This document shows, piece after piece, positions 1 to 64,000 of a stretch of 64,000 nt of DNA. A program made the position numbers and the translations under genes. The notes beneath the pieces are model-generated. The model worked only from the letters and a program-made list of their open reading frames with translations, did not search any database and was not told the origin of the DNA. This DNA comes from Alishewanella agri BL06 (GTDB lineage Bacteria > Pseudomonadota > Gammaproteobacteria > Enterobacterales > Alteromonadaceae). The stretch is taken from the NCBI RefSeq assembly GCF_000272005.1, contig NZ_AKKU01000006.1, forward strand, positions 1-64,000, read 5' to 3'. Every line of letters begins with the position of its first letter. The stretch's first letter is position 1.

Positions 1-10
1 ACAACTCTCA

Positions 11-39
11 GACTCCGGTACGCCCGCCGTACCGGAGTC
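11..39. terminator. Perfect hairpin at window start
   Basis: A 12-bp perfect inverted repeat (GACTCCGGTACG at 11-22, its complement at 28-39) encloses a 5-base loop. There is no T-run after it, so it may be a factor-assisted terminator or an attenuator for a gene lying left of the window. The rest of the stretch up to 270 shows no convincing gene and presumably carries the promoter of the next gene. Confidence 0.45.
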
Positions 40-270
40 ATCCTGCGATAGTGATAGAAAATATTAAGCCAAACGCCACCAAAGACTTATCACAGAGAAC
101 TGTAGCAACAATATCAACCGCCAAACAGTGCTACCAGGGTAGCAAGCAGCCGTGAATACAATCCTTTTAATTTAACAAAGTAGTGAGAGGTCGCCGCATA
201 CCAAACAATTTGCCGCAACCATTCTGTGACCTTTGCCGTATAACTTATATCTAAGATTTCTGGAAAACGT

Positions 271-1617
271 ATGACGCAAAATAACTCAAAAGTACCGGCA
301 CATCGCTTATCGCGCTTTGGTAATTTAGCTTCTCTTGCCGGTCGGGTTGCTGGGGGCATGTTGGCAGAAGGCGCGAGGCAGTTGGCTAAGGGGCAGTTGC
401 CAGCAAAAAAAGATTTATTACTGACACCAGCCAATATACAGCGAGTGGCAGATCAGTTAGCACATTTACGTGGTGCTGCAATGAAAATTGGTCAGCTGTT
501 ATCAATGGATGCTGGCGAACTTCTACCACCGGCGTTGGCTGAAATTCTTGCCAGGTTACGAGCCAATGCTAATCCAATGCCAGCAAAACAACTGGCTCAA
601 GTGTTACAGCGGGAGTGGGGCGATAACTGGCAGCGTCATTTTGTTGATTTTACCTTTGTTCCTATGGCTGCCGCGTCGATCGGTCAGGTACATCAGGCTT
701 ACCATGATAATGGCAAATGTTTAGCGGTGAAAATTCAGTATCCTGGGGTTAGGCAGAGTATTGATAGCGATGTGGATAATGTCGCAGCACTATTGCGGAT
801 CAGTGGCTTATTACCCAAAGAGGTTAATTATCAGGGGTTATTAGAAGAGGCGAAAATACAACTAAAACATGAAGCTGACTATTTACTGGAAGCGCGTCAT
901 TTAAATCAGTACCGACAGTATTTGATACACAATACTGATTATCGTTTACCTGAAGTACTTACCGAACTCACGACCCAAAATATCCTGGTGATGAGTTATG
1001 TTGAAGGCAGTCATATTGAATCCCTTGTTCATGCCAGTCAGGCTGAGCGTGATCGGGTGATGACTTTGTTATTTAGTTTATTCTTTCGGGAATTATTCGA
1101 ATACCGACTGGTACAAACCGACCCGAACTTTGCAAATTATTTATATGATCACACCCGCCAGCAACTCGTGTTATTAGACTTTGGCGCTTGTCGGGAATAT
1201 CCTGCAAGCTTTAGTCAGGGTTACCAGCAGCTTTTTAATGCTGCATTACATGATAATCAGGCATCTATGGTGCAAGCGCTGACACAAATTGGCTTTTTTA
1301 GCCAGCAGATATTACCTGAACAGAAGCAAGCTGTACTTAACCTGGTGAAATTAGCCTGCGAGCCATTAAAACATGCGGGTGCTTTTGATTTTGGTGTCAG
1401 CGATCTGGCAATACGACTACGAGAAGCAGGAACAGCGTTAAGTATGCAACAAAATTATTGGCATACCCCACCGGCCGATGCCATTTTTTTGCACCGAAAA
1501 ATCGCAGGTTTATATTTGCTCGCCGCACGCTTAAAAGCCAGAGTAAACGTCTGTATATTGCTAACTCCCTACTTAGATTCCCCGACATTATTATCGGTTG
1601 CTGACGCGCAGCTATAA
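271..1617 (+). CDS. ABC1/AarF/ADCK-family atypical kinase
   Basis: A 448-residue member of the ABC1 (AarF/UbiB/ADCK) atypical kinase family, whose studied members are linked to ubiquinone biosynthesis or lipid homeostasis. Visible hallmarks are the KxGQ motif (residues 72-75), an alanine-rich AAAS nucleotide loop (133-136), the ATP-lysine in AVK (154), and late motifs DPNFANYL and LLDFGACRE corresponding to the catalytic and metal-binding loops. It lacks the C-terminal membrane helices of UbiB and is not in a ubi operon, so I do not call it UbiB. It is transcribed alone and converges on the M24 peptidase gene. The ATG at 271 follows a weak GGA ribosome site. Confidence 0.88.
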   Translation: MTQNNSKVPAHRLSRFGNLASLAGRVAGGMLAEGARQLAKGQLPAKKDLLLTPANIQRVADQLAHLRGAAMKIGQLLSMDAGELLPPALAEILARLRANANPMPAKQLAQVLQREWGDNWQRHFVDFTFVPMAAASIGQVHQAYHDNGKCLAVKIQYPGVRQSIDSDVDNVAALLRISGLLPKEVNYQGLLEEAKIQLKHEADYLLEARHLNQYRQYLIHNTDYRLPEVLTELTTQNILVMSYVEGSHIESLVHASQAERDRVMTLLFSLFFRELFEYRLVQTDPNFANYLYDHTRQQLVLLDFGACREYPASFSQGYQQLFNAALHDNQASMVQALTQIGFFSQQILPEQKQAVLNLVKLACEPLKHAGAFDFGVSDLAIRLREAGTALSMQQNYWHTPPADAIFLHRKIAGLYLLAARLKARVNVCILLTPYLDSPTLLSVADAQL

Positions 1618-1841
1618 GTGAATTGCCATGGTATCTGTTGCTCGGAAAATTCCCGGGTGGTACCAAGAACGAGCAGTGCAAGTGCTGCGTGGTCATGCTG
1701 ATTAGCCTGACCGCGCATCTTTAACCTGCGCCTCGAATCTAAATGATAAAAACGGAACGCGACGTTAGTAATACCATCAATATGGTGCAAATCCTGAGCT
1801 AATTGACGCTCGGCCAGTGACAAATCATTTGGATGGCGTTT

Positions 1842-3209
1842 CTAACGCACCAGATGCCACTGAGTTTGGCGGCCCGCCAAATAGATCACCTGCTTACCAT
1901 CAAAGTAAGCACTTTGTTCCAGCATAATTTGGGCAAGCTGGTTTCGCCATTCCGGAATAGCCTGTTTGATATTACCTTCGATAGCATAGGCGGTATTGGC
2001 ATACAACGGCCAATCACCCTGGACGGGAGTGGTGCTCTGATTATCCCACATGCCGATGGTTGGCCCCGGCGCATGCCCGAAAAAACCCAGCGGATGAGAA
2101 TAGGTGCTGCTTAGAATACCTGCCGCCTTTGCTTTTTGCTGGGTCGCTTTCAGGATTTCATTGCCGGTGCGCCCGGCGACAAATTGCCTGGTTAGGATAT
2201 CCTGCCACTGATTGCCGGTAGCCAGAGCTGCTTTTAAACCTTCAGGCACATCTTGTTCATCTGCTTTGAGGACATACGCCATCTCTTGAGTATCGGTGCA
2301 CAGTTTTAAATAACAAATACCAACGTCAGTATGCAAAATGTCGCCGCGCCGGATAACGCCACTCTGGCCACAAAATGCGGTATCCTGCTCGCAAGTTAAA
2401 CCTGGTCGTTGCAGGGTAACGTAAGGCATAAACCACACGGGCAACTGCAGCTGGCTAAAGCGCTCCCGTAAATACCAGGCGACGTCTTCAGTGGTGGTAA
2501 CACCCGGCGTAATGACTTTGCTGCTGAACGCTTCCGCTATCGCGCTTCTGGCCAGACTGACAATGTGTGGATAAATGGCCAACTCAGTGTCGGTTCTTTG
2601 TTCAAGCCACCGCACAACAAGCTGTTCTGCCGATACTAAACGATTATGAAAGGGTTGTGGTAACACCGACTTTAACCGACTGTGTAAGGCTGATGTTAAA
2701 CCGTCTGCAACTGGCCACTCGTCAGAAACATTAATACCAATTCGCTGTGGATCTTTGGCGATTATTAACTCCGCGAGTGCCTGCCATTGTTGCTCCAGAC
2801 TGCCGCCCTGCCAGGCTGCGGTAAAAGGCGCTCCCAACGGATAGCGGTTTACGGTAAGTTTTTCTACGCTACCATCGGCCAGCCGGTGAAAGATCAACAT
2901 TGTGGTGCGGCGTGCGGCGAAAGTAGGTTGGGGCACCAACGTAAAGTAAATTGGGTCTTCGGCTTTTTCGCGATTAATCACCAGCCACATATCAAGCTGC
3001 TGCTCGGCCATTAGTTTTGGCAACAGCGTATCCAGCCGCTCGAGTAGCAATTGGTTCTCTGGTGCAACGCGCTCGCGTGGTGACAGGATGGCAAAATCAT
3101 TGACGCTGCTCATCTGCCTGCCTTGAGCAAAACTGGAGTTGGCTTGAGTAGTACTGAAAACAAGATTCAGCAGCACTGCGCTGCATGTTAATAAGACTAA
3201 TGATTTCAT
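1842..3209 (-). CDS. Secreted M24-family metallopeptidase (Xaa-Pro aminopeptidase-like)
   Basis: A 455-residue protein with an N-terminal signal peptide (about residues 1-23, MKSLVLLTCSAVLLNLVFS then TTQA), so it is probably periplasmic. The C-terminal half has the pita-bread fold signatures of M24 peptidases: HTDVGI...TDTQEMAY supplies two metal aspartates, GFFGHAPGPTIG a histidine, YAIEGN a glutamate, and MLEQS a plausible last glutamate. The family cleaves X-Pro bonds or related dipeptides, usually with two divalent metals. Substrate cannot be deduced. It ends at TAG 1842-1844 and converges with the ABC1 kinase gene across about 220 bases without a clear terminator. Confidence 0.85.
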   Translation of the reverse strand: MKSLVLLTCSAVLLNLVFSTTQANSSFAQGRQMSSVNDFAILSPRERVAPENQLLLERLDTLLPKLMAEQQLDMWLVINREKAEDPIYFTLVPQPTFAARRTTMLIFHRLADGSVEKLTVNRYPLGAPFTAAWQGGSLEQQWQALAELIIAKDPQRIGINVSDEWPVADGLTSALHSRLKSVLPQPFHNRLVSAEQLVVRWLEQRTDTELAIYPHIVSLARSAIAEAFSSKVITPGVTTTEDVAWYLRERFSQLQLPVWFMPYVTLQRPGLTCEQDTAFCGQSGVIRRGDILHTDVGICYLKLCTDTQEMAYVLKADEQDVPEGLKAALATGNQWQDILTRQFVAGRTGNEILKATQQKAKAAGILSSTYSHPLGFFGHAPGPTIGMWDNQSTTPVQGDWPLYANTAYAIEGNIKQAIPEWRNQLAQIMLEQSAYFDGKQVIYLAGRQTQWHLVR

Positions 3210-3300
3210 CGGTTAAATACCTGGAATGTCAAAGGCTAGTAGCACGCCCTTGCGCCGGCATAGCAGTGTTAAGCCGCTACCGGCGCAAAAGGCTAGAGTT

Positions 3301-4923
3301 TTAAATACGAAATTTTTGTACTAATTGATGTAACTGTTCTGCCAATTTGGCTAATTCATTACTCGACGCGCTGGTTTGATTTGCGCCAGCAGAAGTCTGT
3401 ACCGACAGATCGCGGATATTCACCAGATTCCGATCCACTTCACGTGCTACCGTGGCTTGCTCTTCGGCAGCACTGGCAATGGTAAGGTTTTGTTCGTTAA
3501 TCTGGACAATCGAGGTTGCGATTTGCTCCAGCGCTTCACCCGCTTCCTGAGCGATTTGACGGGTGCGTTCGGCCTTTTCGGTACTGACTGTAATAGCTTT
3601 TACGGTATTAGACGTTTCATGCTGAATAGCCTGCATCATGCTTTCAATTTCTTTTGTTGACTGTTGGGTGCGATGAGCTAGAGCCCTAACCTCATCAGCT
3701 ACAACGGCAAAGCCGCGTCCGGAGTCACCTGCCCGGGCGGCTTCTATGGCTGCATTTAAGGCCAACAGGTTAGTTTGCTCAGCGATAGCCCGGATCACAT
3801 CCAGTACCTGACTGATGTCTTTGATTTGATTAGCCAGAGTTTGCACACCGCTACGGGTATTGGTGATTTCCAGCTCCAGCTCGCTTACTGTACTGATGGT
3901 ATGTTTAACTTTATCTCGTCCGGATTTAGCTTTAGTGTCTGCCAGATCTGAATTTTGCGAGGTCGCCGCTGCATTGCGGGCGACTTCTTCTACTGCTGTG
4001 GTCAGTTCAGTTACCGCCGTTGCGGCTTGTTCCAGTTCATCACTTTGGGTATGCAGGATCCTGGTTGATTGCTCGGTAACCACGCTGAGCTCTTCGGCAG
4101 TTGTCGACAATTGATTTGACGAGTCATTAATCGCGATGATGGTATGCTTAAGTTGTCGTTGCATAACAGCTAACGAGCGGATCATTTCAGCCATTTCATC
4201 CTTATTTTCATCCTGAAACTGGCTAGTCAGATCACCGCTTGCGATGGTTTGGCTAGCGGTAAGCGCCATTTTTATTGGTTTTAGCAAACTGCTGCTAAAT
4301 ATCCAGGCAAATACCACCACCAAGATCACCGCGATAATAATGGCCGTGATCATTAAGGTATTTGATGTTGCGATAATACCTCGGACGTCATCACCAGCAC
4401 TGGCTGCACGCTGCTGCTGGTAACGTCCTAATTCGTTGAGAGTATCGGTTACCTTAAAGCCGAGCTCGTTGAAACCCTGATGACGAAAACGGTCGGCCTG
4501 CACCATATCGCCGGCACGGATATATTCCATCAGGCGGGCATGCTGCGCGTCATACTCGTTGCGGCTACTGGCGATTTGATTAAGTAGTTGCTTGCCATCT
4601 GCAGACTCAACAAAACCGGCCATTTTTTGCATATTGGCATTAAAATTATTGTTTAACTCAGTTAACTGATTAATCGCTGTATTACGACCTTGCTCATCGG
4701 CAGCATAGATAGCATTTACGGTTTGTAGCCGGGTGAGCAGAAAGTCACGCCTTAACTCACCCACAGTAATAGCGGCAGGCACCCGCATATCAACCAGCGT
4801 GTTGACTACCTGGCCGGTGCGGTTAAATTGGCTGATTGCGATAATGCCCAGAATCAGGGTAACCAAACCAAGAATACCGAATGCCAATATTGCACGCTGA
4901 CCGATTTTAAGTTGTCTGATCAT
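3301..4923 (-). CDS. Methyl-accepting chemotaxis protein
   Basis: A 540-residue transmembrane chemoreceptor. It has an N-terminal membrane helix (about residues 5-27), a periplasmic four-helix-bundle sensor of about 160 residues, a second membrane helix (about 188-211), a HAMP linker, and a long cytoplasmic coiled-coil rod. The rod contains the conserved hairpin tip that binds CheA/CheW (EQTNLLALNAAIEAARAGD). No CheR/CheB-docking pentapeptide is present; the protein ends LVQKFRI. I start it at the ATG at 4923 because GGAGGG stands 8 bases upstream, while the in-frame ATG at 4938 lacks a ribosome site. Ligand unknown; transcribed alone. Confidence 0.93.
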   Translation of the reverse strand: MIRQLKIGQRAILAFGILGLVTLILGIIAISQFNRTGQVVNTLVDMRVPAAITVGELRRDFLLTRLQTVNAIYAADEQGRNTAINQLTELNNNFNANMQKMAGFVESADGKQLLNQIASSRNEYDAQHARLMEYIRAGDMVQADRFRHQGFNELGFKVTDTLNELGRYQQQRAASAGDDVRGIIATSNTLMITAIIIAVILVVVFAWIFSSSLLKPIKMALTASQTIASGDLTSQFQDENKDEMAEMIRSLAVMQRQLKHTIIAINDSSNQLSTTAEELSVVTEQSTRILHTQSDELEQAATAVTELTTAVEEVARNAAATSQNSDLADTKAKSGRDKVKHTISTVSELELEITNTRSGVQTLANQIKDISQVLDVIRAIAEQTNLLALNAAIEAARAGDSGRGFAVVADEVRALAHRTQQSTKEIESMMQAIQHETSNTVKAITVSTEKAERTRQIAQEAGEALEQIATSIVQINEQNLTIASAAEEQATVAREVDRNLVNIRDLSVQTSAGANQTSASSNELAKLAEQLHQLVQKFRI

Positions 4924-5159
4924 CCAGGCTCCCTCCATATTTTATTAGTCGAAATGAACAACACCAGCCGCGGCAGATGCAGGTAAAGGTTTAGCAGATG
5001 TAAAGAAAAAAGTAAACCAATTAGCAGCTTAGCGTAAGCGCTGTCAGAAATCATTAATCTGACTGAAAAGGCGACACTTGCTTAAAACGACACTGGCTTA
5101 TTTTTTCAGGCGGCTTATCATGAACGCCTCTGGACCAAAAAATACAGGAAGCATTAAAA

Positions 5160-6668
5160 GTGGCAGAATTAAATACGGGTTTTTACGGTGTGCTGGCTGC
5201 GGCTGCATTTGGCGCACTGTTGCTGGGTTATTTATTGGCCAGTGTGCGGTTAAAACAGCAACTAAGTGCTGTTATCACCGAGTCAGGCGAGCGGCAACAG
5301 CAGTTAACAACCTGTCAGCAACAGTTGGGGCAGTTACAGCAACAGTATCAATTGGAACAGGAAAAATTACAGCAATTGCGTTTGGTAGAAATCAAGCTCA
5401 GCGAGCAGCAGCGTTACAGTGATGCGACCAGTCAACGCTTGCAGCAGCAGTTAACGCAAACGTTAGAGGAATTAAAACAAGCTCAGCTTGAATATCATAA
5501 CCTGACTAACCGTTACACCCGGCTAAAAACGGAGCTGGATGAGCGTGACGCCAGTCACCAGCGCGAGCTGGTGAACTTTGAAAAGCAAAAACAAAGCTTA
5601 GTTGAACAGTTTAAAGCGCTATCCAACGAGATCCTGGACGCGAAAGCACAAAGTTTGCAAGAGAGCAGCAAAACCAGTTTGAACGCGATGTTAAGTCCGT
5701 TTCAGCAATCCATCGATGCGTTTAAAAAGGAAGTTCAGGATATTCACCACCGTGAAACGACCGCTCAAGGGGAGTTGAAGAAGGAACTGCAATCGCTAAA
5801 AGAGCTGAATCAGCAAATTACGCAGGAGGCACATCAATTATCGACCGCGCTGCGTGGTCAGAAAAAGCTGCAAGGTAACTGGGGTGAACTGGTGCTGGAA
5901 AATGTCTTGGATCGCTCAGGTTTACAGCTGGGTAAAGACTACCAACGCGAAGTAAGTTTTAATACTGACGAGGGTAAATTCCGCCCGGATGCAATAGTGT
6001 ATCTGCCACAGAACAAGCATCTGGTTATCGATGCTAAAGTTTCCCTTAATGCCTACACCCGTTATGTTAATGCTGAGCATGAAGCCGAACGTGCTCAGGC
6101 ACTAAAAGAGCATGTGCAGGCGATAGCAGGCCGGATCAAAGAGCTTTCAGCCAAAGACTATTTTCGTCTGCCAGGTTTAAACTCGCCAGATATGGTCTTT
6201 ATGTTTATCCCAATCGAATCGGCCTTTGTTGAGGCACTAAAAGCAGATGAAAACCTGTTTCAACAAGCGATCGAAAATAACATTCTGGTTGCCACGCCAA
6301 CCACCTTATTAACCAGCCTGAATATTGTGCGCCAGCTGTGGCGCTATGAAGATCAAAATAAACATACTGCGGCGCTGGCGGATAAAGCAGAGGCGGTATT
6401 TAAGAAATTAAACAGTTTTCTGGGCAGCTTCGAGAAGATAAAACGGGGCTTAGATACGGCCGGAGCCGCCTATATCGCGGCGGAAAATCAGCTTGTCAGT
6501 GGTAGGGGCAATTTGGTGAAACAAGTCTCTGATTTTAAAAATCTGGCGCCCGCGATTAAAGCAGAGTTACCACAGTACTTTGTCGAAAAGGCCGAATTGG
6601 AAATTGATTTTATTGCCAATGAGTCTGAACAGACACCAACACAGCCATCGGAATTCTCTGATGATTAA
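5160..6668 (+). CDS. rmuC: DNA recombination protein RmuC (chromosomal copy)
   Basis: 502 residues: one N-terminal membrane helix (about 8-27), a long glutamine-rich coiled coil (about 32-230), then the RmuC domain (about 230-475) with the family block [13 protein letters not shown] (W241) and [14 protein letters not shown], which resembles a restriction-endonuclease-like core. RmuC limits recombination at inverted repeats in E. coli; its biochemistry is poorly known. The GTG start at 5160 has an AGGAAG site. A close paralogue lies inside the restriction operon at 17279-19126. The stop is only 5 bases from that of the convergent transglycosylase gene. Confidence 0.92.
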   Translation: MAELNTGFYGVLAAAAFGALLLGYLLASVRLKQQLSAVITESGERQQQLTTCQQQLGQLQQQYQLEQEKLQQLRLVEIKLSEQQRYSDATSQRLQQQLTQTLEELKQAQLEYHNLTNRYTRLKTELDERDASHQRELVNFEKQKQSLVEQFKALSNEILDAKAQSLQESSKTSLNAMLSPFQQSIDAFKKEVQDIHHRETTAQGELKKELQSLKELNQQITQEAHQLSTALRGQKKLQGNWGELVLENVLDRSGLQLGKDYQREVSFNTDEGKFRPDAIVYLPQNKHLVIDAKVSLNAYTRYVNAEHEAERAQALKEHVQAIAGRIKELSAKDYFRLPGLNSPDMVFMFIPIESAFVEALKADENLFQQAIENNILVATPTTLLTSLNIVRQLWRYEDQNKHTAALADKAEAVFKKLNSFLGSFEKIKRGLDTAGAAYIAAENQLVSGRGNLVKQVSDFKNLAPAIKAELPQYFVEKAELEIDFIANESEQTPTQPSEFSDD

Positions 6669-6673
6669 CAAGA

Positions 6674-7819
6674 TCAGGGTAAGGCAGTGAGTTGATGAGT
6701 GGACAGGCCTGGAAAGGGTTTGGCTTTGCTGTCAGACAGTAACAGTTGCTGGGCAATGCGAATATCGGCGGTGTAATACAGCGACGCAAAGCCCAGCCGG
6801 TTGCGGCCAAGATTGTGGAATACCATACCAAAGGCAATATCACCGGCACTAAATTGTTGATGGTTAGCGGCGAAGTAGGTTGCTGGTTTATTTAACTCTG
6901 CATCAAGCAACAGCGATCTGACGCGTCCGGGCCCGCCATGGTAAGCCTGGATCAATAATAAGCGATACAGCTGCTCTTGTTTATCCTCCGGCAGATGTCC
7001 AAAGGTTGCGGCGAAAACCGGTTGCAACATCCGATGATTGCGTTCGAATAACCAAAGTGCGCAGTCTACTTGCGCAATGCGATGTAATTGTTTATTGGCA
7101 GGGACACCACAATCTTTTAGCGCAGTGGGCGTAAGCTGTAAAATACCGCGTGCGTTGGCTTTGGATTTCGCCTCACGCACTCCGCCACTTTCAATAATTA
7201 ACATACCCGCTAAATCCGGTAGTAAATTTGCCGGCAGTGTAATGCGCTTTTGTTGTACCCGACGCTTATATACGGTTTGTAGTACGTCGTGTAATGAGGC
7301 TTGTTTTTTAGGTGTACCAACAGAAATACCATTCCAGTTGCCAGATAAACGGCCATCGGGATGCTGACCCAAGTAGCGGGCTATAGCTCGTGGTAAATCG
7401 ACATAAGGCTGGTGACAACGGATAGCAAACGGATAACCAACGGAGTTACTGCTGCCGGCAACCCAGGTCGGTACTAAACCTTGCTGAGCTAACTCCTGAC
7501 GGCTTTGATTAATTTTTACCTGGGTTTGCTGCGAATTAGCCGCATCTTCTACGTATTTCAGCAGGTTGCCCCGCATATCAAACAACAAATGGCGATTCAG
7601 GTCGCTGCAATAACCAGAGCGAGTTAGAATAGCGCGCCGCACACTCATCATATTGTCATAAACACCGCGGCTGTCATCGAAGGCTTTGGTGCGCACTACA
7701 TCGGTCCAGCTGGAAAACGGAGCAACAGCGCTTTGCGATAGCACTGCGGGTGAGAAAACTGAGCAAACCAAGCTAGCCAAGGCCAGGCGACGGCTGCTGT
7801 TACGTTTGAAAAACGTCAT
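6674..7819 (-). CDS. Lytic transglycosylase (SLT domain) with signal peptide
   Basis: 381 residues with a signal peptide (MTFFKRNSSRRLALASLVCS and following, cleavage near VLSQSA). The catalytic SLT-type segment reads LIIESGGVREAKSKANARGILQLT, where the glutamate before SGG is the expected catalytic acid and GILQLT matches the family GLMQ(L/I)xP motif. It should cut the glycan strands of peptidoglycan in the periplasm. The start at 7819 is preferred because CCGGAGCAAAG precedes it; an upstream TTG/ATG extension to 7873 adds a stretch unlike a signal sequence. The gene faces the SOUL lipoprotein gene divergently, so a promoter region lies in 7820-7967. Confidence 0.85.
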   Translation of the reverse strand: MTFFKRNSSRRLALASLVCSVFSPAVLSQSAVAPFSSWTDVVRTKAFDDSRGVYDNMMSVRRAILTRSGYCSDLNRHLLFDMRGNLLKYVEDAANSQQTQVKINQSRQELAQQGLVPTWVAGSSNSVGYPFAIRCHQPYVDLPRAIARYLGQHPDGRLSGNWNGISVGTPKKQASLHDVLQTVYKRRVQQKRITLPANLLPDLAGMLIIESGGVREAKSKANARGILQLTPTALKDCGVPANKQLHRIAQVDCALWLFERNHRMLQPVFAATFGHLPEDKQEQLYRLLLIQAYHGGPGRVRSLLLDAELNKPATYFAANHQQFSAGDIAFGMVFHNLGRNRLGFASLYYTADIRIAQQLLLSDSKAKPFPGLSTHQLTALP

Positions 7820-7967
7820 CTTTGCTCCGGAATAACAAAACTGAAATAGCGCAGAACACATGGCCTGAATCATATTACTGAACCGCCCCTGAATACAATA
7901 TGCCCGACACTAATCTGTTGGGCGTTTCGCGCGTATAAACTGCAGTAATAGACAGGAAGGATTAGTC

Positions 7968-8606
7968 ATGAAAATTGCTATTTCGATACTAGTCAGCATG
8001 TTGTTGATTGGTTGCTCAACATTCGGGCATTCGGAAGTAGAAATTGCGCCTTACACAGTACTTAAAACTGACGAGCAACAGGCAATAGAGGTGCGACGCT
8101 ATGAACCTATGGTGCTAGTGTCTACCAGTATGGCCGGTGATGGCAGAAATAGTGCTTTTCGCAAATTATTTCGTTACATCTCCGGCGAAAACGAGGGGGC
8201 GGCTGATATTGCTATGACAGCTCCGGTGATAATGACAGGGCAGCCTGCCACTGCGGGTACTAAGATCGCGATGACGGCACCCGTGTTTATGTCGGGTAAC
8301 AGCCAGCAAGCCCGGATGGCCTTTGTAATGCCAAAACATTTTACGCTCGACAGCACGCCCAAGCCGACTAACCCAGATCTGAAGGTAGAGGAAGTGCGCG
8401 ACTATACCGCCGCTGCTATTCGCTTTAACGGCACCTTATCACGACGCAATGTTCAGCGTTACAGCGAGCAATTACAGGCCTGGATTGCCAGCAATGGCTA
8501 CAGTGCGGTCAGCGAGCCGGTTGAGGCCGGATATAACGGCCCTTTAACGCTGCCGATGCTTAGGCGGAATGAAATTTTGATCGAGGTTCGTAATACAATA
8601 GACTGA
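7968..8606 (+). CDS. SOUL heme-binding family lipoprotein
   Basis: 212 residues. The N-terminus is a lipoprotein signal with lipobox LIGC (lipidated Cys16), so the product should be anchored to a membrane facing the periplasm. The body matches the SOUL/HEBP family: EVRRYEPMVLVST near the start, IAMTAPVIM repeated as KIAMTAPVFM, and FVMPKHFTLDSTPKPTNPDL. Family members bind heme or porphyrins; the role in bacteria is not settled. A strong ribosome site (AGGAAGGA) precedes the ATG. It is followed by 86 bases and then the MBL-fold gene on the same strand. Confidence 0.9.
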   Translation: MKIAISILVSMLLIGCSTFGHSEVEIAPYTVLKTDEQQAIEVRRYEPMVLVSTSMAGDGRNSAFRKLFRYISGENEGAADIAMTAPVIMTGQPATAGTKIAMTAPVFMSGNSQQARMAFVMPKHFTLDSTPKPTNPDLKVEEVRDYTAAAIRFNGTLSRRNVQRYSEQLQAWIASNGYSAVSEPVEAGYNGPLTLPMLRRNEILIEVRNTID

Positions 8607-8692
8607 CATTAGAAAAGTAATTGCTGCTGGAAAATTGCCGCTGCTTTGTGTAATGTCGGACCAGTTGCTAATGCCAGGTTATTCATCTTCTA

Positions 8693-9454
8693 ATGCAGTT
8701 ACATATTCTTCAAGGCTATATTCAGCATATTTATCTGGTGCAGCATGACAACAGCTTGTTACTGCTCGATGGTTGCAGCCGCGCCGATATCACTACGGTA
8801 AGTGATTATATTCAGCAGCAATTAGGCTTGCCGTTGGAGGCGTTAAAGCTGATTATTGTGACCCATATGCATCCTGATCATGCTGGCGGTGCACATAAAC
8901 TCAGGCGTTTAACCGGCGCCCGCATTGCCAGCCATCCCAAAGCGCGGCGTTGGTATAGTGGTCTGTTGGGCCGTACTGCGCATCTGATTGATGTTAGTCT
9001 GACCTGGTGGGTAGCCACCAGGCTGGGTAAGCCAAAACGGCATATTTGGTATAACCCGCTGTTAAAGCCAGACTTGTTATTACTGGACGGGCAGCAGGTA
9101 CCAGGCTTTGCTGAGTGGCAAGTGCTGTTCACCCCGGGCCATACCGATCATGATTTGTCGTTGCTGCATCTGCCAACCAGGCAGTTGTATATCGCGGACC
9201 TAATCGTATCGGTTAAAAAACGGCTGGTACCGCCATATCCGGTGTGTCATCCGAACCAATATAAGCAATCATTGCAGCGGGTGCAGGAGCTTGCACCCAG
9301 TCAGATCTATTTTGCCCATCTGCCGGCACGTGCAGCTGAGAGTATCGACTTTGCCGCGATACTAGCGCAGGCACCAACCTTACCAAAAAATCATTGGCAC
9401 TCGATGAAAAACCGCATCTTGCACACTCTAGGCCGACAAAACCGGTCGCATTAA
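8693..9454 (+). CDS. MBL-fold metallo-hydrolase
   Basis: 253 residues of the metallo-beta-lactamase fold. The zinc-binding signature HMHPDH is at residues 58-63, with later ligands in FTPGHTDHDLSLL and YIADLI, and a final histidine in YFAHLPAR. Fold members hydrolyse thioesters, lactones, phosphodiesters and other substrates; the sequence does not decide among them. There is no signal peptide, so it should be cytoplasmic. No clear ribosome site precedes the ATG at 8693. It is the last housekeeping-type gene before the variable island. Confidence 0.85.
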   Translation: MQLHILQGYIQHIYLVQHDNSLLLLDGCSRADITTVSDYIQQQLGLPLEALKLIIVTHMHPDHAGGAHKLRRLTGARIASHPKARRWYSGLLGRTAHLIDVSLTWWVATRLGKPKRHIWYNPLLKPDLLLLDGQQVPGFAEWQVLFTPGHTDHDLSLLHLPTRQLYIADLIVSVKKRLVPPYPVCHPNQYKQSLQRVQELAPSQIYFAHLPARAAESIDFAAILAQAPTLPKNHWHSMKNRILHTLGRQNRSH

Positions 9455-9472
9455 CTGATTGTGAGCGATCTG

Positions 9473-9518
9473 ATCTTTGTGAAGAGCGAACCGGCGACCT
9501 TCGGGTTTTTCCGAATTC
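9473..9518. repeat. tRNA-fMet-derived repeat at left edge of the island
   Basis: The stretch 9484-9507 matches 27240-27263 and 27338-27361 with one or two mismatches, and the similarity extends on both sides (tttgtgaagagcg versus tttatgaaaagcg; ccgaatt versus cccgaaatt). Those right-hand copies are degenerate pieces of the initiator tRNA genes at 27.4-27.7 kb; the shared core gaaccgacgaccttcgggtt is the anticodon-stem to T-arm region read on the opposite strand. It is in the same orientation as the right-hand copies, so the pair brackets the island as a direct repeat. Confidence 0.65.
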
Positions 9519-9592
9519 GACACCGGCGATCCTTATGAGAAAGGTATAAGCCCCAAATGACGACCTTTCTTTGTCTAAGGCGGGATGCTATT

Positions 9593-10099
9593 TCAGTCAA
9601 TAGACAATGATTTCTTGATATCGCAGATCCTTGCCATGAGTACTAAAGGATCAAACATTGATTCTTTAAAGCCAAATTTTTTGTAAAACGCTTGCGCACT
9701 GTTATCGATAGCATGTACTAAAATTCCGGCACCACCGACAGCATTCATTGCTTGGACAGAGCGAATAATACAATCTTTTAATAAACCTGCTGCAATACCG
9801 CGACCTTGATAAGCGCTATCTACCCCAAGCCTTGCTAAAACTACCATTGGAATGGGATCAGGGCTATTTCTTCGTAGTGAGCTAAATGCTTGCTCTCTCG
9901 ATACTGAGCCCATGGCAATAGCATAGTACCCAACGACCTGTTGAGCCCTTGTTTCATTGACAACATACACTCTCGCGGTTCCTCGCTGTTGGCTCTTCAA
10001 CGCCTGTTTTCTTAACCACGTATCGAGTTCTTCAATACCACATTGAAAGGTATTAAGCTGATGCCCATCATTCAATAGCGTTGGTGCACTTATTCCCAA
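9593..10099 (-). CDS. GNAT acetyltransferase toxin (TacT-like)
   Basis: 168 residues of the GNAT fold, directly downstream of and overlapping a DUF1778 antitoxin gene by 10 bases. This is the arrangement and size of TacT/AtaT/ItaT toxins, which acetylate the amino group of charged tRNAs and stop translation. Visible are the acetyl-CoA loop YQGRGIA (residues 97-103), the preceding strand VVLARLGVD, and the conserved late tyrosine in AQAFYKKFGF (Tyr139), the usual catalytic residue. The start is a TTG at 10099 with AGGAGAG just upstream. All key residues look intact, so it is probably active. The target tRNA cannot be read from sequence. Confidence 0.88.
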   Translation of the reverse strand: MGISAPTLLNDGHQLNTFQCGIEELDTWLRKQALKSQQRGTARVYVVNETRAQQVVGYYAIAMGSVSREQAFSSLRRNSPDPIPMVVLARLGVDSAYQGRGIAAGLLKDCIIRSVQAMNAVGGAGILVHAIDNSAQAFYKKFGFKESMFDPLVLMARICDIKKSLSID

Positions 10100-10356
10100 G
10101 GCGCTCTCCTATTGAACAGATCTTTCATGCCTTCAAGCGTCTGAGGCTCTGCACGAAGTTCATTGTCGAAAGCTTCAAAAGCCTTTGCTTCAAGGGCAAA
10201 ATCCCGCTGTTCGGCCAGTATGCTATGCGCCTCATTGAGCGCTGCTTGCTGAATAAACACGGTTCTATCTACTTTTTTTAAACTTGCTGCTGCATCAATA
10301 ATATCCCTCACCGACGGCTGTACTCGCATATTGATTGACGCTGTTTTTGTAGTCAT
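10090..10356 (-). CDS. DUF1778 (TacA-like) antitoxin
   Basis: 88 residues. The N-terminal ribbon-helix-helix (MTTKTASINMRVQPSVRDII, then DAAASLKKVDRTVFIQQAA) is the DNA-binding part. The C-terminal tail (about residues 55-88, rich in acidic residues and ending FNRRAPWE) is the part that in TacA wraps and blocks the acetyltransferase. It is first in the two-gene operon, as usual, and overlaps the toxin start. It should neutralise the toxin and repress the operon by binding the inverted repeats upstream (10368-10423). Confidence 0.9.
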   Translation of the reverse strand: MTTKTASINMRVQPSVRDIIDAAASLKKVDRTVFIQQAALNEAHSILAEQRDFALEAKAFEAFDNELRAEPQTLEGMKDLFNRRAPWE

Positions 10357-10367
10357 AACACCACCCT

Positions 10368-10423
10368 GTATATCTATTTAATACACAGTCTAAATGATCT
10401 ATCTGTGTAGTCAATAGATATAC
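10368..10423. promoter_or_regulatory. Nested inverted repeats, operator of the TacAT-like operon
   Basis: Two inverted repeats sit one inside the other just upstream of the antitoxin ATG: GTATATCTAT (10368-10377) with ATAGATATAC (10414-10423), and ACACAG (10383-10388) with CTGTGT (10403-10408). Ribbon-helix-helix antitoxins bind such palindromes as several dimers, so this is the likely autoregulatory operator and promoter region. The two arms of the outer repeat match perfectly over 10 bases. Confidence 0.65.
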
Positions 10424-10566
10424 TTTTTTTAGGTTTATCATTCAGCAGCTCAGACGAGATAGCCTTTACTTTCTGAGAGCATACGCCCAATAATCAAGTG
10501 GGTTTTCTTTCATCTTAAAGCTCTGGCTGGTTCTTTGGCGGGTTATAAGTTCTTAAATTGCGTAGT

Positions 10567-11001
10567 CTAGTGGCACACTAAATATTGCCACATGTTTAAA
10601 GATAATTTGCTGGGTTCACTAAAAATCGAATGTCTGTAAAGAGGGCATCGCAGAGATTCATTTGTTCGAAATCGCCTGATCTGAACAGCTGCAATTCGCT
10701 CAAAGCGCCAATTAGCAGAAGTTTGAACTGAAAAAATTACTAACCCAATAACGCTGCAAGCTTTGTGGCGTGAATTTTTATCTGTGTTGTGATGGCCTGG
10801 TTTATTTAACCAATAGGCGTTAATGTCTTTTGATGCCTGCTGGCGCGCAATACCAAAGCTATTACACAAATGATTGGTAGTTAACCGGCCTTCCCACAGT
10901 GCGACGATTTCAATCAGCCGGTAACGCATCAGGAGCTCCCAGCGCAGTGGCCAGCCGCTGTCATCCAGGCAGTTTGGTAACTCAGTTTTCAGGTTATGCA
11001 T
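10567..11001 (-). pseudogene. Truncated WYL-family regulator (HTH domain only) and scrambled tail
   Basis: The gene has a proper start (ATG 11001 with AGGAG 6 bases upstream). Its first ~65 codons read as a winged helix-turn-helix of the kind that precedes WYL domains in defence-island regulators (LRWELLMRYRLIEIVALW, then GRLTTNHLCNSFGIARQQASKDI). After INAYW the reading frame loses all family character. A separate open stretch in another frame (10596-10730, SGDFEQMNLCDALFTDIRF) looks like coding sequence from a different place or the end of the same gene. I infer an internal deletion or rearrangement. The WYL sensor domain is absent. Confidence 0.6.
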
Positions 11002-11133
11002 CCCAGCTCCTGTCAAATATGTCTGTTTAGTATGCTGAACTGCGACTTATTTTGTCGTGGTAAGAGGTTAGACTGCTGTCATGATTAACTCCATCGTCTG
11101 ATATAGCGTTTATTTAATGAGCAGGATAGTATA

Positions 11134-11823
11134 GTGAATCAGCCAGCAACCAAAATCGTGATTATCAGTGGCGCCGGTATCAGTGCTGAGAGTGGCTTAG
11201 CGACCTTTCGCGATCCCGATGGCTTATGGCAGCAATATGATCTGGAAGACCTTGCCACCCCACAAGCCTTTGCGCGTAACCCCGCATTAGTTCATCGCTT
11301 TTATAATTCGCGGCGCATACAAGCAGCGAAAGCCGAGCCCAATGCAGCGCATTTAGCTATCGCCAAGTTAGAGCAAGCCTTTAATGTGGTGGTAGTAACA
11401 CAAAATGTTGATGATTTGCATGAGCGGGCAGGGTCGAGCAAGGTTCTTCACCTGCATGGCAAACTTAATGAAGCTCGCAGCAGCAAAAATCCAAATCTGA
11501 TTGAATTTATCGGTCAGCGCGAATTAAAAGTGGGAGAGCTCGCCGCTGATGGCTCAGCGCTGCGCCCTAATATTGTCTGGTTTGGCGAAGAGGTACCCGC
11601 CATGGAGCCTGCCATTAAAGAGATCCAAAGTGCCGATAAAATTTTAGTTGTCGGCACCTCGCTGCAAGTTTACCCAGCCGCGTCACTACTGTTTTATGCG
11701 CGCAAGGAAGCGGAAAAAGTCCTGATTAACCTGGAAGCTACCGACAATGATGCTGGCTATCAATTTATACAAGGAAAGGCGGCTACGGAAGTTTCGAAGT
11801 TAGTAAAGAAGTGGTTAGGCTGA
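11134..11823 (+). CDS. cobB: NAD-dependent protein deacylase, zinc-less CobB-type sirtuin
   Basis: 229 residues of the Sir2 fold: GAGIS (13-17) and TQNVDDLH (89-96) bind NAD, His108 in LHLHG is the catalytic base, and IVWFGE plus VVGTSLQVYPA complete the Rossmann part. Tyr57 and Arg60 (FYNSR) match the pair that gives class III sirtuins desuccinylase activity. The four zinc cysteines of E. coli CobB are missing; the region after LHGK has no cysteine at all. Zinc-less single-domain sirtuins are known in other bacteria. The GTG start has a weak AGGA site. It is divergent from the broken WYL gene. Confidence 0.88.
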   Translation: MNQPATKIVIISGAGISAESGLATFRDPDGLWQQYDLEDLATPQAFARNPALVHRFYNSRRIQAAKAEPNAAHLAIAKLEQAFNVVVVTQNVDDLHERAGSSKVLHLHGKLNEARSSKNPNLIEFIGQRELKVGELAADGSALRPNIVWFGEEVPAMEPAIKEIQSADKILVVGTSLQVYPAASLLFYARKEAEKVLINLEATDNDAGYQFIQGKAATEVSKLVKKWLG

Positions 11824-11925
11824 TTGCAAATTAATATCAGTTTCTCTAAAGTTCTAGCTGTTGCTCAGTTCAGCCGGGATAAGAGCATTTAGTAGCCGAT
11901 ATTTCGGGTGTTTAAAAGGATTTAA

Positions 11926-12489
11926 ATGAAAGTCTATAAAATTTATGACGTTTGGATGGCGCTTCGAAAAGCCGGGGCTAACCTGTTAATTTTAAGCGCT
12001 ATTGCAAGTTTTATTTGCTACCTGTTCGATTTGCTGCAATTTCTGCCGCTGATCCTGATAGTGATCTTAATCCAAAGCACAATTATCTATCGGGCAAATC
12101 ATCTTTATAAAATTGATCAGGTAACTCAAACCTTTACCTTTCCAGCAAGTGATCTTGAAAACAGTATTCTGGCTATTGTGCTAATGCAGCCATACTGGAA
12201 TTTGATGCGACGAAAATCGGTACCACTTTCTACAATTGAGAATCTCTATCTGGATACTCAGCGCTGGAGCACTAAGCAGCAAGTCGTTACCGGAACAACT
12301 GCCAAAGGGAAGACAAAATTCAAACAAACTACTAAACAGCATGTTCGATATTGCCTGAATGTAGCTGGTGCTTTTGGTTCAGCGAATCTTGATTTTCTAA
12401 GTCGTCAAAAGCGCGATGAGGTACGCAACGCGTTACAGCAAAGTGTTAAAAATGCCTCCATAGATAGCAAAGTTTCTGAGATGGCATAA
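11926..12489 (+). CDS. Unknown membrane protein with possible PH-like domain
   Basis: I do not recognise a named family for these 187 residues. Two membrane helices (about 17-35 and 38-56) are followed by a basic, strand-rich region: YKIDQVTQTFTFPASD, then RRKSVPLSTIENLYLDTQRW, then KTKQHVRYCLNVAGAFGSANLDFLSRQKRDEVRNALQ. This order of a strand, a regulatory-looking loop and a final helix is reminiscent of bacterial PH-like domains, which is a guess from pattern. It is followed 22 bases later by another membrane protein gene, so the two are probably co-transcribed and work together. Confidence 0.6.
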   Translation: MKVYKIYDVWMALRKAGANLLILSAIASFICYLFDLLQFLPLILIVILIQSTIIYRANHLYKIDQVTQTFTFPASDLENSILAIVLMQPYWNLMRRKSVPLSTIENLYLDTQRWSTKQQVVTGTTAKGKTKFKQTTKQHVRYCLNVAGAFGSANLDFLSRQKRDEVRNALQQSVKNASIDSKVSEMA

Positions 12490-12511
12490 TTTTCAAGCAA
12501 CAAGGATGTTT

Positions 12512-13594
12512 ATGAAAATATTACGTTTTATTGTTTTCGCCATGTTCTTTTGGGGTTCCGGCATTTTCCTGTTGCCACTGGCCTATGATTCGGTATTGTT
12601 TTTCGTTCACCAACACGCCAGCGAAGCTATTGCTAGAGTGCATCTGCGTTTTGTACCAGACAAAGAGTTCAATATTCACCTTAAAGCTGCGCTAGAGGAA
12701 AATGAAATTGAGCTTGCTAATATTATCCGTGAAATTGGCACAGAGCAGGGTATCGAATTTGAACCCGCTCTTATCAGCCAGCTTGATAAAGAGAATGGTT
12801 CCTGGCAAACGGTCTCACGCAACAGTCGTAAGGTTTTAGAGGGAGCTAAAACAGGCGAAATTACTTCAGGATATGCAATGGCTGGTGCTTTGGGTTCTGA
12901 TCTATTTGGCATATCGGATTTTCGTGATCATGCAAATGAATTGCAAGCTTATCCGGATTACAACTCCTTTAACGTGGGCTTGTCCCTAGTCGGCGTGGTT
13001 GGCACCGCACTGACTGTGTCAGCAGTTATTAATGGTGGTAGCAGCGCTTTAGCCGGCGCACCTTTGCGATTTTCCGTTACTACCATAAAAGGAGCCAAAA
13101 AAGCCGGTAAATTATCAAAGAAACTTGAGAAGTTTGTCTCAGGTCATCTGGATAACATCGTAGATAAAAATGCCGTTGACGAACTAGCTCTCGCTTTTAA
13201 AAAAATCGACATTGACTCAATCAATAAAAAGCAAGCCGATGAATTGCTTGAACTTAGCAAAAAGTCAGTCAACATTAAGGCTCTTGAACCCTTGGCTTCC
13301 GGTGTTGATGATCTGCGAGTTATCAGCGGTAGTTCCGGATTTCTGGGACTTTCACGAACCCTAGCTATTGCAGATGACTTTAACGATACCGCCCGCTTGT
13401 CAAAACTTGCTAAAGCTACGAAAAACCGCTACGCGGGCTACATCACTCTGGCTCCGAAGTTGGCAAAATCCATCACTAAAGCGCTACGCATACTGCTCGA
13501 GGCTATAGCAACCCTTATTAGCGCCCTGATTTGGTTGCTGGGGGTAGTTTGGTACTTCTTCAGCGCAGTAAGGCTAGTTTTCCGGAAGACATAG
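12512..13594 (+). CDS. Unknown multi-helix membrane protein with glycine-rich core
   Basis: 360 residues, no family recognised. There is an N-terminal hydrophobic helix (about 4-28), an acidic helical region with SQLDKENGSWQTVSRNSRKV, a hydrophobic glycine/alanine-rich centre (YNSFNVGLSLVGVVGTALTV, SAVINGGSSALAGAP), a lysine-rich amphipathic stretch (IKGAKKAGKLSKKLEKFV), and a strongly hydrophobic C-terminus (about 327-355, with LISALIWLLGVVWYFFSAV). The layout is compatible with a pore-forming or membrane-perturbing protein but does not prove one. The start at 12512 is preferred over the ATG at 12506, which overlaps the AAGGA ribosome site. It precedes hsdR by 268 bases. Confidence 0.6.
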   Translation: MKILRFIVFAMFFWGSGIFLLPLAYDSVLFFVHQHASEAIARVHLRFVPDKEFNIHLKAALEENEIELANIIREIGTEQGIEFEPALISQLDKENGSWQTVSRNSRKVLEGAKTGEITSGYAMAGALGSDLFGISDFRDHANELQAYPDYNSFNVGLSLVGVVGTALTVSAVINGGSSALAGAPLRFSVTTIKGAKKAGKLSKKLEKFVSGHLDNIVDKNAVDELALAFKKIDIDSINKKQADELLELSKKSVNIKALEPLASGVDDLRVISGSSGFLGLSRTLAIADDFNDTARLSKLAKATKNRYAGYITLAPKLAKSITKALRILLEAIATLISALIWLLGVVWYFFSAVRLVFRKT

Positions 13595-13862
13595 TTTTTA
13601 AGTACTATGAAATTAACAAAAATACGCACAAAGCTTGCAGATTAAGTGCTTATAATCATAATGCTTGTTTTTCATTTAGGAACATTGATTGGCTTAGCAC
13701 GATTAAAAATTTATCTGCCACTAAAGAGACGTCCAAACTGTACAACCATGACTAATAAGGGTAAATTTAGTAGTAATTGCTAATTCAGGGACGAGCTGAT
13801 TTGTGCGGCAGTTTACAGTATACAACTTAAGCTAATGCCCAAGCCGACACTAACAGGGAAAA

Positions 13863-16800
13863 ATGCAAAAGATGATATCAACCAATTTTGAATTTTTAAG
13901 ACCAGAAAACGACAACCTGGCAAACCTGTGCGCCTTAGCTGAAGCAGTGTTGTATATCGATCCGGGTAGCACATTAGTGCGCCTGCGTAGCTTTGCTGAA
14001 GAACTCACCAAAACCATTTATAAAGAAGAATTGCTGCCGCGTATGCCGCAGGCAAGTTTTTATGAACTGCTGAAAAGCCCCGTTTTTGAAGATTGTGTAA
14101 GTAAATCCCTCATCTACCAAATTAACTTTATAAGGGTTAAAGGCAACGATACCGCCCACGGTGCTGAAGGGGAGATACAAAATGCACAAATGGCGCTGCG
14201 TACTGCTCATCAACTGGCCATTTACCTGGCGGTAAAATATTACGGTAAAGATCAAAATCAATTACCCGGCTTTGCCGAGGTGCCAGATCCGAGCAAAACA
14301 CTTATTCAGCTGCAAAAAACGGTATTTGAGTACGAAAAAGAGCTGAAAAAGCAGCAAGAAGATCTGGAAAAGGTTTTTGAAAAACTGGATGCCGAACGCG
14401 CTAAAAATGCCGATAAAATTGGCTTACCGCCTAAACCTGTACTGCAACGGCAGAAGCAGCAAAGCCAGCAAGTGGCTGATAGCCTGCAGTGGAGTGAAGC
14501 AAAAACCCGGGCATTAATGATCGATGCCATGCTATTACAAGCGGGTTGGGATGTCTCTGATCCGGAAAAGGTCGGGCAAGAAGTTGAGGTCGACTTTCCC
14601 AATAACCCAAGCGGAAAAGGCTTTGTCGATTATGTGTTGTGGGCCGACAACGGCCAGCCATTGGCGGTAGTCGAGGCGAAAAAGTCGGGTAACACCAGTT
14701 TACAGGCTGGGCGTGAGCAGGCGCGCATGTATGCAGACTCACTTGAACGAATGGGGTATCAACGGCCGGTTATCTTTTATACCAATGGTTATGAAACCTT
14801 TATCTGGGATGATACCCAATATAATACCTACCGGCCGGTATATGGCTTTTATGGCAAAGACAGCCTGGATTATTTGATTTACCAGCGAAACTACCGCGCT
14901 GCAGAGTTAGAGCGTTTTAACCCAGATTTAAACATCGCCGATCGGCCTTATCAAATTGAAGCGATAAAAACCGTAGCCGAACATTTTCAGAACCAGCGAC
15001 GTAAAGCATTAATCATTCAGGCTACTGGCACAGGCAAAACCCGTGTTGCCATTGCTCTGGCAGAATTATTACTTAGAACCGGTTGGGCCAAACGTGTGCT
15101 GTTCCTCTGTGATCGCAAAGAGTTACGGGTACAAGCTGACGATGCATTTAAACAAAACTTACCCTCAGAGCCACGCTGTGTCATTGGCGAAACGAATAAA
15201 ATAGATCAAAGCGCCAGGGTATATATCGCTACTTACCCTGGCATGATGAACCGTTTCGCCCAGCTGGATGTTGGTTTTTTTGATCTGATTATTGCTGATG
15301 AGTCACATCGTAGTATTTACAATAAATACCGCGACTTATTCGAGTACTTTGATGCGTTACAGGTTGGCTTAACCGCAACGCCAGTGAAGTTTATTAGCCG
15401 CAATACATTTGATATTTTTGATTGCGAAGCCACCGATCCTACCTTTGAGTTTGGCCTGGATGCCGCTATTAATAACGAGCCACCTTATCTGGTGCCGTTT
15501 CGGGTAAAAGATCTTACTACGGATTTTTTGCGTGACGGTATTCACTATAGCCAGCTAACTACAGAGCAACAGCGTCAATTAGAAGAAGATTTGGGCGAAG
15601 ACGAAGCGCGAAAAACAACCATAGCGGGTAAAGATATCGGCCGGAAAATTTTCAGTGAAGATACGGATCGTATCATTCTTGAAAACCTGATCAACAATGG
15701 CATCAAAGATGAAACCGGCTCCCTGGTTGGGAAAACCATTATTTTTGCCCAGCGCCAAGACCATGCTGAACATTTAGCCAAGTTATTCTGTGAAAAGTTA
15801 TATCCACAATATGGCGCAAAGGTTTGCAAGGTTATCCATAACGATATTCCGCATGTTGAAAGTTTAATTAAAGAGTTTAAAAAGGCCGATAACGATTTTC
15901 GCATCGCCATTTCGGTAGATATGCTCGATACCGGCATCGACGTACCCGAGGTAGTCAACCTGGTTTTTGCTAAACCGGTTAAAAGCTGGGTGAAGTTCTG
16001 GCAAATGATTGGCCGTGGCACTCGGTTGCGGCAAAATTTGTTTGGCCCGGGTAAGCACAAAACAGAATTTCTGATTTTCGACCATTACGGCAACTTTGAG
16101 TTTTTCGAGCAGGAATATCAGGAGCCTGAAGATACCGGTGGAAAATCTTTACTACAATCCACCTTCGAAGCACGTTTAACGCTGGCACAGGCGGCATTAA
16201 AACATAATCATGCCGAAGCATTTGATGCCGCAGTGGCCTTGTTGCGGGCAGATATCAATGATCTACCCGATAACAGTGTCGCAGTTAGGCGGAAATTGCG
16301 TATCGTTCATCAACTACAACAAACCGATTTACTAAACAAGCTGGATGCGAAAACCCTGCATCTGTTGCTAAACGACATTGCTCCCTTAATGTCGGCTCGC
16401 GTACTGCGTGATAAGCATGCAACGCAGTTAGATAAATTGATGGCCACTATAGAGCGCTGCATGGTAGAGCAAGCCAGCTGCTTCGCAGATGGCCGCAACG
16501 AATTATTAGCTGATCTGGATAAATTGGCCGTCAATATTCAGGCTGTGCGGCAAAAAGATGAAATTATTGCCAAAGTACGCAGTGGCGCATTCTGGCAAAA
16601 CCCCAGTATTCCTTCGCTAGAACATGTTCGGGAAGAGTTGCGTGGCATTATGAAGTACCGCCAACCAGGCACCGGCCCGTTTTATGAAACTGCCACAACC
16701 CGCACCCTGGATGGTGGGATAAAAGAAGCTGTGCGAGAAGTGAAAATTGCTGGTGCAGACGAGGCCATGTTATACCGGCGAAGGCTAAAAACCATTTTAG

Positions 16801-17276
16801 AGCAAATGATTGCCGCTAACCCGACATTGCAAAAAATCCGTAAAGGCGAGCCTATTGCTGAGCACGAGCTGCAAAGCCTTACCTCAACCATACTCACCAG
16901 CCACCCAGGCGTCAGCCTTGAAGTGCTAAACGAGTTTTATGGCAGAACCGCCAAAGAGCTGCATATCACAGTACGGGAAATGATTGGGGTAGATGTGCAA
17001 GCCATAGAGGAACACTTTAAACGGTTCCTGCACAGCCACCCGAGCTTAACAGCAAAGCAGGTAAATTTTATGAACCTGCTAAAAACGTATATCGCGCAGC
17101 ATGGCAGTATTGTCATTGAAAAGCTGTATGACGCCCCCTTTACTGCTGTATCGCACGAGGGTATCGATGGCGTATTTGCTGCTGACGACATTACCGATTT
17201 AATTTCTGTGCTTAAACCCTTTATGCAAACTGTACCGCCAATAACATCAAACCAACCTATCGCTTCACAGGAGTGA
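13863..17276 (+). CDS. hsdR: Type I restriction endonuclease subunit R
   Basis: 1137 residues. An N-terminal DUF4145-like helical region (about 15-130) and a coiled coil (about 145-185) precede the PD-(D/E)XK nuclease (Asp256, Glu271-Ala-Lys273). Then come the two-RecA translocase with Walker A GTGKT (389-393), DESH box (479-482), VGLTATP and the late motif GRGTRLR, and a C-terminal assembly domain. It cleaves DNA after ATP-driven translocation, in complex with HsdM and HsdS. It is the first gene of a tight operon; all catalytic motifs look intact. The ATG at 13863 follows CAGGGAAA. Confidence 0.95.
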   Translation: MQKMISTNFEFLRPENDNLANLCALAEAVLYIDPGSTLVRLRSFAEELTKTIYKEELLPRMPQASFYELLKSPVFEDCVSKSLIYQINFIRVKGNDTAHGAEGEIQNAQMALRTAHQLAIYLAVKYYGKDQNQLPGFAEVPDPSKTLIQLQKTVFEYEKELKKQQEDLEKVFEKLDAERAKNADKIGLPPKPVLQRQKQQSQQVADSLQWSEAKTRALMIDAMLLQAGWDVSDPEKVGQEVEVDFPNNPSGKGFVDYVLWADNGQPLAVVEAKKSGNTSLQAGREQARMYADSLERMGYQRPVIFYTNGYETFIWDDTQYNTYRPVYGFYGKDSLDYLIYQRNYRAAELERFNPDLNIADRPYQIEAIKTVAEHFQNQRRKALIIQATGTGKTRVAIALAELLLRTGWAKRVLFLCDRKELRVQADDAFKQNLPSEPRCVIGETNKIDQSARVYIATYPGMMNRFAQLDVGFFDLIIADESHRSIYNKYRDLFEYFDALQVGLTATPVKFISRNTFDIFDCEATDPTFEFGLDAAINNEPPYLVPFRVKDLTTDFLRDGIHYSQLTTEQQRQLEEDLGEDEARKTTIAGKDIGRKIFSEDTDRIILENLINNGIKDETGSLVGKTIIFAQRQDHAEHLAKLFCEKLYPQYGAKVCKVIHNDIPHVESLIKEFKKADNDFRIAISVDMLDTGIDVPEVVNLVFAKPVKSWVKFWQMIGRGTRLRQNLFGPGKHKTEFLIFDHYGNFEFFEQEYQEPEDTGGKSLLQSTFEARLTLAQAALKHNHAEAFDAAVALLRADINDLPDNSVAVRRKLRIVHQLQQTDLLNKLDAKTLHLLLNDIAPLMSARVLRDKHATQLDKLMATIERCMVEQASCFADGRNELLADLDKLAVNIQAVRQKDEIIAKVRSGAFWQNPSIPSLEHVREELRGIMKYRQPGTGPFYETATTRTLDGGIKEAVREVKIAGADEAMLYRRRLKTILEQMIAANPTLQKIRKGEPIAEHELQSLTSTILTSHPGVSLEVLNEFYGRTAKELHITVREMIGVDVQAIEEHFKRFLHSHPSLTAKQVNFMNLLKTYIAQHGSIVIEKLYDAPFTAVSHEGIDGVFAADDITDLISVLKPFMQTVPPITSNQPIASQE

Positions 17277-17278
17277 CA

Positions 17279-19126
17279 ATGCAGAGTATTGAATGGACAA
17301 CAAGCCTGATCGTAATGGCAGTTATTGCCGCCATAGTGTTACTGGCGCTGGGATATTTTATCGCCAAAGCAGTTGCTAGCAGTATGGTTGCCGCATTAAA
17401 CGTGCAGTTGCAGCAAGCCCAACAAGCAATGGAGCAAGCCAATAGCCAAAACCAGCAGCTACAGCTAAAACTGGGCCAGGCAGATGATGCGCTGCGGCAA
17501 AAAGAATTGTCAGAGAGCAAGCTACAAACCCAGCTTAGTGCTGCGGAGAGCACCGAGCAGCGTCTAACCGCAGAGCTTGGTGACCGTAAAAATGAATTCA
17601 ACAATCAAAGTCAGGTATTAGAAGTTGTAAGAGCGCAGCATCATAATGCGGAGAAACTGTTGGAAACGGCGCAGGCAGATAACCGCAGTCTTAAAGAGCA
17701 GGTTCAGGAGTTACGTAGCCGCTTAGATAAATCGGAGCAGGGTTTGCAGCAAGAGCGGTTACAAGTAAATCAGCTAAAAGATTTATTGGCGGAAGAGGGC
17801 AAAGCAACGGAGTCCTTGAGTAGTAAATTGGAAGAAGCTCGAAAACATTTCGCAGAACAAAGAGAAAGCCTGATGGCAGAAAAACAGCGGAATGAAACGT
17901 TACAAGCTGAACATCAAGCTTTGGTGAAAGCACATACTCAACTTAAAACAGAATTAGACGAACGAGAAGCTAGCCATGCTCGTGAAGTAGCCAATTTTGA
18001 GAAGCAGAAGCAGAGCTTAGCTGAGCAATTTAAAGTTCTGTCGAATGAAATATTAGAAGCTAAGACTAAGTCATTGCAGGAAAGCAGCAAGCTGACGTTA
18101 AGTTCGGTTATGAGTCCATTTCAACAGTCAATTGATAGCTTCAAAAAAGAAGTACAGGAAATACATCACCGTGAAACTACGCAGCAAGGTGAGTTGCGCA
18201 AAGAGCTAGAATCACTGAAAGAACTTAATCAGAAAATCACCACAGAAGCGCATGAGCTATCAACGGCTTTGCGTGGACAGAAAAAATTACAAGGAAATTG
18301 TGGTGAATTAGTTCTTGAGAACGTGCTGGATCGTTCTGGTTTGCAGCTTGGAAAAGATTATCAACGTGAAGTGAGTTTTACTTCGGAAGAGGGCCGTCAA
18401 AGACCTGATGCCGTGGTGTATTTGCCACAGGGCAGGCATTTGATCATCGATGCCAAAGTGTCACTTAATGCTTATACTCGCTTCGTTAATTCGGAAGATG
18501 ACCTGGAGCGGTCTCAAGCTTTGAAAGAGCATGTTCACGCTGTAGGTAGCCGCATTAAAGAGTTAGCCGATCGCAATTATTACAAGTTGCCAGGTTTAAA
18601 CTCGCCAGAAATGGTATTTATGTTCATCCCTATTGAGTCGGCATTTGTTGAAGCGCTAAAAGCTGACGAAACGTTATTCCAACAGGCGATAGAAAATAAT
18701 GTTTTGGTTGCGACTCCAACCACGCTGCTAACCAGTCTTAACATAGTGCGTCAGTTATGGCGCTATGAAGATCAAAACAAACACACTGCAGCTTTAGCGA
18801 ACAAAGCGGAAGCAGTATTTAAAAAATTAAACACCTTTCTTGGAAGCTTTGAACGGATTAAGAAAGGTTTGGACACCGCTTCTGATGCTTATGCCATGGC
18901 TGAAAACCAATTGGTTAGTGGTAAGGGTAACTTGGTAAAGCAAGTTGGCGAGTTTAAGAATCTTGCACCGGCTATCAAAGGTGAACTTCCAAGCTATTTT
19001 GCCGATAAAGCGGCGCTTGAAATCGACTTTATTGCAGCAGAGCAAATGCTGATTGCTGAGACACAAACTGAAATTAAGGATGCCAGTGCTGATGACATCC
19101 AAGAAACTGAAATTGAGAACAACTAA
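17279..19126 (+). CDS. RmuC-family paralogue inside the restriction operon
   Basis: 615 residues: membrane helix (about 9-32), a coiled coil extended to about 330 residues, and the RmuC domain. From QLKTELDER onward (about residue 220) it aligns without gaps to the chromosomal RmuC at 5160-6668 with roughly 80% identity by eye, while the N-terminal third differs. The invariant-looking GNWGE of the other copy is GNCGE here (Cys341). Codon use is more AT-rich. Start at ATG 17279, 2 bases after the hsdR stop with AGGAG overlapping it; the stop abuts hsdM with no gap, so it is translationally tied to both. Role unknown; RmuC is not a standard type I subunit. Confidence 0.9.
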
Positions 19127-20731
19127 ATGCTAACAGGCCACATTCGTAACGATATCGACAAACTTTGGGAAAAGTTCTGGACCGGCGGTATCACTAACCC
19201 GCTTACGGTTATCGAGCAAATCAGTTATCTGATGTTTGCCCGCATGCTGGATATGCAGGAAGACATGGCCGAACGCAAAGCTAACCGAACCGGTAAAGCC
19301 TTTTCGCGTATTTTCCCCAATACACCAGAAGGCCAACTGCTGCGGTGGAAAAACTTTAAGCAAAAAAGCGGTAAAGAGCTGCAAAACCATTTAAAGCAGC
19401 AGGTGTTTCCATTTTTTGCCACGCTGGGTAAAAAGTCTGATCAGCAAAACGGTTTGGGCGAAGAGGGTAGCGCTATAGAGGCGCTTGGTCACATTGGCGA
19501 GTATATGCAAGATGCCGATCTTGAGATAAAAAACGAGTCGGTATTGGTAAGCGCCATAGAAATGGTAGATGCCTTGCCGCTAACGCAAAGCGATGTAAAA
19601 GGCGATATATACGAATACCTGTTAAGTAAGCTCACGACGGCCGGTATAAATGGCCAGTTCCGCACGCCACGGCATATTATTGATGCCATGATCGAGCTGA
19701 TGGACCCGCAGCCAACTGATGTTATCTGCGACCCTTCTTGCGGCACCGCAGGCTTTTTAGCCCGCACTATGGAATATCTTAACCGGGTGCATTCCAGCGA
19801 GGCTGGCACCTTTACCGATGAAGACGGCAATAAGCACTACACCGGAGACAAATTAGAGCCGTTCCGTGACCATATTAACAAACAGATGTTTTGGGGTTTT
19901 GATTTCGACACCACCATGCTGCGCGTCTCAAGCATGAACATGGCGCTGCACGGTGTTAATGGTGCCAATATTCTGTATCAGGATAGCTTAAGTAAGTCGA
20001 TTAAAGAGAATTACCCACGCCAGGAAGAAAACTTCTTCGACGTTATTCTGGCCAACCCGCCATTTAAAGGCAGCCTAGACGAAACCAACACCAACCCCGA
20101 TGTACTAGGTTTGGTTAAAACCAAGAAAACCGAGCTGTTGTTTGTCGCACACATTCTGCGCTCGCTTAAGCTTGGCGGCCGCGCCGCGGTAATCGTACCC
20201 GACGGCGTGCTGTTTGGTTCATCCAAAGCACACCAGCAATTACGCCAGGAGTTGTTGGAAAATAACCAGCTTGAAGGCATCGTCAGCTTACCAAGCGGTG
20301 TCTTTAAACCCTATGCCGGGGTAAGCACGGCGATATTGCTTTTTACCAAAGGTGGCACGACCGAGCGGGTGTGGTTTTACGACCTGCAAGCCGATGGTTA
20401 CTCACTGGATGACAGACGCACCGAGCTAAAAGGCGAGGGCTGTAACGACCTGCCCGATGCCATTGCCAAATGGAAGCAGTACCGCCAACTGGTTGAAAGC
20501 AATGCTGAAGAGGGTGATATTCAAAAACTCTTTGGCGATAAAACACAAAAAGCCTTTGTGATAGACGCCAAAGATATAATCGAGCATAAATTTGACCTGT
20601 CGATAAACCGCTATAAAGAAGTGGTGTATGCCGAGCAGCAATATGAAGACCCTAAGCTCATTCTGAAAAAGCTTAAAGCGCTGGAAAGCGAGATTATGGC
20701 TGATCTGGATGAGCTGGAGGACATGCTGTGA
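19127..20731 (+). CDS. hsdM: Type I restriction-modification DNA methyltransferase subunit M
   Basis: 534 residues. An N-terminal helical HsdM domain (about 1-140) is followed by an N6-adenine methyltransferase domain with the SAM motif DPSCGTAGF (202-210) and the catalytic NPPF (310-313). Together with HsdS it methylates the recognition site on both strands and protects the host from HsdR. The ATG directly follows the stop of the RmuC paralogue, and hsdS overlaps its end by 4 bases, so stoichiometric translation is likely. Confidence 0.96.
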
Positions 20732-21849
20732 GTTGGCAGATAGTAAAGCTAGGTACGTTGGTTGCTATTAAAACAGGTAAGCTCGATGCAAATGCAGCAG
20801 ATATACAAGGCTTATATCCTTTCTTTACTTGTTCTCGCGAGCCTTTGAGAATCAATTCATATGCGTTTGATTGTGATGCAATCTTGATAGCTGGTAATGG
20901 CGACCTTAATGTTAAGCATTACAACGGCAAATTCAACGCTTATCAGAGAACATATGTAGTTACATCGCTATCAGATGAAATTTTATGTACACGATATCTT
21001 TTTCATTTTATGGATAAGTATGTTGAACGCCTTCGTGAATTGAGTATCGGTGGGGTGATTAAATACATCAAGCTGGGAATGCTGACAGACGCAGAAATCC
21101 CACTGCCACCACTAGCCGAGCAAAAACGTATTGCCACGATTCTGGACGTAGCCGACGCCATCCGCCGCAAACGCCAGCAAGCCATCCAACTCGCCGACAA
21201 TTTCCTACACGCCGTGTTTCTGGAGATGTTTGGCGATCCGGTGATGAATCCAAAAGGCTGGGCAATATCATCGGTGACTGCACATGGTAGCTTTAAAAAC
21301 GGTCTCAACTTTGGTAAAGGAGAATCCGGACACTCTCTGCGATATTTGGGTGTTGGTGATTTTAAATCATTGAGCACTATAGATGATATTGGTTCGTTAG
21401 GGAGTGTTACGTTAGATTCGTTGCCTGGGAAAGATTATCTACTTGAAAATGGCGATCTGGTATTTGTTAGGTCAAACGGCAATAAAGAATTGGTTGGTCG
21501 TTGTATTACTATATATCCTGACGGAGAGCCGTTAACTTTTAGTAGCTTTTGTATCCGTTATCGAATTGAAGATGATTCTGTAGCTTCTGAATATCTAAAT
21601 TATTTATTCCGGACTCCGTCCATGAAGCAAACGATGCTGAAAGGAGGACAAGGAGCAAATATTCAAAACATAAATCAAAAAATATTAGGTGCACTTGAGT
21701 TTCCATTGCCGCCTAAAGCACTTCAGGAAAAGTTCTCAAAAATTGTACAAACATATAGAGGTTCAAAGCTCTTTTTAGATTGTGGCTTTGTACATGCTGA
21801 AAGTTTGTTTGCAGCAATCAGCCAAAAAGCTTTTTCCGGCAAACTATAA
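20728..21849 (+). CDS. hsdS: Type I restriction-modification specificity subunit S
   Basis: 373 residues. Two target-recognition domains are visible: residues about 1-120 and about 165-340. Each is followed by a conserved helical spacer, the first being IPLPPLAEQKRIATILDVAD and the second FPLPPKALQEKFSKIV. HsdS sets the bipartite DNA site for both methylation and cleavage. GTG start at 20728 with GGAGG upstream, overlapping the hsdM stop. The first recognition domain is short, so the site cannot be guessed. Base composition is more AT-rich in the recognition domains than in hsdM, as expected for recombining specificity genes. Confidence 0.93.
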   Translation: MSWQIVKLGTLVAIKTGKLDANAADIQGLYPFFTCSREPLRINSYAFDCDAILIAGNGDLNVKHYNGKFNAYQRTYVVTSLSDEILCTRYLFHFMDKYVERLRELSIGGVIKYIKLGMLTDAEIPLPPLAEQKRIATILDVADAIRRKRQQAIQLADNFLHAVFLEMFGDPVMNPKGWAISSVTAHGSFKNGLNFGKGESGHSLRYLGVGDFKSLSTIDDIGSLGSVTLDSLPGKDYLLENGDLVFVRSNGNKELVGRCITIYPDGEPLTFSSFCIRYRIEDDSVASEYLNYLFRTPSMKQTMLKGGQGANIQNINQKILGALEFPLPPKALQEKFSKIVQTYRGSKLFLDCGFVHAESLFAAISQKAFSGKL

Positions 21850-21869
21850 ACTCATTTCAGGGATGAAAA

Positions 21870-23858
21870 ATGAAAATTAAAAATGTGCGCATTAAGAACT
21901 ATCGTTTGCTCAAGGATGTCTCGTTTTCAATAGATGATAAAACAACACTAATTGTTGGGCGCAACAACACTGGGAAAACGTCATTTGCTGAGGCATTTCG
22001 TAGTTTTCTGAACCCTTCAGGGCCAAAGGTCCGTTACGAAGATTTCAACCAATCTTGCCTGAAAGGTTTTGAAGAAGCGTTAAATGCTGTAAGGAGTGGC
22101 GCTGAAGAAGATGCTGTTAGGCCAATGCTTCCAACGATTGAGTTAGAGCTTCAGGTTAATTATCGTGATAATGCTGATGAATATGGTGTTTTGGGCGATT
22201 TTATAATCGATTTTGATGATAAGTTGTTTGATACGATTATCCTGGTTTCATACCAATTAAAAGATGGCAAGATTGCTGAATTTTTTAGCCAGCTCGACAA
22301 CGAAAACCGCAAGCAGTATTTCTCTGAGCTTAGAAAGCGTATTGAGCGTTATTACGAAGCTGTCGTCTATGCTATAGAACCAACTAACCTAGGCAACAAA
22401 ATTCGTGTTGAGTTTGCATCCTTTAAAAAGTTACTGCTATCGGGGCTCATAAATGCTCAACGAGGTTTAGATGACGAAACGCATAATGAACGTGATGTGC
22501 TGGGTAAGTCGTTAGGTAACATATTCAAAAGTTCGAGCAGTGTTGGTGCGCCGGAGGCTTTTAAAGCTCAATCGAATGAGATCAATACTGTTGTCGAAGA
22601 GCTGCAACAGAGAGTAGATACTGACTTTCAACAAAAAGTTCAGGCACTACTGCCAACCTTAAATATTTTTGGTTATCCGGGGCTGCATGATCCTAACTTA
22701 AGTGCTGCAACTGACCTTAATGTGAAGTCACTGTTGGAAAGCCACACAAGAGTCTATTACCAGCGTGACGATCACTTTACTTTGCCTGAAACCTATAATG
22801 GTTTAGGGATGCGGAACTTAATATTCATTTTGTTCCGCATTTACGAGTACTTCCGCGAGTTTCAAAGCTATCAAACGCCTCCGAAGGGACATGTCATTTT
22901 TATTGAAGAGCCCGAAGCTCATCTTCATCCGCAAATGCAGGAAGTGTTCATTCGGCAACTTGAGCTTATTGTTGGGCAATTCCAGAGGGAGTTAAATGAT
23001 CAGCGAGTGTGGCCAGTGCAATTTATTGTGAGCACCCATTCGTCCCATATTGCTAATGAAGCTGATTTTAGCAAAATTCGATATTTCCTCTCAAAAAATG
23101 GAGATGAAACTAGGGTTAAAGACCTTGGAATTGCTTTTCGCAGTCCTGAGGATGCAAATGATAAAGAGTTCTTGCATAAATATCTGACGCTAACAAAGTG
23201 CGATTTGTATTTTGCTGACCGGGCCATTCTTGTTGAAGGGGCAACAGAGAGAATACTGTTGCCTGAAATGATCAAAAAAGTGGATTCCACGACAGGGACT
23301 AACTTGAAACAAAAATACCTATCCGTTGTAGAAATTGGTGGGGCTTATGCGCATCATTTCTATAAATTCATTGATTTTCTTGAGCTGAAGACCCTCTTTA
23401 TAACTGATCTTGATTCAGTAGATTCAAAGCAAAATCATTCTGGAGTAATGGTAAGCAAGGGGGACAGGTCAAGTAACGTAGGGATTTCAAAATGGTTTGG
23501 TGGGGATGGTTACTCTGATTTGGCGGCCATTCGTGCTAGAGATTCAGATTCAAAAATTCATGGGTGTCGACGGATTGCGTATCAGATAAATGAAGATGCA
23601 AGTGGTTTATGTGGCCGCAGTTTTGAAGATGCCTTTATTCTGGCAAATAGCCAATTGTTTAAACTTGATAACCTAACGGGTGATGCACTTGAAAGTGCAG
23701 TTTTTAAGACGGCAAAGGAGATAGGCAAAAAGAGCAAAGCTGATTTTGCGATTGATTACTGTATTAAATCTACAGATTGGCTCGTCCCAAAATACATACA
23801 AGAGGGTTTGGCGTGGTTGGATCAGACGCCTAATGTTGTTGAGGATGTGCAGCCATGA
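21870..23858 (+). CDS. gajA: Gabija endonuclease GajA (OLD-type ATPase-Toprim)
   Basis: 662 residues. An ABC-type ATPase half carries Walker A GRNNTGKTS (30-38), a degenerate signature around YNGLGMRNLIF, Walker B IFIEEPEAHLHP (343-354) and the histidine switch STHSSH (388-393). A C-terminal Toprim nuclease follows, with Glu456 in VEGATE and the metal pair DLD (513-515). This is a class 2 OLD nuclease. Its ATGA overlap with a UvrD-like helicase gene is the arrangement of the Gabija anti-phage system, in which GajA nicks DNA when nucleotide pools fall and GajB supports it. It starts 20 bases after hsdS, so it seems part of the same operon. Confidence 0.9.
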   Translation: MKIKNVRIKNYRLLKDVSFSIDDKTTLIVGRNNTGKTSFAEAFRSFLNPSGPKVRYEDFNQSCLKGFEEALNAVRSGAEEDAVRPMLPTIELELQVNYRDNADEYGVLGDFIIDFDDKLFDTIILVSYQLKDGKIAEFFSQLDNENRKQYFSELRKRIERYYEAVVYAIEPTNLGNKIRVEFASFKKLLLSGLINAQRGLDDETHNERDVLGKSLGNIFKSSSSVGAPEAFKAQSNEINTVVEELQQRVDTDFQQKVQALLPTLNIFGYPGLHDPNLSAATDLNVKSLLESHTRVYYQRDDHFTLPETYNGLGMRNLIFILFRIYEYFREFQSYQTPPKGHVIFIEEPEAHLHPQMQEVFIRQLELIVGQFQRELNDQRVWPVQFIVSTHSSHIANEADFSKIRYFLSKNGDETRVKDLGIAFRSPEDANDKEFLHKYLTLTKCDLYFADRAILVEGATERILLPEMIKKVDSTTGTNLKQKYLSVVEIGGAYAHHFYKFIDFLELKTLFITDLDSVDSKQNHSGVMVSKGDRSSNVGISKWFGGDGYSDLAAIRARDSDSKIHGCRRIAYQINEDASGLCGRSFEDAFILANSQLFKLDNLTGDALESAVFKTAKEIGKKSKADFAIDYCIKSTDWLVPKYIQEGLAWLDQTPNVVEDVQP

Positions 23859-25606
23859 CGCCGCTTAACCCAGCGCAGAGAGCATCAGCTGAGACACTTG
23901 AAAATGTAAGACGTTGTATTGAACAGGGGCAATGCTTCAGATTGGAGGCTGGGGCTGGCGCGGGAAAAACATATTCGTTAATCGAGTCTATTAAATACCT
24001 AATTTCTGTTCGTGCCAATGAGTTTGCTGCAGTTGGAAAGCAGGTAGCGTGTATTACTTATACCAACGTGGCCAAAGACGAAATTAAGACTAGAACGGAT
24101 AATAACCCGATGATTTTTGCGGATACTATTCACGCCTTTAGCTGGAGTATTTTGCAAAATTATCAAGAAAAATTAAGGGAACTTATCCCTACTTTGGGGG
24201 GGAAATGGCATGAAAGAATTTCAGAATCAGTTGGGATACATCGCCAGACTGTAAAGTACGATTTAGGGTTTGCGTCCATAAAAGATAATGAAATATCACT
24301 ACATCACGATGACGTAGTTGCCCTTATGGCCCGTATGTTGGAATTTCCTAAATTTCAGAAATTATTGAAAAGTAAGTTCCCGTTTATTTTCATCGATGAG
24401 TATCAAGATACAGATACTGAACTTGCTGCAAGCATTGTGCATAACCTGATTGATAATGACTCTGGAGTTGTTATTGGGTTCTTTGGCGATCATTGGCAAA
24501 AAATTTATGGCTCTAAAGCATGTGGATTGATTGTGAGCCCTGCCGGGAAAATTACAGAGATTGGCAAACGAGCAAATTTCCGTTCAGATAAAAATATTGT
24601 TGAATGCCTGAATCGTATGCGCCCTGAATTACCGCAGGCTGAATCAGATCCAAACTCTCAGGGAACAATAAAAATTTATCATTCGAATGATTGGCAAGGA
24701 GTCAGGCAAACAGGAGGTCATTGGAAGGACGATCTTCCAGAAGATGAATCTAGGGAATTTATTCAGCAAACCAAATCATTAATGGTCGAACAGGGCTGGG
24801 ATATGTATTCATCTAAAACAAAAATACTTTTTCTGACCAATAACTTGATAGCTGCTGAGCAAAAATTTATAAACCTAGCGAATTGCTTTCAATATACGGA
24901 TGACTATCTGAAGAAAAATGACAAATATATTGAGTTTTTCGTTGATGTTGTTGAATCGACCGCTTTTGCTTTCCAGCATAGAAAGTATGGTGAATTACTT
25001 CAGATAAAAAAGAAAAGCCGATCTTACTTAACGTCGCAAATGGACAAAACCAAGTGGATTACAAACCTTTCTGAACTAATGCAGCGAAGAGCGAATGCCA
25101 GTATTGGTGATGTTTTAGATTTATTAATGTCAACCAATGTGCCTAGAGTTCCAGCGAAGGTTTCAGATACTGAAAGTCGTTACAAAATACTATCAGCGAA
25201 GCCTGCAGCTGAACTGACTGCTGACGAGTTGAGTTTTGTAGAGAAGATTAGCAAGTTGCGGGCAGTTCAATACAGCGAGGTTTCAAACCTGGCTGAATAT
25301 ATAAATGACAAAACACCTTTTTCGACAAAGCATGGGGTAAAAGGTGCTCAATTCGATAATGTTCTGGTGGTTTGTGGACGTGGCTGGAATCATTACAACT
25401 GGGATCAAATGCTTACATGGTTGCAGGACGGCGTACCAGCGGGAAAACAAGAGACATTTGAACGAAGTAGAAACTTGTTTTATGTAAGTTGTTCCAGAGC
25501 TAAACATAACCTTACGCTGCTTTTTACACAGAAATTGTCAGAGAAATCCATTAGCGTGCTTGAGCAGGTTTTTGGCAACACTAATGTTATAGGAAGCCCT
25601 TTTTAA
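23855..25606 (+). CDS. gajB: Gabija helicase GajB (UvrD-like)
   Basis: 583 residues of superfamily 1 helicase: Walker A AGAGAGKTY (32-40), Walker B FIDEYQDTD (179-187), the QxxxIYG-like motif FGDHWQKIYG, and motif VI RNLFYVSCSRAKHNLTLLF near the end. The motif V area reads HGVKGAQFDNVLVV, as in UvrD/AddA-type helicases. It overlaps gajA by 4 bases (ATGA). In studied Gabija systems GajB binds the GajA tetramer and hydrolyses nucleotides. It is somewhat longer than the roughly 500-residue studied GajB. Confidence 0.88.
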   Translation: MTPLNPAQRASAETLENVRRCIEQGQCFRLEAGAGAGKTYSLIESIKYLISVRANEFAAVGKQVACITYTNVAKDEIKTRTDNNPMIFADTIHAFSWSILQNYQEKLRELIPTLGGKWHERISESVGIHRQTVKYDLGFASIKDNEISLHHDDVVALMARMLEFPKFQKLLKSKFPFIFIDEYQDTDTELAASIVHNLIDNDSGVVIGFFGDHWQKIYGSKACGLIVSPAGKITEIGKRANFRSDKNIVECLNRMRPELPQAESDPNSQGTIKIYHSNDWQGVRQTGGHWKDDLPEDESREFIQQTKSLMVEQGWDMYSSKTKILFLTNNLIAAEQKFINLANCFQYTDDYLKKNDKYIEFFVDVVESTAFAFQHRKYGELLQIKKKSRSYLTSQMDKTKWITNLSELMQRRANASIGDVLDLLMSTNVPRVPAKVSDTESRYKILSAKPAAELTADELSFVEKISKLRAVQYSEVSNLAEYINDKTPFSTKHGVKGAQFDNVLVVCGRGWNHYNWDQMLTWLQDGVPAGKQETFERSRNLFYVSCSRAKHNLTLLFTQKLSEKSISVLEQVFGNTNVIGSPF

Positions 25607-25627
25607 GGTAGTAAAAACTCTAATTAA

Positions 25628-25819
25628 TATAGAGAGCAACTAAAAAACGTATGCCAACAGGGTGCGCATGGCGCTGAGCAGTTTACTCGATCGCAGGCGA
25701 GAGCTTTGCTTGGTATGACGATGGTTTTGTCAGCAGAACCTATAGTGGGTTACCACAAGTTTCTGGCTGGAGAAAAGCCAGAAGCAACGGAACAACCGCA
25801 GGTATATGTACAACTGTAA
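25628..25819 (+). pseudogene. Unidentified gene remnant (C-terminal fragment)
   Basis: The 314 bases between gajB and the zorA remnant contain an open frame of 63 codons without a usable start. Its tail reads like protein rather than noise (QFTRSQARALLGMTMVLSAE, then PIVGYHKFLAGEKPEA, ending QVYVQL). I cannot name the parent family. The rest of the gap shows no gene; the last part, up to 25920, may carry the start region of the zorA remnant. Confidence 0.35.
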
Positions 25820-25920
25820 CAACAAGAAGTAGAACAGTGAAAGGATGAGGCATTATCAGGTGTTCGGCCTGTGCAGGTCTGAACAAATACACCCATTACT
25901 AGAGCACTTGGTACGGAGTT

Positions 25921-26809
25921 ATGAGCTTGGAAAGCAATATGGAAACGACTAATTATAGTTTAATAAAATTATGGCCTGAGTTTTCCAGGCTGTTGGCTGG
26001 CGATTTTACCTCAGCTGAGGGCTTAAGTGCGGCGTTTGTTGCGGCGCTTTTTGCTTTAGCCATCATCTTTTCAGCAATGTCGCTTGTTAACTACATTAGA
26101 GCAAGTCGTCATTTGAGTTTTTATAAGCGTTTATTAAAAGGGCTTACGGTTGAGCAATTATTAGATAAGCGCCGTGAGTTAATCAATACCGCCTTACAAA
26201 ATCAGACTTATGGCCGACTATGGCGGGAGTTTGATGAGTCTCTGGTGCATATTCCGCAAAAGCAACGCCTTTGCAATACGCTTGATGCCGCTCACTTTTT
26301 TAATACTCACACTATCTCACGCGGCTTAACCGAAAACCGTTTGTTAGCTGCAGTACCAGGTTTTCTTACGGCTATTGGTGTTATAGGTACTTTTGTAGGC
26401 TTGCAGCTTGGTCTTGAATCTCTGAGGGAGCTTCAGCCTGCTAATACTAGCGTAGGTGATCTAACCCACGGTATTTTCGGCATGATTGGTGGGGCATCGA
26501 TAGCCTTTATGACCTCAGTCTGGGGGTGTGTTTATCAGTGTGCTGTTTAACTTTTTTGAAAAATGCCTTGAGCGTAATATTCGTTCTGCCATCAGTTCGT
26601 TCCAGAATGAGGTTGACTATTTATATCCGCGTATTACTGCTGAGCAAAGCCTATCAAATATCGAAGACTTTACCCGCCAAAGTAACGAGAGCTTAGCTGC
26701 GCTGGATGAAAAGATTGGGCATAAAATGCAAGAGGCGATGAAAGAAGCCTCTAATTTGATCAGTGCTAGCGTGGCGGGGCCGAAGCCGGAGCTGTCGAAT
26801 GATTTTTGA
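25921..26809 (+). pseudogene. Frameshifted and truncated zorA (Zorya proton-channel subunit)
   Basis: The first 200 codons match the MotA/ExbB-like membrane part of ZorA, with membrane helices (SAAFVAALFALAIIFSAM) and the channel segment LLAAVPGFLTAIGVIGTFVG. At the run of five G's (26522-26526) the frame shifts; removing one G restores TSVWGVFISVLFNFFEKCLE and continues through a coiled-coil start to the stop at 26807. Intact ZorA has a much longer cytoplasmic tail (usually about 700 residues in all), and no zorB, zorC or zorD is present. The system is therefore dead; only this fragment of one gene remains. Confidence 0.8.
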
Positions 26810-27126
26810 GCAAGCTTACGTCTTTATTGATGGCCTGGAAGATTCACCGGTGATTTGCGGTGTGGTAACACTGGATCCTGCACGCCGCTATGGTGAGTTT
26901 CGTTATGGTAAAAGCTATCTGCGCCGTTGGCGCCTCGGGCCGGTTCGGTAGTGCAGAAAACTTACTCAGTCATGCCAGCCGTTTTGGGTTAAAAACGGTA
27001 AAAGCCAGAAAACTGATATCGCAGGTGCAGGATTTAGTAAGTGAGTGGCCTAGCTATTTTGCCAGACTGGGCGTGGGAGAGGGGGATATCGAACGTTTAC
27101 ACGGAATTATTCCGCGTATTGATTAA
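26799..27126 (+). pseudogene. hipA remnant with large internal deletion
   Basis: The first part (ATG 26799 to about 26925: EQAYVFIDGLEDSPVICGVV, RRYGEFRYGKSYLR) is the N-terminal subdomain of HipA kinases. From about 26940, in a different frame, FGSAENLLSHASRFGLKTV through SYFARLGVGEGDIERLHGII matches the HipA C-terminus. The kinase core, some 300 residues in intact HipA, is gone and the frame is broken at the junction, so no toxin can be made. The start overlaps the end of the zorA remnant, which may itself be a deletion junction. Confidence 0.75.
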
Positions 27127-27200
27127 GATTTTGTTGTAGTAAAGGCAAAGTAAGATCGCGTCTTTGGTACGGTAAGCATACCGGAGACGGGCGCGTTGTA

Positions 27201-27298
27201 GTCGGCTTAGTTGGTTGCGGGAGCCCAGCTGTTTATGGAGAGCGAACCGACGACGTTCGGGTTCCCGAGGTCTTAAAACAAAAAAACCGACTTTAATA
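27201..27298 (-). repeat. Degenerate tRNA-fMet 3' copy plus terminator, unit 1
   Basis: First unit of a 98-base tandem repeat (the second starts at 27299). Read on the minus strand it holds CCA preceded by the tRNA acceptor-like 3' end (complement of tggttgcgggagcc), then a foreign insert, then the T-arm/anticodon-stem block. It cannot fold as tRNA because the middle is replaced. At its upstream side it shares the hairpin of the terminator at 27280-27303. Confidence 0.7.
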
Positions 27299-27303
27299 GT
27301 CGG
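27280..27303 (-). terminator. Rho-independent terminator (minus strand)
   Basis: On the minus strand CCGACT, a 5-base loop and AGTCGG are followed by seven T's. It lies downstream of the degenerate tRNA copy of 27299-27396 and mirrors the terminator behind the intact tRNA gene. Confidence 0.8.
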
Positions 27304-27396
27304 CTTAGTTGGTTGCGGTAGCCCTGCTGTTTATGAAAAGCGAACCGACGACCTTCGGGTTCCCGAAATTTAGATACAAAAAAACCAGCTAAATGC
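27299..27396 (-). repeat. Degenerate tRNA-fMet 3' copy plus terminator, unit 2
   Basis: Second 98-base unit, about 85% like unit 1 by eye. It keeps the acceptor 3' end (complement of tggttgcgg at 27310-27318) and the block 27338-27361 that equals the T-arm to anticodon region of the intact initiator tRNA, with an unrelated 15-20 bases between them. The unit suggests that tRNA-plus-terminator was duplicated and then decayed. Confidence 0.7.
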
Positions 27397-27399
27397 TGG
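27378..27399 (-). terminator. Terminator of the tRNA-fMet gene
   Basis: On the minus strand CCAGC-ATTTA-GCTGG is followed by seven T's, starting 10 bases after the CCA end of the tRNA gene. This is a compact intrinsic terminator. Confidence 0.88.
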
Positions 27400-27408
27400 C
27401 CTTTAAGT

Positions 27409-27485
<77 letters not shown>

Positions 27486-27491
27486 TCCGTG

Positions 27492-27520
27492 TTATTACAA
27501 CTGAGCAGTGGTTGTAATAA
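27492..27520. repeat. Perfect inverted repeat between the tRNA genes
   Basis: TTATTACAAC (27492-27501) and GTTGTAATAA (27511-27520) form a perfect 10-bp hairpin with a 9-base loop. It lies just upstream of tRNA copy B in the minus direction, so it could be part of that gene's promoter or a processing signal. There is no T-run that would make it a terminator. Confidence 0.5.
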
Positions 27521-27557
27521 GTTGTCTGCAATGTTTGGTTGTTTTATACAATCAATT

Positions 27558-27624
27558 TGGTTGCGGGAGCCGGATTTAGACCTTCGCCCCGTGGTTATAA
27601 AGAGGAGCCCGAGGGCGACTTTCT
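27558..27624 (-). pseudogene. Scrambled tRNA-fMet copy between the two intact genes
   Basis: The complement of the tRNA 3' end is perfect here for about 20 bases, and with upstream flank about 30 bases are identical to the sequence at copy A (27638-27667). The remainder holds rearranged pieces of the anticodon and D-arm region (accttcgccccgtggttata, gagcccgagggcgac). It cannot fold as a cloverleaf and is a tRNA pseudogene. Confidence 0.65.
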
Positions 27625-27647
27625 ATCATCACTTGTCACAATCAATT

Positions 27648-27724
<77 letters not shown>

Positions 27725-27742
27725 TCCGTCATTGCGGGGCGC

Positions 27743-27771
27743 ATCTTAGAGCTTTCGCTTTACATACGCAA
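27743..27771 (-). promoter_or_regulatory. Promoter of the tRNA-fMet cluster
   Basis: On the minus strand TTGCGT (27771-27766), a 17-base spacer and TAAGAT (27748-27743) make a sigma-70 promoter. It is followed by a GC-rich discriminator GCGCCCCGC, typical of stable-RNA promoters under stringent control. Transcription should begin 10 to 15 bases before the tRNA 5' end. Confidence 0.7.
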
Positions 27772-27920
27772 GCGTTAATTTCGCTTATTTGGTTCGGTTG
27801 CCTATTTGCTAAGCAAAGCGGCGGTTTGTTGCTGCTATTGCTCCCTAAATGCTTACCAGGCTGCGCTGAAATAACCTTGGCCGCAACGCTGAGAAAGTGC
27901 GGCGCCAGGGTTGTCGATTC

Positions 27921-27929
27921 TGCTATACT
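27921..27929 (+). promoter_or_regulatory. Extended -10 promoter of rlmKL
   Basis: TGCTATACT is an extended -10 box (TGn then TATACT) 31 bases before the rlmKL start codon. No good -35 box lies 17 bases upstream, which fits the extended -10 class. Confidence 0.45.
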
Positions 27930-27959
27930 AGCGGCCATTTTATTTTAAGGTTTGCTGCA

Positions 27960-30077
27960 ATGCTGGAATTTTGGGCTTTAACGTCTAAGGGCGTGGAAGA
28001 GCTGTTAGCGGATGAGATCCGCAGTTATCAGGGTGAAGTGTTAAAGGTCTCAATGGGCGTAGTACGCTTTAAGGCCGATATTAAAACGGCCTACACCCTA
28101 TGTTTATGGTCACGTCTGGCAACACGGATCCTGCGCTTAATTCAGTCGGAGCCGGTTACTGCCGAGTCGGATCTGTATCAGATCGCCAGTAATATCGACT
28201 GGGGCCAGTTAATGTCGGTGCGGCAAACCTTAGCCGTCGACTGTGTTGGCAAGCATCCCAAAATTGATAATACCCAATATGGCGGCATGCGCTTAAAAGA
28301 CGCCATTGTCGATCAGTTTCGCGAAGAAACCGGCGATCGGCCGGATGTGGATCGCTTAAACCCCGATGTGCGGTTTCAGGTACGTCTGGATAAACAGCAT
28401 TTTCACTTCCTGCTGGATTTCTCAGGCCCATCGTTACATCAACGCGGTTACCGTACCGGGCAGGGCGAGGCACCGTTAAAAGAGCATTTAGCGGCAGCCT
28501 TATTAAAGCGCTCTGGCTGGACTGTCGGTACCCCTTTGTACGATCCGTTCTGCGGTAGCGGCACTATTTTAATTGAAGCGGCGCAAATCAGCCTGAATCA
28601 GGCGCCGGGACTGGCACGGGAAAGCTTTGCCTTTGAGCGGGCACCGGGTTTTCGGGCCGCGGTATGGCAGCAATTAAAAGCCGATGCTAAAGCGCAGGCC
28701 TTGCCCGCGGGCGACACTATCCAGTTTTGGGGTACCGATACTGACGAGCGCAGCCTGAGTAAAGCGCGGCAAAATGCGGCCCGCGCCGGCGTGGCAAGCC
28801 TAATCAAATTTGATTATGCCGATGCCACTGCGTTAAAAGGCGCCGTGACGGATACCCCGGGTGTGATAGTGACTAACCCGCCTTATGGCGAGCGCTTGGG
28901 CGATCTGCCGGCACTGATCCCGCTTTACAGTAATTTCTCGCTGGCGCTAAAAACCCACTATCAGGGCTGGCGCCTGGCAATTATTACCTCGAACAGCGAC
29001 TTACTGCGTGCACTGCGCTTATCTAAAGCCAAGAGCTACAAATTTAGTAACGGCCCGCTGGACTGTGAATTCACGCTGTTTGACCTCACAGAAAAGCAGG
29101 TGCAGGTAAGCTCCAGCGCGCCAGCGCTGTTTTTTAGTGAGAGCAGCGCCTTTGGTAACCGGCTGGCGAAAAACGTAAAAGCCATTCAAAAATGGGCCAA
29201 ACGCGAAGGCTTAAGCTGCTATCGCTTATATGATGCCGATATTCCGGAATATAACGTCGCGGTAGATTGGTATGACGGCGAAGTGGTCGTGCATGAATAT
29301 GCCGCGCCGGGCACCGTCGATGAACAAATTGCCCAGAAGCGCTTGTTCGATGTGGTGAATCAGGTACCAACAGTGCTGGGGATTAGCCCGGATAAGATGA
29401 TCCTGAAGGTGCGGGAAAAGCAAAAGGGTACTAACCAGTATCAGGCACTGGCTAAAGCCGGCCAGTATAAAGAAGTGTCAGAGTATGGCGCTAAGTTCTG
29501 GGTTAACCTGCGCGATTATCTGGATACCGGGTTATTTTTAGATCACCGTATTACCCGGCGTATGCTGCAGCAACAAGCGCAGGGTAAGCGGGTATTAAAC
29601 CTGTTTGCCTACACTGGCAGTGCCTCGGTGCATGCGGCTATTGGCGGTGCGACCAGTGTCACTACCGTTGATATGTCCAATACCTATCTGGATTGGGCTA
29701 AACGCAACTTTATGCTGAACGGTCTTAATGGTAAACAATACCAGTTTGAACAGGCAGATTGCTTACAGTGGCTCGCCCGCAGCCGGAATTTATTTGATTT
29801 GATCTTTGTCGATCCGCCAACCTTTTCCAACTCGAAACGGATGGAAGATAGCTGGGATGTGCAGCGCGATCATGTCAAATTACTGAATATGTTGATTAGC
29901 AAGATGGCACCGGGCGCTAAGGTGATTTTCTCTAATAATAAGCGGCGCTTTAAGCTTGATTACGCGGCGCTGGAGGAAGCCGGCTGGCAGGTGAAAGATA
30001 TCTCGGCTGCGACCTTACCGGAAGATTTTAAGCGCAACCCGCATATTCATGTCTGTTTTGAGCTAACCCGGCCATGA
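27960..30077 (+). CDS. rlmL: 23S rRNA methyltransferase RlmKL (G2069-N7 / G2445-N2)
   Basis: 705 residues, the fused form found in gammaproteobacteria. The N-terminal half has a THUMP RNA-binding domain (about 45-155) and the RlmL methyltransferase with DPFCGSGTILIEAA and TNPPYGER, which makes m2G2445. The C-terminal half is RlmK (m7G2069) with LNLFAYTGSASVHAA and VDPPTFSNSKRM. The start at ATG 27960 (MLEFWALTSKG) fits the family; the open frame runs on upstream to 27897 without a ribosome site. A glutaredoxin-like gene overlaps its stop by 4 bases. Confidence 0.96.
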   Translation: MLEFWALTSKGVEELLADEIRSYQGEVLKVSMGVVRFKADIKTAYTLCLWSRLATRILRLIQSEPVTAESDLYQIASNIDWGQLMSVRQTLAVDCVGKHPKIDNTQYGGMRLKDAIVDQFREETGDRPDVDRLNPDVRFQVRLDKQHFHFLLDFSGPSLHQRGYRTGQGEAPLKEHLAAALLKRSGWTVGTPLYDPFCGSGTILIEAAQISLNQAPGLARESFAFERAPGFRAAVWQQLKADAKAQALPAGDTIQFWGTDTDERSLSKARQNAARAGVASLIKFDYADATALKGAVTDTPGVIVTNPPYGERLGDLPALIPLYSNFSLALKTHYQGWRLAIITSNSDLLRALRLSKAKSYKFSNGPLDCEFTLFDLTEKQVQVSSSAPALFFSESSAFGNRLAKNVKAIQKWAKREGLSCYRLYDADIPEYNVAVDWYDGEVVVHEYAAPGTVDEQIAQKRLFDVVNQVPTVLGISPDKMILKVREKQKGTNQYQALAKAGQYKEVSEYGAKFWVNLRDYLDTGLFLDHRITRRMLQQQAQGKRVLNLFAYTGSASVHAAIGGATSVTTVDMSNTYLDWAKRNFMLNGLNGKQYQFEQADCLQWLARSRNLFDLIFVDPPTFSNSKRMEDSWDVQRDHVKLLNMLISKMAPGAKVIFSNNKRRFKLDYAALEEAGWQVKDISAATLPEDFKRNPHIHVCFELTRP

Positions 30078-30337
30078 GTGATTTAACCCTATACAGCACC
30101 TGGGGCTGCCATCTGTGTGAACAGGCCGAAGCCCTGGTGCAGCGAGCTGGCCTGGCCGATAAACTGCAGGTACGGGATATCGTCGATGATGAGGCGTTAT
30201 TTGCCCGTTTTCGGGTGCATATTCCGGTGCTGGCAGCCAGTGATGCGCAGGGGCAGGAACAATTATTGTATTGGCCTTTTGATCAAAGTGCGTTAGTCAG
30301 CTGGCTAGCCGCTTTGGATCTGACAACAACCGATTAA
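30074..30337 (+). CDS. Glutaredoxin-family protein
   Basis: 87 residues of thioredoxin fold (DUF836/glutaredoxin-like): LTLYSTWGCHLCEQAEAL has a CxxC (Cys13-Cys16) at the start of helix 1, and VHIPVLAASD gives the cis-proline loop. It overlaps the rlmKL stop (ATGA) and is followed 16 bases later by uup, so the three genes probably share a transcript. This gene order is seen in related bacteria. Redox partner unknown. Confidence 0.88.
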   Translation: MSDLTLYSTWGCHLCEQAEALVQRAGLADKLQVRDIVDDEALFARFRVHIPVLAASDAQGQEQLLYWPFDQSALVSWLAALDLTTTD

Positions 30338-30353
30338 AGCAGGATAGGGTAAC

Positions 30354-32267
30354 GTGGAGTTATTACGTTTTCAGCAGGCTTGCCTGGCCTTTGGTACCCA
30401 CCCGGTACTGGATAAGGTGGATTTTAGTTTATTTACCGGTGAGCGGGTGTGTCTGGTTGGCCGTAATGGCGCCGGCAAGTCGACCTTTTTAAAATTGCTG
30501 ACCGGTCAGCAAAATTTGGATGATGGCCAAATTGTGATGACGAACGGCGTGGTGCTAAGCCGCTTAGAGCAAGACCCGCCAGCCAAAATGGACGTGAAAA
30601 TTGCCGACTTTATCCGTGAAGGTGCCGGTGATTTAGCAGAAAAGCTGCAGCAGTTTTATACCTTATCTGAGAATCTGGACGGTGCCGGCGATGCTGAGTA
30701 CCGGTTATTTGAACGCTTGCAAAGTGAGCTCGACGCCCGCGATGGCTGGGGCTTAGAAGCGCGGGTTGAGATGCTGTGTCAGCAGTTTGATATGGACGGT
30801 AACGCCAGTTTATCCACCTTATCTGGCGGCTGGTTACGCAAAGCTGCGCTGGCACGGGCGTTAATTGCCAAACCCGATATTCTATTACTGGATGAGCCGA
30901 CCAACCATTTGGATGTGGCTGCAATTCAATGGCTGGAGGGCTTTTTAAAGAGCTTTGCCGGCGCCATTATCTTTATCTCACACGACCGCGCCTTTATCCG
31001 TGCTTTAGCCACCCGGATTATCGATCTTGACCGTGGCTTATTGACCTCACATCCGGGTAACTACCAGGAATATCTGGATCGCAAACAAAAAATGCTGGAA
31101 GACGAACAGCAAGCTAATACGCTGTTCGATAAAAAACTGGCTGAAGAAGAAGTCTGGATCCGCCAGGGTATTAAAGCCCGCCGCACCCGGAACGAAGGCC
31201 GGGTGAGAGCGTTAAAAGCGCTACGCCGTGAGCGAGCGGCGCGGGTAGAGCAGTTAGGCAAGGTCGATTTTGCGATTGAGCAAGCGGCGCGATCCGGCAA
31301 GCTGGTGTTTGAAACCAAACAACTCAGCCATGCCTTTAATGGTGTACCGGTTATTCGCGACCTCGACTTACTGGTAATGCGTGGGGATCGTGTGGCCTTA
31401 GTGGGCCCCAATGGTGTCGGTAAATCCACGCTGATTAAGCTGTTATTAGGCGACTATCAGCAAGATAGTGGCGAGATCAAGCGTGGCACTAATCTGGAAG
31501 TAGCATACTTTGATCAGCACCGGATGGCGCTCGACTTAGATGCGACGGTGCAGGATAACGTCGCCGACGGTAAGCAAGAGATTAACTTAAATGGCCAAAG
31601 CCGGCATGTACTAAGTTATCTGCAAGACTTTTTATTTCCACCGCTGCGGGCCCGCACACCGGTACGCGCCTTATCCGGTGGTGAGAAAAACCGCTTATTA
31701 CTGGCCAAGCTATTTGCTAAACCCAGCAACCTACTGATCCTCGACGAACCGACCAACGATCTGGATGTGGAAACGCTGGAGCTGTTAGAAGATATTCTGG
31801 AGCAGTATCAGGGCACCGTCTTGCTGGTCAGCCACGACCGCGAGTTTGTTAACAATACCGTGACCAGCTCACTGCTGTTTGCTGGCCAGGGCCGGATTAT
31901 TGAAATTGCCGGCGGTTATGACGATGTGCTGGACTGGCAAGCGAAGCAGGGCGCTGATCTCACCGCAAAAAAAGCCGAGCCGGTAGCCGAAGTTAAAACT
32001 AATGCGCAGGAAAAACCGGTGCAGGCTTCTGTTAGCAGCGCTAAGAAGTTATCATACAAAGAGAAACGTGAATTAGAGCAGCTGCCGGCGCTGATTGAAA
32101 GCCTGGATCAGCAGCTTAGCGCCTTACAGACTGAAGTGAATGATGCCGACTTTTTTAAGCACAGCGCAGACTACACCCAGCAAAGGTTGAACCTAATCCA
32201 AGAAACCGAGTCGAAGCTGGCGCAGGCGTATCAGCGCTGGGAAGAATTAGAAGCCGCAATATCGTAA
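30354..32267 (+). CDS. uup: ABC-F ATPase Uup
   Basis: 637 residues with two ATPase domains: Walker A GRNGAGKST and B DEPTNHLD in the first, GPNGVGKST, signature LSGGEKNRLL and DEPTNDLD in the second. A linker helix lies between them (about 245-310). The C-terminal coiled coil (about 560-637, rich in E, K and Q) is typical of Uup, which binds DNA or ribosomes and lowers precise transposon excision. GTG start at 30354 with an AGGGTAA ribosome site. Confidence 0.94.
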   Translation: MELLRFQQACLAFGTHPVLDKVDFSLFTGERVCLVGRNGAGKSTFLKLLTGQQNLDDGQIVMTNGVVLSRLEQDPPAKMDVKIADFIREGAGDLAEKLQQFYTLSENLDGAGDAEYRLFERLQSELDARDGWGLEARVEMLCQQFDMDGNASLSTLSGGWLRKAALARALIAKPDILLLDEPTNHLDVAAIQWLEGFLKSFAGAIIFISHDRAFIRALATRIIDLDRGLLTSHPGNYQEYLDRKQKMLEDEQQANTLFDKKLAEEEVWIRQGIKARRTRNEGRVRALKALRRERAARVEQLGKVDFAIEQAARSGKLVFETKQLSHAFNGVPVIRDLDLLVMRGDRVALVGPNGVGKSTLIKLLLGDYQQDSGEIKRGTNLEVAYFDQHRMALDLDATVQDNVADGKQEINLNGQSRHVLSYLQDFLFPPLRARTPVRALSGGEKNRLLLAKLFAKPSNLLILDEPTNDLDVETLELLEDILEQYQGTVLLVSHDREFVNNTVTSSLLFAGQGRIIEIAGGYDDVLDWQAKQGADLTAKKAEPVAEVKTNAQEKPVQASVSSAKKLSYKEKRELEQLPALIESLDQQLSALQTEVNDADFFKHSADYTQQRLNLIQETESKLAQAYQRWEELEAAIS

Positions 32268-32285
32268 ATTTTTAGGGGCCCGTTA

Positions 32286-34112
32286 ATGAAATTATCACCG
32301 ATCAGCTTAGCAGTATTGCCGTTGCTGACCATGCTCTCGGCGCAAGCCGCGGTGTATCAGATTGTTGAATTAGATACCAATAATAAAGTCCGTGCCACCA
32401 GCGGCGCTGCTGCAACCTTACAGGGCGCCGTTGTGACCAATGGCAGCACTTTTCTGGATATTACATTAGATCTAGATACGCTGGATTTTGAAAGCGAAAC
32501 GATCAAAAGCTTACTGACTGAAGAGCAGTTGGAAAATGCAAAAAATGGCAATATTGATGCGGCGGTGACCAATATTTTAGTCAGTTATTTGGCGAACAAT
32601 CCGTCAGTTCGTAATCAGCCAATTGGTGTTAGCCGGATCTTTAATCAGTCACAAAATGGCTTGGTGGCTCCACTGGTAGTACGTGATCTTAATGGTAGCC
32701 GCACTAACACTGAATTTGCTTATGCAGTGAATAATAGTGGCCAGATTGCCGCTATAGCGACCGCACCGGCCGCCAAACTGAATTTTACGCCGGTGCCAGA
32801 GCCAGTCGAAGAAGATGATGAAGAAGAAGCAGAAGAGCCTGAAATTCCGGTTATTCCACAGCCTTATACAGCTTGGGTACCAGAGCCGGGCTATATGCTG
32901 GGGTATGTATTAGATGGCGCGAATCGCATTGTATTACCGCCGGCCTATACTGATTTAGGCGGCGGTATGTCTGCGGCGCAGGATATCAATAATAACGGCC
33001 AGGTAGTGGGTTTTACGTCGGCCGGAGTTACCGATGCCATTAAAACATCAATTAATGGCATCTGTACTGGTAATTCGCAGCCATTGCAATATTGTCAAAA
33101 CCTCGCGATGTCTAGTCGTGGTATTAGTCTGAGCACCTTAATTGGCCAAATTCGGCTGTATCAAACGGTCGATTCGCTGCCACAAGGCTATGATGAGCGT
33201 GGCGCACTCTGGCAGCTAAATACCGATGGTTCAGCGAGCTTAGTCAAAACTTACGGTTTCCTTGGTGACAAGGCAACCGGGCAGTTGGCGCCAAACTCTG
33301 AGGAGTATCCAACTCCTACCTACTACAGCCGTGCAAATGCAATAAATGATGCCGGAATTGCGGTAGGGCACTCTTTGTATTCCGATAAGGATCGCATAGT
33401 AAGTTTCTTCGATAACTTTGGTTTTGAGTACCGGCGTATTTATACTGCGCCACATGCCACTGTTTATCAGGGGGATGACGTAAAACCGATAGTCGATCCC
33501 GCGGAATGGTTAGCCAGCGTCGCAGTTGATATTAATAATCAGGACTTAGTCGCAGGTTATGCATACAAAAATATTAACAGTGCAGTGCGGGCAAAACTTT
33601 TTACCTATGATTTGGCTGCTAATGAACTGACGTTTGTTGATGGCTTCTTTAATAGCTCGGGTACAGAGCCAAGAGCGATGAATAATCAAGGACAAATTGT
33701 TGGTCGAGCGGAAGTGATTATCGGTGGTACTGTTGACCGCCGTTTACATGGGTTTCTGTATGATTCACAAAGCGGCACCTTTAGTGATCTGAATGATTTA
33801 GTCGCTTGTGATGCGCCTTACACCTTGGTTGATGCGACAGCGATTAATGATAATGGTGAGATTATGGCGACCGCTTTGGTACGCCGGCCACTGTTAGATG
33901 CAACGGGTCAACAACAAACAGCTGAAGACGGTTCTGTAGTGTTGCAAGAACAAGCCACAGCGGTGAAATTAAGACCCATCGCTAATGGCCAGCCTGCCAA
34001 TTGTGATGGCGAAGATACCCGCTATGAGCGCAAAAGTGGTAGCTTTCAGCCCGTTTGGTTGCTGTTACTTGCCATGTTCCCATTATTCCGTCGGCGCTTT
34101 GCTAAAGGATAA
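32286..34112 (+). CDS. DUF3466 secreted repeat protein with C-terminal sorting-like tail
   Basis: 608 residues. It has a signal peptide (about 1-21, cleaved after AQA) and an acidic linker (about residues 177-192, EEDDEEEAEEPE). Several short repeats of the HAF type follow, for example INNNGQVVGF, INDAGIAVGHS, INNQDLVAGYA, MNNQGQIVGRA and INDNGEIMATA; these form beta-sheet repeats. The C-terminus (GSFQPVWLLLLAMFPLFRRR) has the polar, hydrophobic, arginine layout of GlyGly-CTERM-like tails that mark proteins for rhombosortase processing. The function of DUF3466 is unknown. It is followed by a strong terminator. Confidence 0.85.
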   Translation: MKLSPISLAVLPLLTMLSAQAAVYQIVELDTNNKVRATSGAAATLQGAVVTNGSTFLDITLDLDTLDFESETIKSLLTEEQLENAKNGNIDAAVTNILVSYLANNPSVRNQPIGVSRIFNQSQNGLVAPLVVRDLNGSRTNTEFAYAVNNSGQIAAIATAPAAKLNFTPVPEPVEEDDEEEAEEPEIPVIPQPYTAWVPEPGYMLGYVLDGANRIVLPPAYTDLGGGMSAAQDINNNGQVVGFTSAGVTDAIKTSINGICTGNSQPLQYCQNLAMSSRGISLSTLIGQIRLYQTVDSLPQGYDERGALWQLNTDGSASLVKTYGFLGDKATGQLAPNSEEYPTPTYYSRANAINDAGIAVGHSLYSDKDRIVSFFDNFGFEYRRIYTAPHATVYQGDDVKPIVDPAEWLASVAVDINNQDLVAGYAYKNINSAVRAKLFTYDLAANELTFVDGFFNSSGTEPRAMNNQGQIVGRAEVIIGGTVDRRLHGFLYDSQSGTFSDLNDLVACDAPYTLVDATAINDNGEIMATALVRRPLLDATGQQQTAEDGSVVLQEQATAVKLRPIANGQPANCDGEDTRYERKSGSFQPVWLLLLAMFPLFRRRFAKG

Positions 34113-34140
34113 ACACTCGCCCTTTGGTTGATGACCGTCA

Positions 34141-34172
34141 AAACCCCACCGCGTTATCCCGGTGGGGTTTTT
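34141..34172 (+). terminator. Rho-independent terminator after DUF3466 gene
   Basis: AAACCCCACCG pairs with CGGTGGGGTTT over 11 bp with an 8-base loop, followed by TTG and more T's. It ends the rlmKL-to-DUF3466 series. The 220 bases from here to rmf contain no gene and presumably the rmf promoter. Confidence 0.88.
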
Positions 34173-34392
34173 GTTTGCCGTAATCAATATTCGATTCCTT
34201 ATAGCATTTTCGTCTAAAACGGCATATCACTAATTCTTAATAGATCTCATGCGCTTAGGGAAAGTCAAGACTTTTATTCGTTAGATCAACATTGAACCTT
34301 TGCTAAGCCTTGGCTATCTATTAACTGTAACATTGTTGTGCTAAGCGCAGCCTTGTTATTGTTAAAAACACAAAGTTGAGGAAGACTGCCGT

Positions 34393-34575
34393 ATGAAAAG
34401 ACAAAAACGTGATCGTCTGGAACGTGCTCATGCTCAAGGTTACCGTGCTGGTGTGACTGGCCGCTCAAAAGAAATTTGCCCTTATCAGAGTTTAGATGCC
34501 CGCTCAGAATGGCTAGGAGGTTGGCGGGAAGCGATGGCAGACAGGAATGTCGGATTATTTAACAAAGGTGCCTGA
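34393..34575 (+). CDS. rmf: Ribosome modulation factor Rmf
   Basis: 60 basic residues, full length for Rmf: MKRQKRDRLERAHAQGYRAG, then SLDARSEWLGGWREA. Rmf binds near the anti-Shine-Dalgarno region of the 30S subunit in stationary phase and joins 70S ribosomes into inactive 100S dimers. It is monocistronic with its own terminator, shared with fabA on the other strand. A weak GAGGAAG site precedes the ATG. Confidence 0.96.
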   Translation: MKRQKRDRLERAHAQGYRAGVTGRSKEICPYQSLDARSEWLGGWREAMADRNVGLFNKGA

Positions 34576-34592
34576 TTACGGCCTGTAACGCA

Positions 34593-34618
34593 AAAGCCCC
34601 GTCAACTAGCGGGGCTTT
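34593..34618. terminator. Bidirectional terminator between rmf and fabA
   Basis: AAAGCCCCG and CGGGGCTTT form a 9-bp stem with an 8-base loop. The A- and T-rich flanks allow it to serve both convergent genes. Confidence 0.85.
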
Positions 34619-34639
34619 CTGGTTTAAGGGGCTAAGCGC

Positions 34640-35152
34640 TTAGAAGCTTGACGTATCCTGGAATAAACCCACTTTCAGATCGGTTGCGGCATAGATTTCA
34701 CGACCATCGACACTCACCACACCATCACCAATACCCATAAACAGCTTACGTTTAATCACCCGTTTCATATTGATGGTGTAAGTGACTTTTTTCGCCGTTG
34801 GCAGAATCTGACCGGTAAACTTCACTTCACCCACGCCAAGCGCGCGGCCTTTACCCGGACCACCTGACCAGCCTAAGAAGAATCCTACCAGCTGCCACAT
34901 TGCATCTAAACCTAAGCAACCTGGCATCACCGGATCACCTTTAAAGTGACAGCCAAAGAACCATAAGTCCGGGGTGATGTCCAGTTCGGCAATGATTTGG
35001 CCTTTGCCATATAAACCACCTTCTTCAGAAATATGGATAATGCGGTCCATCATCAGCATATTGTCAGTAGGTAACTGGCTGTTGCCCGGGCCAAAGAGTT
35101 CGCCGTTGCCACAAGCGATTAAATCTTCTTTTGTAAAGCTATTCTTAGTCAT
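34640..35152 (-). CDS. fabA: 3-hydroxydecanoyl-ACP dehydratase/isomerase FabA
   Basis: 170 residues of the hot-dog fold. The catalytic pair is His69 ([15 protein letters not shown]) and Asp83 (LGLDAMWQ), the same order as E. coli FabA His70/Asp84. It dehydrates and isomerises the C10 intermediate and so starts unsaturated fatty acid synthesis. Its promoter carries a FabR-type palindrome in the spacer, pointing to repression when unsaturated acyl chains are plentiful. Confidence 0.97.
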
Positions 35153-35182
35153 GTATGTTTAGTCCAATATTAAAGCTGCGTC

Positions 35183-35211
35183 AGCTTAGCGAACAGCTGT
35201 ACGCCAGACAA
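35183..35211 (-). promoter_or_regulatory. fabA promoter with FabR-type operator
   Basis: On the minus strand TTGTCT (35211-35206), exactly 17 bases and TAAGCT (35188-35183) form the promoter. The spacer is filled by the near-palindrome AGCGAACAGCTGTACGCC (plus strand 35188-35205), which fits the FabR operator pattern AGCGnACAnnTGTnCGCT. Binding there would block RNA polymerase. The regulator assignment rests on my memory of the motif. Confidence 0.7.
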
Positions 35212-35351
35212 GTCCGATTTGTACAACTTTACCAATTTTATCGCAGATAACTGGCGAAGGTGGCAACAAATTTCCGTATAGTTAAGCTGACATCAGCATC
35301 TGGTGTGAGGTCATACCGGTACCGGAGTGCTGTGGATAAGTTGAGGGTGCT

Positions 35352-35609
35352 ATGAGTGATGAGAAGGTCAGCGCGCTGAGTAATGCTGAGAAACAGCGGC
35401 GCTATCGCGAACGGCAAAAAGGTTCGGGTAAAAAAGAGCTGCGCGGCTATTTAACGCCGGAAGCCTTGCAGTGCTATCAGGAAATTGCGGAAAAAACCCA
35501 GTGGAACGATAGTACCCTATTAAGCAATGCCATTCGTTTAATGTATGCCGCTCATAAATTAGGCCAAATTGGCATTTTGAATAGCTGGCTAAACGAGCAT
35601 AAACGTTAA
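35352..35609 (+). CDS. Small basic protein, possibly ribbon-helix-helix
   Basis: 85 residues, family not recognised. A very basic N-terminus (LSNAEKQRRYRERQKGSGKK) leads into a strand-helix-helix pattern (ELRGYLTPEALQCYQEIAE, then DSTLLSNAIRLMYAAHKLG) like small DNA-binding repressors. There is no partner gene of toxin type nearby, so I do not suggest an antitoxin. It stands alone, divergent from fabA. Confidence 0.6.
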   Translation: MSDEKVSALSNAEKQRRYRERQKGSGKKELRGYLTPEALQCYQEIAEKTQWNDSTLLSNAIRLMYAAHKLGQIGILNSWLNEHKR

Positions 35610-35720
35610 GCCGGTGAATTATGCTGCAGCGGTGACGCTGCAGCCACTTCGCGTTATAATAGCTGCCGTTTAATAACACGCTTTGCGTGGTAGCTTCTTT
35701 TGCCAAGTCAGGAACCCAGC

Positions 35721-36581
35721 ATGATTTTATTTGTCCGCGATCTCACCGTTATCGACTTTTCTTACCTGCATCGCCAGCGCGGTATGCTGGGAGAGAGCTA
35801 TATTGTCGATGTCGAGCTGCATGGCGCGCTGGACGATACGGCTATGGTGTTCGATTTTGGCAAGGTCAAGAAAGTCATTAAGCAGGCGATAGACCGTCTG
35901 GTCGATCATAAATTAGCTGTAGCAGCGGATTGTCCGGCTTTTAGTCAACAAGTCTGCGATGACCTGAGCATTGTTCGCTATCAGAGTGAGCGCGGCCTGA
36001 TCCAGTTAGCGTGTCCGGCTCAAGCCTTTGCGGTGATCCCTGGTGCAGAAATCAACGAAGCCACTGTAACGGCATTTTTGCAGCAACAGATCAAGCCATT
36101 ATTGCCGGCTAATGTCGAACAGCTGGTTCTGACTCTGCGGCCGGAAGCGATCAGCGGTTTCTATTATCATTACAGCCATGGTCTGAAAAAGCACGATGGC
36201 AACTGTCAGCGGATTGCCCATGGCCATCGTTCGACCATTCAAATTTATGAAAACAATATGCTGGCGCCAAAACTAAACAAATTATGGGCCGAGCGCTGGC
36301 AGGATATTTATCTGGGTACACAAAGCGATCTCGTTGTGCCACAGCAATTACAGCATTTAACGCCAGCAGTAACCGACTACAGTTTCCGTTATCAGGCATC
36401 GCAGGGCTGGTTTGAGCTTTGTATGCCGCAAGCGCATTGCGAAATTGTGCCCTGTGATACCACAGTCGAGTGTCTGGCCGATTTTATTGCGGATACGCTA
36501 AAAGCGCAGAATATCAAGCAGACATATAAGGTGGTTGCTTATGAAGGTGTGGGGAAAGGCGCTGTTGCTATGCGCCCTTAA
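35721..36581 (+). CDS. Duplicated 6-pyruvoyl-tetrahydropterin synthase/QueD-like protein
   Basis: 286 residues made of two T-fold units of the QueD/PTPS family. The first (about 1-140) has MVFDFGKVKKVIKQAIDRLVDH, the late catalytic Asp-His segment, but no zinc HxH. The second (about 150-286) has CQRIAHGHRS, the zinc histidines and active cysteine region, and ends VAYEGVGKGAVA with the pterin-anchoring glutamate. The catalytic parts are thus split between halves. QueD makes 6-carboxytetrahydropterin for queuosine; the role of this double form is not clear. Start at ATG 35721 with AGGA. The M23 gene overlaps its end. Confidence 0.78.
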   Translation: MILFVRDLTVIDFSYLHRQRGMLGESYIVDVELHGALDDTAMVFDFGKVKKVIKQAIDRLVDHKLAVAADCPAFSQQVCDDLSIVRYQSERGLIQLACPAQAFAVIPGAEINEATVTAFLQQQIKPLLPANVEQLVLTLRPEAISGFYYHYSHGLKKHDGNCQRIAHGHRSTIQIYENNMLAPKLNKLWAERWQDIYLGTQSDLVVPQQLQHLTPAVTDYSFRYQASQGWFELCMPQAHCEIVPCDTTVECLADFIADTLKAQNIKQTYKVVAYEGVGKGAVAMRP

Positions 36582-37386
36582 TGGGGTGCTGCCGGCGCAG
36601 CTCAGTGCTGTTGAAGTGATACTGGACGGGCACTTGACTCAGGGTAGCCTGATCCGCGGCACCGTGCCGGCAGGGGCCAAAGTGTGGTTTAACGATAAAC
36701 CACTGGCCGTCAGTGCACAGGGACATGTGGTATTTGGCATTGGCCGTGATGCCACACTAAATCATCAGCTAACCGTTGAGCATCATGGTGAACAGCGGCA
36801 GATCCCACTAAGCTTTAGCGCGCGGCAATACGATATTCAACGGATTACCGGTGTCGAGCAAAAATATGTTGAACCACCGCAAGAGGTCAGGGCCCGCATC
36901 GCCCGCGACAATAAACGTGTACGAGAGGTGCGGCAAACCTTTACCGACAAAACCCTGTTTTTAAGTGCGCCACTTCAGCCGTCAGAAGGGCGGATTAGCG
37001 GGGTATATGGCAGTCAGCGGGTTTTTAACGGTCAGCCACGCAATCCGCATTTTGGTTTGGATATTGCAGCGCCGGTTGGCGCACCGGTGCTGGCCCCTTG
37101 GGATGGCAAGGTGCTACTGGCTGAAGATCTATATTTCTCCGGTTTAACCTTGATTATCGACCATGGCATGGGTGTGACATCCACCTTTATGCATTTGCAT
37201 CGCTTTCATGCCGCGGTGGGCGATACGGTTAAAGCCGGTACAAAAATCGCCGAAGTGGGTGCCACCGGCCGCGTGACAGGACCGCATCTGGACTGGCGCA
37301 TTAACTGGTTTCAGGAGCGGCTGGATCCACAATTGTTGCTGCCAGCGTCAGATCGGCCTGAACCCAGACGTATTCCGTTAAATTAA
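36541..37386 (+). CDS. M23-family (LytM) metallopeptidase
   Basis: 281 residues with a signal peptide (about 1-20, ALLLCALNGVLPAQLSA). The C-terminal LytM domain has HFGLDIAAPVGAPV (first zinc His and Asp), TFMHLHRF (HxH) and PHLDWRI (last His). All zinc ligands are present, so it is probably an active murein endopeptidase and not a divisome activator of the NlpD type. It starts at ATG 36541, overlapping the QueD-like gene by 41 bases with AAGGTGG upstream. Confidence 0.9.
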   Translation: MKVWGKALLLCALNGVLPAQLSAVEVILDGHLTQGSLIRGTVPAGAKVWFNDKPLAVSAQGHVVFGIGRDATLNHQLTVEHHGEQRQIPLSFSARQYDIQRITGVEQKYVEPPQEVRARIARDNKRVREVRQTFTDKTLFLSAPLQPSEGRISGVYGSQRVFNGQPRNPHFGLDIAAPVGAPVLAPWDGKVLLAEDLYFSGLTLIIDHGMGVTSTFMHLHRFHAAVGDTVKAGTKIAEVGATGRVTGPHLDWRINWFQERLDPQLLLPASDRPEPRRIPLN

Positions 37387-37411
37387 ACCGGTATCACGCA
37401 CAGAACTGGTT

Positions 37412-37445
37412 AACGATAACGCCGGCAACTGCCGGCGTTATCGTT
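37412..37445. terminator. Bidirectional terminator, 15-bp stem
   Basis: AACGATAACGCCGGC (37412-37426) pairs perfectly with its complement at 37431-37445 around a 4-base loop, with TTTA following. It separates the convergent M23 and M61 genes. Confidence 0.85.
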
Positions 37446-37467
37446 TAGTGTAAAAATATTGAATCGG

Positions 37468-39249
37468 TTAGGTGTTGGCTGACAATGGCGTTAACCAGCG
37501 CTGTAATTTAGCGTCATCAGCGACACTTAGCATCGCAACCTGCGCTTTAGCAGCTTGTAAGGTGAGCGGCAGCGTCAGTAACCGGTCTTTACGAAATATC
37601 GTCAGTGGTTGTTCCGAGCCATAAGGCAAACGCTTTAACAACTGTGGCAGGCTTTTGTCGGTAATTTTATAACCGGCTATAGCCAGCAGTTGATCGCCTG
37701 CCATCAAACCTGCCTGATGTCCTGCTGAGTCAAGATAAAGCTGCTGTATTGTGACCAGGCCGTTTTGCGTTTTCAGGCTACAACCGAGAGTTGCTGGCGC
37801 GTTTTGCTGCTGTGTGCCATGAGTGTCATCAAAGTGCTGAGGGCTACGCCAGTTGAGATTTAAGCCAAGTTTGGCAAAGCTGTCGGCCAGTGGCAAAGGC
37901 TGTGCCCGGTAAACCCAGTCTTCAACCTGCGCGGCCAGCGCTTTAAAACCCGCTGCACTGAGTGCGTCGAAGAAACTGCGATCTGCAGTACCCGTTGCCA
38001 GATAATGCTGATAGAAATCACGACAGAAGCGACTCAGGTCCTTATTGTTGGCTTGCAGCTCGGCCTCTACTGCCAGCGCAACCAGAGCGCCTTTAGCGTA
38101 ATAGCTGACAATGCTATTCGGGGCATTTTCATCCTGCAGGTAATACTTGGTCCAGGCGTTAAAACTACTATCACTGAGGCTCTGCCGGCTATCAGAAGGG
38201 TTTCGCGTAACCCGCGTAACCAGTTGTTCCAAGGCGGTCAAATAGGCTTGCTGGCTAATGCGGCCACTTTTAATCAGGGCTAAATCGTCAAAATACGAGG
38301 TAAAACCTTCGTAGAGCCACAGCTGTGGCGTATATTGTTCCTGCGAGAGCTGATAAGCATGAAACGGGGCCGGCTTTAGGCGCTTCACCCACCAGGTATG
38401 AAAATACTCATGGCTGATTAAGCCAAGTAACGTCTGGTATGCGTCATCGGGGGCCGTCATTTGTCTGGCGGGTAAATCATGGCGGCTGCATAGCAGCAGT
38501 GTGCTGTCTTTATGTTCGAGACCGCCATAACCGTGTTCGGTGATCCAGAGTAAAAACCAGTAATGGTGTAAATCGTCCGGTAAACCACCAAAAACTGCCC
38601 GCTGTGCCTGACACAGTTGTTCGGTATCGGCCAGCAGCCGTTCGCTGTCATAGTGATTCTGGCTGCTCACCACCAGATAGTGTGGCACGCCATCGACCGC
38701 AAATTGCTGTACTGTGAATAAACCGACCAGCAATGGGCTATCAATCAGTTGTTGATAGTCCGTGGCCTGATAAATACCAAAATCCAGCAGTGCTGTGCCC
38801 TCAGCACGAGGTAACGCGGTCGCAACCCGCCAGTTTTCGGTTACGTGAAACTCTGGGCGTAGTAGTTCAAATTGCTGCGGATAATGGGTTTGCTCGCTAA
38901 CCGCCAGGCACAAGCAAGCCGGATTAAGGATCGCCGTTTCATCATCGAGATAAGCCGCGCGTACCGATAAATCATTGGCGTAAATCAGATAACTGACCGT
39001 AACTTCCTGTTGTCGACAGGCCAGATTCCAACGTTGTTTGTCCAGTTGCTGCAGTGCGAGTTCGCCGCTTGTATCGCGGGCGCTAATTTGCATTATGTGT
39101 CGCGCGAAGTTGCGAATCATATAACTGCCCGGGATCCAGGCCGGTAAACTGAGTTCATGCTGGCTGGCGCTTGGTATAAAACGTAACTCCACCCTCAGCT
39201 GATGGGCACTGATATCGCTGATTTGCACCTGATAACGGACGCTGTTCAT
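37468..39249 (-). CDS. M61-family peptidase with PDZ domain (glycyl aminopeptidase-like)
   Basis: 593 residues: an N-terminal beta domain, a gluzincin catalytic domain with HEYFHTWWVKR (HExxH) and the third zinc ligand in YEGFTSYFDD, and a C-terminal PDZ domain (about 480-560, AGLMAGDQLLAIAGYKI). Members of M61 release N-terminal glycine or other small residues. There is no signal peptide, so it is likely cytoplasmic. It is transcribed alone and diverges from the thioesterase gene. Confidence 0.9.
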   Translation of the reverse strand: MNSVRYQVQISDISAHQLRVELRFIPSASQHELSLPAWIPGSYMIRNFARHIMQISARDTSGELALQQLDKQRWNLACRQQEVTVSYLIYANDLSVRAAYLDDETAILNPACLCLAVSEQTHYPQQFELLRPEFHVTENWRVATALPRAEGTALLDFGIYQATDYQQLIDSPLLVGLFTVQQFAVDGVPHYLVVSSQNHYDSERLLADTEQLCQAQRAVFGGLPDDLHHYWFLLWITEHGYGGLEHKDSTLLLCSRHDLPARQMTAPDDAYQTLLGLISHEYFHTWWVKRLKPAPFHAYQLSQEQYTPQLWLYEGFTSYFDDLALIKSGRISQQAYLTALEQLVTRVTRNPSDSRQSLSDSSFNAWTKYYLQDENAPNSIVSYYAKGALVALAVEAELQANNKDLSRFCRDFYQHYLATGTADRSFFDALSAAGFKALAAQVEDWVYRAQPLPLADSFAKLGLNLNWRSPQHFDDTHGTQQQNAPATLGCSLKTQNGLVTIQQLYLDSAGHQAGLMAGDQLLAIAGYKITDKSLPQLLKRLPYGSEQPLTIFRKDRLLTLPLTLQAAKAQVAMLSVADDAKLQRWLTPLSANT

Positions 39250-39421
39250 ACTACCTCTTTGCTGTGTTCGCTGATGTTTACCGTCTGCTCTGCCAAAATG
39301 ACGTTTTATTCCGGCTAACGGAGCAACTGCCGGTTAAATAACCGGAAAATACACCGGCAGTTCTGCAGTAGGTTACGGCTTACCGTATAATAGCATTTTT
39401 ATTTTACCGGCAGGTTTTGTT

Positions 39422-39826
39422 ATGGCAAATGAAGCGCTTATCCAAAAAAGAATCGAATACGCGGTTACGCGTGTCACTAAAACGGTGTTTCCCGGCCGTA
39501 CCAACCATCACAATACCCTGTTTGGTGGCGAAGCCTTAGCCTGGATGGATGAAGCTGCATTTATCGCGGCCACCCGCTTTTGTCGCAAGCCACTGGTAAC
39601 CGTTTGTTCAGATCGGGTCGATTTTAAAGAGTCAATCCCGGCCGGTACTATTCTGGAGCTGGTGGCAAGGGTCGCGCATGTTGGCCGTACCAGTATCAAG
39701 GTACAGGTCGATATCTTTGTGGAGCATATGTACAACGACGACCAGCATAAAGCTATTTCCGGTAGTTTTACCTTTGTTGCCCTGGATGAAAATCGCAAAC
39801 CAACACCGGTATTAGGGGATCTATGA
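39422..39826 (+). CDS. Acyl-CoA thioesterase (YciA-like hot-dog)
   Basis: 134 residues of single hot-dog fold. HHNTLFGGEALAWMDEAAFIAATR contains the Asn/Asp-Glu active-site helix of the YciA/BACH type, and VDFKESIPAGTILELVARV continues the sheet. The family hydrolyses short to long acyl-CoA. The substrate range is not visible. It sits 172 bases from the divergent M61 gene. Confidence 0.88.
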   Translation: MANEALIQKRIEYAVTRVTKTVFPGRTNHHNTLFGGEALAWMDEAAFIAATRFCRKPLVTVCSDRVDFKESIPAGTILELVARVAHVGRTSIKVQVDIFVEHMYNDDQHKAISGSFTFVALDENRKPTPVLGDL

Positions 39827-39933
39827 ATCGCAATAAGGTTCTCTTGTGTAACTGGCCAGACCTTGCTATGTTGCTGCTGTTAATTTGTGCCGTCAGGTAA
39901 ATTGTCTCTAAGCCCCGTGAAGAAGAGGTTGCT

Positions 39934-40401
39934 ATGAAAACTGCCGAGCAATGGTTTAGCGAGTATGCGGTAAGCCATCAACATCCGACTAATAAACTGA
40001 TCCACTGGTTTGCCGTGCCTGTCATTTATATCACGGTGCTGGGCTTGTTGTGGCAAATTCCTATGCCCTTTGCCGGCTTCGCTGAGCAGGGCATTAATTG
40101 GGCTTTATTGCTGGTGCTGCCAGCGCTGGTATTTTACTTTTTACTGTCTTTTAGTATTGGCCTCGGTATGACGATTTTTACTGCGGCGGCAGTTACGCTG
40201 TTGCGGGCCCTGGAGCAGCAAAGTGTGCTCCAGATCTGGCAGTGGTCATTATTGGTCTTTGTGGTGATGTGGGTATTCCAGTTTGTTGGTCACAAAATAG
40301 AAGGTAAAAAGCCGTCTTTTTTTCAGGATCTGGCATTTTTGCTGATTGGCCCGGCCTGGTTACTCGGCTTTATCTTAAAGCGCCTGCATATTCGTTATTG
40401 A
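39934..40401 (+). CDS. DUF962 / Mpo1-like membrane protein
   Basis: 155 residues with four hydrophobic segments. Two conserved histidine-rich sites, SHQHPTNKLIHWFAVP near the start and FVGHKIEGKKPSFFQDL near the end, match the DUF962 family. The yeast member Mpo1 is an iron-dependent dioxygenase acting on 2-hydroxy fatty acids. The final stretch FLLIGPAWLLGFILKR is typical. Role in bacteria is not established. Confidence 0.88.
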   Translation: MKTAEQWFSEYAVSHQHPTNKLIHWFAVPVIYITVLGLLWQIPMPFAGFAEQGINWALLLVLPALVFYFLLSFSIGLGMTIFTAAAVTLLRALEQQSVLQIWQWSLLVFVVMWVFQFVGHKIEGKKPSFFQDLAFLLIGPAWLLGFILKRLHIRY

Positions 40402-40529
40402 TATCATTCCCCGGTTTGGTCAGCACACGAGCTTGCGATTAATGTCTGGCTAAACACGGCAGGTGGTAGCGGTTTTTGCGCGGTGCCGCTTTATAATAAC
40501 AGGATGATTTTGTAAGACTCGGCATAAAT

Positions 40530-41621
40530 TTGAATAAGCTGTTTGAAGATCGTAACCGACAGTTCTGGATCCTGCATACGCTTGGTTGGCTGGGTTTTGC
40601 CATTGTCAATTATCTAAGCTCACTGGTACTCGATACCCGTGATGCTTATCTTATTGTAATCAGCCTGGACGCCTATGTCGGCTGGTTGCTGACCATTCCG
40701 CTGCGTTACTTCTATCGCCATATCTGGGCCTGGGAGCCGTGGAAAATGATTTTGACCGTGCTGGTCGTCGCTTTGTTAATAGCGATGTTCTGGACGGTGA
40801 TCCGTAATTTCAATTACTGGGAAATCTATCGTCATGGTTACCGGCCAAGCGATTGGTTGCTTTACATCAAAGACACGCCAGCGGCCTTTTATGTGATGCT
40901 TAGCTGGAGCGGCTTGTATTTCGGCATCAAGTATTATCAAACCTTGCAGGCCGAAAAGCAGAAATCCTTGACGGCGATGAACAAGGCGCATGAAGCTCAG
41001 CTGAAAATGTTACGTTATCAGTTAAATCCACATTTCTTGTTTAACACCTTAAATGCGATTTCTACTCTGGTGCTGATTAATGATAATGATACTGCCAATA
41101 AAATGGTAAGCCGGTTAAGCGATTTTTTACGCTATTCTTTATACAAAGATCCGATCAACAAGGTGCCACTGGAGCAGGAAATTTATGCTGCCAGGCTCTA
41201 TCTGGAGATTGAGAAAGTTCGGTTTTCAGAGCGCTTGTCGATAGTGATTGATGTTGAACCCGGTACTGAAAAGGCGCTGGTACCTAGTCTGATTTTGCAA
41301 CCTCTGATTGAGAACGCGATTAAATATGCCGTTGCACGTGAAGTAAACGGTGGTGAAATTGCGATAACCACCCGCAAGTTCGGCCATGATTTGTTGCTCG
41401 AAGTCGCAGATAACGGTCCGGGTTTACCCGAGATTGTCGATAGTAGCAAAACCGCTGATAATAAGGGCAGTGGCGTCGGGCTGGTAAATACCCGAGAGCG
41501 GTTGGCTGCATTGTATGACAATGATTTTGCCCTGGTGCTAACCCAAAATCAGCCGCGCGGCGTAAAGGTAAATATTAGAATTCCATTACAATTAGAACAA
41601 ACGGAAACCAAAGATGCTTAA
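40530..41621 (+). CDS. LytS/YehU-family sensor histidine kinase
   Basis: 363 residues. Four hydrophobic segments (about 9-150) form a membrane sensor. The cytoplasmic part has the His-kinase phosphorylation box RYQLNPHFLFNTLNAISTL and an ATPase domain (PLIENAIKYAV, DNGPGLP, GSGVGLVNTRERL). The only possible start in this frame is the TTG at 40530, since a stop stands 10 codons before it; no ribosome site is evident. It overlaps the response-regulator gene by 8 bases. Signal unknown. Confidence 0.9.
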   Translation: MNKLFEDRNRQFWILHTLGWLGFAIVNYLSSLVLDTRDAYLIVISLDAYVGWLLTIPLRYFYRHIWAWEPWKMILTVLVVALLIAMFWTVIRNFNYWEIYRHGYRPSDWLLYIKDTPAAFYVMLSWSGLYFGIKYYQTLQAEKQKSLTAMNKAHEAQLKMLRYQLNPHFLFNTLNAISTLVLINDNDTANKMVSRLSDFLRYSLYKDPINKVPLEQEIYAARLYLEIEKVRFSERLSIVIDVEPGTEKALVPSLILQPLIENAIKYAVAREVNGGEIAITTRKFGHDLLLEVADNGPGLPEIVDSSKTADNKGSGVGLVNTRERLAALYDNDFALVLTQNQPRGVKVNIRIPLQLEQTETKDA

Positions 41622-42432
41622 AGTCATAGTGGTAGATGATGAACCGCTGGCGCGTAAAGGGATGTTGGTCCGCCTGACAGCTTTTCCTGAGCTGCAGGTG
41701 GTTGCAGAGTGTGCTAACGGGCCGGATGCGATAGCGGCCATTCAGGCGCAAACCCCCGATCTCGTGTTCTTAGATGTTGAAATGCCCGGTATGGATGGCT
41801 TTGCAGTGTTAAAAGCGTTGCAGGAACGGCATATCCGCTTACCCTATGTGGTGTTTGTTACCGCTTATGATCACTACGCTTTCAACGCTTTTGAAGTGCA
41901 GGCGGTCGATTATGTGTTAAAGCCTGTGGAGCCAGAGCGCTTAAAAGCTGCGGTCGAAAAAGTTCTGACCTTTCACAATGCGGCCGATAGCCAAAAACGC
42001 ACTGATAAACTTGCGGCGGCGGTAGCCCGTTTAACTGGCGATCAGCCGGATACGATTTTAGAGCGGCTGGATAACGCTGAGCCGGTGGTCAGTGATCGTT
42101 ACCCGGAAGCTATTAGCATTAAAGACAGCGGGGAAATCACCCGGGTACAGGTACAGGACATCGACTGGGTTGATGCCGCAGGTGACTACATGTGCATTCA
42201 TACCCGGGATGGTCAGACTCATATCCTGCGCCGGACGATGAAAGAACTGGAGTCGGAATTAGATCCACGCTTGTTTGTGCGGGTACATCGCTCCGCTATT
42301 GTTAACGTCAACACTATTGCTAAACTGCAAATGTTAACTAACGGCGAGCATCAGCTGGTGCTGACCAATGGTCAGGCGGTTAAGGTGAGCCGCAGCTATA
42401 AAGATAGGGTGAAACAGGTATTTAGCCACTAA
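41614..42432 (+). CDS. LytTR-family response regulator
   Basis: 272 residues. The receiver domain has the acidic pair VVDDEPLARKG, the phospho-acceptor aspartate in LVFLDVEMPGMDG and the lysine in VDYVLKPVEPE. A linker leads to a LytTR DNA-binding domain (about 165-270, IDWVDAAGDYMCIHT, FVRVHRSAIVNV). It acts with the overlapping kinase as a pair of the YehU/YehT or YpdA/YpdB type. Targets are not visible. Confidence 0.93.
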   Translation: MLKVIVVDDEPLARKGMLVRLTAFPELQVVAECANGPDAIAAIQAQTPDLVFLDVEMPGMDGFAVLKALQERHIRLPYVVFVTAYDHYAFNAFEVQAVDYVLKPVEPERLKAAVEKVLTFHNAADSQKRTDKLAAAVARLTGDQPDTILERLDNAEPVVSDRYPEAISIKDSGEITRVQVQDIDWVDAAGDYMCIHTRDGQTHILRRTMKELESELDPRLFVRVHRSAIVNVNTIAKLQMLTNGEHQLVLTNGQAVKVSRSYKDRVKQVFSH

Positions 42433-42466
42433 GTTTCAGCTAGCTTCCAATCAAGGCTTGCTTAAC

Positions 42467-42494
42467 AAAAAGGTGCGAATGCGCACCTTTTTTT
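42467..42494. terminator. Bidirectional terminator between response regulator and pfkA
   Basis: AAAAAGGTGCG and CGCACCTTTTT pair over 11 bp with a 4-base loop; T's on one side and A's on the other let it end both convergent genes. Confidence 0.85.
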
Positions 42495-42519
42495 GTGCTG
42501 AATTTTAAACTGACAACAA

Positions 42520-43515
42520 TTAACTACTGCCAACTTGTTGCTGCCAGCGCACGAGGAAGGGGTCAATCGCTTTTCTGCGGTCACCGGTTTTACTAAGCGG
42601 GTATAGCACAGCTTCACCATTCACTTCGCCGGCCATTTGCAGATGAGCACCTTGTAATAGTTGCTCTACGGCAAAGGCCCCTAATTTAGTTCCCAGAATT
42701 CGATCGGCACCAACAGGGCTGCCTCCGCGCTGAATATGCCCCAGAATACAGGCACGGCATTCAATACCGATGGCCTTGCTTAATTCATCCGCCAGTGCGG
42801 TGGTGCCGCCCGGATAACTGTTTTCGGCCACGACGATAATATAGCTGCTCTTACCCATTAGCAGCTGGGCGTGCTGAATCGGGGTGATCACCGATCGTAA
42901 ATCACCAGGTTGTAACCGGCCAAACTCCGGACAAATAATCTGTTCAGCGCCAGCGGCAATACCGGCTGAGAGCGCAATATAACCACTGTGGCGGCCCATC
43001 AATTCCACTAAGAAAATCCGCTCAAAGGCATCAGCGGTATCGCGAATTTTATCAATGGCATCCAGTGCCGTATCAATGGCAGTTGCATAGCCAATAGTAT
43101 TGTCGGTACCGTCAACATCGTTGTCGATGGTACCCGGGACGCCAATAATCTGGCCGTTATAATGTTTGGCAATTTCTAATGCGCCACGAAAGCTGCCGTC
43201 ACCACCAATTACGATCAGCGCATCGATATCCAATTGATGCAAGGTTGCGGCAGCTTGCGCCGGACCATCCGGTGTTTGTAGTGCAGGGCAACGGGCGCTT
43301 TTTAGAATGGTACCGCCACGCTGAATAATATTTTGCACATGATGGCCGAGCAGCGTTTTATATTCCGACTCCAGCAGGCCGTTATAGCCATGTTTGAAGC
43401 CTATTACTTCGATATTACAGGCCGCCGCGGTGAGCTGTACTGCACGGATTGTGGCATTCATGCCAGGAGCATCACCGCCAGAGGTAAGAACCCCGATACG
43501 TCTGATCCGATCCAT
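42520..43515 (-). CDS. pfkA: ATP-dependent 6-phosphofructokinase
   Basis: 331 residues with LTSGGDAPGMNATIRA (ATP loop), IGGDGSFRGA and the catalytic PGTIDNDVDGTD. The glycine in GGDGS and the length fit the ATP-dependent group rather than the pyrophosphate form. It supplies the Embden-Meyerhof step, alongside the Entner-Doudoroff genes of the same window. Monocistronic, diverging from the EamA gene. Confidence 0.93.
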   Translation of the reverse strand: MDRIRRIGVLTSGGDAPGMNATIRAVQLTAAACNIEVIGFKHGYNGLLESEYKTLLGHHVQNIIQRGGTILKSARCPALQTPDGPAQAAATLHQLDIDALIVIGGDGSFRGALEIAKHYNGQIIGVPGTIDNDVDGTDNTIGYATAIDTALDAIDKIRDTADAFERIFLVELMGRHSGYIALSAGIAAGAEQIICPEFGRLQPGDLRSVITPIQHAQLLMGKSSYIIVVAENSYPGGTTALADELSKAIGIECRACILGHIQRGGSPVGADRILGTKLGAFAVEQLLQGAHLQMAGEVNGEAVLYPLSKTGDRRKAIDPFLVRWQQQVGSS

Positions 43516-43688
43516 TCTCTATCTCTCCAGTTAACTGTTACCCACGAACACTGCAGAGCAGTATAAACATTAATCTCTACTTTAGTTTGATTTGTCGCAA
43601 TAATGCGAAAAGCACGGGACAGAACCTGCGCTATCGGCGACAATACGCCAACTAACGCAACGTTAGTGTTTTTTTGGAATCAAGTCTG

Positions 43689-44660
43689 ATGCATCAAATT
43701 ACCGGTAAAACCCTGGTTGGCTTTTTATTGGCGCTAACCACGGCTGTGTTATGGGGCGTGCTGCCTATAGCGTTAAAAATCCTGTTAGAAGTCGTCACCG
43801 CAAATACTATTACGGCAATCCGTTTTCTGGCGGCAGCGGTGATGGTGGGCTTATGGTTGGGGCTACGTGGTAAATTGCCCGCGTTAGGCGTATTAAAACA
43901 GCCAAAGCTGGCGTTGCTGCTGGCCATTTGTATCGTTGGCTTACTACTGAATTATATTTTATACCTGACAGGCCTCGATCGTTTAACAGCCGAAACCGCG
44001 CAGACGGTGATCCAGTTGGCGCCATTTTTAATGATGCTGGGCGGGATCTGGATATTTAAAGAACGCTTATTGTTGTGGCAGAAAATCGGCGCCTGGACGC
44101 TAGTCGCTGGCTTGTTGCTATTTTTTAACGAGCGTTTGCTCACGTTACTGATGCAAGCCAGTACCGAAACCTTTGGCGTCCTGCTGGTTATCGCCGCTGC
44201 GATTACCTGGGCTGCTTACGCACTGGCGCAAAAGCAGCTACTGGTAAACTACAGCTCGAAACAGATTATGTATCTGATTTATTTTGCCGGTGCGCTGGCG
44301 TTTTTACCGGTATCGGATCTAACCCCACTAATCGACTTTAGTGTCTTACAGTGGGGATTATTGGTTTTTTGTTGTTTAAATACTGTCGTCGCTTATGGTG
44401 CCTTCGCCGAAGCATTGCATCACTGGGAAGCGTCGAAAGTTAGTGCCGTGCTGGCTATTACCCCCTTAATCACCATTGGCAGTGCTAAGTTGCTGGCGTG
44501 GATCTGGCCGGAACTGGTGCAGGCGCAACTATTAAATGGCTGGTCGTTGTTTGGTGCTTGTCTGGTCGTCGCCGGCTCCGCTTTAACAGCGTTAGCGCCG
44601 CAATTTGTGCAATACCGCGCTGCACGTAAAGTGCGCAAGTTGCAGCGTGATGTGCTGTAA
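43689..44660 (+). CDS. EamA/DMT-family transporter
   Basis: 323 residues, ten hydrophobic helices in two EamA repeats of five (LLALTTAVLWGVLPIALKIL; LLVIAAAITWAAYALAQKQL). The family exports amino acids, nucleotides or other metabolites, but no substrate is suggested by the sequence or neighbours. The ATG at 43689 is preferred over the upstream TTG frame start at 43674. Confidence 0.88.
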   Translation: MHQITGKTLVGFLLALTTAVLWGVLPIALKILLEVVTANTITAIRFLAAAVMVGLWLGLRGKLPALGVLKQPKLALLLAICIVGLLLNYILYLTGLDRLTAETAQTVIQLAPFLMMLGGIWIFKERLLLWQKIGAWTLVAGLLLFFNERLLTLLMQASTETFGVLLVIAAAITWAAYALAQKQLLVNYSSKQIMYLIYFAGALAFLPVSDLTPLIDFSVLQWGLLVFCCLNTVVAYGAFAEALHHWEASKVSAVLAITPLITIGSAKLLAWIWPELVQAQLLNGWSLFGACLVVAGSALTALAPQFVQYRAARKVRKLQRDVL

Positions 44661-44681
44661 CTAAAAGCTACTTAGTTAAAA

Positions 44682-44707
44682 ATAAAAAGGCCCCGCAAAG
44701 CGGGGCC
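44682..44707 (-). terminator. pykA terminator
   Basis: On the minus strand GGCCCCGC-TTT-GCGGGGCC is followed by TTTTTATTTTT. It may also slow transcripts from the EamA gene on the plus strand, where T's are weaker. Confidence 0.9.
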
Positions 44708-44726
44708 GGTGCTTTTTGGCAAGAGG

Positions 44727-46163
44727 TTATTTAACTGTAACGATCTTGCAGGTATTAGAGGCGCCTACGGTTTCCATTACATCACCGTGCGTGATAATGA
44801 CCAGATCACCGCTTTTTAAGCCAGCTTTATTTCGGATTACTTCGATGGCTTTGTCGGCCAGTTCGGCTGCGGTCACTTCGGTACTGTCAAAAAATGCCGG
44901 ATAAACCCCACGGTATAACGCCATCTTGTTCAGAGTACGGGTATGACGTGACAGCGCATAAATTGGCTGAGGTGACGTAATACGCGACATCAGCTTGGCG
45001 GTATAACCTGACTCAGTCAGCGTAATAATGGCTTTGATGCCTTCCAGATGATTGGCGGCATACATTGCCGACAGCGCAATAGTTTCGCTCACTTCTGAAA
45101 ACGACAGGTTCATCCGGTGCTTGGAGGTTTGTACTGACGGATGCTTTTCAGCACCGTTACATACCCGAACCATGGCTTTAACCGTTTCTACCGGATATTT
45201 ACCGGCAGCGGTTTCAGCTGACAGCATCACGCCATCGGTACCATCTAATACTGCGTTGGCAACATCCATCACCTCAGCGCGAGTTGGCATTGGATTTTCG
45301 ATCATGCTCTCCATCATCTGGGTAGCGGTGATCACAATCCGATTCAGCTGGCGTGAGCGGGCAATAATGCGCTTTTGCTGACCCACCAGCTCAGCATCGC
45401 CGATTTCCACACCCAGATCGCCGCGGGCGACCATCACTGCGTCTGAGGCTTTAATAATGTCATCCAATGTCGCATCATCGGCAACGGCTTCAGCGCGTTC
45501 AACTTTGGCCATAATACGGGCTTCGGAACCCGCCGCTACCGCCAGTTCACGGGCATAGCGTAAATCGTCGCCGCTGCGCGGGAAAGATACTGCCAGGTAA
45601 TCCACATCGATTTCAGCGGCGGTAATAATGTCACGCTTATCTTTTTCGGTCAGGGCGGGGGCAGTCAGGCCGCCACCCTGGCGGTTAATGCCTTTATTAT
45701 TACTCAGTTTGCCGCCAACTACGACGGTAGTGGTCACACGCTCGCCCGCAACGGCGGTTACCTGCAGTTGAATACGACCATCATCCAGCAGCAGTAAATC
45801 GCCGGCTTTAACATCCTGTGGTAGCTGTTTGTAATCGATCCCGACCTGAGTCTCATCGCCTTCACCTTTCGGCAAGCTGGCATCGAGTACAAAATCTTGT
45901 CCTTCTTCCAGCATAACGGCATTGTTTCTGAAGGTTGAGACCCTGATCTTCGGACCTTGCAAATCACCTAAGATAGCGACATGAGCACCGACTTTCTCAG
46001 CCGCTGCACGTACCATCTGCGCCCGGGCTTTGTGGTCATCGGCTGAGCCGTGAGAAAAATTAAGCCGGAACACAGTGGCGCCGGCTTGGATAAGTTTTTC
46101 GATAACAGCCTGGCTGTTGGTCGCTGGCCCCAGGGTGGCAACGATCTTGGTTCTTCTTAACAT
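44727..46163 (-). CDS. pykA: Pyruvate kinase
   Basis: 478 residues with the pyruvate kinase hallmarks: [33 protein letters not shown] (catalytic lysine), [11 protein letters not shown] and ATQMMESMI. It converts phosphoenolpyruvate and ADP to pyruvate and ATP. The length fits the PykA type. The start at 46163 has GGGAG 7 bases upstream, so the longer frame to 46187 is not used. A HexR-type operator lies 49 bases upstream of the start codon, consistent with known HexR control of pykA in Shewanella. Confidence 0.95.
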
Positions 46164-46211
46164 TAGAAACTCCCGCTGATGACGCACTTGGCATAGTGTG
46201 CCGTAGTCTAA

Positions 46212-46226
46212 TGTAATTTTATTACA
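46212..46226. promoter_or_regulatory. HexR-type operator at pykA promoter
   Basis: TGTAATTTTATTACA is a palindrome that matches the HexR consensus as I recall it (TGTAATnnnATTACA). It lies between hexR and pykA, upstream of pykA. In related bacteria HexR releases such sites when KDPG, an Entner-Doudoroff intermediate, accumulates. Confidence 0.8.
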
Positions 46227-46277
46227 GAATACAGGTTAAATCTGAATATAAATTACACGTCTGAGCAGTAACATGCT

Positions 46278-47135
46278 TTAGAGTGACATATCTTTTTTAT
46301 CAAAGCGTGAGCCACGCAGACTGTCTTTAACTTTTTTCAGGTTCTCTCTAAATTTGCTACCACGTCTTAAAGTAAAACCCGTTGCCAGGATATCAATCAG
46401 TACCAGCTGTGCGACCCGCGATGCCATTGGCATATAAAGATCAGTATCTTCAGGTACATCCAACGACAGAACTAACGAGCACTCACGCGCCAGGGGACTG
46501 TCATAAGCAGTAATACCGATGACGGTGGCATCATTTTCTTTCGCAATAGCGGCAATTTCACACAGATTTTTAGTGCGACCGGTATGGCTGATACAGACTA
46601 CGACATCACCTTCAGTACTGTTTATTGCAGACATCCGCTGCATCACGATGTCGTCAAAGCAGACTACCGGCACATTAAAACGGAAGAATTTATTCTGTGC
46701 ATCGTGAGCGACCGACGCCGAGGCCCCCAAGCCAAAGAAGGAGATTTTTTTTGCCTGTGTCAGCACATCAACTGCTTTATTAATGGTGCTGATATCGACC
46801 CGCTGACGTGCCGTATCCAGCGCTGCCATTGTTGATTCAAAGATCTTAGCGGTGTAGGCTTCAGGGCCATCTTCCTCTTCAACATGTCGGTTTACATAAG
46901 GGGTGCCATTCGCCAGGCTTTGTGCCAGGTGTAATTTAAAATCCGGAAATCCTTTCGTATCCAGGCGGCGGCAGAAACGATTGACGGTCGGTTCACTCAC
47001 ATCGGCCATCTTGGCCAGCGCCGCAATACTACTGTGGATCGTCACCTGCGGATTCGCCAGAATGACATCGGCAACTTTGCGCTCAGACTTGCTAAAGTTG
47101 TTGACACTGCTTACGATTTTTTCCAGTACATTCAT
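46278..47135 (-). CDS. hexR: HexR transcriptional regulator (RpiR family)
   Basis: 285 residues. An N-terminal helix-turn-helix (about 1-75, ALAKMADVSEPTVNRFCRRL) and a SIS sugar-phosphate-binding domain (about 120-260, FFGLGASASVAHDAQNKF, VVCISHTGRTKNL) define the RpiR/HexR group. It controls zwf, edd, eda and pyk genes with KDPG as effector in other gammaproteobacteria. Position next to zwf and the operators on both sides support the assignment. Confidence 0.94.
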   Translation of the reverse strand: MNVLEKIVSSVNNFSKSERKVADVILANPQVTIHSSIAALAKMADVSEPTVNRFCRRLDTKGFPDFKLHLAQSLANGTPYVNRHVEEEDGPEAYTAKIFESTMAALDTARQRVDISTINKAVDVLTQAKKISFFGLGASASVAHDAQNKFFRFNVPVVCFDDIVMQRMSAINSTEGDVVVCISHTGRTKNLCEIAAIAKENDATVIGITAYDSPLARECSLVLSLDVPEDTDLYMPMASRVAQLVLIDILATGFTLRRGSKFRENLKKVKDSLRGSRFDKKDMSL

Positions 47136-47340
47136 TCGTGGTTACCTGCGCTTGTCCGTCCCCGTGCTAGGAGGGCTATGCTATAGTGCGTTTTTATCGG
47201 CGTATTATGACGACGCCTTGTTAGCTGAGTTGTCTGCTTTCACTCTGGCGGACAAAACGGTATTAAATTTACCACAATTTATCCGGAATGCGATCAAGGC
47301 TACATTATAATAATCCATTCACGCTTAACAGCCAGTATTT

Positions 47341-47417
47341 TGTAATTTAATTACAGTATTTGGCGTTTACAACCGCTTTTCAGTCCGCTAGACTGGGTCA
47401 AGTGTTGTAAAATTACA
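47341..47417 (+). promoter_or_regulatory. zwf promoter with HexR-type palindromes
   Basis: A HexR-like palindrome TGTAATTTAATTACA (47341-47355) stands just upstream of a sigma-70 promoter: TTTACA (47366-47371), 17-base spacer, TAGACT (47389-47394). A shorter palindrome TGTAAAATTACA (47406-47417) falls about at the transcription start; its half-sites are closer than the consensus allows, so it may be a weak site. The rest of the 302-base gap between hexR and zwf holds the hexR promoter and no convincing gene. Confidence 0.75.
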
Positions 47418-47437
47418 TCTTCTTTATAGGCTGAGTT

Positions 47438-48907
47438 ATGACAACCACCCCAAACCAGGCATGTGATTTAATTTTATTCGGTACCAAAGGCGATCTCGCC
47501 CGCCGTAAGTTACTGCCAGCCTTATATCAGTTAGAAAAAGCCGGGTTACTGTGTGAACAGTCGCAAATCATCGGTGTTGCCCGGGATGAACTGGACCGCA
47601 GCAGTTATGTTGAGCTGGTTAAAACCAATCTGGTACGTTTCCTAAAGAAGGAAGCCTTAGACGATAAGGTATGGCAGGCATTAGCCGCCAAACTGCATTA
47701 TGTGCAGCTGGATATGACCAAGATTAGCGATTACCAGAAACTGGCGGCGGTTACTGAGCCGAATAAAAGAATCACTGTCAGCTATTTTGCTACCCCGCCT
47801 GCGCTTTTTGGTGATTTATGCCGTGGCCTGGCTGAAGCCGGCTTAGCAGCCGAGCCATCACGAGTCGTGCTGGAAAAGCCGATTGGTCACGATCTGGCAT
47901 CGTCTAAAGTCATTAATGACCAGGTTGCTGAATACTTTAAAGAATCTCAGATTTACCGTATTGACCATTACCTGGGTAAAGAAACGGTGTTAAACCTGTT
48001 AGCACTGCGTTTTGCCAACGCCATTTTTGCTTCGAATTGGGATCATAATGCCATCGATCATGTGCAAATTACCGTGGCGGAAGAGGTTGGGGTAGAGGGC
48101 CGTTGGAGCTACTACGATGATGCAGGTCAGATGCGCGATATGGTGCAAAACCATCTGTTGCAAGTGTTGTCACTGATTGCAATGGAGCCACCGGCACGAC
48201 TGGACGCTGATAGCATTCGGGATGAAAAGCTCAAAGTATTAAAAGCACTGCGTAAAATCGATCAGAGCAACGTGCAGGAAAAAACCGTGCGTGGCCAATA
48301 CAGCGCCGGCTTTGTTGCTGGTCAGGCGGCGCCTGGTTATTTAGAGGAAGAGGGCGCAAGGCCCAACAGTAAAACCGAAACCTTTGTTGCGATTAAAGTG
48401 GATATCGATAACTGGCGCTGGGCCGGTGTACCTTTCTACCTGCGTACCGGCAAGCGGATGCCGAAAAAGCACAGTGAAGTGGTGATTTGTTTTAAACCAC
48501 AGCCGCACAATATTTTTCGCGACACCTACCGCGATCTGCCCGCCAACAAGTTGATTATCCGCTTGCAGCCGGATGAGGGGGTCGAAATTCAAATGATGAA
48601 CAAAATCCCGGGTCTGGGCGAACATATGCGACTGCAGCAGAGCAAGCTAGACTTAAGTTTTGACGAAACCTTTAAGTCGCAACGCATCGCTGATGCTTAT
48701 GAGCGTCTGTTGTTAGAGGCGATGTTGGGAAATCAATATTTGTTCGTACGCCGCGACGAAGTTGAGCAAGCCTGGAAGTGGGTTGACAGCATTCTGCAAG
48801 CCTGGAAAGACAGTAATGAACCGCCAAAAGCCTATCAGGCTGGTAGCTGGGGTCCGGTAGCGGCCATTTCAATGATGGCGCGCGATGAACGTAACTGGGA
48901 TGAGTAA
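47438..48907 (+). CDS. zwf: Glucose-6-phosphate 1-dehydrogenase
   Basis: 489 residues with the NADP loop ILFGTKGDLARRKLLPALY, the active-site peptide YRIDHYLGKET and FANAIFASNWD. It oxidises glucose 6-phosphate to 6-phosphogluconolactone. It is the first gene of zwf-pgl-edd-glk-eda, in which every following gene overlaps or is within 10 bases, so one polycistronic transcript is likely. Confidence 0.97.
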   Translation: MTTTPNQACDLILFGTKGDLARRKLLPALYQLEKAGLLCEQSQIIGVARDELDRSSYVELVKTNLVRFLKKEALDDKVWQALAAKLHYVQLDMTKISDYQKLAAVTEPNKRITVSYFATPPALFGDLCRGLAEAGLAAEPSRVVLEKPIGHDLASSKVINDQVAEYFKESQIYRIDHYLGKETVLNLLALRFANAIFASNWDHNAIDHVQITVAEEVGVEGRWSYYDDAGQMRDMVQNHLLQVLSLIAMEPPARLDADSIRDEKLKVLKALRKIDQSNVQEKTVRGQYSAGFVAGQAAPGYLEEEGARPNSKTETFVAIKVDIDNWRWAGVPFYLRTGKRMPKKHSEVVICFKPQPHNIFRDTYRDLPANKLIIRLQPDEGVEIQMMNKIPGLGEHMRLQQSKLDLSFDETFKSQRIADAYERLLLEAMLGNQYLFVRRDEVEQAWKWVDSILQAWKDSNEPPKAYQAGSWGPVAAISMMARDERNWDE

Positions 48908-49598
48908 GATGCAACTACAACAGTTTGTGAACAGCGATGCGTTAAACGACGCCTTTGCTGCTCAGCTAGTCACCATCTTAGAACAGGCAATTGCTGATCG
49001 CGGCGCTGCTTATCTGGTGGTATCGGGTGGCCGCACACCGCAGGTGTTATTTGCCAAATTGGCGGACACACCTCTGGCTTGGGAAAAAGTAACAGTGTTA
49101 CTGGCGGATGATCGCTATTTACCGCCGGATGCCGAGCATAGCAACGAGCGTTTAGTACGTAATACCTTGTTGCAACGCCATGCTGCCAGCGCCCGTTTTA
49201 TCAGTTTATATGCCGCTGCCGATGATGCTTATGCCGCGGTGCCAGTTATTGCCAATCGGCTGTCTGCGTTGCCGACCTTTGATGCGGTGATCCTCGGCAT
49301 GGGTGAAGATGGCCATACCGCTTCTTTATTTCCGTGTTGCGCAGAGTTAGCGGCCGGCATGGCGGATAATGCCCCTGTGGTATTGGCCACCAGCCCGACC
49401 ACAGCGCCTTATCAGCGGATCACCCTGAGTAAAGCGCGATTGTTGCAAAGTCGTCAGCTATTTTTGCATCTGGTGGGCAGCAATAAACTCGCTGTACTGG
49501 AGCAGGCGCAAGCTGGTACGGATCAATTAGCGATGCCAATTCGGGCTTTTTTACAACAAACTGCCGTGCCAATGGCAGTGATGTACTCGCCAAGTTAG
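48900..49598 (+). CDS. pgl: 6-phosphogluconolactonase
   Basis: 232 residues of the DevB/Pgl type: YLVVSGGRTPQVLFAKL, VLLADDRYLPPD and VILGMGEDGHTASLFP carry the active-site aspartate/histidine region. It hydrolyses the lactone made by Zwf. I start it at ATG 48900, overlapping zwf by 8 bases; ATG 48909, 3 codons later, is equally possible. Confidence 0.94.
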   Translation: MSKMQLQQFVNSDALNDAFAAQLVTILEQAIADRGAAYLVVSGGRTPQVLFAKLADTPLAWEKVTVLLADDRYLPPDAEHSNERLVRNTLLQRHAASARFISLYAAADDAYAAVPVIANRLSALPTFDAVILGMGEDGHTASLFPCCAELAAGMADNAPVVLATSPTTAPYQRITLSKARLLQSRQLFLHLVGSNKLAVLEQAQAGTDQLAMPIRAFLQQTAVPMAVMYSPS

Positions 49599-49607
49599 AG
49601 GTTAACC

Positions 49608-51440
49608 ATGAACCCAGTTATTCAGCGCGTCACCGACCGCATTATTGCCCGTAGCAGCAAAAGCCGGGCTATTTACCTGGACCGGCTTGAAGAAGCACGT
49701 CGCAAGGGGCCTCATCGCGGGGCGCTCAGTTGTGGTAACCTGGCACATGGCTTTGCCGCTTGTAATGCCTCCGAAAAAAGCGACCTGCGTAGTCTGACAA
49801 AAGCCAATATCGCTATTATCTCGTCCTACAACGATATGCTGTCAGCGCATCAGCCTTACCAGTTCTACCCGGAAATCATTAAAAAAGCGGTGGCCGAAGT
49901 GGGGAGCGTGGCACAGTTTGCCGGTGGTGTCGCCGCCATGTGTGATGGTGTGACTCAGGGCCAGCCGGGGATGGAACTTAGCCTAATCAGCCGCGATAAT
50001 ATCGCGATGGCGGCAGCTATTGGCTTATCCCACAATATGTTTGATGGCGGCCTGATGCTTGGGATCTGTGACAAGATAGTGCCGGGTTTATTGTTAGCTG
50101 CGCTCAGTTTTGGTCATTTGCCCTTTGTGTTTGTGCCCGCCGGCCCCATGCCGTCTGGTATTCCGAACAAAGAAAAAGCCCGGGTTCGCCAGCTGTTTGC
50201 TGAAGGCAAGGTCGGTAAAGAAGAGCTGCTGGAAGCCGAAGCAAAATCCTACCATGCTGCCGGTACCTGTACTTTCTATGGTACCGCCAACTCTAACCAG
50301 TTAGTGGTTGAGGTGATGGGCCTGCACTTACCTGGCTCGTCTTTTATCAACCCTTACACGCCGCTGCGTGATGAGCTCACCCGCGCAGCCGCGCGCCAGG
50401 TGACCCGCTTGACCGATCTGGGTACTGATTACCTGCCAATTGGTAAGTTGGTTGATGCTAAGGTGGTGGTTAATGGCATAGTGGGCTTGTTGGCAACCGG
50501 TGGTTCTACCAACCATACCATGCATTTAATTGCCGTGGCCCGCGCGGCAGGCTTTATTGTGAATTGGGATGATTTTGCGGAGTTATCACAAGCTACACCG
50601 CTACTGGCAAAAATTTACCCGAACGGTCAGGCCGATATTAACCACTTTCAACATGCCGGTGGCGTGCCTTTGCTGATCCGGACGCTATTAGACGCAGGCC
50701 TGTTACATGAAGATGTGCAGACGGTAGCCGGATTTGGCTTACGTCGTTACACCCAACAGCCGCTGCTGGAAAATGGTGAGTTGCGCTGGGTGGATGCACC
50801 GCTGCAGTCTCAGGATCCTGACGTCTTAACCACCGTTGATAAGCCCTTTAAAGCTACCGGTGGTTTACAGGTGTTATCCGGCAATATCGGTCGCGCGGTA
50901 CTGAAAACGTCAGCACTACGGCCTGGCACCGAAGTGGTTAAGGCGCCAGCAGTGGTCTTTCATAGTCAGCATGAATTGGAAGCCGCTTTTAAAGCCGGTG
51001 AACTGAATAAGGATTGTGTGGTGGTGGTACGGTTCCAGGGCCCCAAAGCCTGCGGTATGCCCGAGCTGCATAAGTTAACGCCACCACTTGGTGTGTTACA
51101 GGATAAAGGGTTTAAAGTGGCTCTGGTTACGGATGGCCGGATGTCGGGTGCCTCAGGTAAGGTCCCGGCGGCGATCCATGTCACACCCGAGGCACTGGAC
51201 GGTGGCAATATTGCCCGTATTCAAACCGGTGATCTGCTGCTGGTTGATGGCGAAACCGGCAAACTGGAAGTATTGGTTGATGCCGCTGAGTTTGCAGCTC
51301 GGACCCCGGCCACAGCGGATCTGAGCCATAACCTGTACGGTATGGGCCGCGAGATGTTTGGTGCCATGCGTCTGCAGTTAACCGGTGCCGAGCAGGGCGC
51401 TTGCAGCTTATTTGTCACGGAGGAGCATCTGCATGGCTGA
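49608..51440 (+). CDS. edd: Phosphogluconate dehydratase
   Basis: 610 residues of the IlvD/Edd family. Cysteines in [20 protein letters not shown] and [11 protein letters not shown] supply the iron-sulfur cluster, and [13 protein letters not shown] and [11 protein letters not shown] follow. It dehydrates 6-phosphogluconate to KDPG, committing carbon to the Entner-Doudoroff route. It lies 9 bases after pgl with GAGG upstream. Confidence 0.96.
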
Positions 51441-52401
51441 ACGCCAATTCGCGATTGTCGCTGATATCGGCGGCACTAATGCCCGCTTTAGCAGGGTGGC
51501 ACTGGATACGCTGGCACTGGATCAGGTGGCGGTTTATCCGTGCGCCGACTTCCCAACTCTGGCTGCGGCGTTACAACATTATCAGCAGCAACTGGGCTTA
51601 ACCGCGATTAAAGACGTCGCCATTGCTATTGCCTGTCCGGTGAACGGCGATAACGTGAAAATGACCAATTTCCATTGGCAATTTTCGATCAATGCTATGC
51701 AAGCTGAGCTACAGTTAAACACCTTATTGGTGATGAACGACTTCACTGCAGTAGCGATGTGTTTACCGGCGCTCGCAGAAGATCAGAAAATCCAGATTGG
51801 CGGCGGTCAGGCGCAGGCCGGCAAACCCATGGCAGTTTTAGGTGCCGGTACCGGTTTAGGCGTCGCGCATTTACTCCCGGTCGACGGTAAGTTTTTACCT
51901 TTACCAGGTGAGGGCGGTCATGTGGACTGGGCAGCGCAAACTGAGCAGGAATGGTTTATTCAGCGTCAGCTCGCTGCACAATATGGTCATGTATCGCCAG
52001 AGCGACTGCTATCAGGTCCCGGACTTGAAGCCATTTATCAGGCACTGGCGGTTTTTCAGAAACTCGAGGTAGCACCTCTTACTGCCGGTGAGATTGGTCA
52101 GCAGGCATTATCTGGCCAATCGCAACTTGCGAAAGATGCAGTAGCGCAGTTTTACGCCAGTTTAGGCGCGGTAGCCGGCGATTTGGCGCTGACACTCAGC
52201 ACCTTCGGTGGAGTTTATGTCGCGGGTGGCATAGTACCCAAGTTACTGCCGTTGCTCGGTAGCAGTGAGTTTCGCGCCCGCTTTGAAGCCAAAGGCCGGT
52301 TCGCTGGCTTTAATCAACAGATCCCAACCTTTATCGTCACCGCTGAGCAGCCGGGTTTACTGGGCGCAGCCGTCTATTTAAAACAAACATTGGCAGGTTA
52401 A
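51433..52401 (+). CDS. glk: Glucokinase
   Basis: 322 residues of the Glk type: [11 protein letters not shown] phosphate loop, [15 protein letters not shown] and EGGHVDWA. It phosphorylates free glucose for the pathway. Start at ATG 51433, overlapping the edd stop by 8 bases with GGAG upstream. The frame extends to 51385 only as a shadow of edd. Confidence 0.94.
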
Positions 52402-52404
52402 GTT

Positions 52405-53049
52405 ATGGCATTTACGAATTGGCAGTTACAACCGTCAGTGTTGTTTGCAATGGGCCCGGTGGTACCGGTTATTGTGATTAAAGATTTAGCCGACGCCGTA
52501 CCAATGGCGAAAGCTTTACTAGCGGGTGGCATCAAAGTATTAGAAGTGACATTGCGCACGCCAGTAGCGCTGGAAGCCATTAAGCTTTTAGCCGAGCAGG
52601 TACCAGAGGCCGTAGTTGGCGCTGGTACCGTGACTAATCCGGAACAACTGGCCCAGGTTGTCGCTGCCGGCGCCAAGTTTGCGATCAGTCCGGGCTTAAC
52701 CCGCGAATTACTGCAAGCCGGCAAAGAGGCCAGCATTCCGCTGATCCCCGGTATCGCCAGTATCTCTGAGCTGATGGAAGGCACAGGTTTGGGTTATACC
52801 CATTTTAAATTCTTCCCGGCGGAAGCCGCCGGTGGTGTAAAAACGTTAAAATCGATTTATGGTCCCTTTGCTGATATCCGGTTTTGCCCAACGGGTGGCA
52901 TTAACGAGCAGAACTTCCGTGAATATCTGGCCCTGCCAAATGTCAGTTGTGTCGGCGGCTCCTGGATCGTACCTGACAGCGCGGTAGCCGCTAAGGACTG
53001 GGCAAAGATCACTGAGCTTACCGCCAAGGCAGTCGCTGAAGCGCTCTAA
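52405..53049 (+). CDS. eda: KDPG/KHG aldolase
   Basis: 214 residues: [20 protein letters not shown], the glutamate in LEVTLRT, and the Schiff-base lysine in [12 protein letters not shown]. It cleaves KDPG to pyruvate and glyceraldehyde 3-phosphate. As KDPG is the effector of HexR, this gene closes the feedback loop. It is the last gene of the operon; a terminator follows. Confidence 0.96.
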
Positions 53050-53068
53050 TGTAATACAGTTTAACCAG

Positions 53069-53096
53069 CAACGGGCCTTTTCTGGCCCGTTGTGTT
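53069..53096 (+). terminator. Terminator of the zwf-eda operon
   Basis: CAACGGGCC pairs with GGCCCGTTG (9 bp) around a 6-base loop, followed by TGTTTT. Confidence 0.85.
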
Positions 53097-53180
53097 TTGC
53101 TGGCGCACTAACTTTGAGTTTTTCCGCATAACAGCGTATGATACGCCCCTTTTTTCCGGCAGCAACAATAGGTTCCCGCA

Positions 53181-54779
53181 GTGATTTCTACCAATAATGT
53201 AACCATGCAGTTTGGCGCTAAGCCGCTGTTTGAAAATATCTCCATTAAGTTTGGTGACGGTAATCGTTATGGCTTAATTGGCGCCAATGGCTGCGGTAAG
53301 TCAACCTTTATGAAAATTCTGAGCGGTGAACTGGAGCCTACTGCTGGTAATGTCTTTGTTGAGCCGAATTACCGTGTTGCTAAACTGCATCAGGATCAGT
53401 TCGCCTTTGAACAGTACTCAGTGATTGATACCGTGATTATGGGCCACGCTGAACTGTGGGCGGTAAAAGCCGAGCGGGATCGGATCTATGCGGATCCGGA
53501 GATGTCAGAAGAAGACGGTATGCGCGTCGCCGATCTGGAGGTGGCTTTTGGTGAGATGGATGGCTATTCCGCCGAATCTCGCGCCGGTGAACTGCTTTTG
53601 GGCGTAGGTATTCCAATTGAACAACACTATGGCTTAATGTCTGCGGTGGCGCCGGGTTTTAAACTGCGGGTATTGCTGGCGCAGGTGCTGTTTGCTGATC
53701 CGGATATTATGTTGCTGGACGAACCGACCAACAACCTGGACATCAATACGATTCGCTGGCTGGAAAACGTGTTAGCCGAGCGTAACTCGACCATGGTGAT
53801 TATTTCGCACGACCGGCATTTTTTAAACAGCGTCTGTACCCATATGGCTGATCTGGACTTTGGTGAGTTGCGGGTTTATCCGGGTAACTACGATGAGTAT
53901 ATGACAGCGGCGACGCAGGCGCGGGAGCGTTTACTAGCCGATAACGCCAAGAAGAAAGCACAAATTGCCGAGTTGCAGACCTTCGTTAGCCGTTTCTCGG
54001 CCAACGCTTCTAAAGCCCGTCAGGCTACCAGCCGTGCTAAGCAAATCGAAAAAATTAAATTGGAAGAAGTTAAAGCCTCCAGCCGGGTTAACCCCTTTAT
54101 CCGCTTTGAACAGCAAAAGGGCCTCTATCGTCTGGCTTTAGAAGTTGAAGGGCTGACCAAAGGCTTCACCGAGCACAAGCTGTTTAAAAACCTGAAGCTG
54201 ACCGTTGAGGTGGGTGAAAAAGTGGCGATCCTCGGTACCAACGGTATTGGTAAATCAACCTTACTTAAATGTCTGGTAGGGGAGCTGGCACCAGAAAGCG
54301 GCACCGTAAAATGGTCAGAAAATGCGAATATTGGCTACTATGCGCAGGATCATGCGCATGAATTTGCTGAAGATATGACCTTATTTGACTGGATGAGTCA
54401 GTGGAAGCAACCTTCGGATGATGAACAGGCGATCCGTGGCATTTTAGGCCGCTTATTATTCTCACAGGATGAGATTAAAAAGTCCGTTAAGGTGTTGTCG
54501 GGTGGTGAGCAGGGCCGGATGTTATTTGGCAAGCTGATGTTGCAGCGACCAAATATTCTGATCATGGATGAGCCAACCAACCACCTGGATATGGAATCGA
54601 TTGAGTCGCTAAACCTGGCGCTGGAGCACTACAAGGGTACCTTGTTGTTTGTTAGCCATGACCGCGAATTTGTGTCATCGCTGGCCAGCCGGATCATTGA
54701 AATTACCGATCAGGAAATTCGCGATTTCGCAGGTAGTTACGACGAATATCTGGCGCGGCAGTTGGCACTGCAAGCCTGA
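53181..54779 (+). CDS. ybiT: ABC-F ATPase YbiT
   Basis: 532 residues, two ATPase domains: GANGCGKST and DEPTNNLD, then [18 protein letters not shown] and DEPTNHLD, joined by a basic linker ([20 protein letters not shown]). The whole sequence resembles E. coli YbiT closely. ABC-F proteins act on the ribosome; the exact role of YbiT is not fully settled. GTG start at 53181. Confidence 0.94.
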
Positions 54780-54808
54780 TATTTGCAGCCTATTTATTTG
54801 TTAGACCA

Positions 54809-54840
54809 CAACCCCGGATCTGAACCGGGGTTGTTTTTTT
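54809..54840 (+). terminator. ybiT terminator
   Basis: CAACCCCGG and CCGGGGTTG form a 9-bp stem with a 7-base loop, followed by TTTTTTT. Confidence 0.9.
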
Positions 54841-54942
54841 ATTTTTAGGCCCCAGATCAAGGAATAAGTGAAAAGGTTAATTCAGAAACTCAGGTATCTA
54901 TGCTACTGTTTTTTGTACCTGAATATATAACGGGAGTGTCTA

Positions 54943-55410
54943 ATGAAGATTAATATTGGTATTGATGAAGAACAGCGTAAAGCCATTGCTCACGGTTTAT
55001 CGGTCTTACTTGCTGACACTTACACCTTGTATTTAAAAACCCACAACTACCACTGGAACGTAACAGGCCCAATGTTTCAAACTTTACACACTTTGTTTGA
55101 AACCCAATATACCGAGCTGGCAGTTGCGGTAGATGATATTGCCGAGCGGATCCGTGCTTTAGGTGAGTTTGCACCCGGCTCATATAAGGAATATGCCCGC
55201 TTGACCAACTTGAAAGAAGCCGATGGTATTCCGTCTGCCGAAGAGATGATTAAAGACTTAGTCAAAGGTCAGGAAGCGATTGCTAAAACAGCGCGCTCTA
55301 TCGTACCGGTAGCCGATGGCGCTTCAGATGAAGTGACCTTGGATCTACTGACTCAGCGTATGACTGTGCATGAGAAAAATGCCTGGATGTTGCGTAGCTT
55401 AGTTGCCTGA
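54943..55410 (+). CDS. dps: Dps-family ferritin-like DNA-protection protein
   Basis: 155 residues of four-helix bundle. The intersubunit ferroxidase ligands are visible in [13 protein letters not shown] (His) and [13 protein letters not shown] (Asp/Glu). The lysine-rich N-terminal tail of E. coli Dps is absent, so DNA binding may be weak while iron/peroxide detoxification is kept. It has its own terminator at 55428. Confidence 0.93.
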
Positions 55411-55427
55411 TTATTAATCACTTTCCT

Positions 55428-55452
55428 AAGGCCGCGTTCGCGGCCTTTTTTG
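55428..55452 (+). terminator. dps terminator
   Basis: AAGGCCGC pairs with GCGGCCTT around a 4-base loop, followed by T's. The next 250 bases up to the PEP-CTERM-like gene are AT-rich and show no gene. Confidence 0.88.
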
Positions 55453-55706
55453 TCAGGATTTTTTACATCTAATTCTTAATGGTTAGGGCGAAAAAATAGC
55501 ATCAACAATAAAATTGATTATAAAACAATGAAGTAATTTGGTATAGGTAAGTGCTTCCTCTAACTAGAATGGTAGAGCTATTTACACACTACTAATCGAA
55601 AGGTTGAGCAGATTAATAAATTATATTGAAAACAACATCTTGCGCCTTTATCAATTGTGGCGTGTTTCTTGTGTATTTTTGGGCATAATCCAAATGGAGA
55701 ATTGTT

Positions 55707-56576
55707 ATGAAACCGTTCAATTTAAATCTAGCTGTCTTGGGTGGTGCTTTACTGTTTTCAGCGTCTGCGTACGCCTCACTGATGACCGAAGGCGTTGTCT
55801 ATCAAAACTGTAATGCCGTTACGATTAACTTCATCGGTGAGACCCCAAGCTCAACCAACTTGCTGGAAGGTGCTCCGCCGGTTGCTGCCAGCTCTTGTGT
55901 CCGGTTTTCTGGTAACGATTCTACTTACGGCTCTGGCGGTAATGACAATACAGGTGAATTTGGCGATGGCTCATTGAATAAACCACCGTTTTCTCTGCTT
56001 GATGGCTATGAAAATTTGTTTGCTGATTGGGTAGCCTATGACAGTAATGGTGATGGGGTAAACGATGCGTTTAAACCAGGTTGGATTGGTTTGGCCAAAA
56101 TCGAAAATGGAGTGTCTTACTTTAGTGTCAATGGTGTTATGCTAAATAATGATCCGGTTTATGGCGACATTATTGACCTAATGTTTTCCAGTAGCGACGG
56201 TTGGTTAACTGGCACTTGGTTTTTACAAGTTAACGAATCAGCTATTCAGGCAGCTAAAGATTTACTGGGCAATAGCTATTTTGATCACCTTAACATTATC
56301 CTGAAAAGTGGCAACAGCGGTTTTGCATCTTACAACTTTGATTTTAGAGAATTATTTCCACAGGTAAATTTAGAAAGAAACTACTCCATCGGAGGTGCTT
56401 GGAGTTCCGCCAATTTGCTCGGTCCCAGAGGGCAGCAACAGCAGCTGTCTCATGCCGTATTTGCGGCACATGACCCGCTGTTGACTACTACAACCACTAT
56501 CCCTGCACCAGCACCATTTTGGTTATTGGGCTTAGGTTTGGGATTATTACTGGTTAATCGCAAAGTCCGGAGTTGA
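55707..56576 (+). CDS. PEP-CTERM-like secreted protein
   Basis: 289 residues with a signal peptide (about 1-23, LGGALLFSASAYA). The body is rich in Gly, Asn, Asp and Ser and not known to me. The C-terminus has PAPAPFWLLGLGLGLLLVNR followed by KVRS: a proline-rich box, a hydrophobic helix and a basic end, the layout of PEP-CTERM-type exosortase substrates. Members are exported and often linked to exopolysaccharide. No exosortase lies in this window. It is monocistronic. Confidence 0.78.
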   Translation: MKPFNLNLAVLGGALLFSASAYASLMTEGVVYQNCNAVTINFIGETPSSTNLLEGAPPVAASSCVRFSGNDSTYGSGGNDNTGEFGDGSLNKPPFSLLDGYENLFADWVAYDSNGDGVNDAFKPGWIGLAKIENGVSYFSVNGVMLNNDPVYGDIIDLMFSSSDGWLTGTWFLQVNESAIQAAKDLLGNSYFDHLNIILKSGNSGFASYNFDFRELFPQVNLERNYSIGGAWSSANLLGPRGQQQQLSHAVFAAHDPLLTTTTTIPAPAPFWLLGLGLGLLLVNRKVRS

Positions 56577-56594
56577 ATAGTTACAAGATGCATT

Positions 56595-56618
56595 AAAAGG
56601 AGCTGCGGCTCCTTTTTT
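56595..56618 (+). terminator. Terminator after PEP-CTERM-like gene
   Basis: AAAAGGAGC and GCTCCTTTT pair over 9 bp with a 4-base loop plus T's. The remaining 300 bases up to the HDOD gene show no gene or clear repeat. Confidence 0.88.
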
Positions 56619-56915
56619 GTTGTATCACACCACTTTTTATCTTTTACCACTTTACTCCTAAAACTGTACTTTATCGTGGCATTTTGATAGTTCATTTGGT
56701 AGTGAAATGCTGGGTGATTTGAGCTCTTTAGTTAAAATTTACGGTGATGGCGGTTAACAGGCCGTCATTGTCGGGTTTTTCCGGGGGTTATGTCGCTGCT
56801 TTACTAAAAAGCACTAAGAATTTTTAGCAAAACCTTGTAAAATCCCCGAGTCAAGCAACACTTAACGTAACGCCTGTGTAGTGAAGGCGTCCAGACTCAA
56901 ACCGGAGAGGCTAAA

Positions 56916-57761
56916 ATGAATGCGTTACAGTACGCGCAGAATGTTGTAGAGCTGTTTTCATTACCCGACAGCTATTTCCGGGTGCGGGAATTGATGGAAT
57001 CTGACACGGCTAATCTGGATGATATCGCCGAAGTCATTCTGCTCGATCCGGTATTAACCTCCAAACTGCTGAAACTTGCCAATTCTGCGATTTACCGTTT
57101 ACCGTACCAAGTTGACTCTGTTAGTAAGGCATTATTAGTTCTGGGCAAAAATCAGGTCTATAACCTGATACTCAGTATTGGTATCAGCTCTGCCTGTAGC
57201 CAGGTCAATACCAATGCTATCGATTTGGATCGGTTTTGGGAGCAGAGTGTCAACGCGGCTTTAATTGCCCGTTATCTGGCTGCGCATCTTGGCCTCAAAC
57301 ATGCTGATCGCGCTTATGTCTCGGGTTTGTTACATAACGTTGGCGAGTTAGTTGTGGCACAACAAAAGCCGGAGTTGGCGCGTGACTGCCAGCAATATAC
57401 AACTGAAATTAAACCCTGGCAGCAGCAGGAGAAAGTTTTAGGCTTTAGTTACGCTGCCTGCGGTGCTGAATTGTTGAATTTATGGCAATTACCCGATGCT
57501 ATTGTTGAGCCGGTTGCCTTACAACATAACTGCCAATATACCACCCGCTCGAATGAGGAGCTGGTAGTTAATCTGGCGGTAAGACTGGCCCTGGCGAATC
57601 AACATCCCGAACTTTATAATATTAAAAAGCTTGTCGACCCGTTTTTACTGGAGTTGTTGCAGCTTACTCAGGCGGATCTGTTGAAGTCTATTGATTTTTG
57701 TAATACCGAGGGCTTATTTGTGCTATCGGTTCTTAATCCACGGATCAGCACTATATATTAA
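56916..57761 (+). CDS. HDOD-domain signalling protein
   Basis: 281 residues with an HDOD domain (about 8-205): VILLDPVLTSKLLKLANSAI, SVSKALLVLGKNQVYNLILS and YVSGLLHNVGELV. In place of the HD catalytic pair the domain has HN, as in this non-hydrolytic group. HDOD proteins are found in signalling and stress pathways. No output domain is attached. Ribosome site GGAGAGG. Confidence 0.88.
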   Translation: MNALQYAQNVVELFSLPDSYFRVRELMESDTANLDDIAEVILLDPVLTSKLLKLANSAIYRLPYQVDSVSKALLVLGKNQVYNLILSIGISSACSQVNTNAIDLDRFWEQSVNAALIARYLAAHLGLKHADRAYVSGLLHNVGELVVAQQKPELARDCQQYTTEIKPWQQQEKVLGFSYAACGAELLNLWQLPDAIVEPVALQHNCQYTTRSNEELVVNLAVRLALANQHPELYNIKKLVDPFLLELLQLTQADLLKSIDFCNTEGLFVLSVLNPRISTIY

Positions 57762-57818
57762 AATCTTCTATCTAGCCGGCCAACAGGCCGGCTGTCTTCT
57801 GTTAATACGGATTTCATC

Positions 57819-59516
57819 ATGTCAGCTATTATAAATAAGAAACGGCCTCTTTATACCGGTTATGCCGGTTCAGCCTTATTGGAAACACCATTGCTTAATA
57901 AAGGCAGCGCTTTTACTGCAGAAGAACGCGCAGCCTTTAACCTGACCGGTTTATTACCGCCACGCTATGAAACCATTGAAGAACAGGTAAGCCGCTGTTA
58001 TCAGCAATACCGCAGCTTCGACGACGCCATTAATAAGCATATTTATTTACGTGCCATTCAGGATAACAACGAAACCTTGTTCTACCGCTTGGTGCAACAG
58101 CATTTAGAAGAAATGTTGCCGATTATCTACACCCCGACAGTGGGTGATGCCTGTGAACAATTTTCTGATATTTATCGCAGTGCCCGCGGCCTGTTTATTA
58201 GCTATCAGGATCGCTATAACCTGGACGATGTGCTGCGCAACGCCACTAAAGCCAAAGTAAAGGTTATCGTGGTGACAGATGGTGAGCGGGTATTAGGGTT
58301 AGGCGATCAGGGTATTGGTGGTATGGGTATTTCCATCGGTAAATTGTCGCTCTACACCGCCTGTGGTGGTATCAGCCCGGCTTATACCTTACCTGTCATG
58401 CTCGATGTGGGTACTAACAATAAAAAGCTGTTAGACGATCCGATGTATATGGGGCTGCGCCAACCGCGGGTTGCTCAGGATGAGTACAATGAATTTATCG
58501 AGCTGTTTATCGCCGCTGTGCAACGGCGTTGGCCTGAAGCGATTATTCAGTTTGAAGACTTTGCTCAGCCTAACGCGATGCCGATCCTGCAACGGTATCG
58601 TGATCAGGTACGCTGTTTTAATGATGATATTCAAGGTACGGCTGCAGTAACCGTTGGTACTTTACTGGCCGCCTGTCGCAGCAAAGGGGTGCCGTTACAT
58701 CAACAGAAAGTGGTGTTTGTTGGCGCGGGTTCGGCCGGCTGTGGTATTGCCGAGGCCATTATCAGTCAAATGGTTGCCGAAGGCATTGCAGAGTCACAGG
58801 CGCGTAGCCAAATTTATATGGTGGATCGTTTTGGGTTGCTGACTGAAGGTATGCCTGATCTACGGGATTTCCAACAAGCTTTACAACAATCTGCGGCGGC
58901 AATTGCTGGCTGGAACTTCAGTGGTGACTATCCAAGCCTATTAGATGTTATGTATTGCGCCCAGCCAACGGTGTTAATTGGTGTTTCTGGCCAGGCGGGC
59001 TTATTTACTGAGCAGATTATCCGGGCTATAAAAAAGGGCTGTGAATTACCGATTATTTTTCCATTAAGTAATCCATCACGACAAGTCGAAGCCACGCCAG
59101 AACAGGTAATTGAATGGACCGACGGACAGGTGATTGTTGCAACAGGTAGCCCGTTCAAACCGGTTCATTACCAGGGACGTGACTATTTGATTACACAGTG
59201 TAATAACAGCTATATTTTCCCCGGGATTGGCTTGGGTGTTATTGCGGCTAAGGCAAGGTTAATTTCTGACGAGATGCTGCGTTCTGCCAGTGAAACGCTG
59301 GCTGCGAATTCGCCACTGGCTAATACTGGTAAAGGTGGCCTGTTACCACCTTTTACCGAGCTGGCCGCACTGAGTAAGAAAATTGCTTTTGCGGTTGCCA
59401 GGGTTGCTATGCAGCAAGGCTTAGCGCTGGAATTGGACGATAATGCTCTGCAACAGAGAATTGAAGATAATTTCTGGCGCCCGGAATACCGGCAATACCG
59501 TAGAACCAGTAATTGA
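57819..59516 (+). CDS. maeA: NAD-dependent malic enzyme
   Basis: 565 residues, matching E. coli MaeA in length. [13 protein letters not shown], the metal-binding FEDFAQPNA and [15 protein letters not shown], and the NAD loop [13 protein letters not shown] are present. It decarboxylates malate to pyruvate. There is a 57-base gap after the HDOD gene; 20 bases separate its stop from that of the convergent zapA. Confidence 0.95.
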
Positions 59517-59536
59517 TCACGATACGGCGTAGCAGC

Positions 59537-59800
59537 TTAGTCTGCTTGCCTGATCGTCGTTAACAGTGTGTGTAATTGCTGCTGCTCAAGTGTCTGTTGC
59601 TGCAATAACTCCGCGACCAGATTCACGGCGGTCAACACCAATAACTGGTCACGATTAGCGAGTGGCGATTGTGCAGCTGCGGTTGTCAGTCGCTGTTCGA
59701 GCTCGGTTTTGATTTGTTCCGGTGTCAGCTTACTATTTGTTGTCGCTTTCAGGCGGTAGTGACGTCCGGCAATCTGCAGCATAAAATTCGGCTCACTCAT
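59537..59800 (-). CDS. zapA: Cell division protein ZapA
   Basis: 87 residues. The N-terminal strand-helix (LQIAGRHYRLKA) and the helical RDQLLVLTAVNLVAELL followed by a glutamine-rich coiled coil match ZapA, which links FtsZ filaments. It is the second gene of a pair, overlapping its upstream partner by 4 bases. The 6S RNA gene that often follows zapA is not here: the gap to maeA is only 20 bases. Confidence 0.87.
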   Translation of the reverse strand: MSEPNFMLQIAGRHYRLKATTNSKLTPEQIKTELEQRLTTAAAQSPLANRDQLLVLTAVNLVAELLQQQTLEQQQLHTLLTTIRQAD

Positions 59801-60003
59801 CCGTTGTTAGGTGCAAGTTCCGCTAATAATTGCCGGACCTGCTGTTCGACCTGTATTTGTTGCTCTTCCTTTTCCATCAGCTCCAGTTGAACCAACTCGT
59901 GCTGTTCTTTAAGCGTTGTCAATTCCTGTTGTAACCTTTGATTCTTAACTAGCAGTTGTTTAACCGCAGTTTGTAACTCTTCAAATAACGTTGTGGTAGT
60001 CAT
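59797..60003 (-). CDS. Small coiled-coil protein upstream of zapA (TIGR02449-like)
   Basis: 68 residues, almost entirely a heptad-repeat coiled coil (LLVKNQRLQQELTTLKEQHE). Its position directly before zapA matches a conserved small family in gammaproteobacteria that resembles ZapB in form. It may take part in the division ring, but this is inference from context. Confidence 0.78.
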   Translation of the reverse strand: MTTTTLFEELQTAVKQLLVKNQRLQQELTTLKEQHELVQLELMEKEEQQIQVEQQVRQLLAELAPNNG

Positions 60004-60195
60004 CTTAGCTCCGACCCAGTGTGAAAAGGCGCTACACTAATCAAAGGCCCGCCAGATTGCCAGTAAAACAAGCCATTAGGCGGCTGAGTGTTGGTTATCT
60101 CGGCAATTTGCCGTGATAGCCACTTTGTTGATCTAAATCAGGTAGCAGTGGTAGCAATCATTTATATTAGGCCAACTTAATAAACAGGGGGCGAT

Positions 60196-60627
60196 ATGCT
60201 TAAAACAGTTAGTGTCGAGAGTGAAATGGGTGAGGGGTTTGCGGTAACAACACAACTTGGTGATCACCAAATATTTATTGATCAGCCTGTTAATGCCAAA
60301 GGCAGTGGCTTGGGGCCAACACCCTTGCAGATGTTGCTGTTTGCTGTGGGTGGCTGTATTGCAACCATTGCGCGTATTGCTGCGTTTCAACAGAAAATCG
60401 TGCTGCGAGGAATGAAAATTAAGGTTGACGGCGATTACAACCCGGAGGCACTGATGGGTAAGCCAACTGCTGACCGCGCGGGGTTTCAGCAAATTCGTAT
60501 CAGTGCAGAAATAGACGCCGATCTGAATGCTGAGCAGAAACAACGCTTTTTAGATGAAGTTTGCGCCCGCTGTCCGTTGCACGATAATTTGCTGCATGGC
60601 ACCGTGGTGAACCATCAACTGGCATAA
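60196..60627 (+). CDS. OsmC-family protein
   Basis: 143 residues of the OsmC/Ohr fold. The two redox cysteines are in AVGGCIATIARIAAF and VCARCPLHDNLL. The group reduces organic peroxides or is of unknown use (YhfA-like). The ATG has GGGGGCG upstream. Its last 13 bases overlap the convergent GGDEF gene. Confidence 0.88.
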   Translation: MLKTVSVESEMGEGFAVTTQLGDHQIFIDQPVNAKGSGLGPTPLQMLLFAVGGCIATIARIAAFQQKIVLRGMKIKVDGDYNPEALMGKPTADRAGFQQIRISAEIDADLNAEQKQRFLDEVCARCPLHDNLLHGTVVNHQLA

Positions 60628-63590
60628 GTTAAGCTGGCAATAACCGCGCAACCACGGCCTTGATCTTTCCCCCGATACAAGGCCTGATCTGCCAGCTTAA
60701 CCCATTGTTCCAGTGACTCGGTGCTGGTTGCCAGCTCAGCGATACCAAAGGTTGCACTGATACATAATGGCTTGTCCTGATATGTAAAGGGTTGCTGCTG
60801 CAGTGTGGTTAATAAGTCTTCGCAGAATTTTTTCGCACCGATTGCATCACAATCGCTTAACGCCAGAATAAACTCCTCGCCGCCCCAACGCCCACAGAGA
60901 TCACTTTCTCGCAGCCGTTGTTGCAGTAACGCCGCAAAGTGTTGTAAGGCCAAATCACCGGCAGCATGCCCGTACTGGTCATTGAAGCGTTTGAAGTGAT
61001 CCAGATCGATTAACACTATGCTGAGCGGAATAGTTTGTCGGCAGGCTTGCGAGCGTAAAAGGTTAAAGCGCTCACCAAAACCTGATCGGTTTAATAATCC
61101 GGTCAGGCTATCGTGTTCAGCGCGTTGCTTCAGTTGTTGAGTCAGCGTTTCTAACGCCTGGGTACGCTCAGTAACCAATAATGCTAATTTTGCGTTTCGC
61201 CGTTTCAGGCTTAATTCACGCCAATAGATGATGGAACTGATGCTAAGCAGTAATAGCAAAATACCTATAATCCACAACAGCGGAGACTGCCACCAGGGGG
61301 CGGCGACCTGAATATTGATGCGTAGAGGTGAAGCAGAAGTTATCCCCTGACTATTTTGGCCTTCAACTTCCAGCTGATACTGACCGGCGGGTAAATTAAC
61401 GTAGCGTAATTCTCTGTTACGACTGGCACTGCTCCAGGCGGAGGATAGCCCTAATAAACGGTAACGGATAGTGTTTTTTTCTGGTTCCCGATAGTCCAAT
61501 ACCGAAAAACCCAGTACTAACTCTCGGTAATCCGCCGCCAAATTAATCTCTGAAACCTCACCTGAATATTGGATAGTGTAATTAGCGCCATCAATCAGTA
61601 CCTTACTCAGTTTGACGTTAGGAACGGATAGTCGCTCCGTATCAGGATCAAACTTGCTGACGACGGTACCATTGGCTGTCCCCAGATAGAGGGTACCATC
61701 TGCCGCGACGCTATGTGCATTGCGTTGCAGTGTGAGATCCGGTAGGCCATCGTTGGTGCCATAACTTATAAACCGCTGTATCTGTTGATCAAAGCGAGCC
61801 GGTCCATGGTTGGTTAGACTCCAAAGATGCCCTTGTTTGTCAAACAAAGCCGCTGTGATATAGACGCTGGGTAACCCGTGTTCGGTTAGATAATGTTGTT
61901 GTTGCCCGCTTTCCAGATTGACAAACCACAAACCATATTCGGAGCAAAGCCAAAGCCGGCTTGAACTCTCGGGAACTACACAATTGAAACCCTCTACTAA
62001 TTCCCGGGTTCCGGTGTCTACGCGCTGCCAGCCTCGAGTTGAGGTGAGTTTATACAACCCGGAGTAACGGGTCGCTGCAAATAAAACACCATCCGGGCTT
62101 AAGGCGAGGTCATAGATTTGGTCGCCACTGTTTTCTGCCAGTTGGGTTAAATTCAGGCTGGCACTATCGGCGCCTACCTGCCAGCTAATTAACCCGCGCT
62201 GCCAAACCCCCAAATACAGCACGCCTCGCGTATCGACATGTAGCGCGGTAACCCCGCTGGGCGCCAGGCCGGTTAATTGAAATGGGGTCGGATCAAATTG
62301 CAACTGCCCATTTTTAAACTGATATAAACCGGTATCAGTCGCTAACCAGAGGGTTCCGGCCGGATACTCGGCTATCTGATAGATTTTTCGGATATTGGCT
62401 TTGGCACGAAACGGAAACTGTTGCCAATCTCCCTGACTATCCTGATAAAGCAAGGTATCCTGAGCGGCCAGCCAAAGTTTATTAGCATGATCGTGAAACA
62501 GTGCGCTGGTTAACCGGGAAGCGGCCTGACTTTTGGTTGCCGGCAAGCTAGTCGCTAGCGGGCTAAACACTCTGTGCTGTGGTGTGCCGATAAACAAGCC
62601 CTGATCCCGGCTGCCAATCCATAATTGATCGTCAGCATTGACAAACAAGGTTCTAACGTCGATATCGGGTAAAAAATTATAATTATTATCCTTTGCTACC
62701 CAAGTCAGGGTTTGGGTGTCTAACAAAAATAATCCTTCGGCCGCACCAACCCAGAGTAAAGTATCACCTTGCGGATGAACCACATTAAATCTGGGTGTTG
62801 CCATTGCCGTCGGCATCGGAACTTGCTCAAAGCAATCACAGGTGTTTTGGTAACGATAAATGCCATTTGCGGAACTGGCCCACAGGCCGGAGGAAAATTG
62901 TTGTAATGCCCGTACTTCCCGTGCGCGCTCAAGTTGCAATGATGAGGATAAGGGTAAATAGTAGCGTTTTGCTGCGCTTTGATCGGCAGGCAATAATACT
63001 ATGCCATCTGAAGTGGCAAACCAGATACCCTCACTCGATTCGGTTATCCACCAAATCCGGTTCTGATAAAGTGGGTGAGTGGGTTCATCAGCAGCAAAGC
63101 GGCTAATTTCATTTAGATTGCTGCTATCAATATAGTTTACGCCAGCAACGGAACCAATCCAAAGCCGGCGTTTACTGTCCATAAATAAGGTTTGCACCCG
63201 GTCGGACGCTAATGCAGCAGGATTGGCGGCATCAGCCCGAAAACGGAGTTGCAGTTGTTGTTGGGCTGAAATATAGGTCAAGCCCTGACCCCAACTGGCA
63301 AACCACATGGCGCCGTTGTCATCCAACACAAATTTATTCACATTTTGCCGGTGTTGTGTATCTTTACCGGCCGCTAACCAGTTGATGCTCTCTGCACCGT
63401 CAAAACGTAACAAACCGTCGCTATCGGTGGCTAACCACATAAACCCCGATTGATCCTGTCCAATATGGTAAACCGATGATTGTCTTGCGGTTAGTTTATC
63501 GGTTGGCGTGGTAAAAACATAATCGGTGGTGCCTAAAGCTCCACCACTACAGCAGCAGATGAGAATTAGCAGAAGACAGAACTTTAGCAT
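60615..63590 (-). CDS. Two-component-regulator-propeller diguanylate cyclase
   Basis: 991 residues. A signal peptide (about 1-20) is followed by a large periplasmic region with two seven-bladed-type propellers built of repeats such as DNGAMWFASWGQGLTYI, DSKRRLWIGSVAGVNYI and DDQLWIGSRDQGLFIG. A Y_Y_Y-type domain (about 680-755, IRYRLLGLSSAWSSA) and one membrane helix (about 770-792) precede a GGDEF domain with RWGGEEF. The active-site motif is intact (GGEEF), so it should make cyclic di-GMP in response to an external signal, perhaps a carbohydrate. Confidence 0.93.
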   Translation of the reverse strand: MLKFCLLLILICCCSGGALGTTDYVFTTPTDKLTARQSSVYHIGQDQSGFMWLATDSDGLLRFDGAESINWLAAGKDTQHRQNVNKFVLDDNGAMWFASWGQGLTYISAQQQLQLRFRADAANPAALASDRVQTLFMDSKRRLWIGSVAGVNYIDSSNLNEISRFAADEPTHPLYQNRIWWITESSEGIWFATSDGIVLLPADQSAAKRYYLPLSSSLQLERAREVRALQQFSSGLWASSANGIYRYQNTCDCFEQVPMPTAMATPRFNVVHPQGDTLLWVGAAEGLFLLDTQTLTWVAKDNNYNFLPDIDVRTLFVNADDQLWIGSRDQGLFIGTPQHRVFSPLATSLPATKSQAASRLTSALFHDHANKLWLAAQDTLLYQDSQGDWQQFPFRAKANIRKIYQIAEYPAGTLWLATDTGLYQFKNGQLQFDPTPFQLTGLAPSGVTALHVDTRGVLYLGVWQRGLISWQVGADSASLNLTQLAENSGDQIYDLALSPDGVLFAATRYSGLYKLTSTRGWQRVDTGTRELVEGFNCVVPESSSRLWLCSEYGLWFVNLESGQQQHYLTEHGLPSVYITAALFDKQGHLWSLTNHGPARFDQQIQRFISYGTNDGLPDLTLQRNAHSVAADGTLYLGTANGTVVSKFDPDTERLSVPNVKLSKVLIDGANYTIQYSGEVSEINLAADYRELVLGFSVLDYREPEKNTIRYRLLGLSSAWSSASRNRELRYVNLPAGQYQLEVEGQNSQGITSASPLRINIQVAAPWWQSPLLWIIGILLLLLSISSIIYWRELSLKRRNAKLALLVTERTQALETLTQQLKQRAEHDSLTGLLNRSGFGERFNLLRSQACRQTIPLSIVLIDLDHFKRFNDQYGHAAGDLALQHFAALLQQRLRESDLCGRWGGEEFILALSDCDAIGAKKFCEDLLTTLQQQPFTYQDKPLCISATFGIAELATSTESLEQWVKLADQALYRGKDQGRGCAVIASLTYAS

Positions 63591-63752
63591 TAGCGGAATA
63601 GTTAGGCAGGACGTAATTTAGTTATACCTTTTTTAATTGATCAATACAATCTGGACTAGGGACTCAGAGCTCAATCTAAGGTTAGGGTTTGCACTGGTAG
63701 CTGCTCTTGTTATGATAAAACGATGCGAATGACCATGTTTCGCAACAGGATA

Positions 63753-63780
63753 TAAACCTCAGCAGGCCGGCTGGGGTTTG
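63753..63780 (+). other. Imperfect hairpin before the nuclease gene
   Basis: AAACCTCAGC pairs with GCTGGGGTTT (one U-G pair) around a 6-base loop, about 40 bases before the presumed start of the EndA-type gene. It could be a leader structure or a weak terminator. Nothing else is visible in 63591-63818. Confidence 0.3.
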
Positions 63781-63818
63781 ACGTCATCGAAGCGCCAACG
63801 GCCAGCGCGGTAGTTGTT

Positions 63819-64000
63819 GTGATTAGAATAGTCGTAGGTTGTTTGCTGGCGCTGCTGTGCTCGGTTGGCCTGGCTGCTGAGCCTAAGAATTTTGAGCAGG
63901 CCAAGGTTTCGTTAAAGCAAATCTATCAGGGTGCTGAGCGCACTTTTTATTGTGATTGCCAAATCAGTTGGGTAGGGCGCAGCGGTGGGCGGGTTGATCA
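63819..64000 (+). CDS. Endonuclease I (EndA/Dns-like), 5' part, cut by window edge
   Basis: About 60 residues are in view. A signal peptide (from GTG 63819: MIRIVVGCLLALLCSVGLAA) is followed by KNFEQAKVSLKQIYQGAERT and FYCDCQISWVGRSGG, which matches the start of mature EndA-type periplasmic nucleases (FYCGCKI.W in E. coli EndA). The start codon is uncertain, as no clear ribosome site is seen. The catalytic histidine part lies beyond the window. Confidence 0.75.
   Translation, partial: MIRIVVGCLLALLCSVGLAAEPKNFEQAKVSLKQIYQGAERTFYCDCQISWVGRSGGRVD

What the first reader, a model, noticed from the sequence alone, without database searches (positions are those of the whole stretch)
13863..25606. 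RmuC paralogue and Gabija embedded in one operon with a type I restriction system
The order hsdR - rmuC-like - hsdM - hsdS - gajA - gajB has junctions of 2, 0, -4, 20 and -4 bases, all on one strand, so six genes look like a single translation-coupled unit. Type I R-M needs only R, M and S, and Gabija only GajA and GajB; RmuC is a poorly understood membrane-anchored, nuclease-like protein normally alone on the chromosome. Its insertion between R and M suggests a working link, for example protecting host DNA ends made by HsdR or acting on invading DNA. I do not know of this combination as a defined system.
Basis: partly seen in the sequence, partly recalled or inferred. Interest (0 to 1): 0.72.

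Follow-up and report, generated by a model that had tools for sequence, protein, structure and literature searches.

The report
Exchangeable nuclease slot in restriction operon
Many bacteria carry an extra, probably membrane-anchored DNA-cutting protein wedged inside one family of restriction-enzyme operons, and its cutting domain has been swapped several times, which suggests a replaceable second weapon against viruses; the Gabija genes downstream are a local add-on.

Summary
The gene order is real and all six frames are intact. The recurrent unit is hsdR-rmuC-hsdM-hsdS. Gabija is a local add-on: no other fetched locus matched GajA, and genes directly after hsdS differ between loci. An rmuC between hsdR and hsdM recurs in 37 of 79 distinct loci with this HsdR family, in 18 named genera, two doubtful. 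It is usually an extra copy beside a second RmuC (27 of 29 genomes), with invariant PD-(D/E)XK residues and purifying selection. The hsdR-hsdM gap behaves as an exchangeable slot: two classes of RmuC nuclease domain, YhcG nucleases (8 of 79), a few other genes, or nothing (30 of 79). The window gene is mosaic: after near-identical A. jeotgali, its N-terminal part is nearest to an operon RmuC with the other nuclease domain. Most likely it is a co-expressed, membrane-tethered effector nuclease like ShdA of Shield, a second layer beside restriction. RmuC (called ShdA) in Pseudomonas type I operons was already noted in PMC11090510, so this is a new variant of a known kind; the breadth, the swapping and the YhcG alternative were not found in print in my searches.

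The parts
13863..17276 (+). hsdR, type I restriction subunit (1137 aa): HSDR_N, helicase motor, EcoEI_R_C
   Evidence: D256, E271-x-K273, Walker A GTGKT at 389, DESH at 479
17273..19126 (+). rmuC-like accessory nuclease (617 aa from GTG; 615 from the likely ATG at 17279): N-terminal hydrophobic helix, long coiled coil, PD-(D/E)XK RmuC domain of class A
   Evidence: PF02646 306 bits; second RmuC of the genome; E345, D379, D393, K395 invariant in 38 of 38 rows (37 operon copies and the window's stand-alone one); model with helix 10-267 then alpha/beta core; membrane helix read from the sequence, not predicted by a program
17279..17930 (+). operon-type N-terminal part of the RmuC gene (about residues 1-220); after A. 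jeotgali nearest to Rheinheimera maricola L039, whose nuclease domain is class B
   Evidence: limits approximate
17930..19040 (+). class A nuclease domain (about residues 220-590); after A. jeotgali nearest to the Nitrincola L041 operon RmuC; 66-96% identical in bins of 241-590 to the window's stand-alone RmuC
   Evidence: limits approximate
19127..20731 (+). hsdM, N6-adenine methyltransferase subunit (534 aa)
   Evidence: HsdM_N + N6_Mtase; NPPF at 310
20728..21849 (+). hsdS, specificity subunit (373 aa)
   Evidence: Methylase_S, two stretches
21870..23858 (+). gajA, Gabija OLD-family nuclease (662 aa); add-on downstream of the unit
   Evidence: PADLOC GajA 907 bits, residues 1-658
23855..25606 (+). 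gajB, Gabija UvrD-like helicase (583 aa); add-on
   Evidence: PADLOC GajB 832 bits
5160..6668 (+). stand-alone rmuC of the same genome (502 aa), related to the class A domain

Best explanation
The RmuC-like gene is an accessory effector nuclease carried in an exchangeable slot between hsdR and hsdM of one type I R-M family. The protein sits in the inner membrane by its N-terminal helix, holds its PD-(D/E)XK domain on a long coiled coil at the cytoplasmic face, and is made together with R, M and S. When foreign DNA enters, HsdR translocates and cuts unmodified DNA while the membrane-tethered RmuC attacks DNA near the membrane (incoming DNA, or the broken linear pieces), as a second layer that does not depend on the recognition site. 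It acts as its own unit rather than as a subunit of the enzyme, so nuclease domains can be swapped (RmuC class A or B) or another nuclease (YhcG) used without changing HsdR. Shown here: order, recurrence, invariant catalytic residues, purifying selection, swapping, extra-copy status. From a paper: ShdA, an RmuC-domain protein, defends alone and its domain degrades DNA. Inferred: membrane location, co-expression, the action on phage DNA, independence from the Hsd complex. Gabija is a separate downstream cargo.
For: Recurrence: 37 of 79 distinct loci, 18 named genera. Slot alternatives include another PD-(D/E)XK family, YhcG/DUF1016, in 8 of 79 (domain of L040, the others by tblastn; L082 a piece); both families were assigned to PD-(D/E)XK in PMC1189080 (passages). 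Catalytic set invariant in 38 of 38 rows; dN/dS about 0.07-0.12 in five pairs. Fold: the 4 PDB matches of the model with E <= 0.001 are the CRISPR ancillary nucleases Card1, Can2 (twice) and Cdn1, with low TM scores. Swapping: DNA identity in hsdR, rmuC, hsdM about 96, 54, 94% between two Alcanivorax; similar contrasts in L098/L070 and window/L039; class switches at least 6 on the N-terminal tree, 3 forced by starred branches, 9 on the HsdR tree. RmuC of these classes also occurs with no hsd match in the stretch fetched: after a zorD-like gene (L193), among unrelated genes (L194), and a relative on an 8.7 kb plasmid (L171). ShdA alone defends and its RmuC domain degrades DNA in vitro (PMC10270631, sections 6 and 12 and passages).
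Against: No functional data for this protein or, in what I read, for any RmuC in a type I operon. N-terminal distances follow HsdR distances (Mantel r 0.77, near the HsdR-HsdM 0.80, 36 rows), as a physical partnership would give, though linkage explains it too. Within each class the nuclease domain also follows HsdR (0.91 and 0.81), so swaps are occasional. The structure model is of middling confidence (pLDDT 71, pTM 0.33). The slot is empty in 30 of 79 loci.
Confidence: 0.5

Rival explanations
1. Guard: RmuC is held inactive while the type I enzyme works and is released when a phage anti-restriction protein inhibits or depletes the enzyme, giving an abortive response, as PrrC does for EcoprrI.
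For: PrrC is embedded in a type IC locus and senses its inhibition (PMC12707154 and PMC2610378, passages). In this family a group of AAA_13 (RloC/PrrC-like) genes follows hsdS in 7 of 74 loci, and a group of OLD-like genes in 10 of 74; the one member of the latter that was scanned (L046) hits PADLOC AriA over its AAA part and GajA models. The N-terminal part follows HsdR.
Against: RmuC of the same classes occurs with no hsd genes in the stretches fetched (L193, L194; a relative on plasmid L171), where it would have nothing to guard nearby; class exchange between near-identical HsdR leaves little time for co-adaptation of the nuclease domain.
Confidence: 0.25
2. End processor or host protector: RmuC acts on DNA ends or structures made by HsdR, either finishing phage DNA or limiting damage to the host chromosome.
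For: Position directly after hsdR; housekeeping RmuC is linked to inversions at short inverted repeats (PMC1189080, passages).
Against: 30 of 79 loci with the same enzyme family have no gene there, so HsdR does not need it.
Confidence: 0.13
3. Hitch-hiker: a housekeeping gene copy that landed in the operon and is carried along without a role.
For: The window's stand-alone rmuC is close to the class A domain; presence of RmuC changes often (15 changes on the HsdR tree).
Against: Conserved place and spacing in 32 of 35 loci, intact active site, purifying selection, two classes and an unrelated nuclease family at the same place.
Confidence: 0.07

Closest known systems
ShdA in type I R-M operons of Pseudomonas (CoCoNuTs paper, PMC11090510, section 11 part 1 with the Figure 8 legend)
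   Same: Membrane helix, long coiled coil and RmuC nuclease encoded inside a type I R-M operon; an RtcR-like activator in most relatives (58 of 80 loci; 27 of 35 with RmuC; the L034 gene is RtcR_PspF2 CARF_AAA_HTH in PADLOC).
   Different: No RtcR-like gene near hsdR in the window; the arrangement reaches well beyond Pseudomonas; two nuclease classes are swapped. CoCoNuT genes were not looked for.
Shield (ShdA, PMC10270631)
   Same: N-terminal membrane helix and C-terminal RmuC domain in a defence island; the class A domain groups with two Pseudomonas RmuC of 526-535 aa beside WYL genes (L188, L189) that may be ShdA (identity with ShdA not verified).
   Different: rmuC is followed by hsdM, not by shd genes (shdB-E were not searched for by sequence); the host is probably not Pseudomonas.
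PrrC/RloC genes in type I loci (EcoprrI; Campylobacter rlo genes)
   Same: Extra effector gene inserted in a type I operon; RloC/PrrC-like AAA_13 genes sit after hsdS in 7 of 74 loci (L033 and L034 members scanned).
   Different: RmuC is a predicted DNA nuclease, not an anticodon nuclease; it lies between hsdR and hsdM.
Gabija
   Same: Complete gajA-gajB pair.
   Different: Found at this operon only here; not part of the recurrent unit.
Housekeeping RmuC (E. coli RmuC)
   Same: Same Pfam domain and motif.
   Different: Operon copies are additional in 27 of 29 genomes, mostly longer, and of other clades than most stand-alone gammaproteobacterial copies sampled.

Membership tests
Type I R-M system | hsdR, hsdM and hsdS with intact motifs | tested here: met
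Gabija | gajA (AAA + TOPRIM) and gajB (UvrD-like) adjacent | tested here: met
Gabija + R-M as one system | recurrent linkage of gajAB to this hsd operon | tested here: not met
   no GajA or GajB match outside the window in the fetched loci (blastp 1e-6); of 36 loci with a gene within 60 bases of hsdS, GajA only in the window
RmuC (PF02646) | domain over the curated cut-off and PD-(D/E)XK residues | tested here: met
   306 bits against 26; residues invariant
Shield | ShdA-type protein: membrane helix plus RmuC domain | tested here: inconclusive
   architecture fits; no verified ShdA sequence was at hand for comparison
Shield | shdA alone or with shdB-E directly downstream, in Pseudomonas | tested here: not met
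   rmuC is followed by hsdM; the host is inferred to be near Alishewanella
ShdA-in-type-I arrangement of PMC11090510 | RmuC gene within type I operon | tested here: met
ShdA-in-type-I arrangement of PMC11090510 | RtcR-type sigma-54 activator upstream | tested here: not met
   no match to the L033 and L034 activators in window 5001-32000 by blastp; present in 27 of 35 relatives with RmuC
PrrC-type guard | activation on inhibition of the R-M enzyme | not testable with these tools
   needs a bench test

The most novel reading that the evidence does not exclude
The hsdR-hsdM gap of this type I family is an effector port: a membrane-coiled-coil arm that stays with the operon carries interchangeable nuclease warheads (RmuC class A or B; or a separate YhcG), exchanged by recombination between conserved flanks, as specificity domains are in hsdS. 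That would make these type I operons modular two-nuclease defence systems, with a third module downstream of hsdS (OLD-like, RloC-like, Gabija).
Probability: 0.45. Interest if true: 0.68.

Novelty: new variant of a known kind. Interest (0 to 1): 0.52.

Why it matters
The role of RmuC has stayed unclear, and type I R-M is usually taught as a three-subunit machine (both from general knowledge). A conserved, swappable nuclease slot inside a type I family would show that such operons carry built-in back-up effectors, would fit the repeated appearance of RmuC domains in defence loci (Shield and DISARM-like operons in PMC10270631; here also after a zorD-like gene), and offers a direct test of what the RmuC domain does, since natural operons exist that differ mainly in this gene.

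Tried and rejected
Considered and rejected: (1) Gabija as part of the unit. (2) A copy of the host's own chromosomal rmuC dropped into the operon: the N-terminal part matches operon RmuCs, and the nuclease domain is nearer to Nitrincola L041 (90-100% in bins over 216-500) than to the stand-alone copy (60-96% in the same bins). (3) The direction of transfer between the stand-alone rmuC and class A operon copies stays open: the tree nests the stand-alone copy among operon copies, but holding the operon copies and L193 together is not rejected (p-AU 0.149). (4) A sigma-54 promoter before hsdR: consensus matches in the window are no more than chance (47 found, 48.7 expected) and no RtcR-like gene is near. 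(5) RmuC in more distant type I families: 0 of 19 loci at 35-48% HsdR identity in the flank fetched, up to 1.5 kb. E. coli has hsdM relatives in 414 of 5426 genomes, none over 80% of the query; the one chromosome and one plasmid looked at have R-M-S with no RmuC annotated. (6) Solved structures by sequence: the 60 rows shown of 89 are coiled-coil matches in the N-terminal part.

Limits and rows dropped: one search found its loci by two HsdR peptide patterns and kept the best 80 of 93, so the sample is not random. L034 and L079 are one record: L034 was dropped from the censuses and the HsdR tree, L079 from the RmuC trees and the residue count, and both from the Mantel tests (36 rows). L072, L089 and L111 lack one gene at contig ends. 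One search was given 33 loci: 29 of the 35 with RmuC and 4 without. One search scored at most 11 candidates a genome. In one search L018 and L021 were labelled stand-alone though they are the operon copies L033 and L034; removed. Classes A and B were set by me. The trees carry long-branch warnings.
Full report
OBSERVATION. The six genes are present as described, on one strand, with junctions of +2 (from the likely ATG at 17279), 0, -4, +20 and -4 bases, and without internal stops. Pfam and PADLOC identify HsdR, RmuC, HsdM, HsdS, GajA and GajB. The genome holds two RmuC genes over the Pfam cut-off, both in this window: the operon copy, and a stand-alone copy at 5160-6668 between a chemotaxis receptor gene and a transglycosylase-domain gene. 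The defence genes lie between a Sir2-family gene (11134-11823) and rlmKL (27897-30077). The host was not told; the nearest HsdR is that of Alishewanella jeotgali (99%).

RECURRENCE. An alignment of three HsdR (A1) fetched 80 loci from genome contigs, the best of 93 found by two peptide patterns. Of these, 77 have both hsdR and hsdM, and 35 of the 77 have an rmuC between them. With the window and L033 added, the census of 79 distinct loci is: RmuC 37 (one of them with YhcG, one with DUF6036), YhcG/DUF1016 in 8 (one with RmuC; L082 only a 124-residue piece), DUF6036 in 2 (the L076 match is just at the Pfam cut-off), a Schlafen/AlbA_2 gene in 1, fewer than 200 bases in 30, something else in 3 (domains of L040, L042 and L076). 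The longest RmuC frame starts within 24 bases of the hsdR stop in 32 of 35; in L041 it follows YhcG directly. Of the 35 loci, 32 fall into 18 named genera of gamma-, beta- and alphaproteobacteria, the last by one MAG contig (L053); 3 have no genus. Two labels (Pantoea sp. Cy-639, a Paucimonas MAG) are doubtful, because the other RmuC of these genomes groups with those of Pseudomonas (HK_L136, HK_L133).

EXTRA COPY, UNCOMMON OUTSIDE. In 29 genomes with an operon RmuC that were searched, 27 have two RmuC and 2 have only the operon one; 4 of 4 genomes of loci without an operon RmuC have one. In 199 Pseudomonas genomes, 197 have an RmuC and 7 have two. Of the 7 second copies, 3 lie between hsdR and hsdM (L043, L190, L191), one follows a ZorD-like gene (L193), one stands beside ZorC- and ZorD-like genes (L192), and two of 526-535 aa stand beside WYL-like genes (L188, L189), perhaps Shield (the WYL match was scanned in L189). 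In 369 gammaproteobacterial genomes, 20 have an HsdR relative at E <= 1e-100; apart from the window only G340 belongs to the close family (80%), and its slot holds YhcG; none of the 19 loci at 35-48% identity shows RmuC in the flank fetched, up to 1.5 kb. In these samples the link is a property of this HsdR family, not of type I R-M at large.

SWAPPING. Operon RmuCs carry one of two nuclease-domain classes, A (15 of 37, window included) and B (22 of 37), which lie in separate parts of the tree; class A is mixed with the window's stand-alone copy and a few others. After near-identical A. jeotgali (L038), the window's N-terminal part is nearest to L039 (Rheinheimera maricola; 78, 75, 60% identity in the three bins of residues 1-120), whose nuclease domain is class B (20-40% in bins of 241-590), while the window's domain is nearest to L041 (Nitrincola; 90-100% in bins over 216-500). 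DNA scans in 100-base bins show the same in three pairs, hsdR, rmuC, hsdM: window/L039 about 81%, about 50% in the later part, about 88%; Alcanivorax L073/L090 about 96, 54 and 94%; L098/L070 about 93%, first 240 bases of rmuC 85-93% then mostly 40-60%, about 90%. The class changes at least 6 times on the N-terminal tree (3 forced by starred branches) and 9 times on the HsdR tree, where presence of RmuC changes 15 times (quick tree); both trees carry long-branch warnings, and the labels are more clustered than shuffles. Distances of the N-terminal part follow HsdR (Mantel r 0.77; HsdR with HsdM 0.80); the nuclease domain does so strongly only within a class (0.91 in A, 0.81 in B; 0.23 over all) (36 rows). 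The simplest reading is recombination between conserved hsdR and hsdM flanks, as for hsdS domains. That the N-terminal part follows HsdR may be partnership or mere linkage.

FUNCTIONAL STATE. E345, D379, D393 and K395 (window numbering from the GTG) are invariant in 38 of 38 rows, 37 operon copies and the window's stand-alone one. dN/dS is about 0.07, 0.09, 0.11, 0.07 and 0.12 in five pairs; a sixth was saturated. The AlphaFold2 model (pLDDT 71, pTM 0.33) has one long helix (10-267) and an alpha/beta core; of 704 PDB matches the 4 with E <= 0.001 are the CRISPR ancillary nucleases Card1, Can2 (two entries) and Cdn1 (E 2e-4 to 8e-4, TM 0.12-0.22). That these are PD-(D/E)XK nucleases is recalled. 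PMC1189080 (passages) assigned both RmuC and YhcG to that superfamily.

DOWNSTREAM AND UPSTREAM. Of 74 loci with a frame after hsdS, 36 have one within 60 bases. By blastp groups: 10 like L046 (OLD-like AAA_15 with TOPRIM; L093 a partial frame), 7 AAA_13 (RloC/PrrC-like), 4 in a group of three 1093-aa helicase-like frames and one of 206 aa, 3 KAP NTPase-like, two groups of 2, and 8 single, one of them GajA in the window (one or two members a group scanned). No other fetched locus matched GajA or GajB at 1e-6. GajA is of the same broad OLD kind as the group of 10. 58 of 80 loci have an RtcR-like activator in the stretch (27 of 35 with RmuC; of the eight without, L053 and L055 are cut at the contig end), but not the window, A. 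jeotgali or R. maricola.

MECHANISM. I take the RmuC to be a membrane-tethered effector nuclease co-expressed with restriction (0.5), rather than a guard released by anti-restriction (0.25), an end processor (0.13) or a passenger (0.07). For the first: a nuclease alternative in the same slot, exchange of nuclease classes against nearly constant HsdR, occurrence of the same classes of RmuC with no hsd match nearby, and the experiments on ShdA (PMC10270631, sections 6 and 12 and passages read). For the guard: the PrrC precedent (PMC12707154, PMC2610378, passages) and RloC- and OLD-like neighbours. No step of action on phage is shown here.

NOVELTY. PMC11090510 (section 11, part 1 of 2, read) already reports an RmuC-like gene, called ShdA, in type I R-M operons of many Pseudomonas, in loci with RtcR-type regulators. 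I did not find the wider spread, the two swapped classes, the YhcG alternative or the mosaic gene in print in the searches, of which I opened eight papers and otherwise saw listings; the library holds open-licence papers only, and Miller et al. 2005 on Campylobacter rlo genes was seen only as cited in PMC2610378. Hence new variant of a known kind.

Noticed in passing
window 5160-6668: The stand-alone rmuC of this genome is close to the class A operon domain and nests among operon copies, while R. maricola (L142) and three same-genus genomes (L146, L148, L149) gave a quite different RmuC of 396-399 aa; it may have been domesticated from a defence operon or have been the donor. AU test undecided (p 0.149).
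   Followed up: partly
window 25921-26809: Truncated zorA-like frame of 209 aa (PADLOC ZorA 268 bits) followed only by short frames; ZorA-like frames of 623-677 aa lie downstream of the same hsd family in L087 and L097, so this looks like a decayed Zorya remnant.
   Followed up: partly
window 13863-20731 against L038 10001-16869: A. jeotgali is 95-100% identical to the window in 100-base bins (one bin 88%) through hsdR and the first half of rmuC, then 74-98% in late rmuC and hsdM: a mosaic among close relatives.
   Followed up: partly
L171 1867-3435: An 8.7 kb Acinetobacter plasmid (NZ_CP113938.1) with a MobA/MobL-family gene carries an rmuC related to class A, with no restriction genes annotated.
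   Followed up: partly
L193 3831-5681; L192 3521-5440: RmuC genes next to ZorD- or ZorC/ZorD-like genes in Pseudomonas; L193 is class A with an operon-type N-terminus, so RmuC also joins Zorya-like loci.
   Followed up: partly
L194 4218-5741: Nitrincola lacisaponensis carries a second RmuC of class B (507 aa) with no hsd match in the 11 kb fetched, beside its class A operon copy in L041.
   Followed up: partly
window 12506-13594: Gene of 362 aa without any Pfam, PADLOC or NCBIfam match at 0.001 upstream of hsdR, 94% conserved in A. jeotgali (L038).
   Followed up: no
L185 9001-15196: Azotobacter chroococcum plasmid pAcX50d carries a relative of the hsd operon with an RtcR-like sigma-54 regulator gene, hsdM annotated in pieces and no gene listed under the hsdR match (the table omits pseudogenes): probably decayed.
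   Followed up: no
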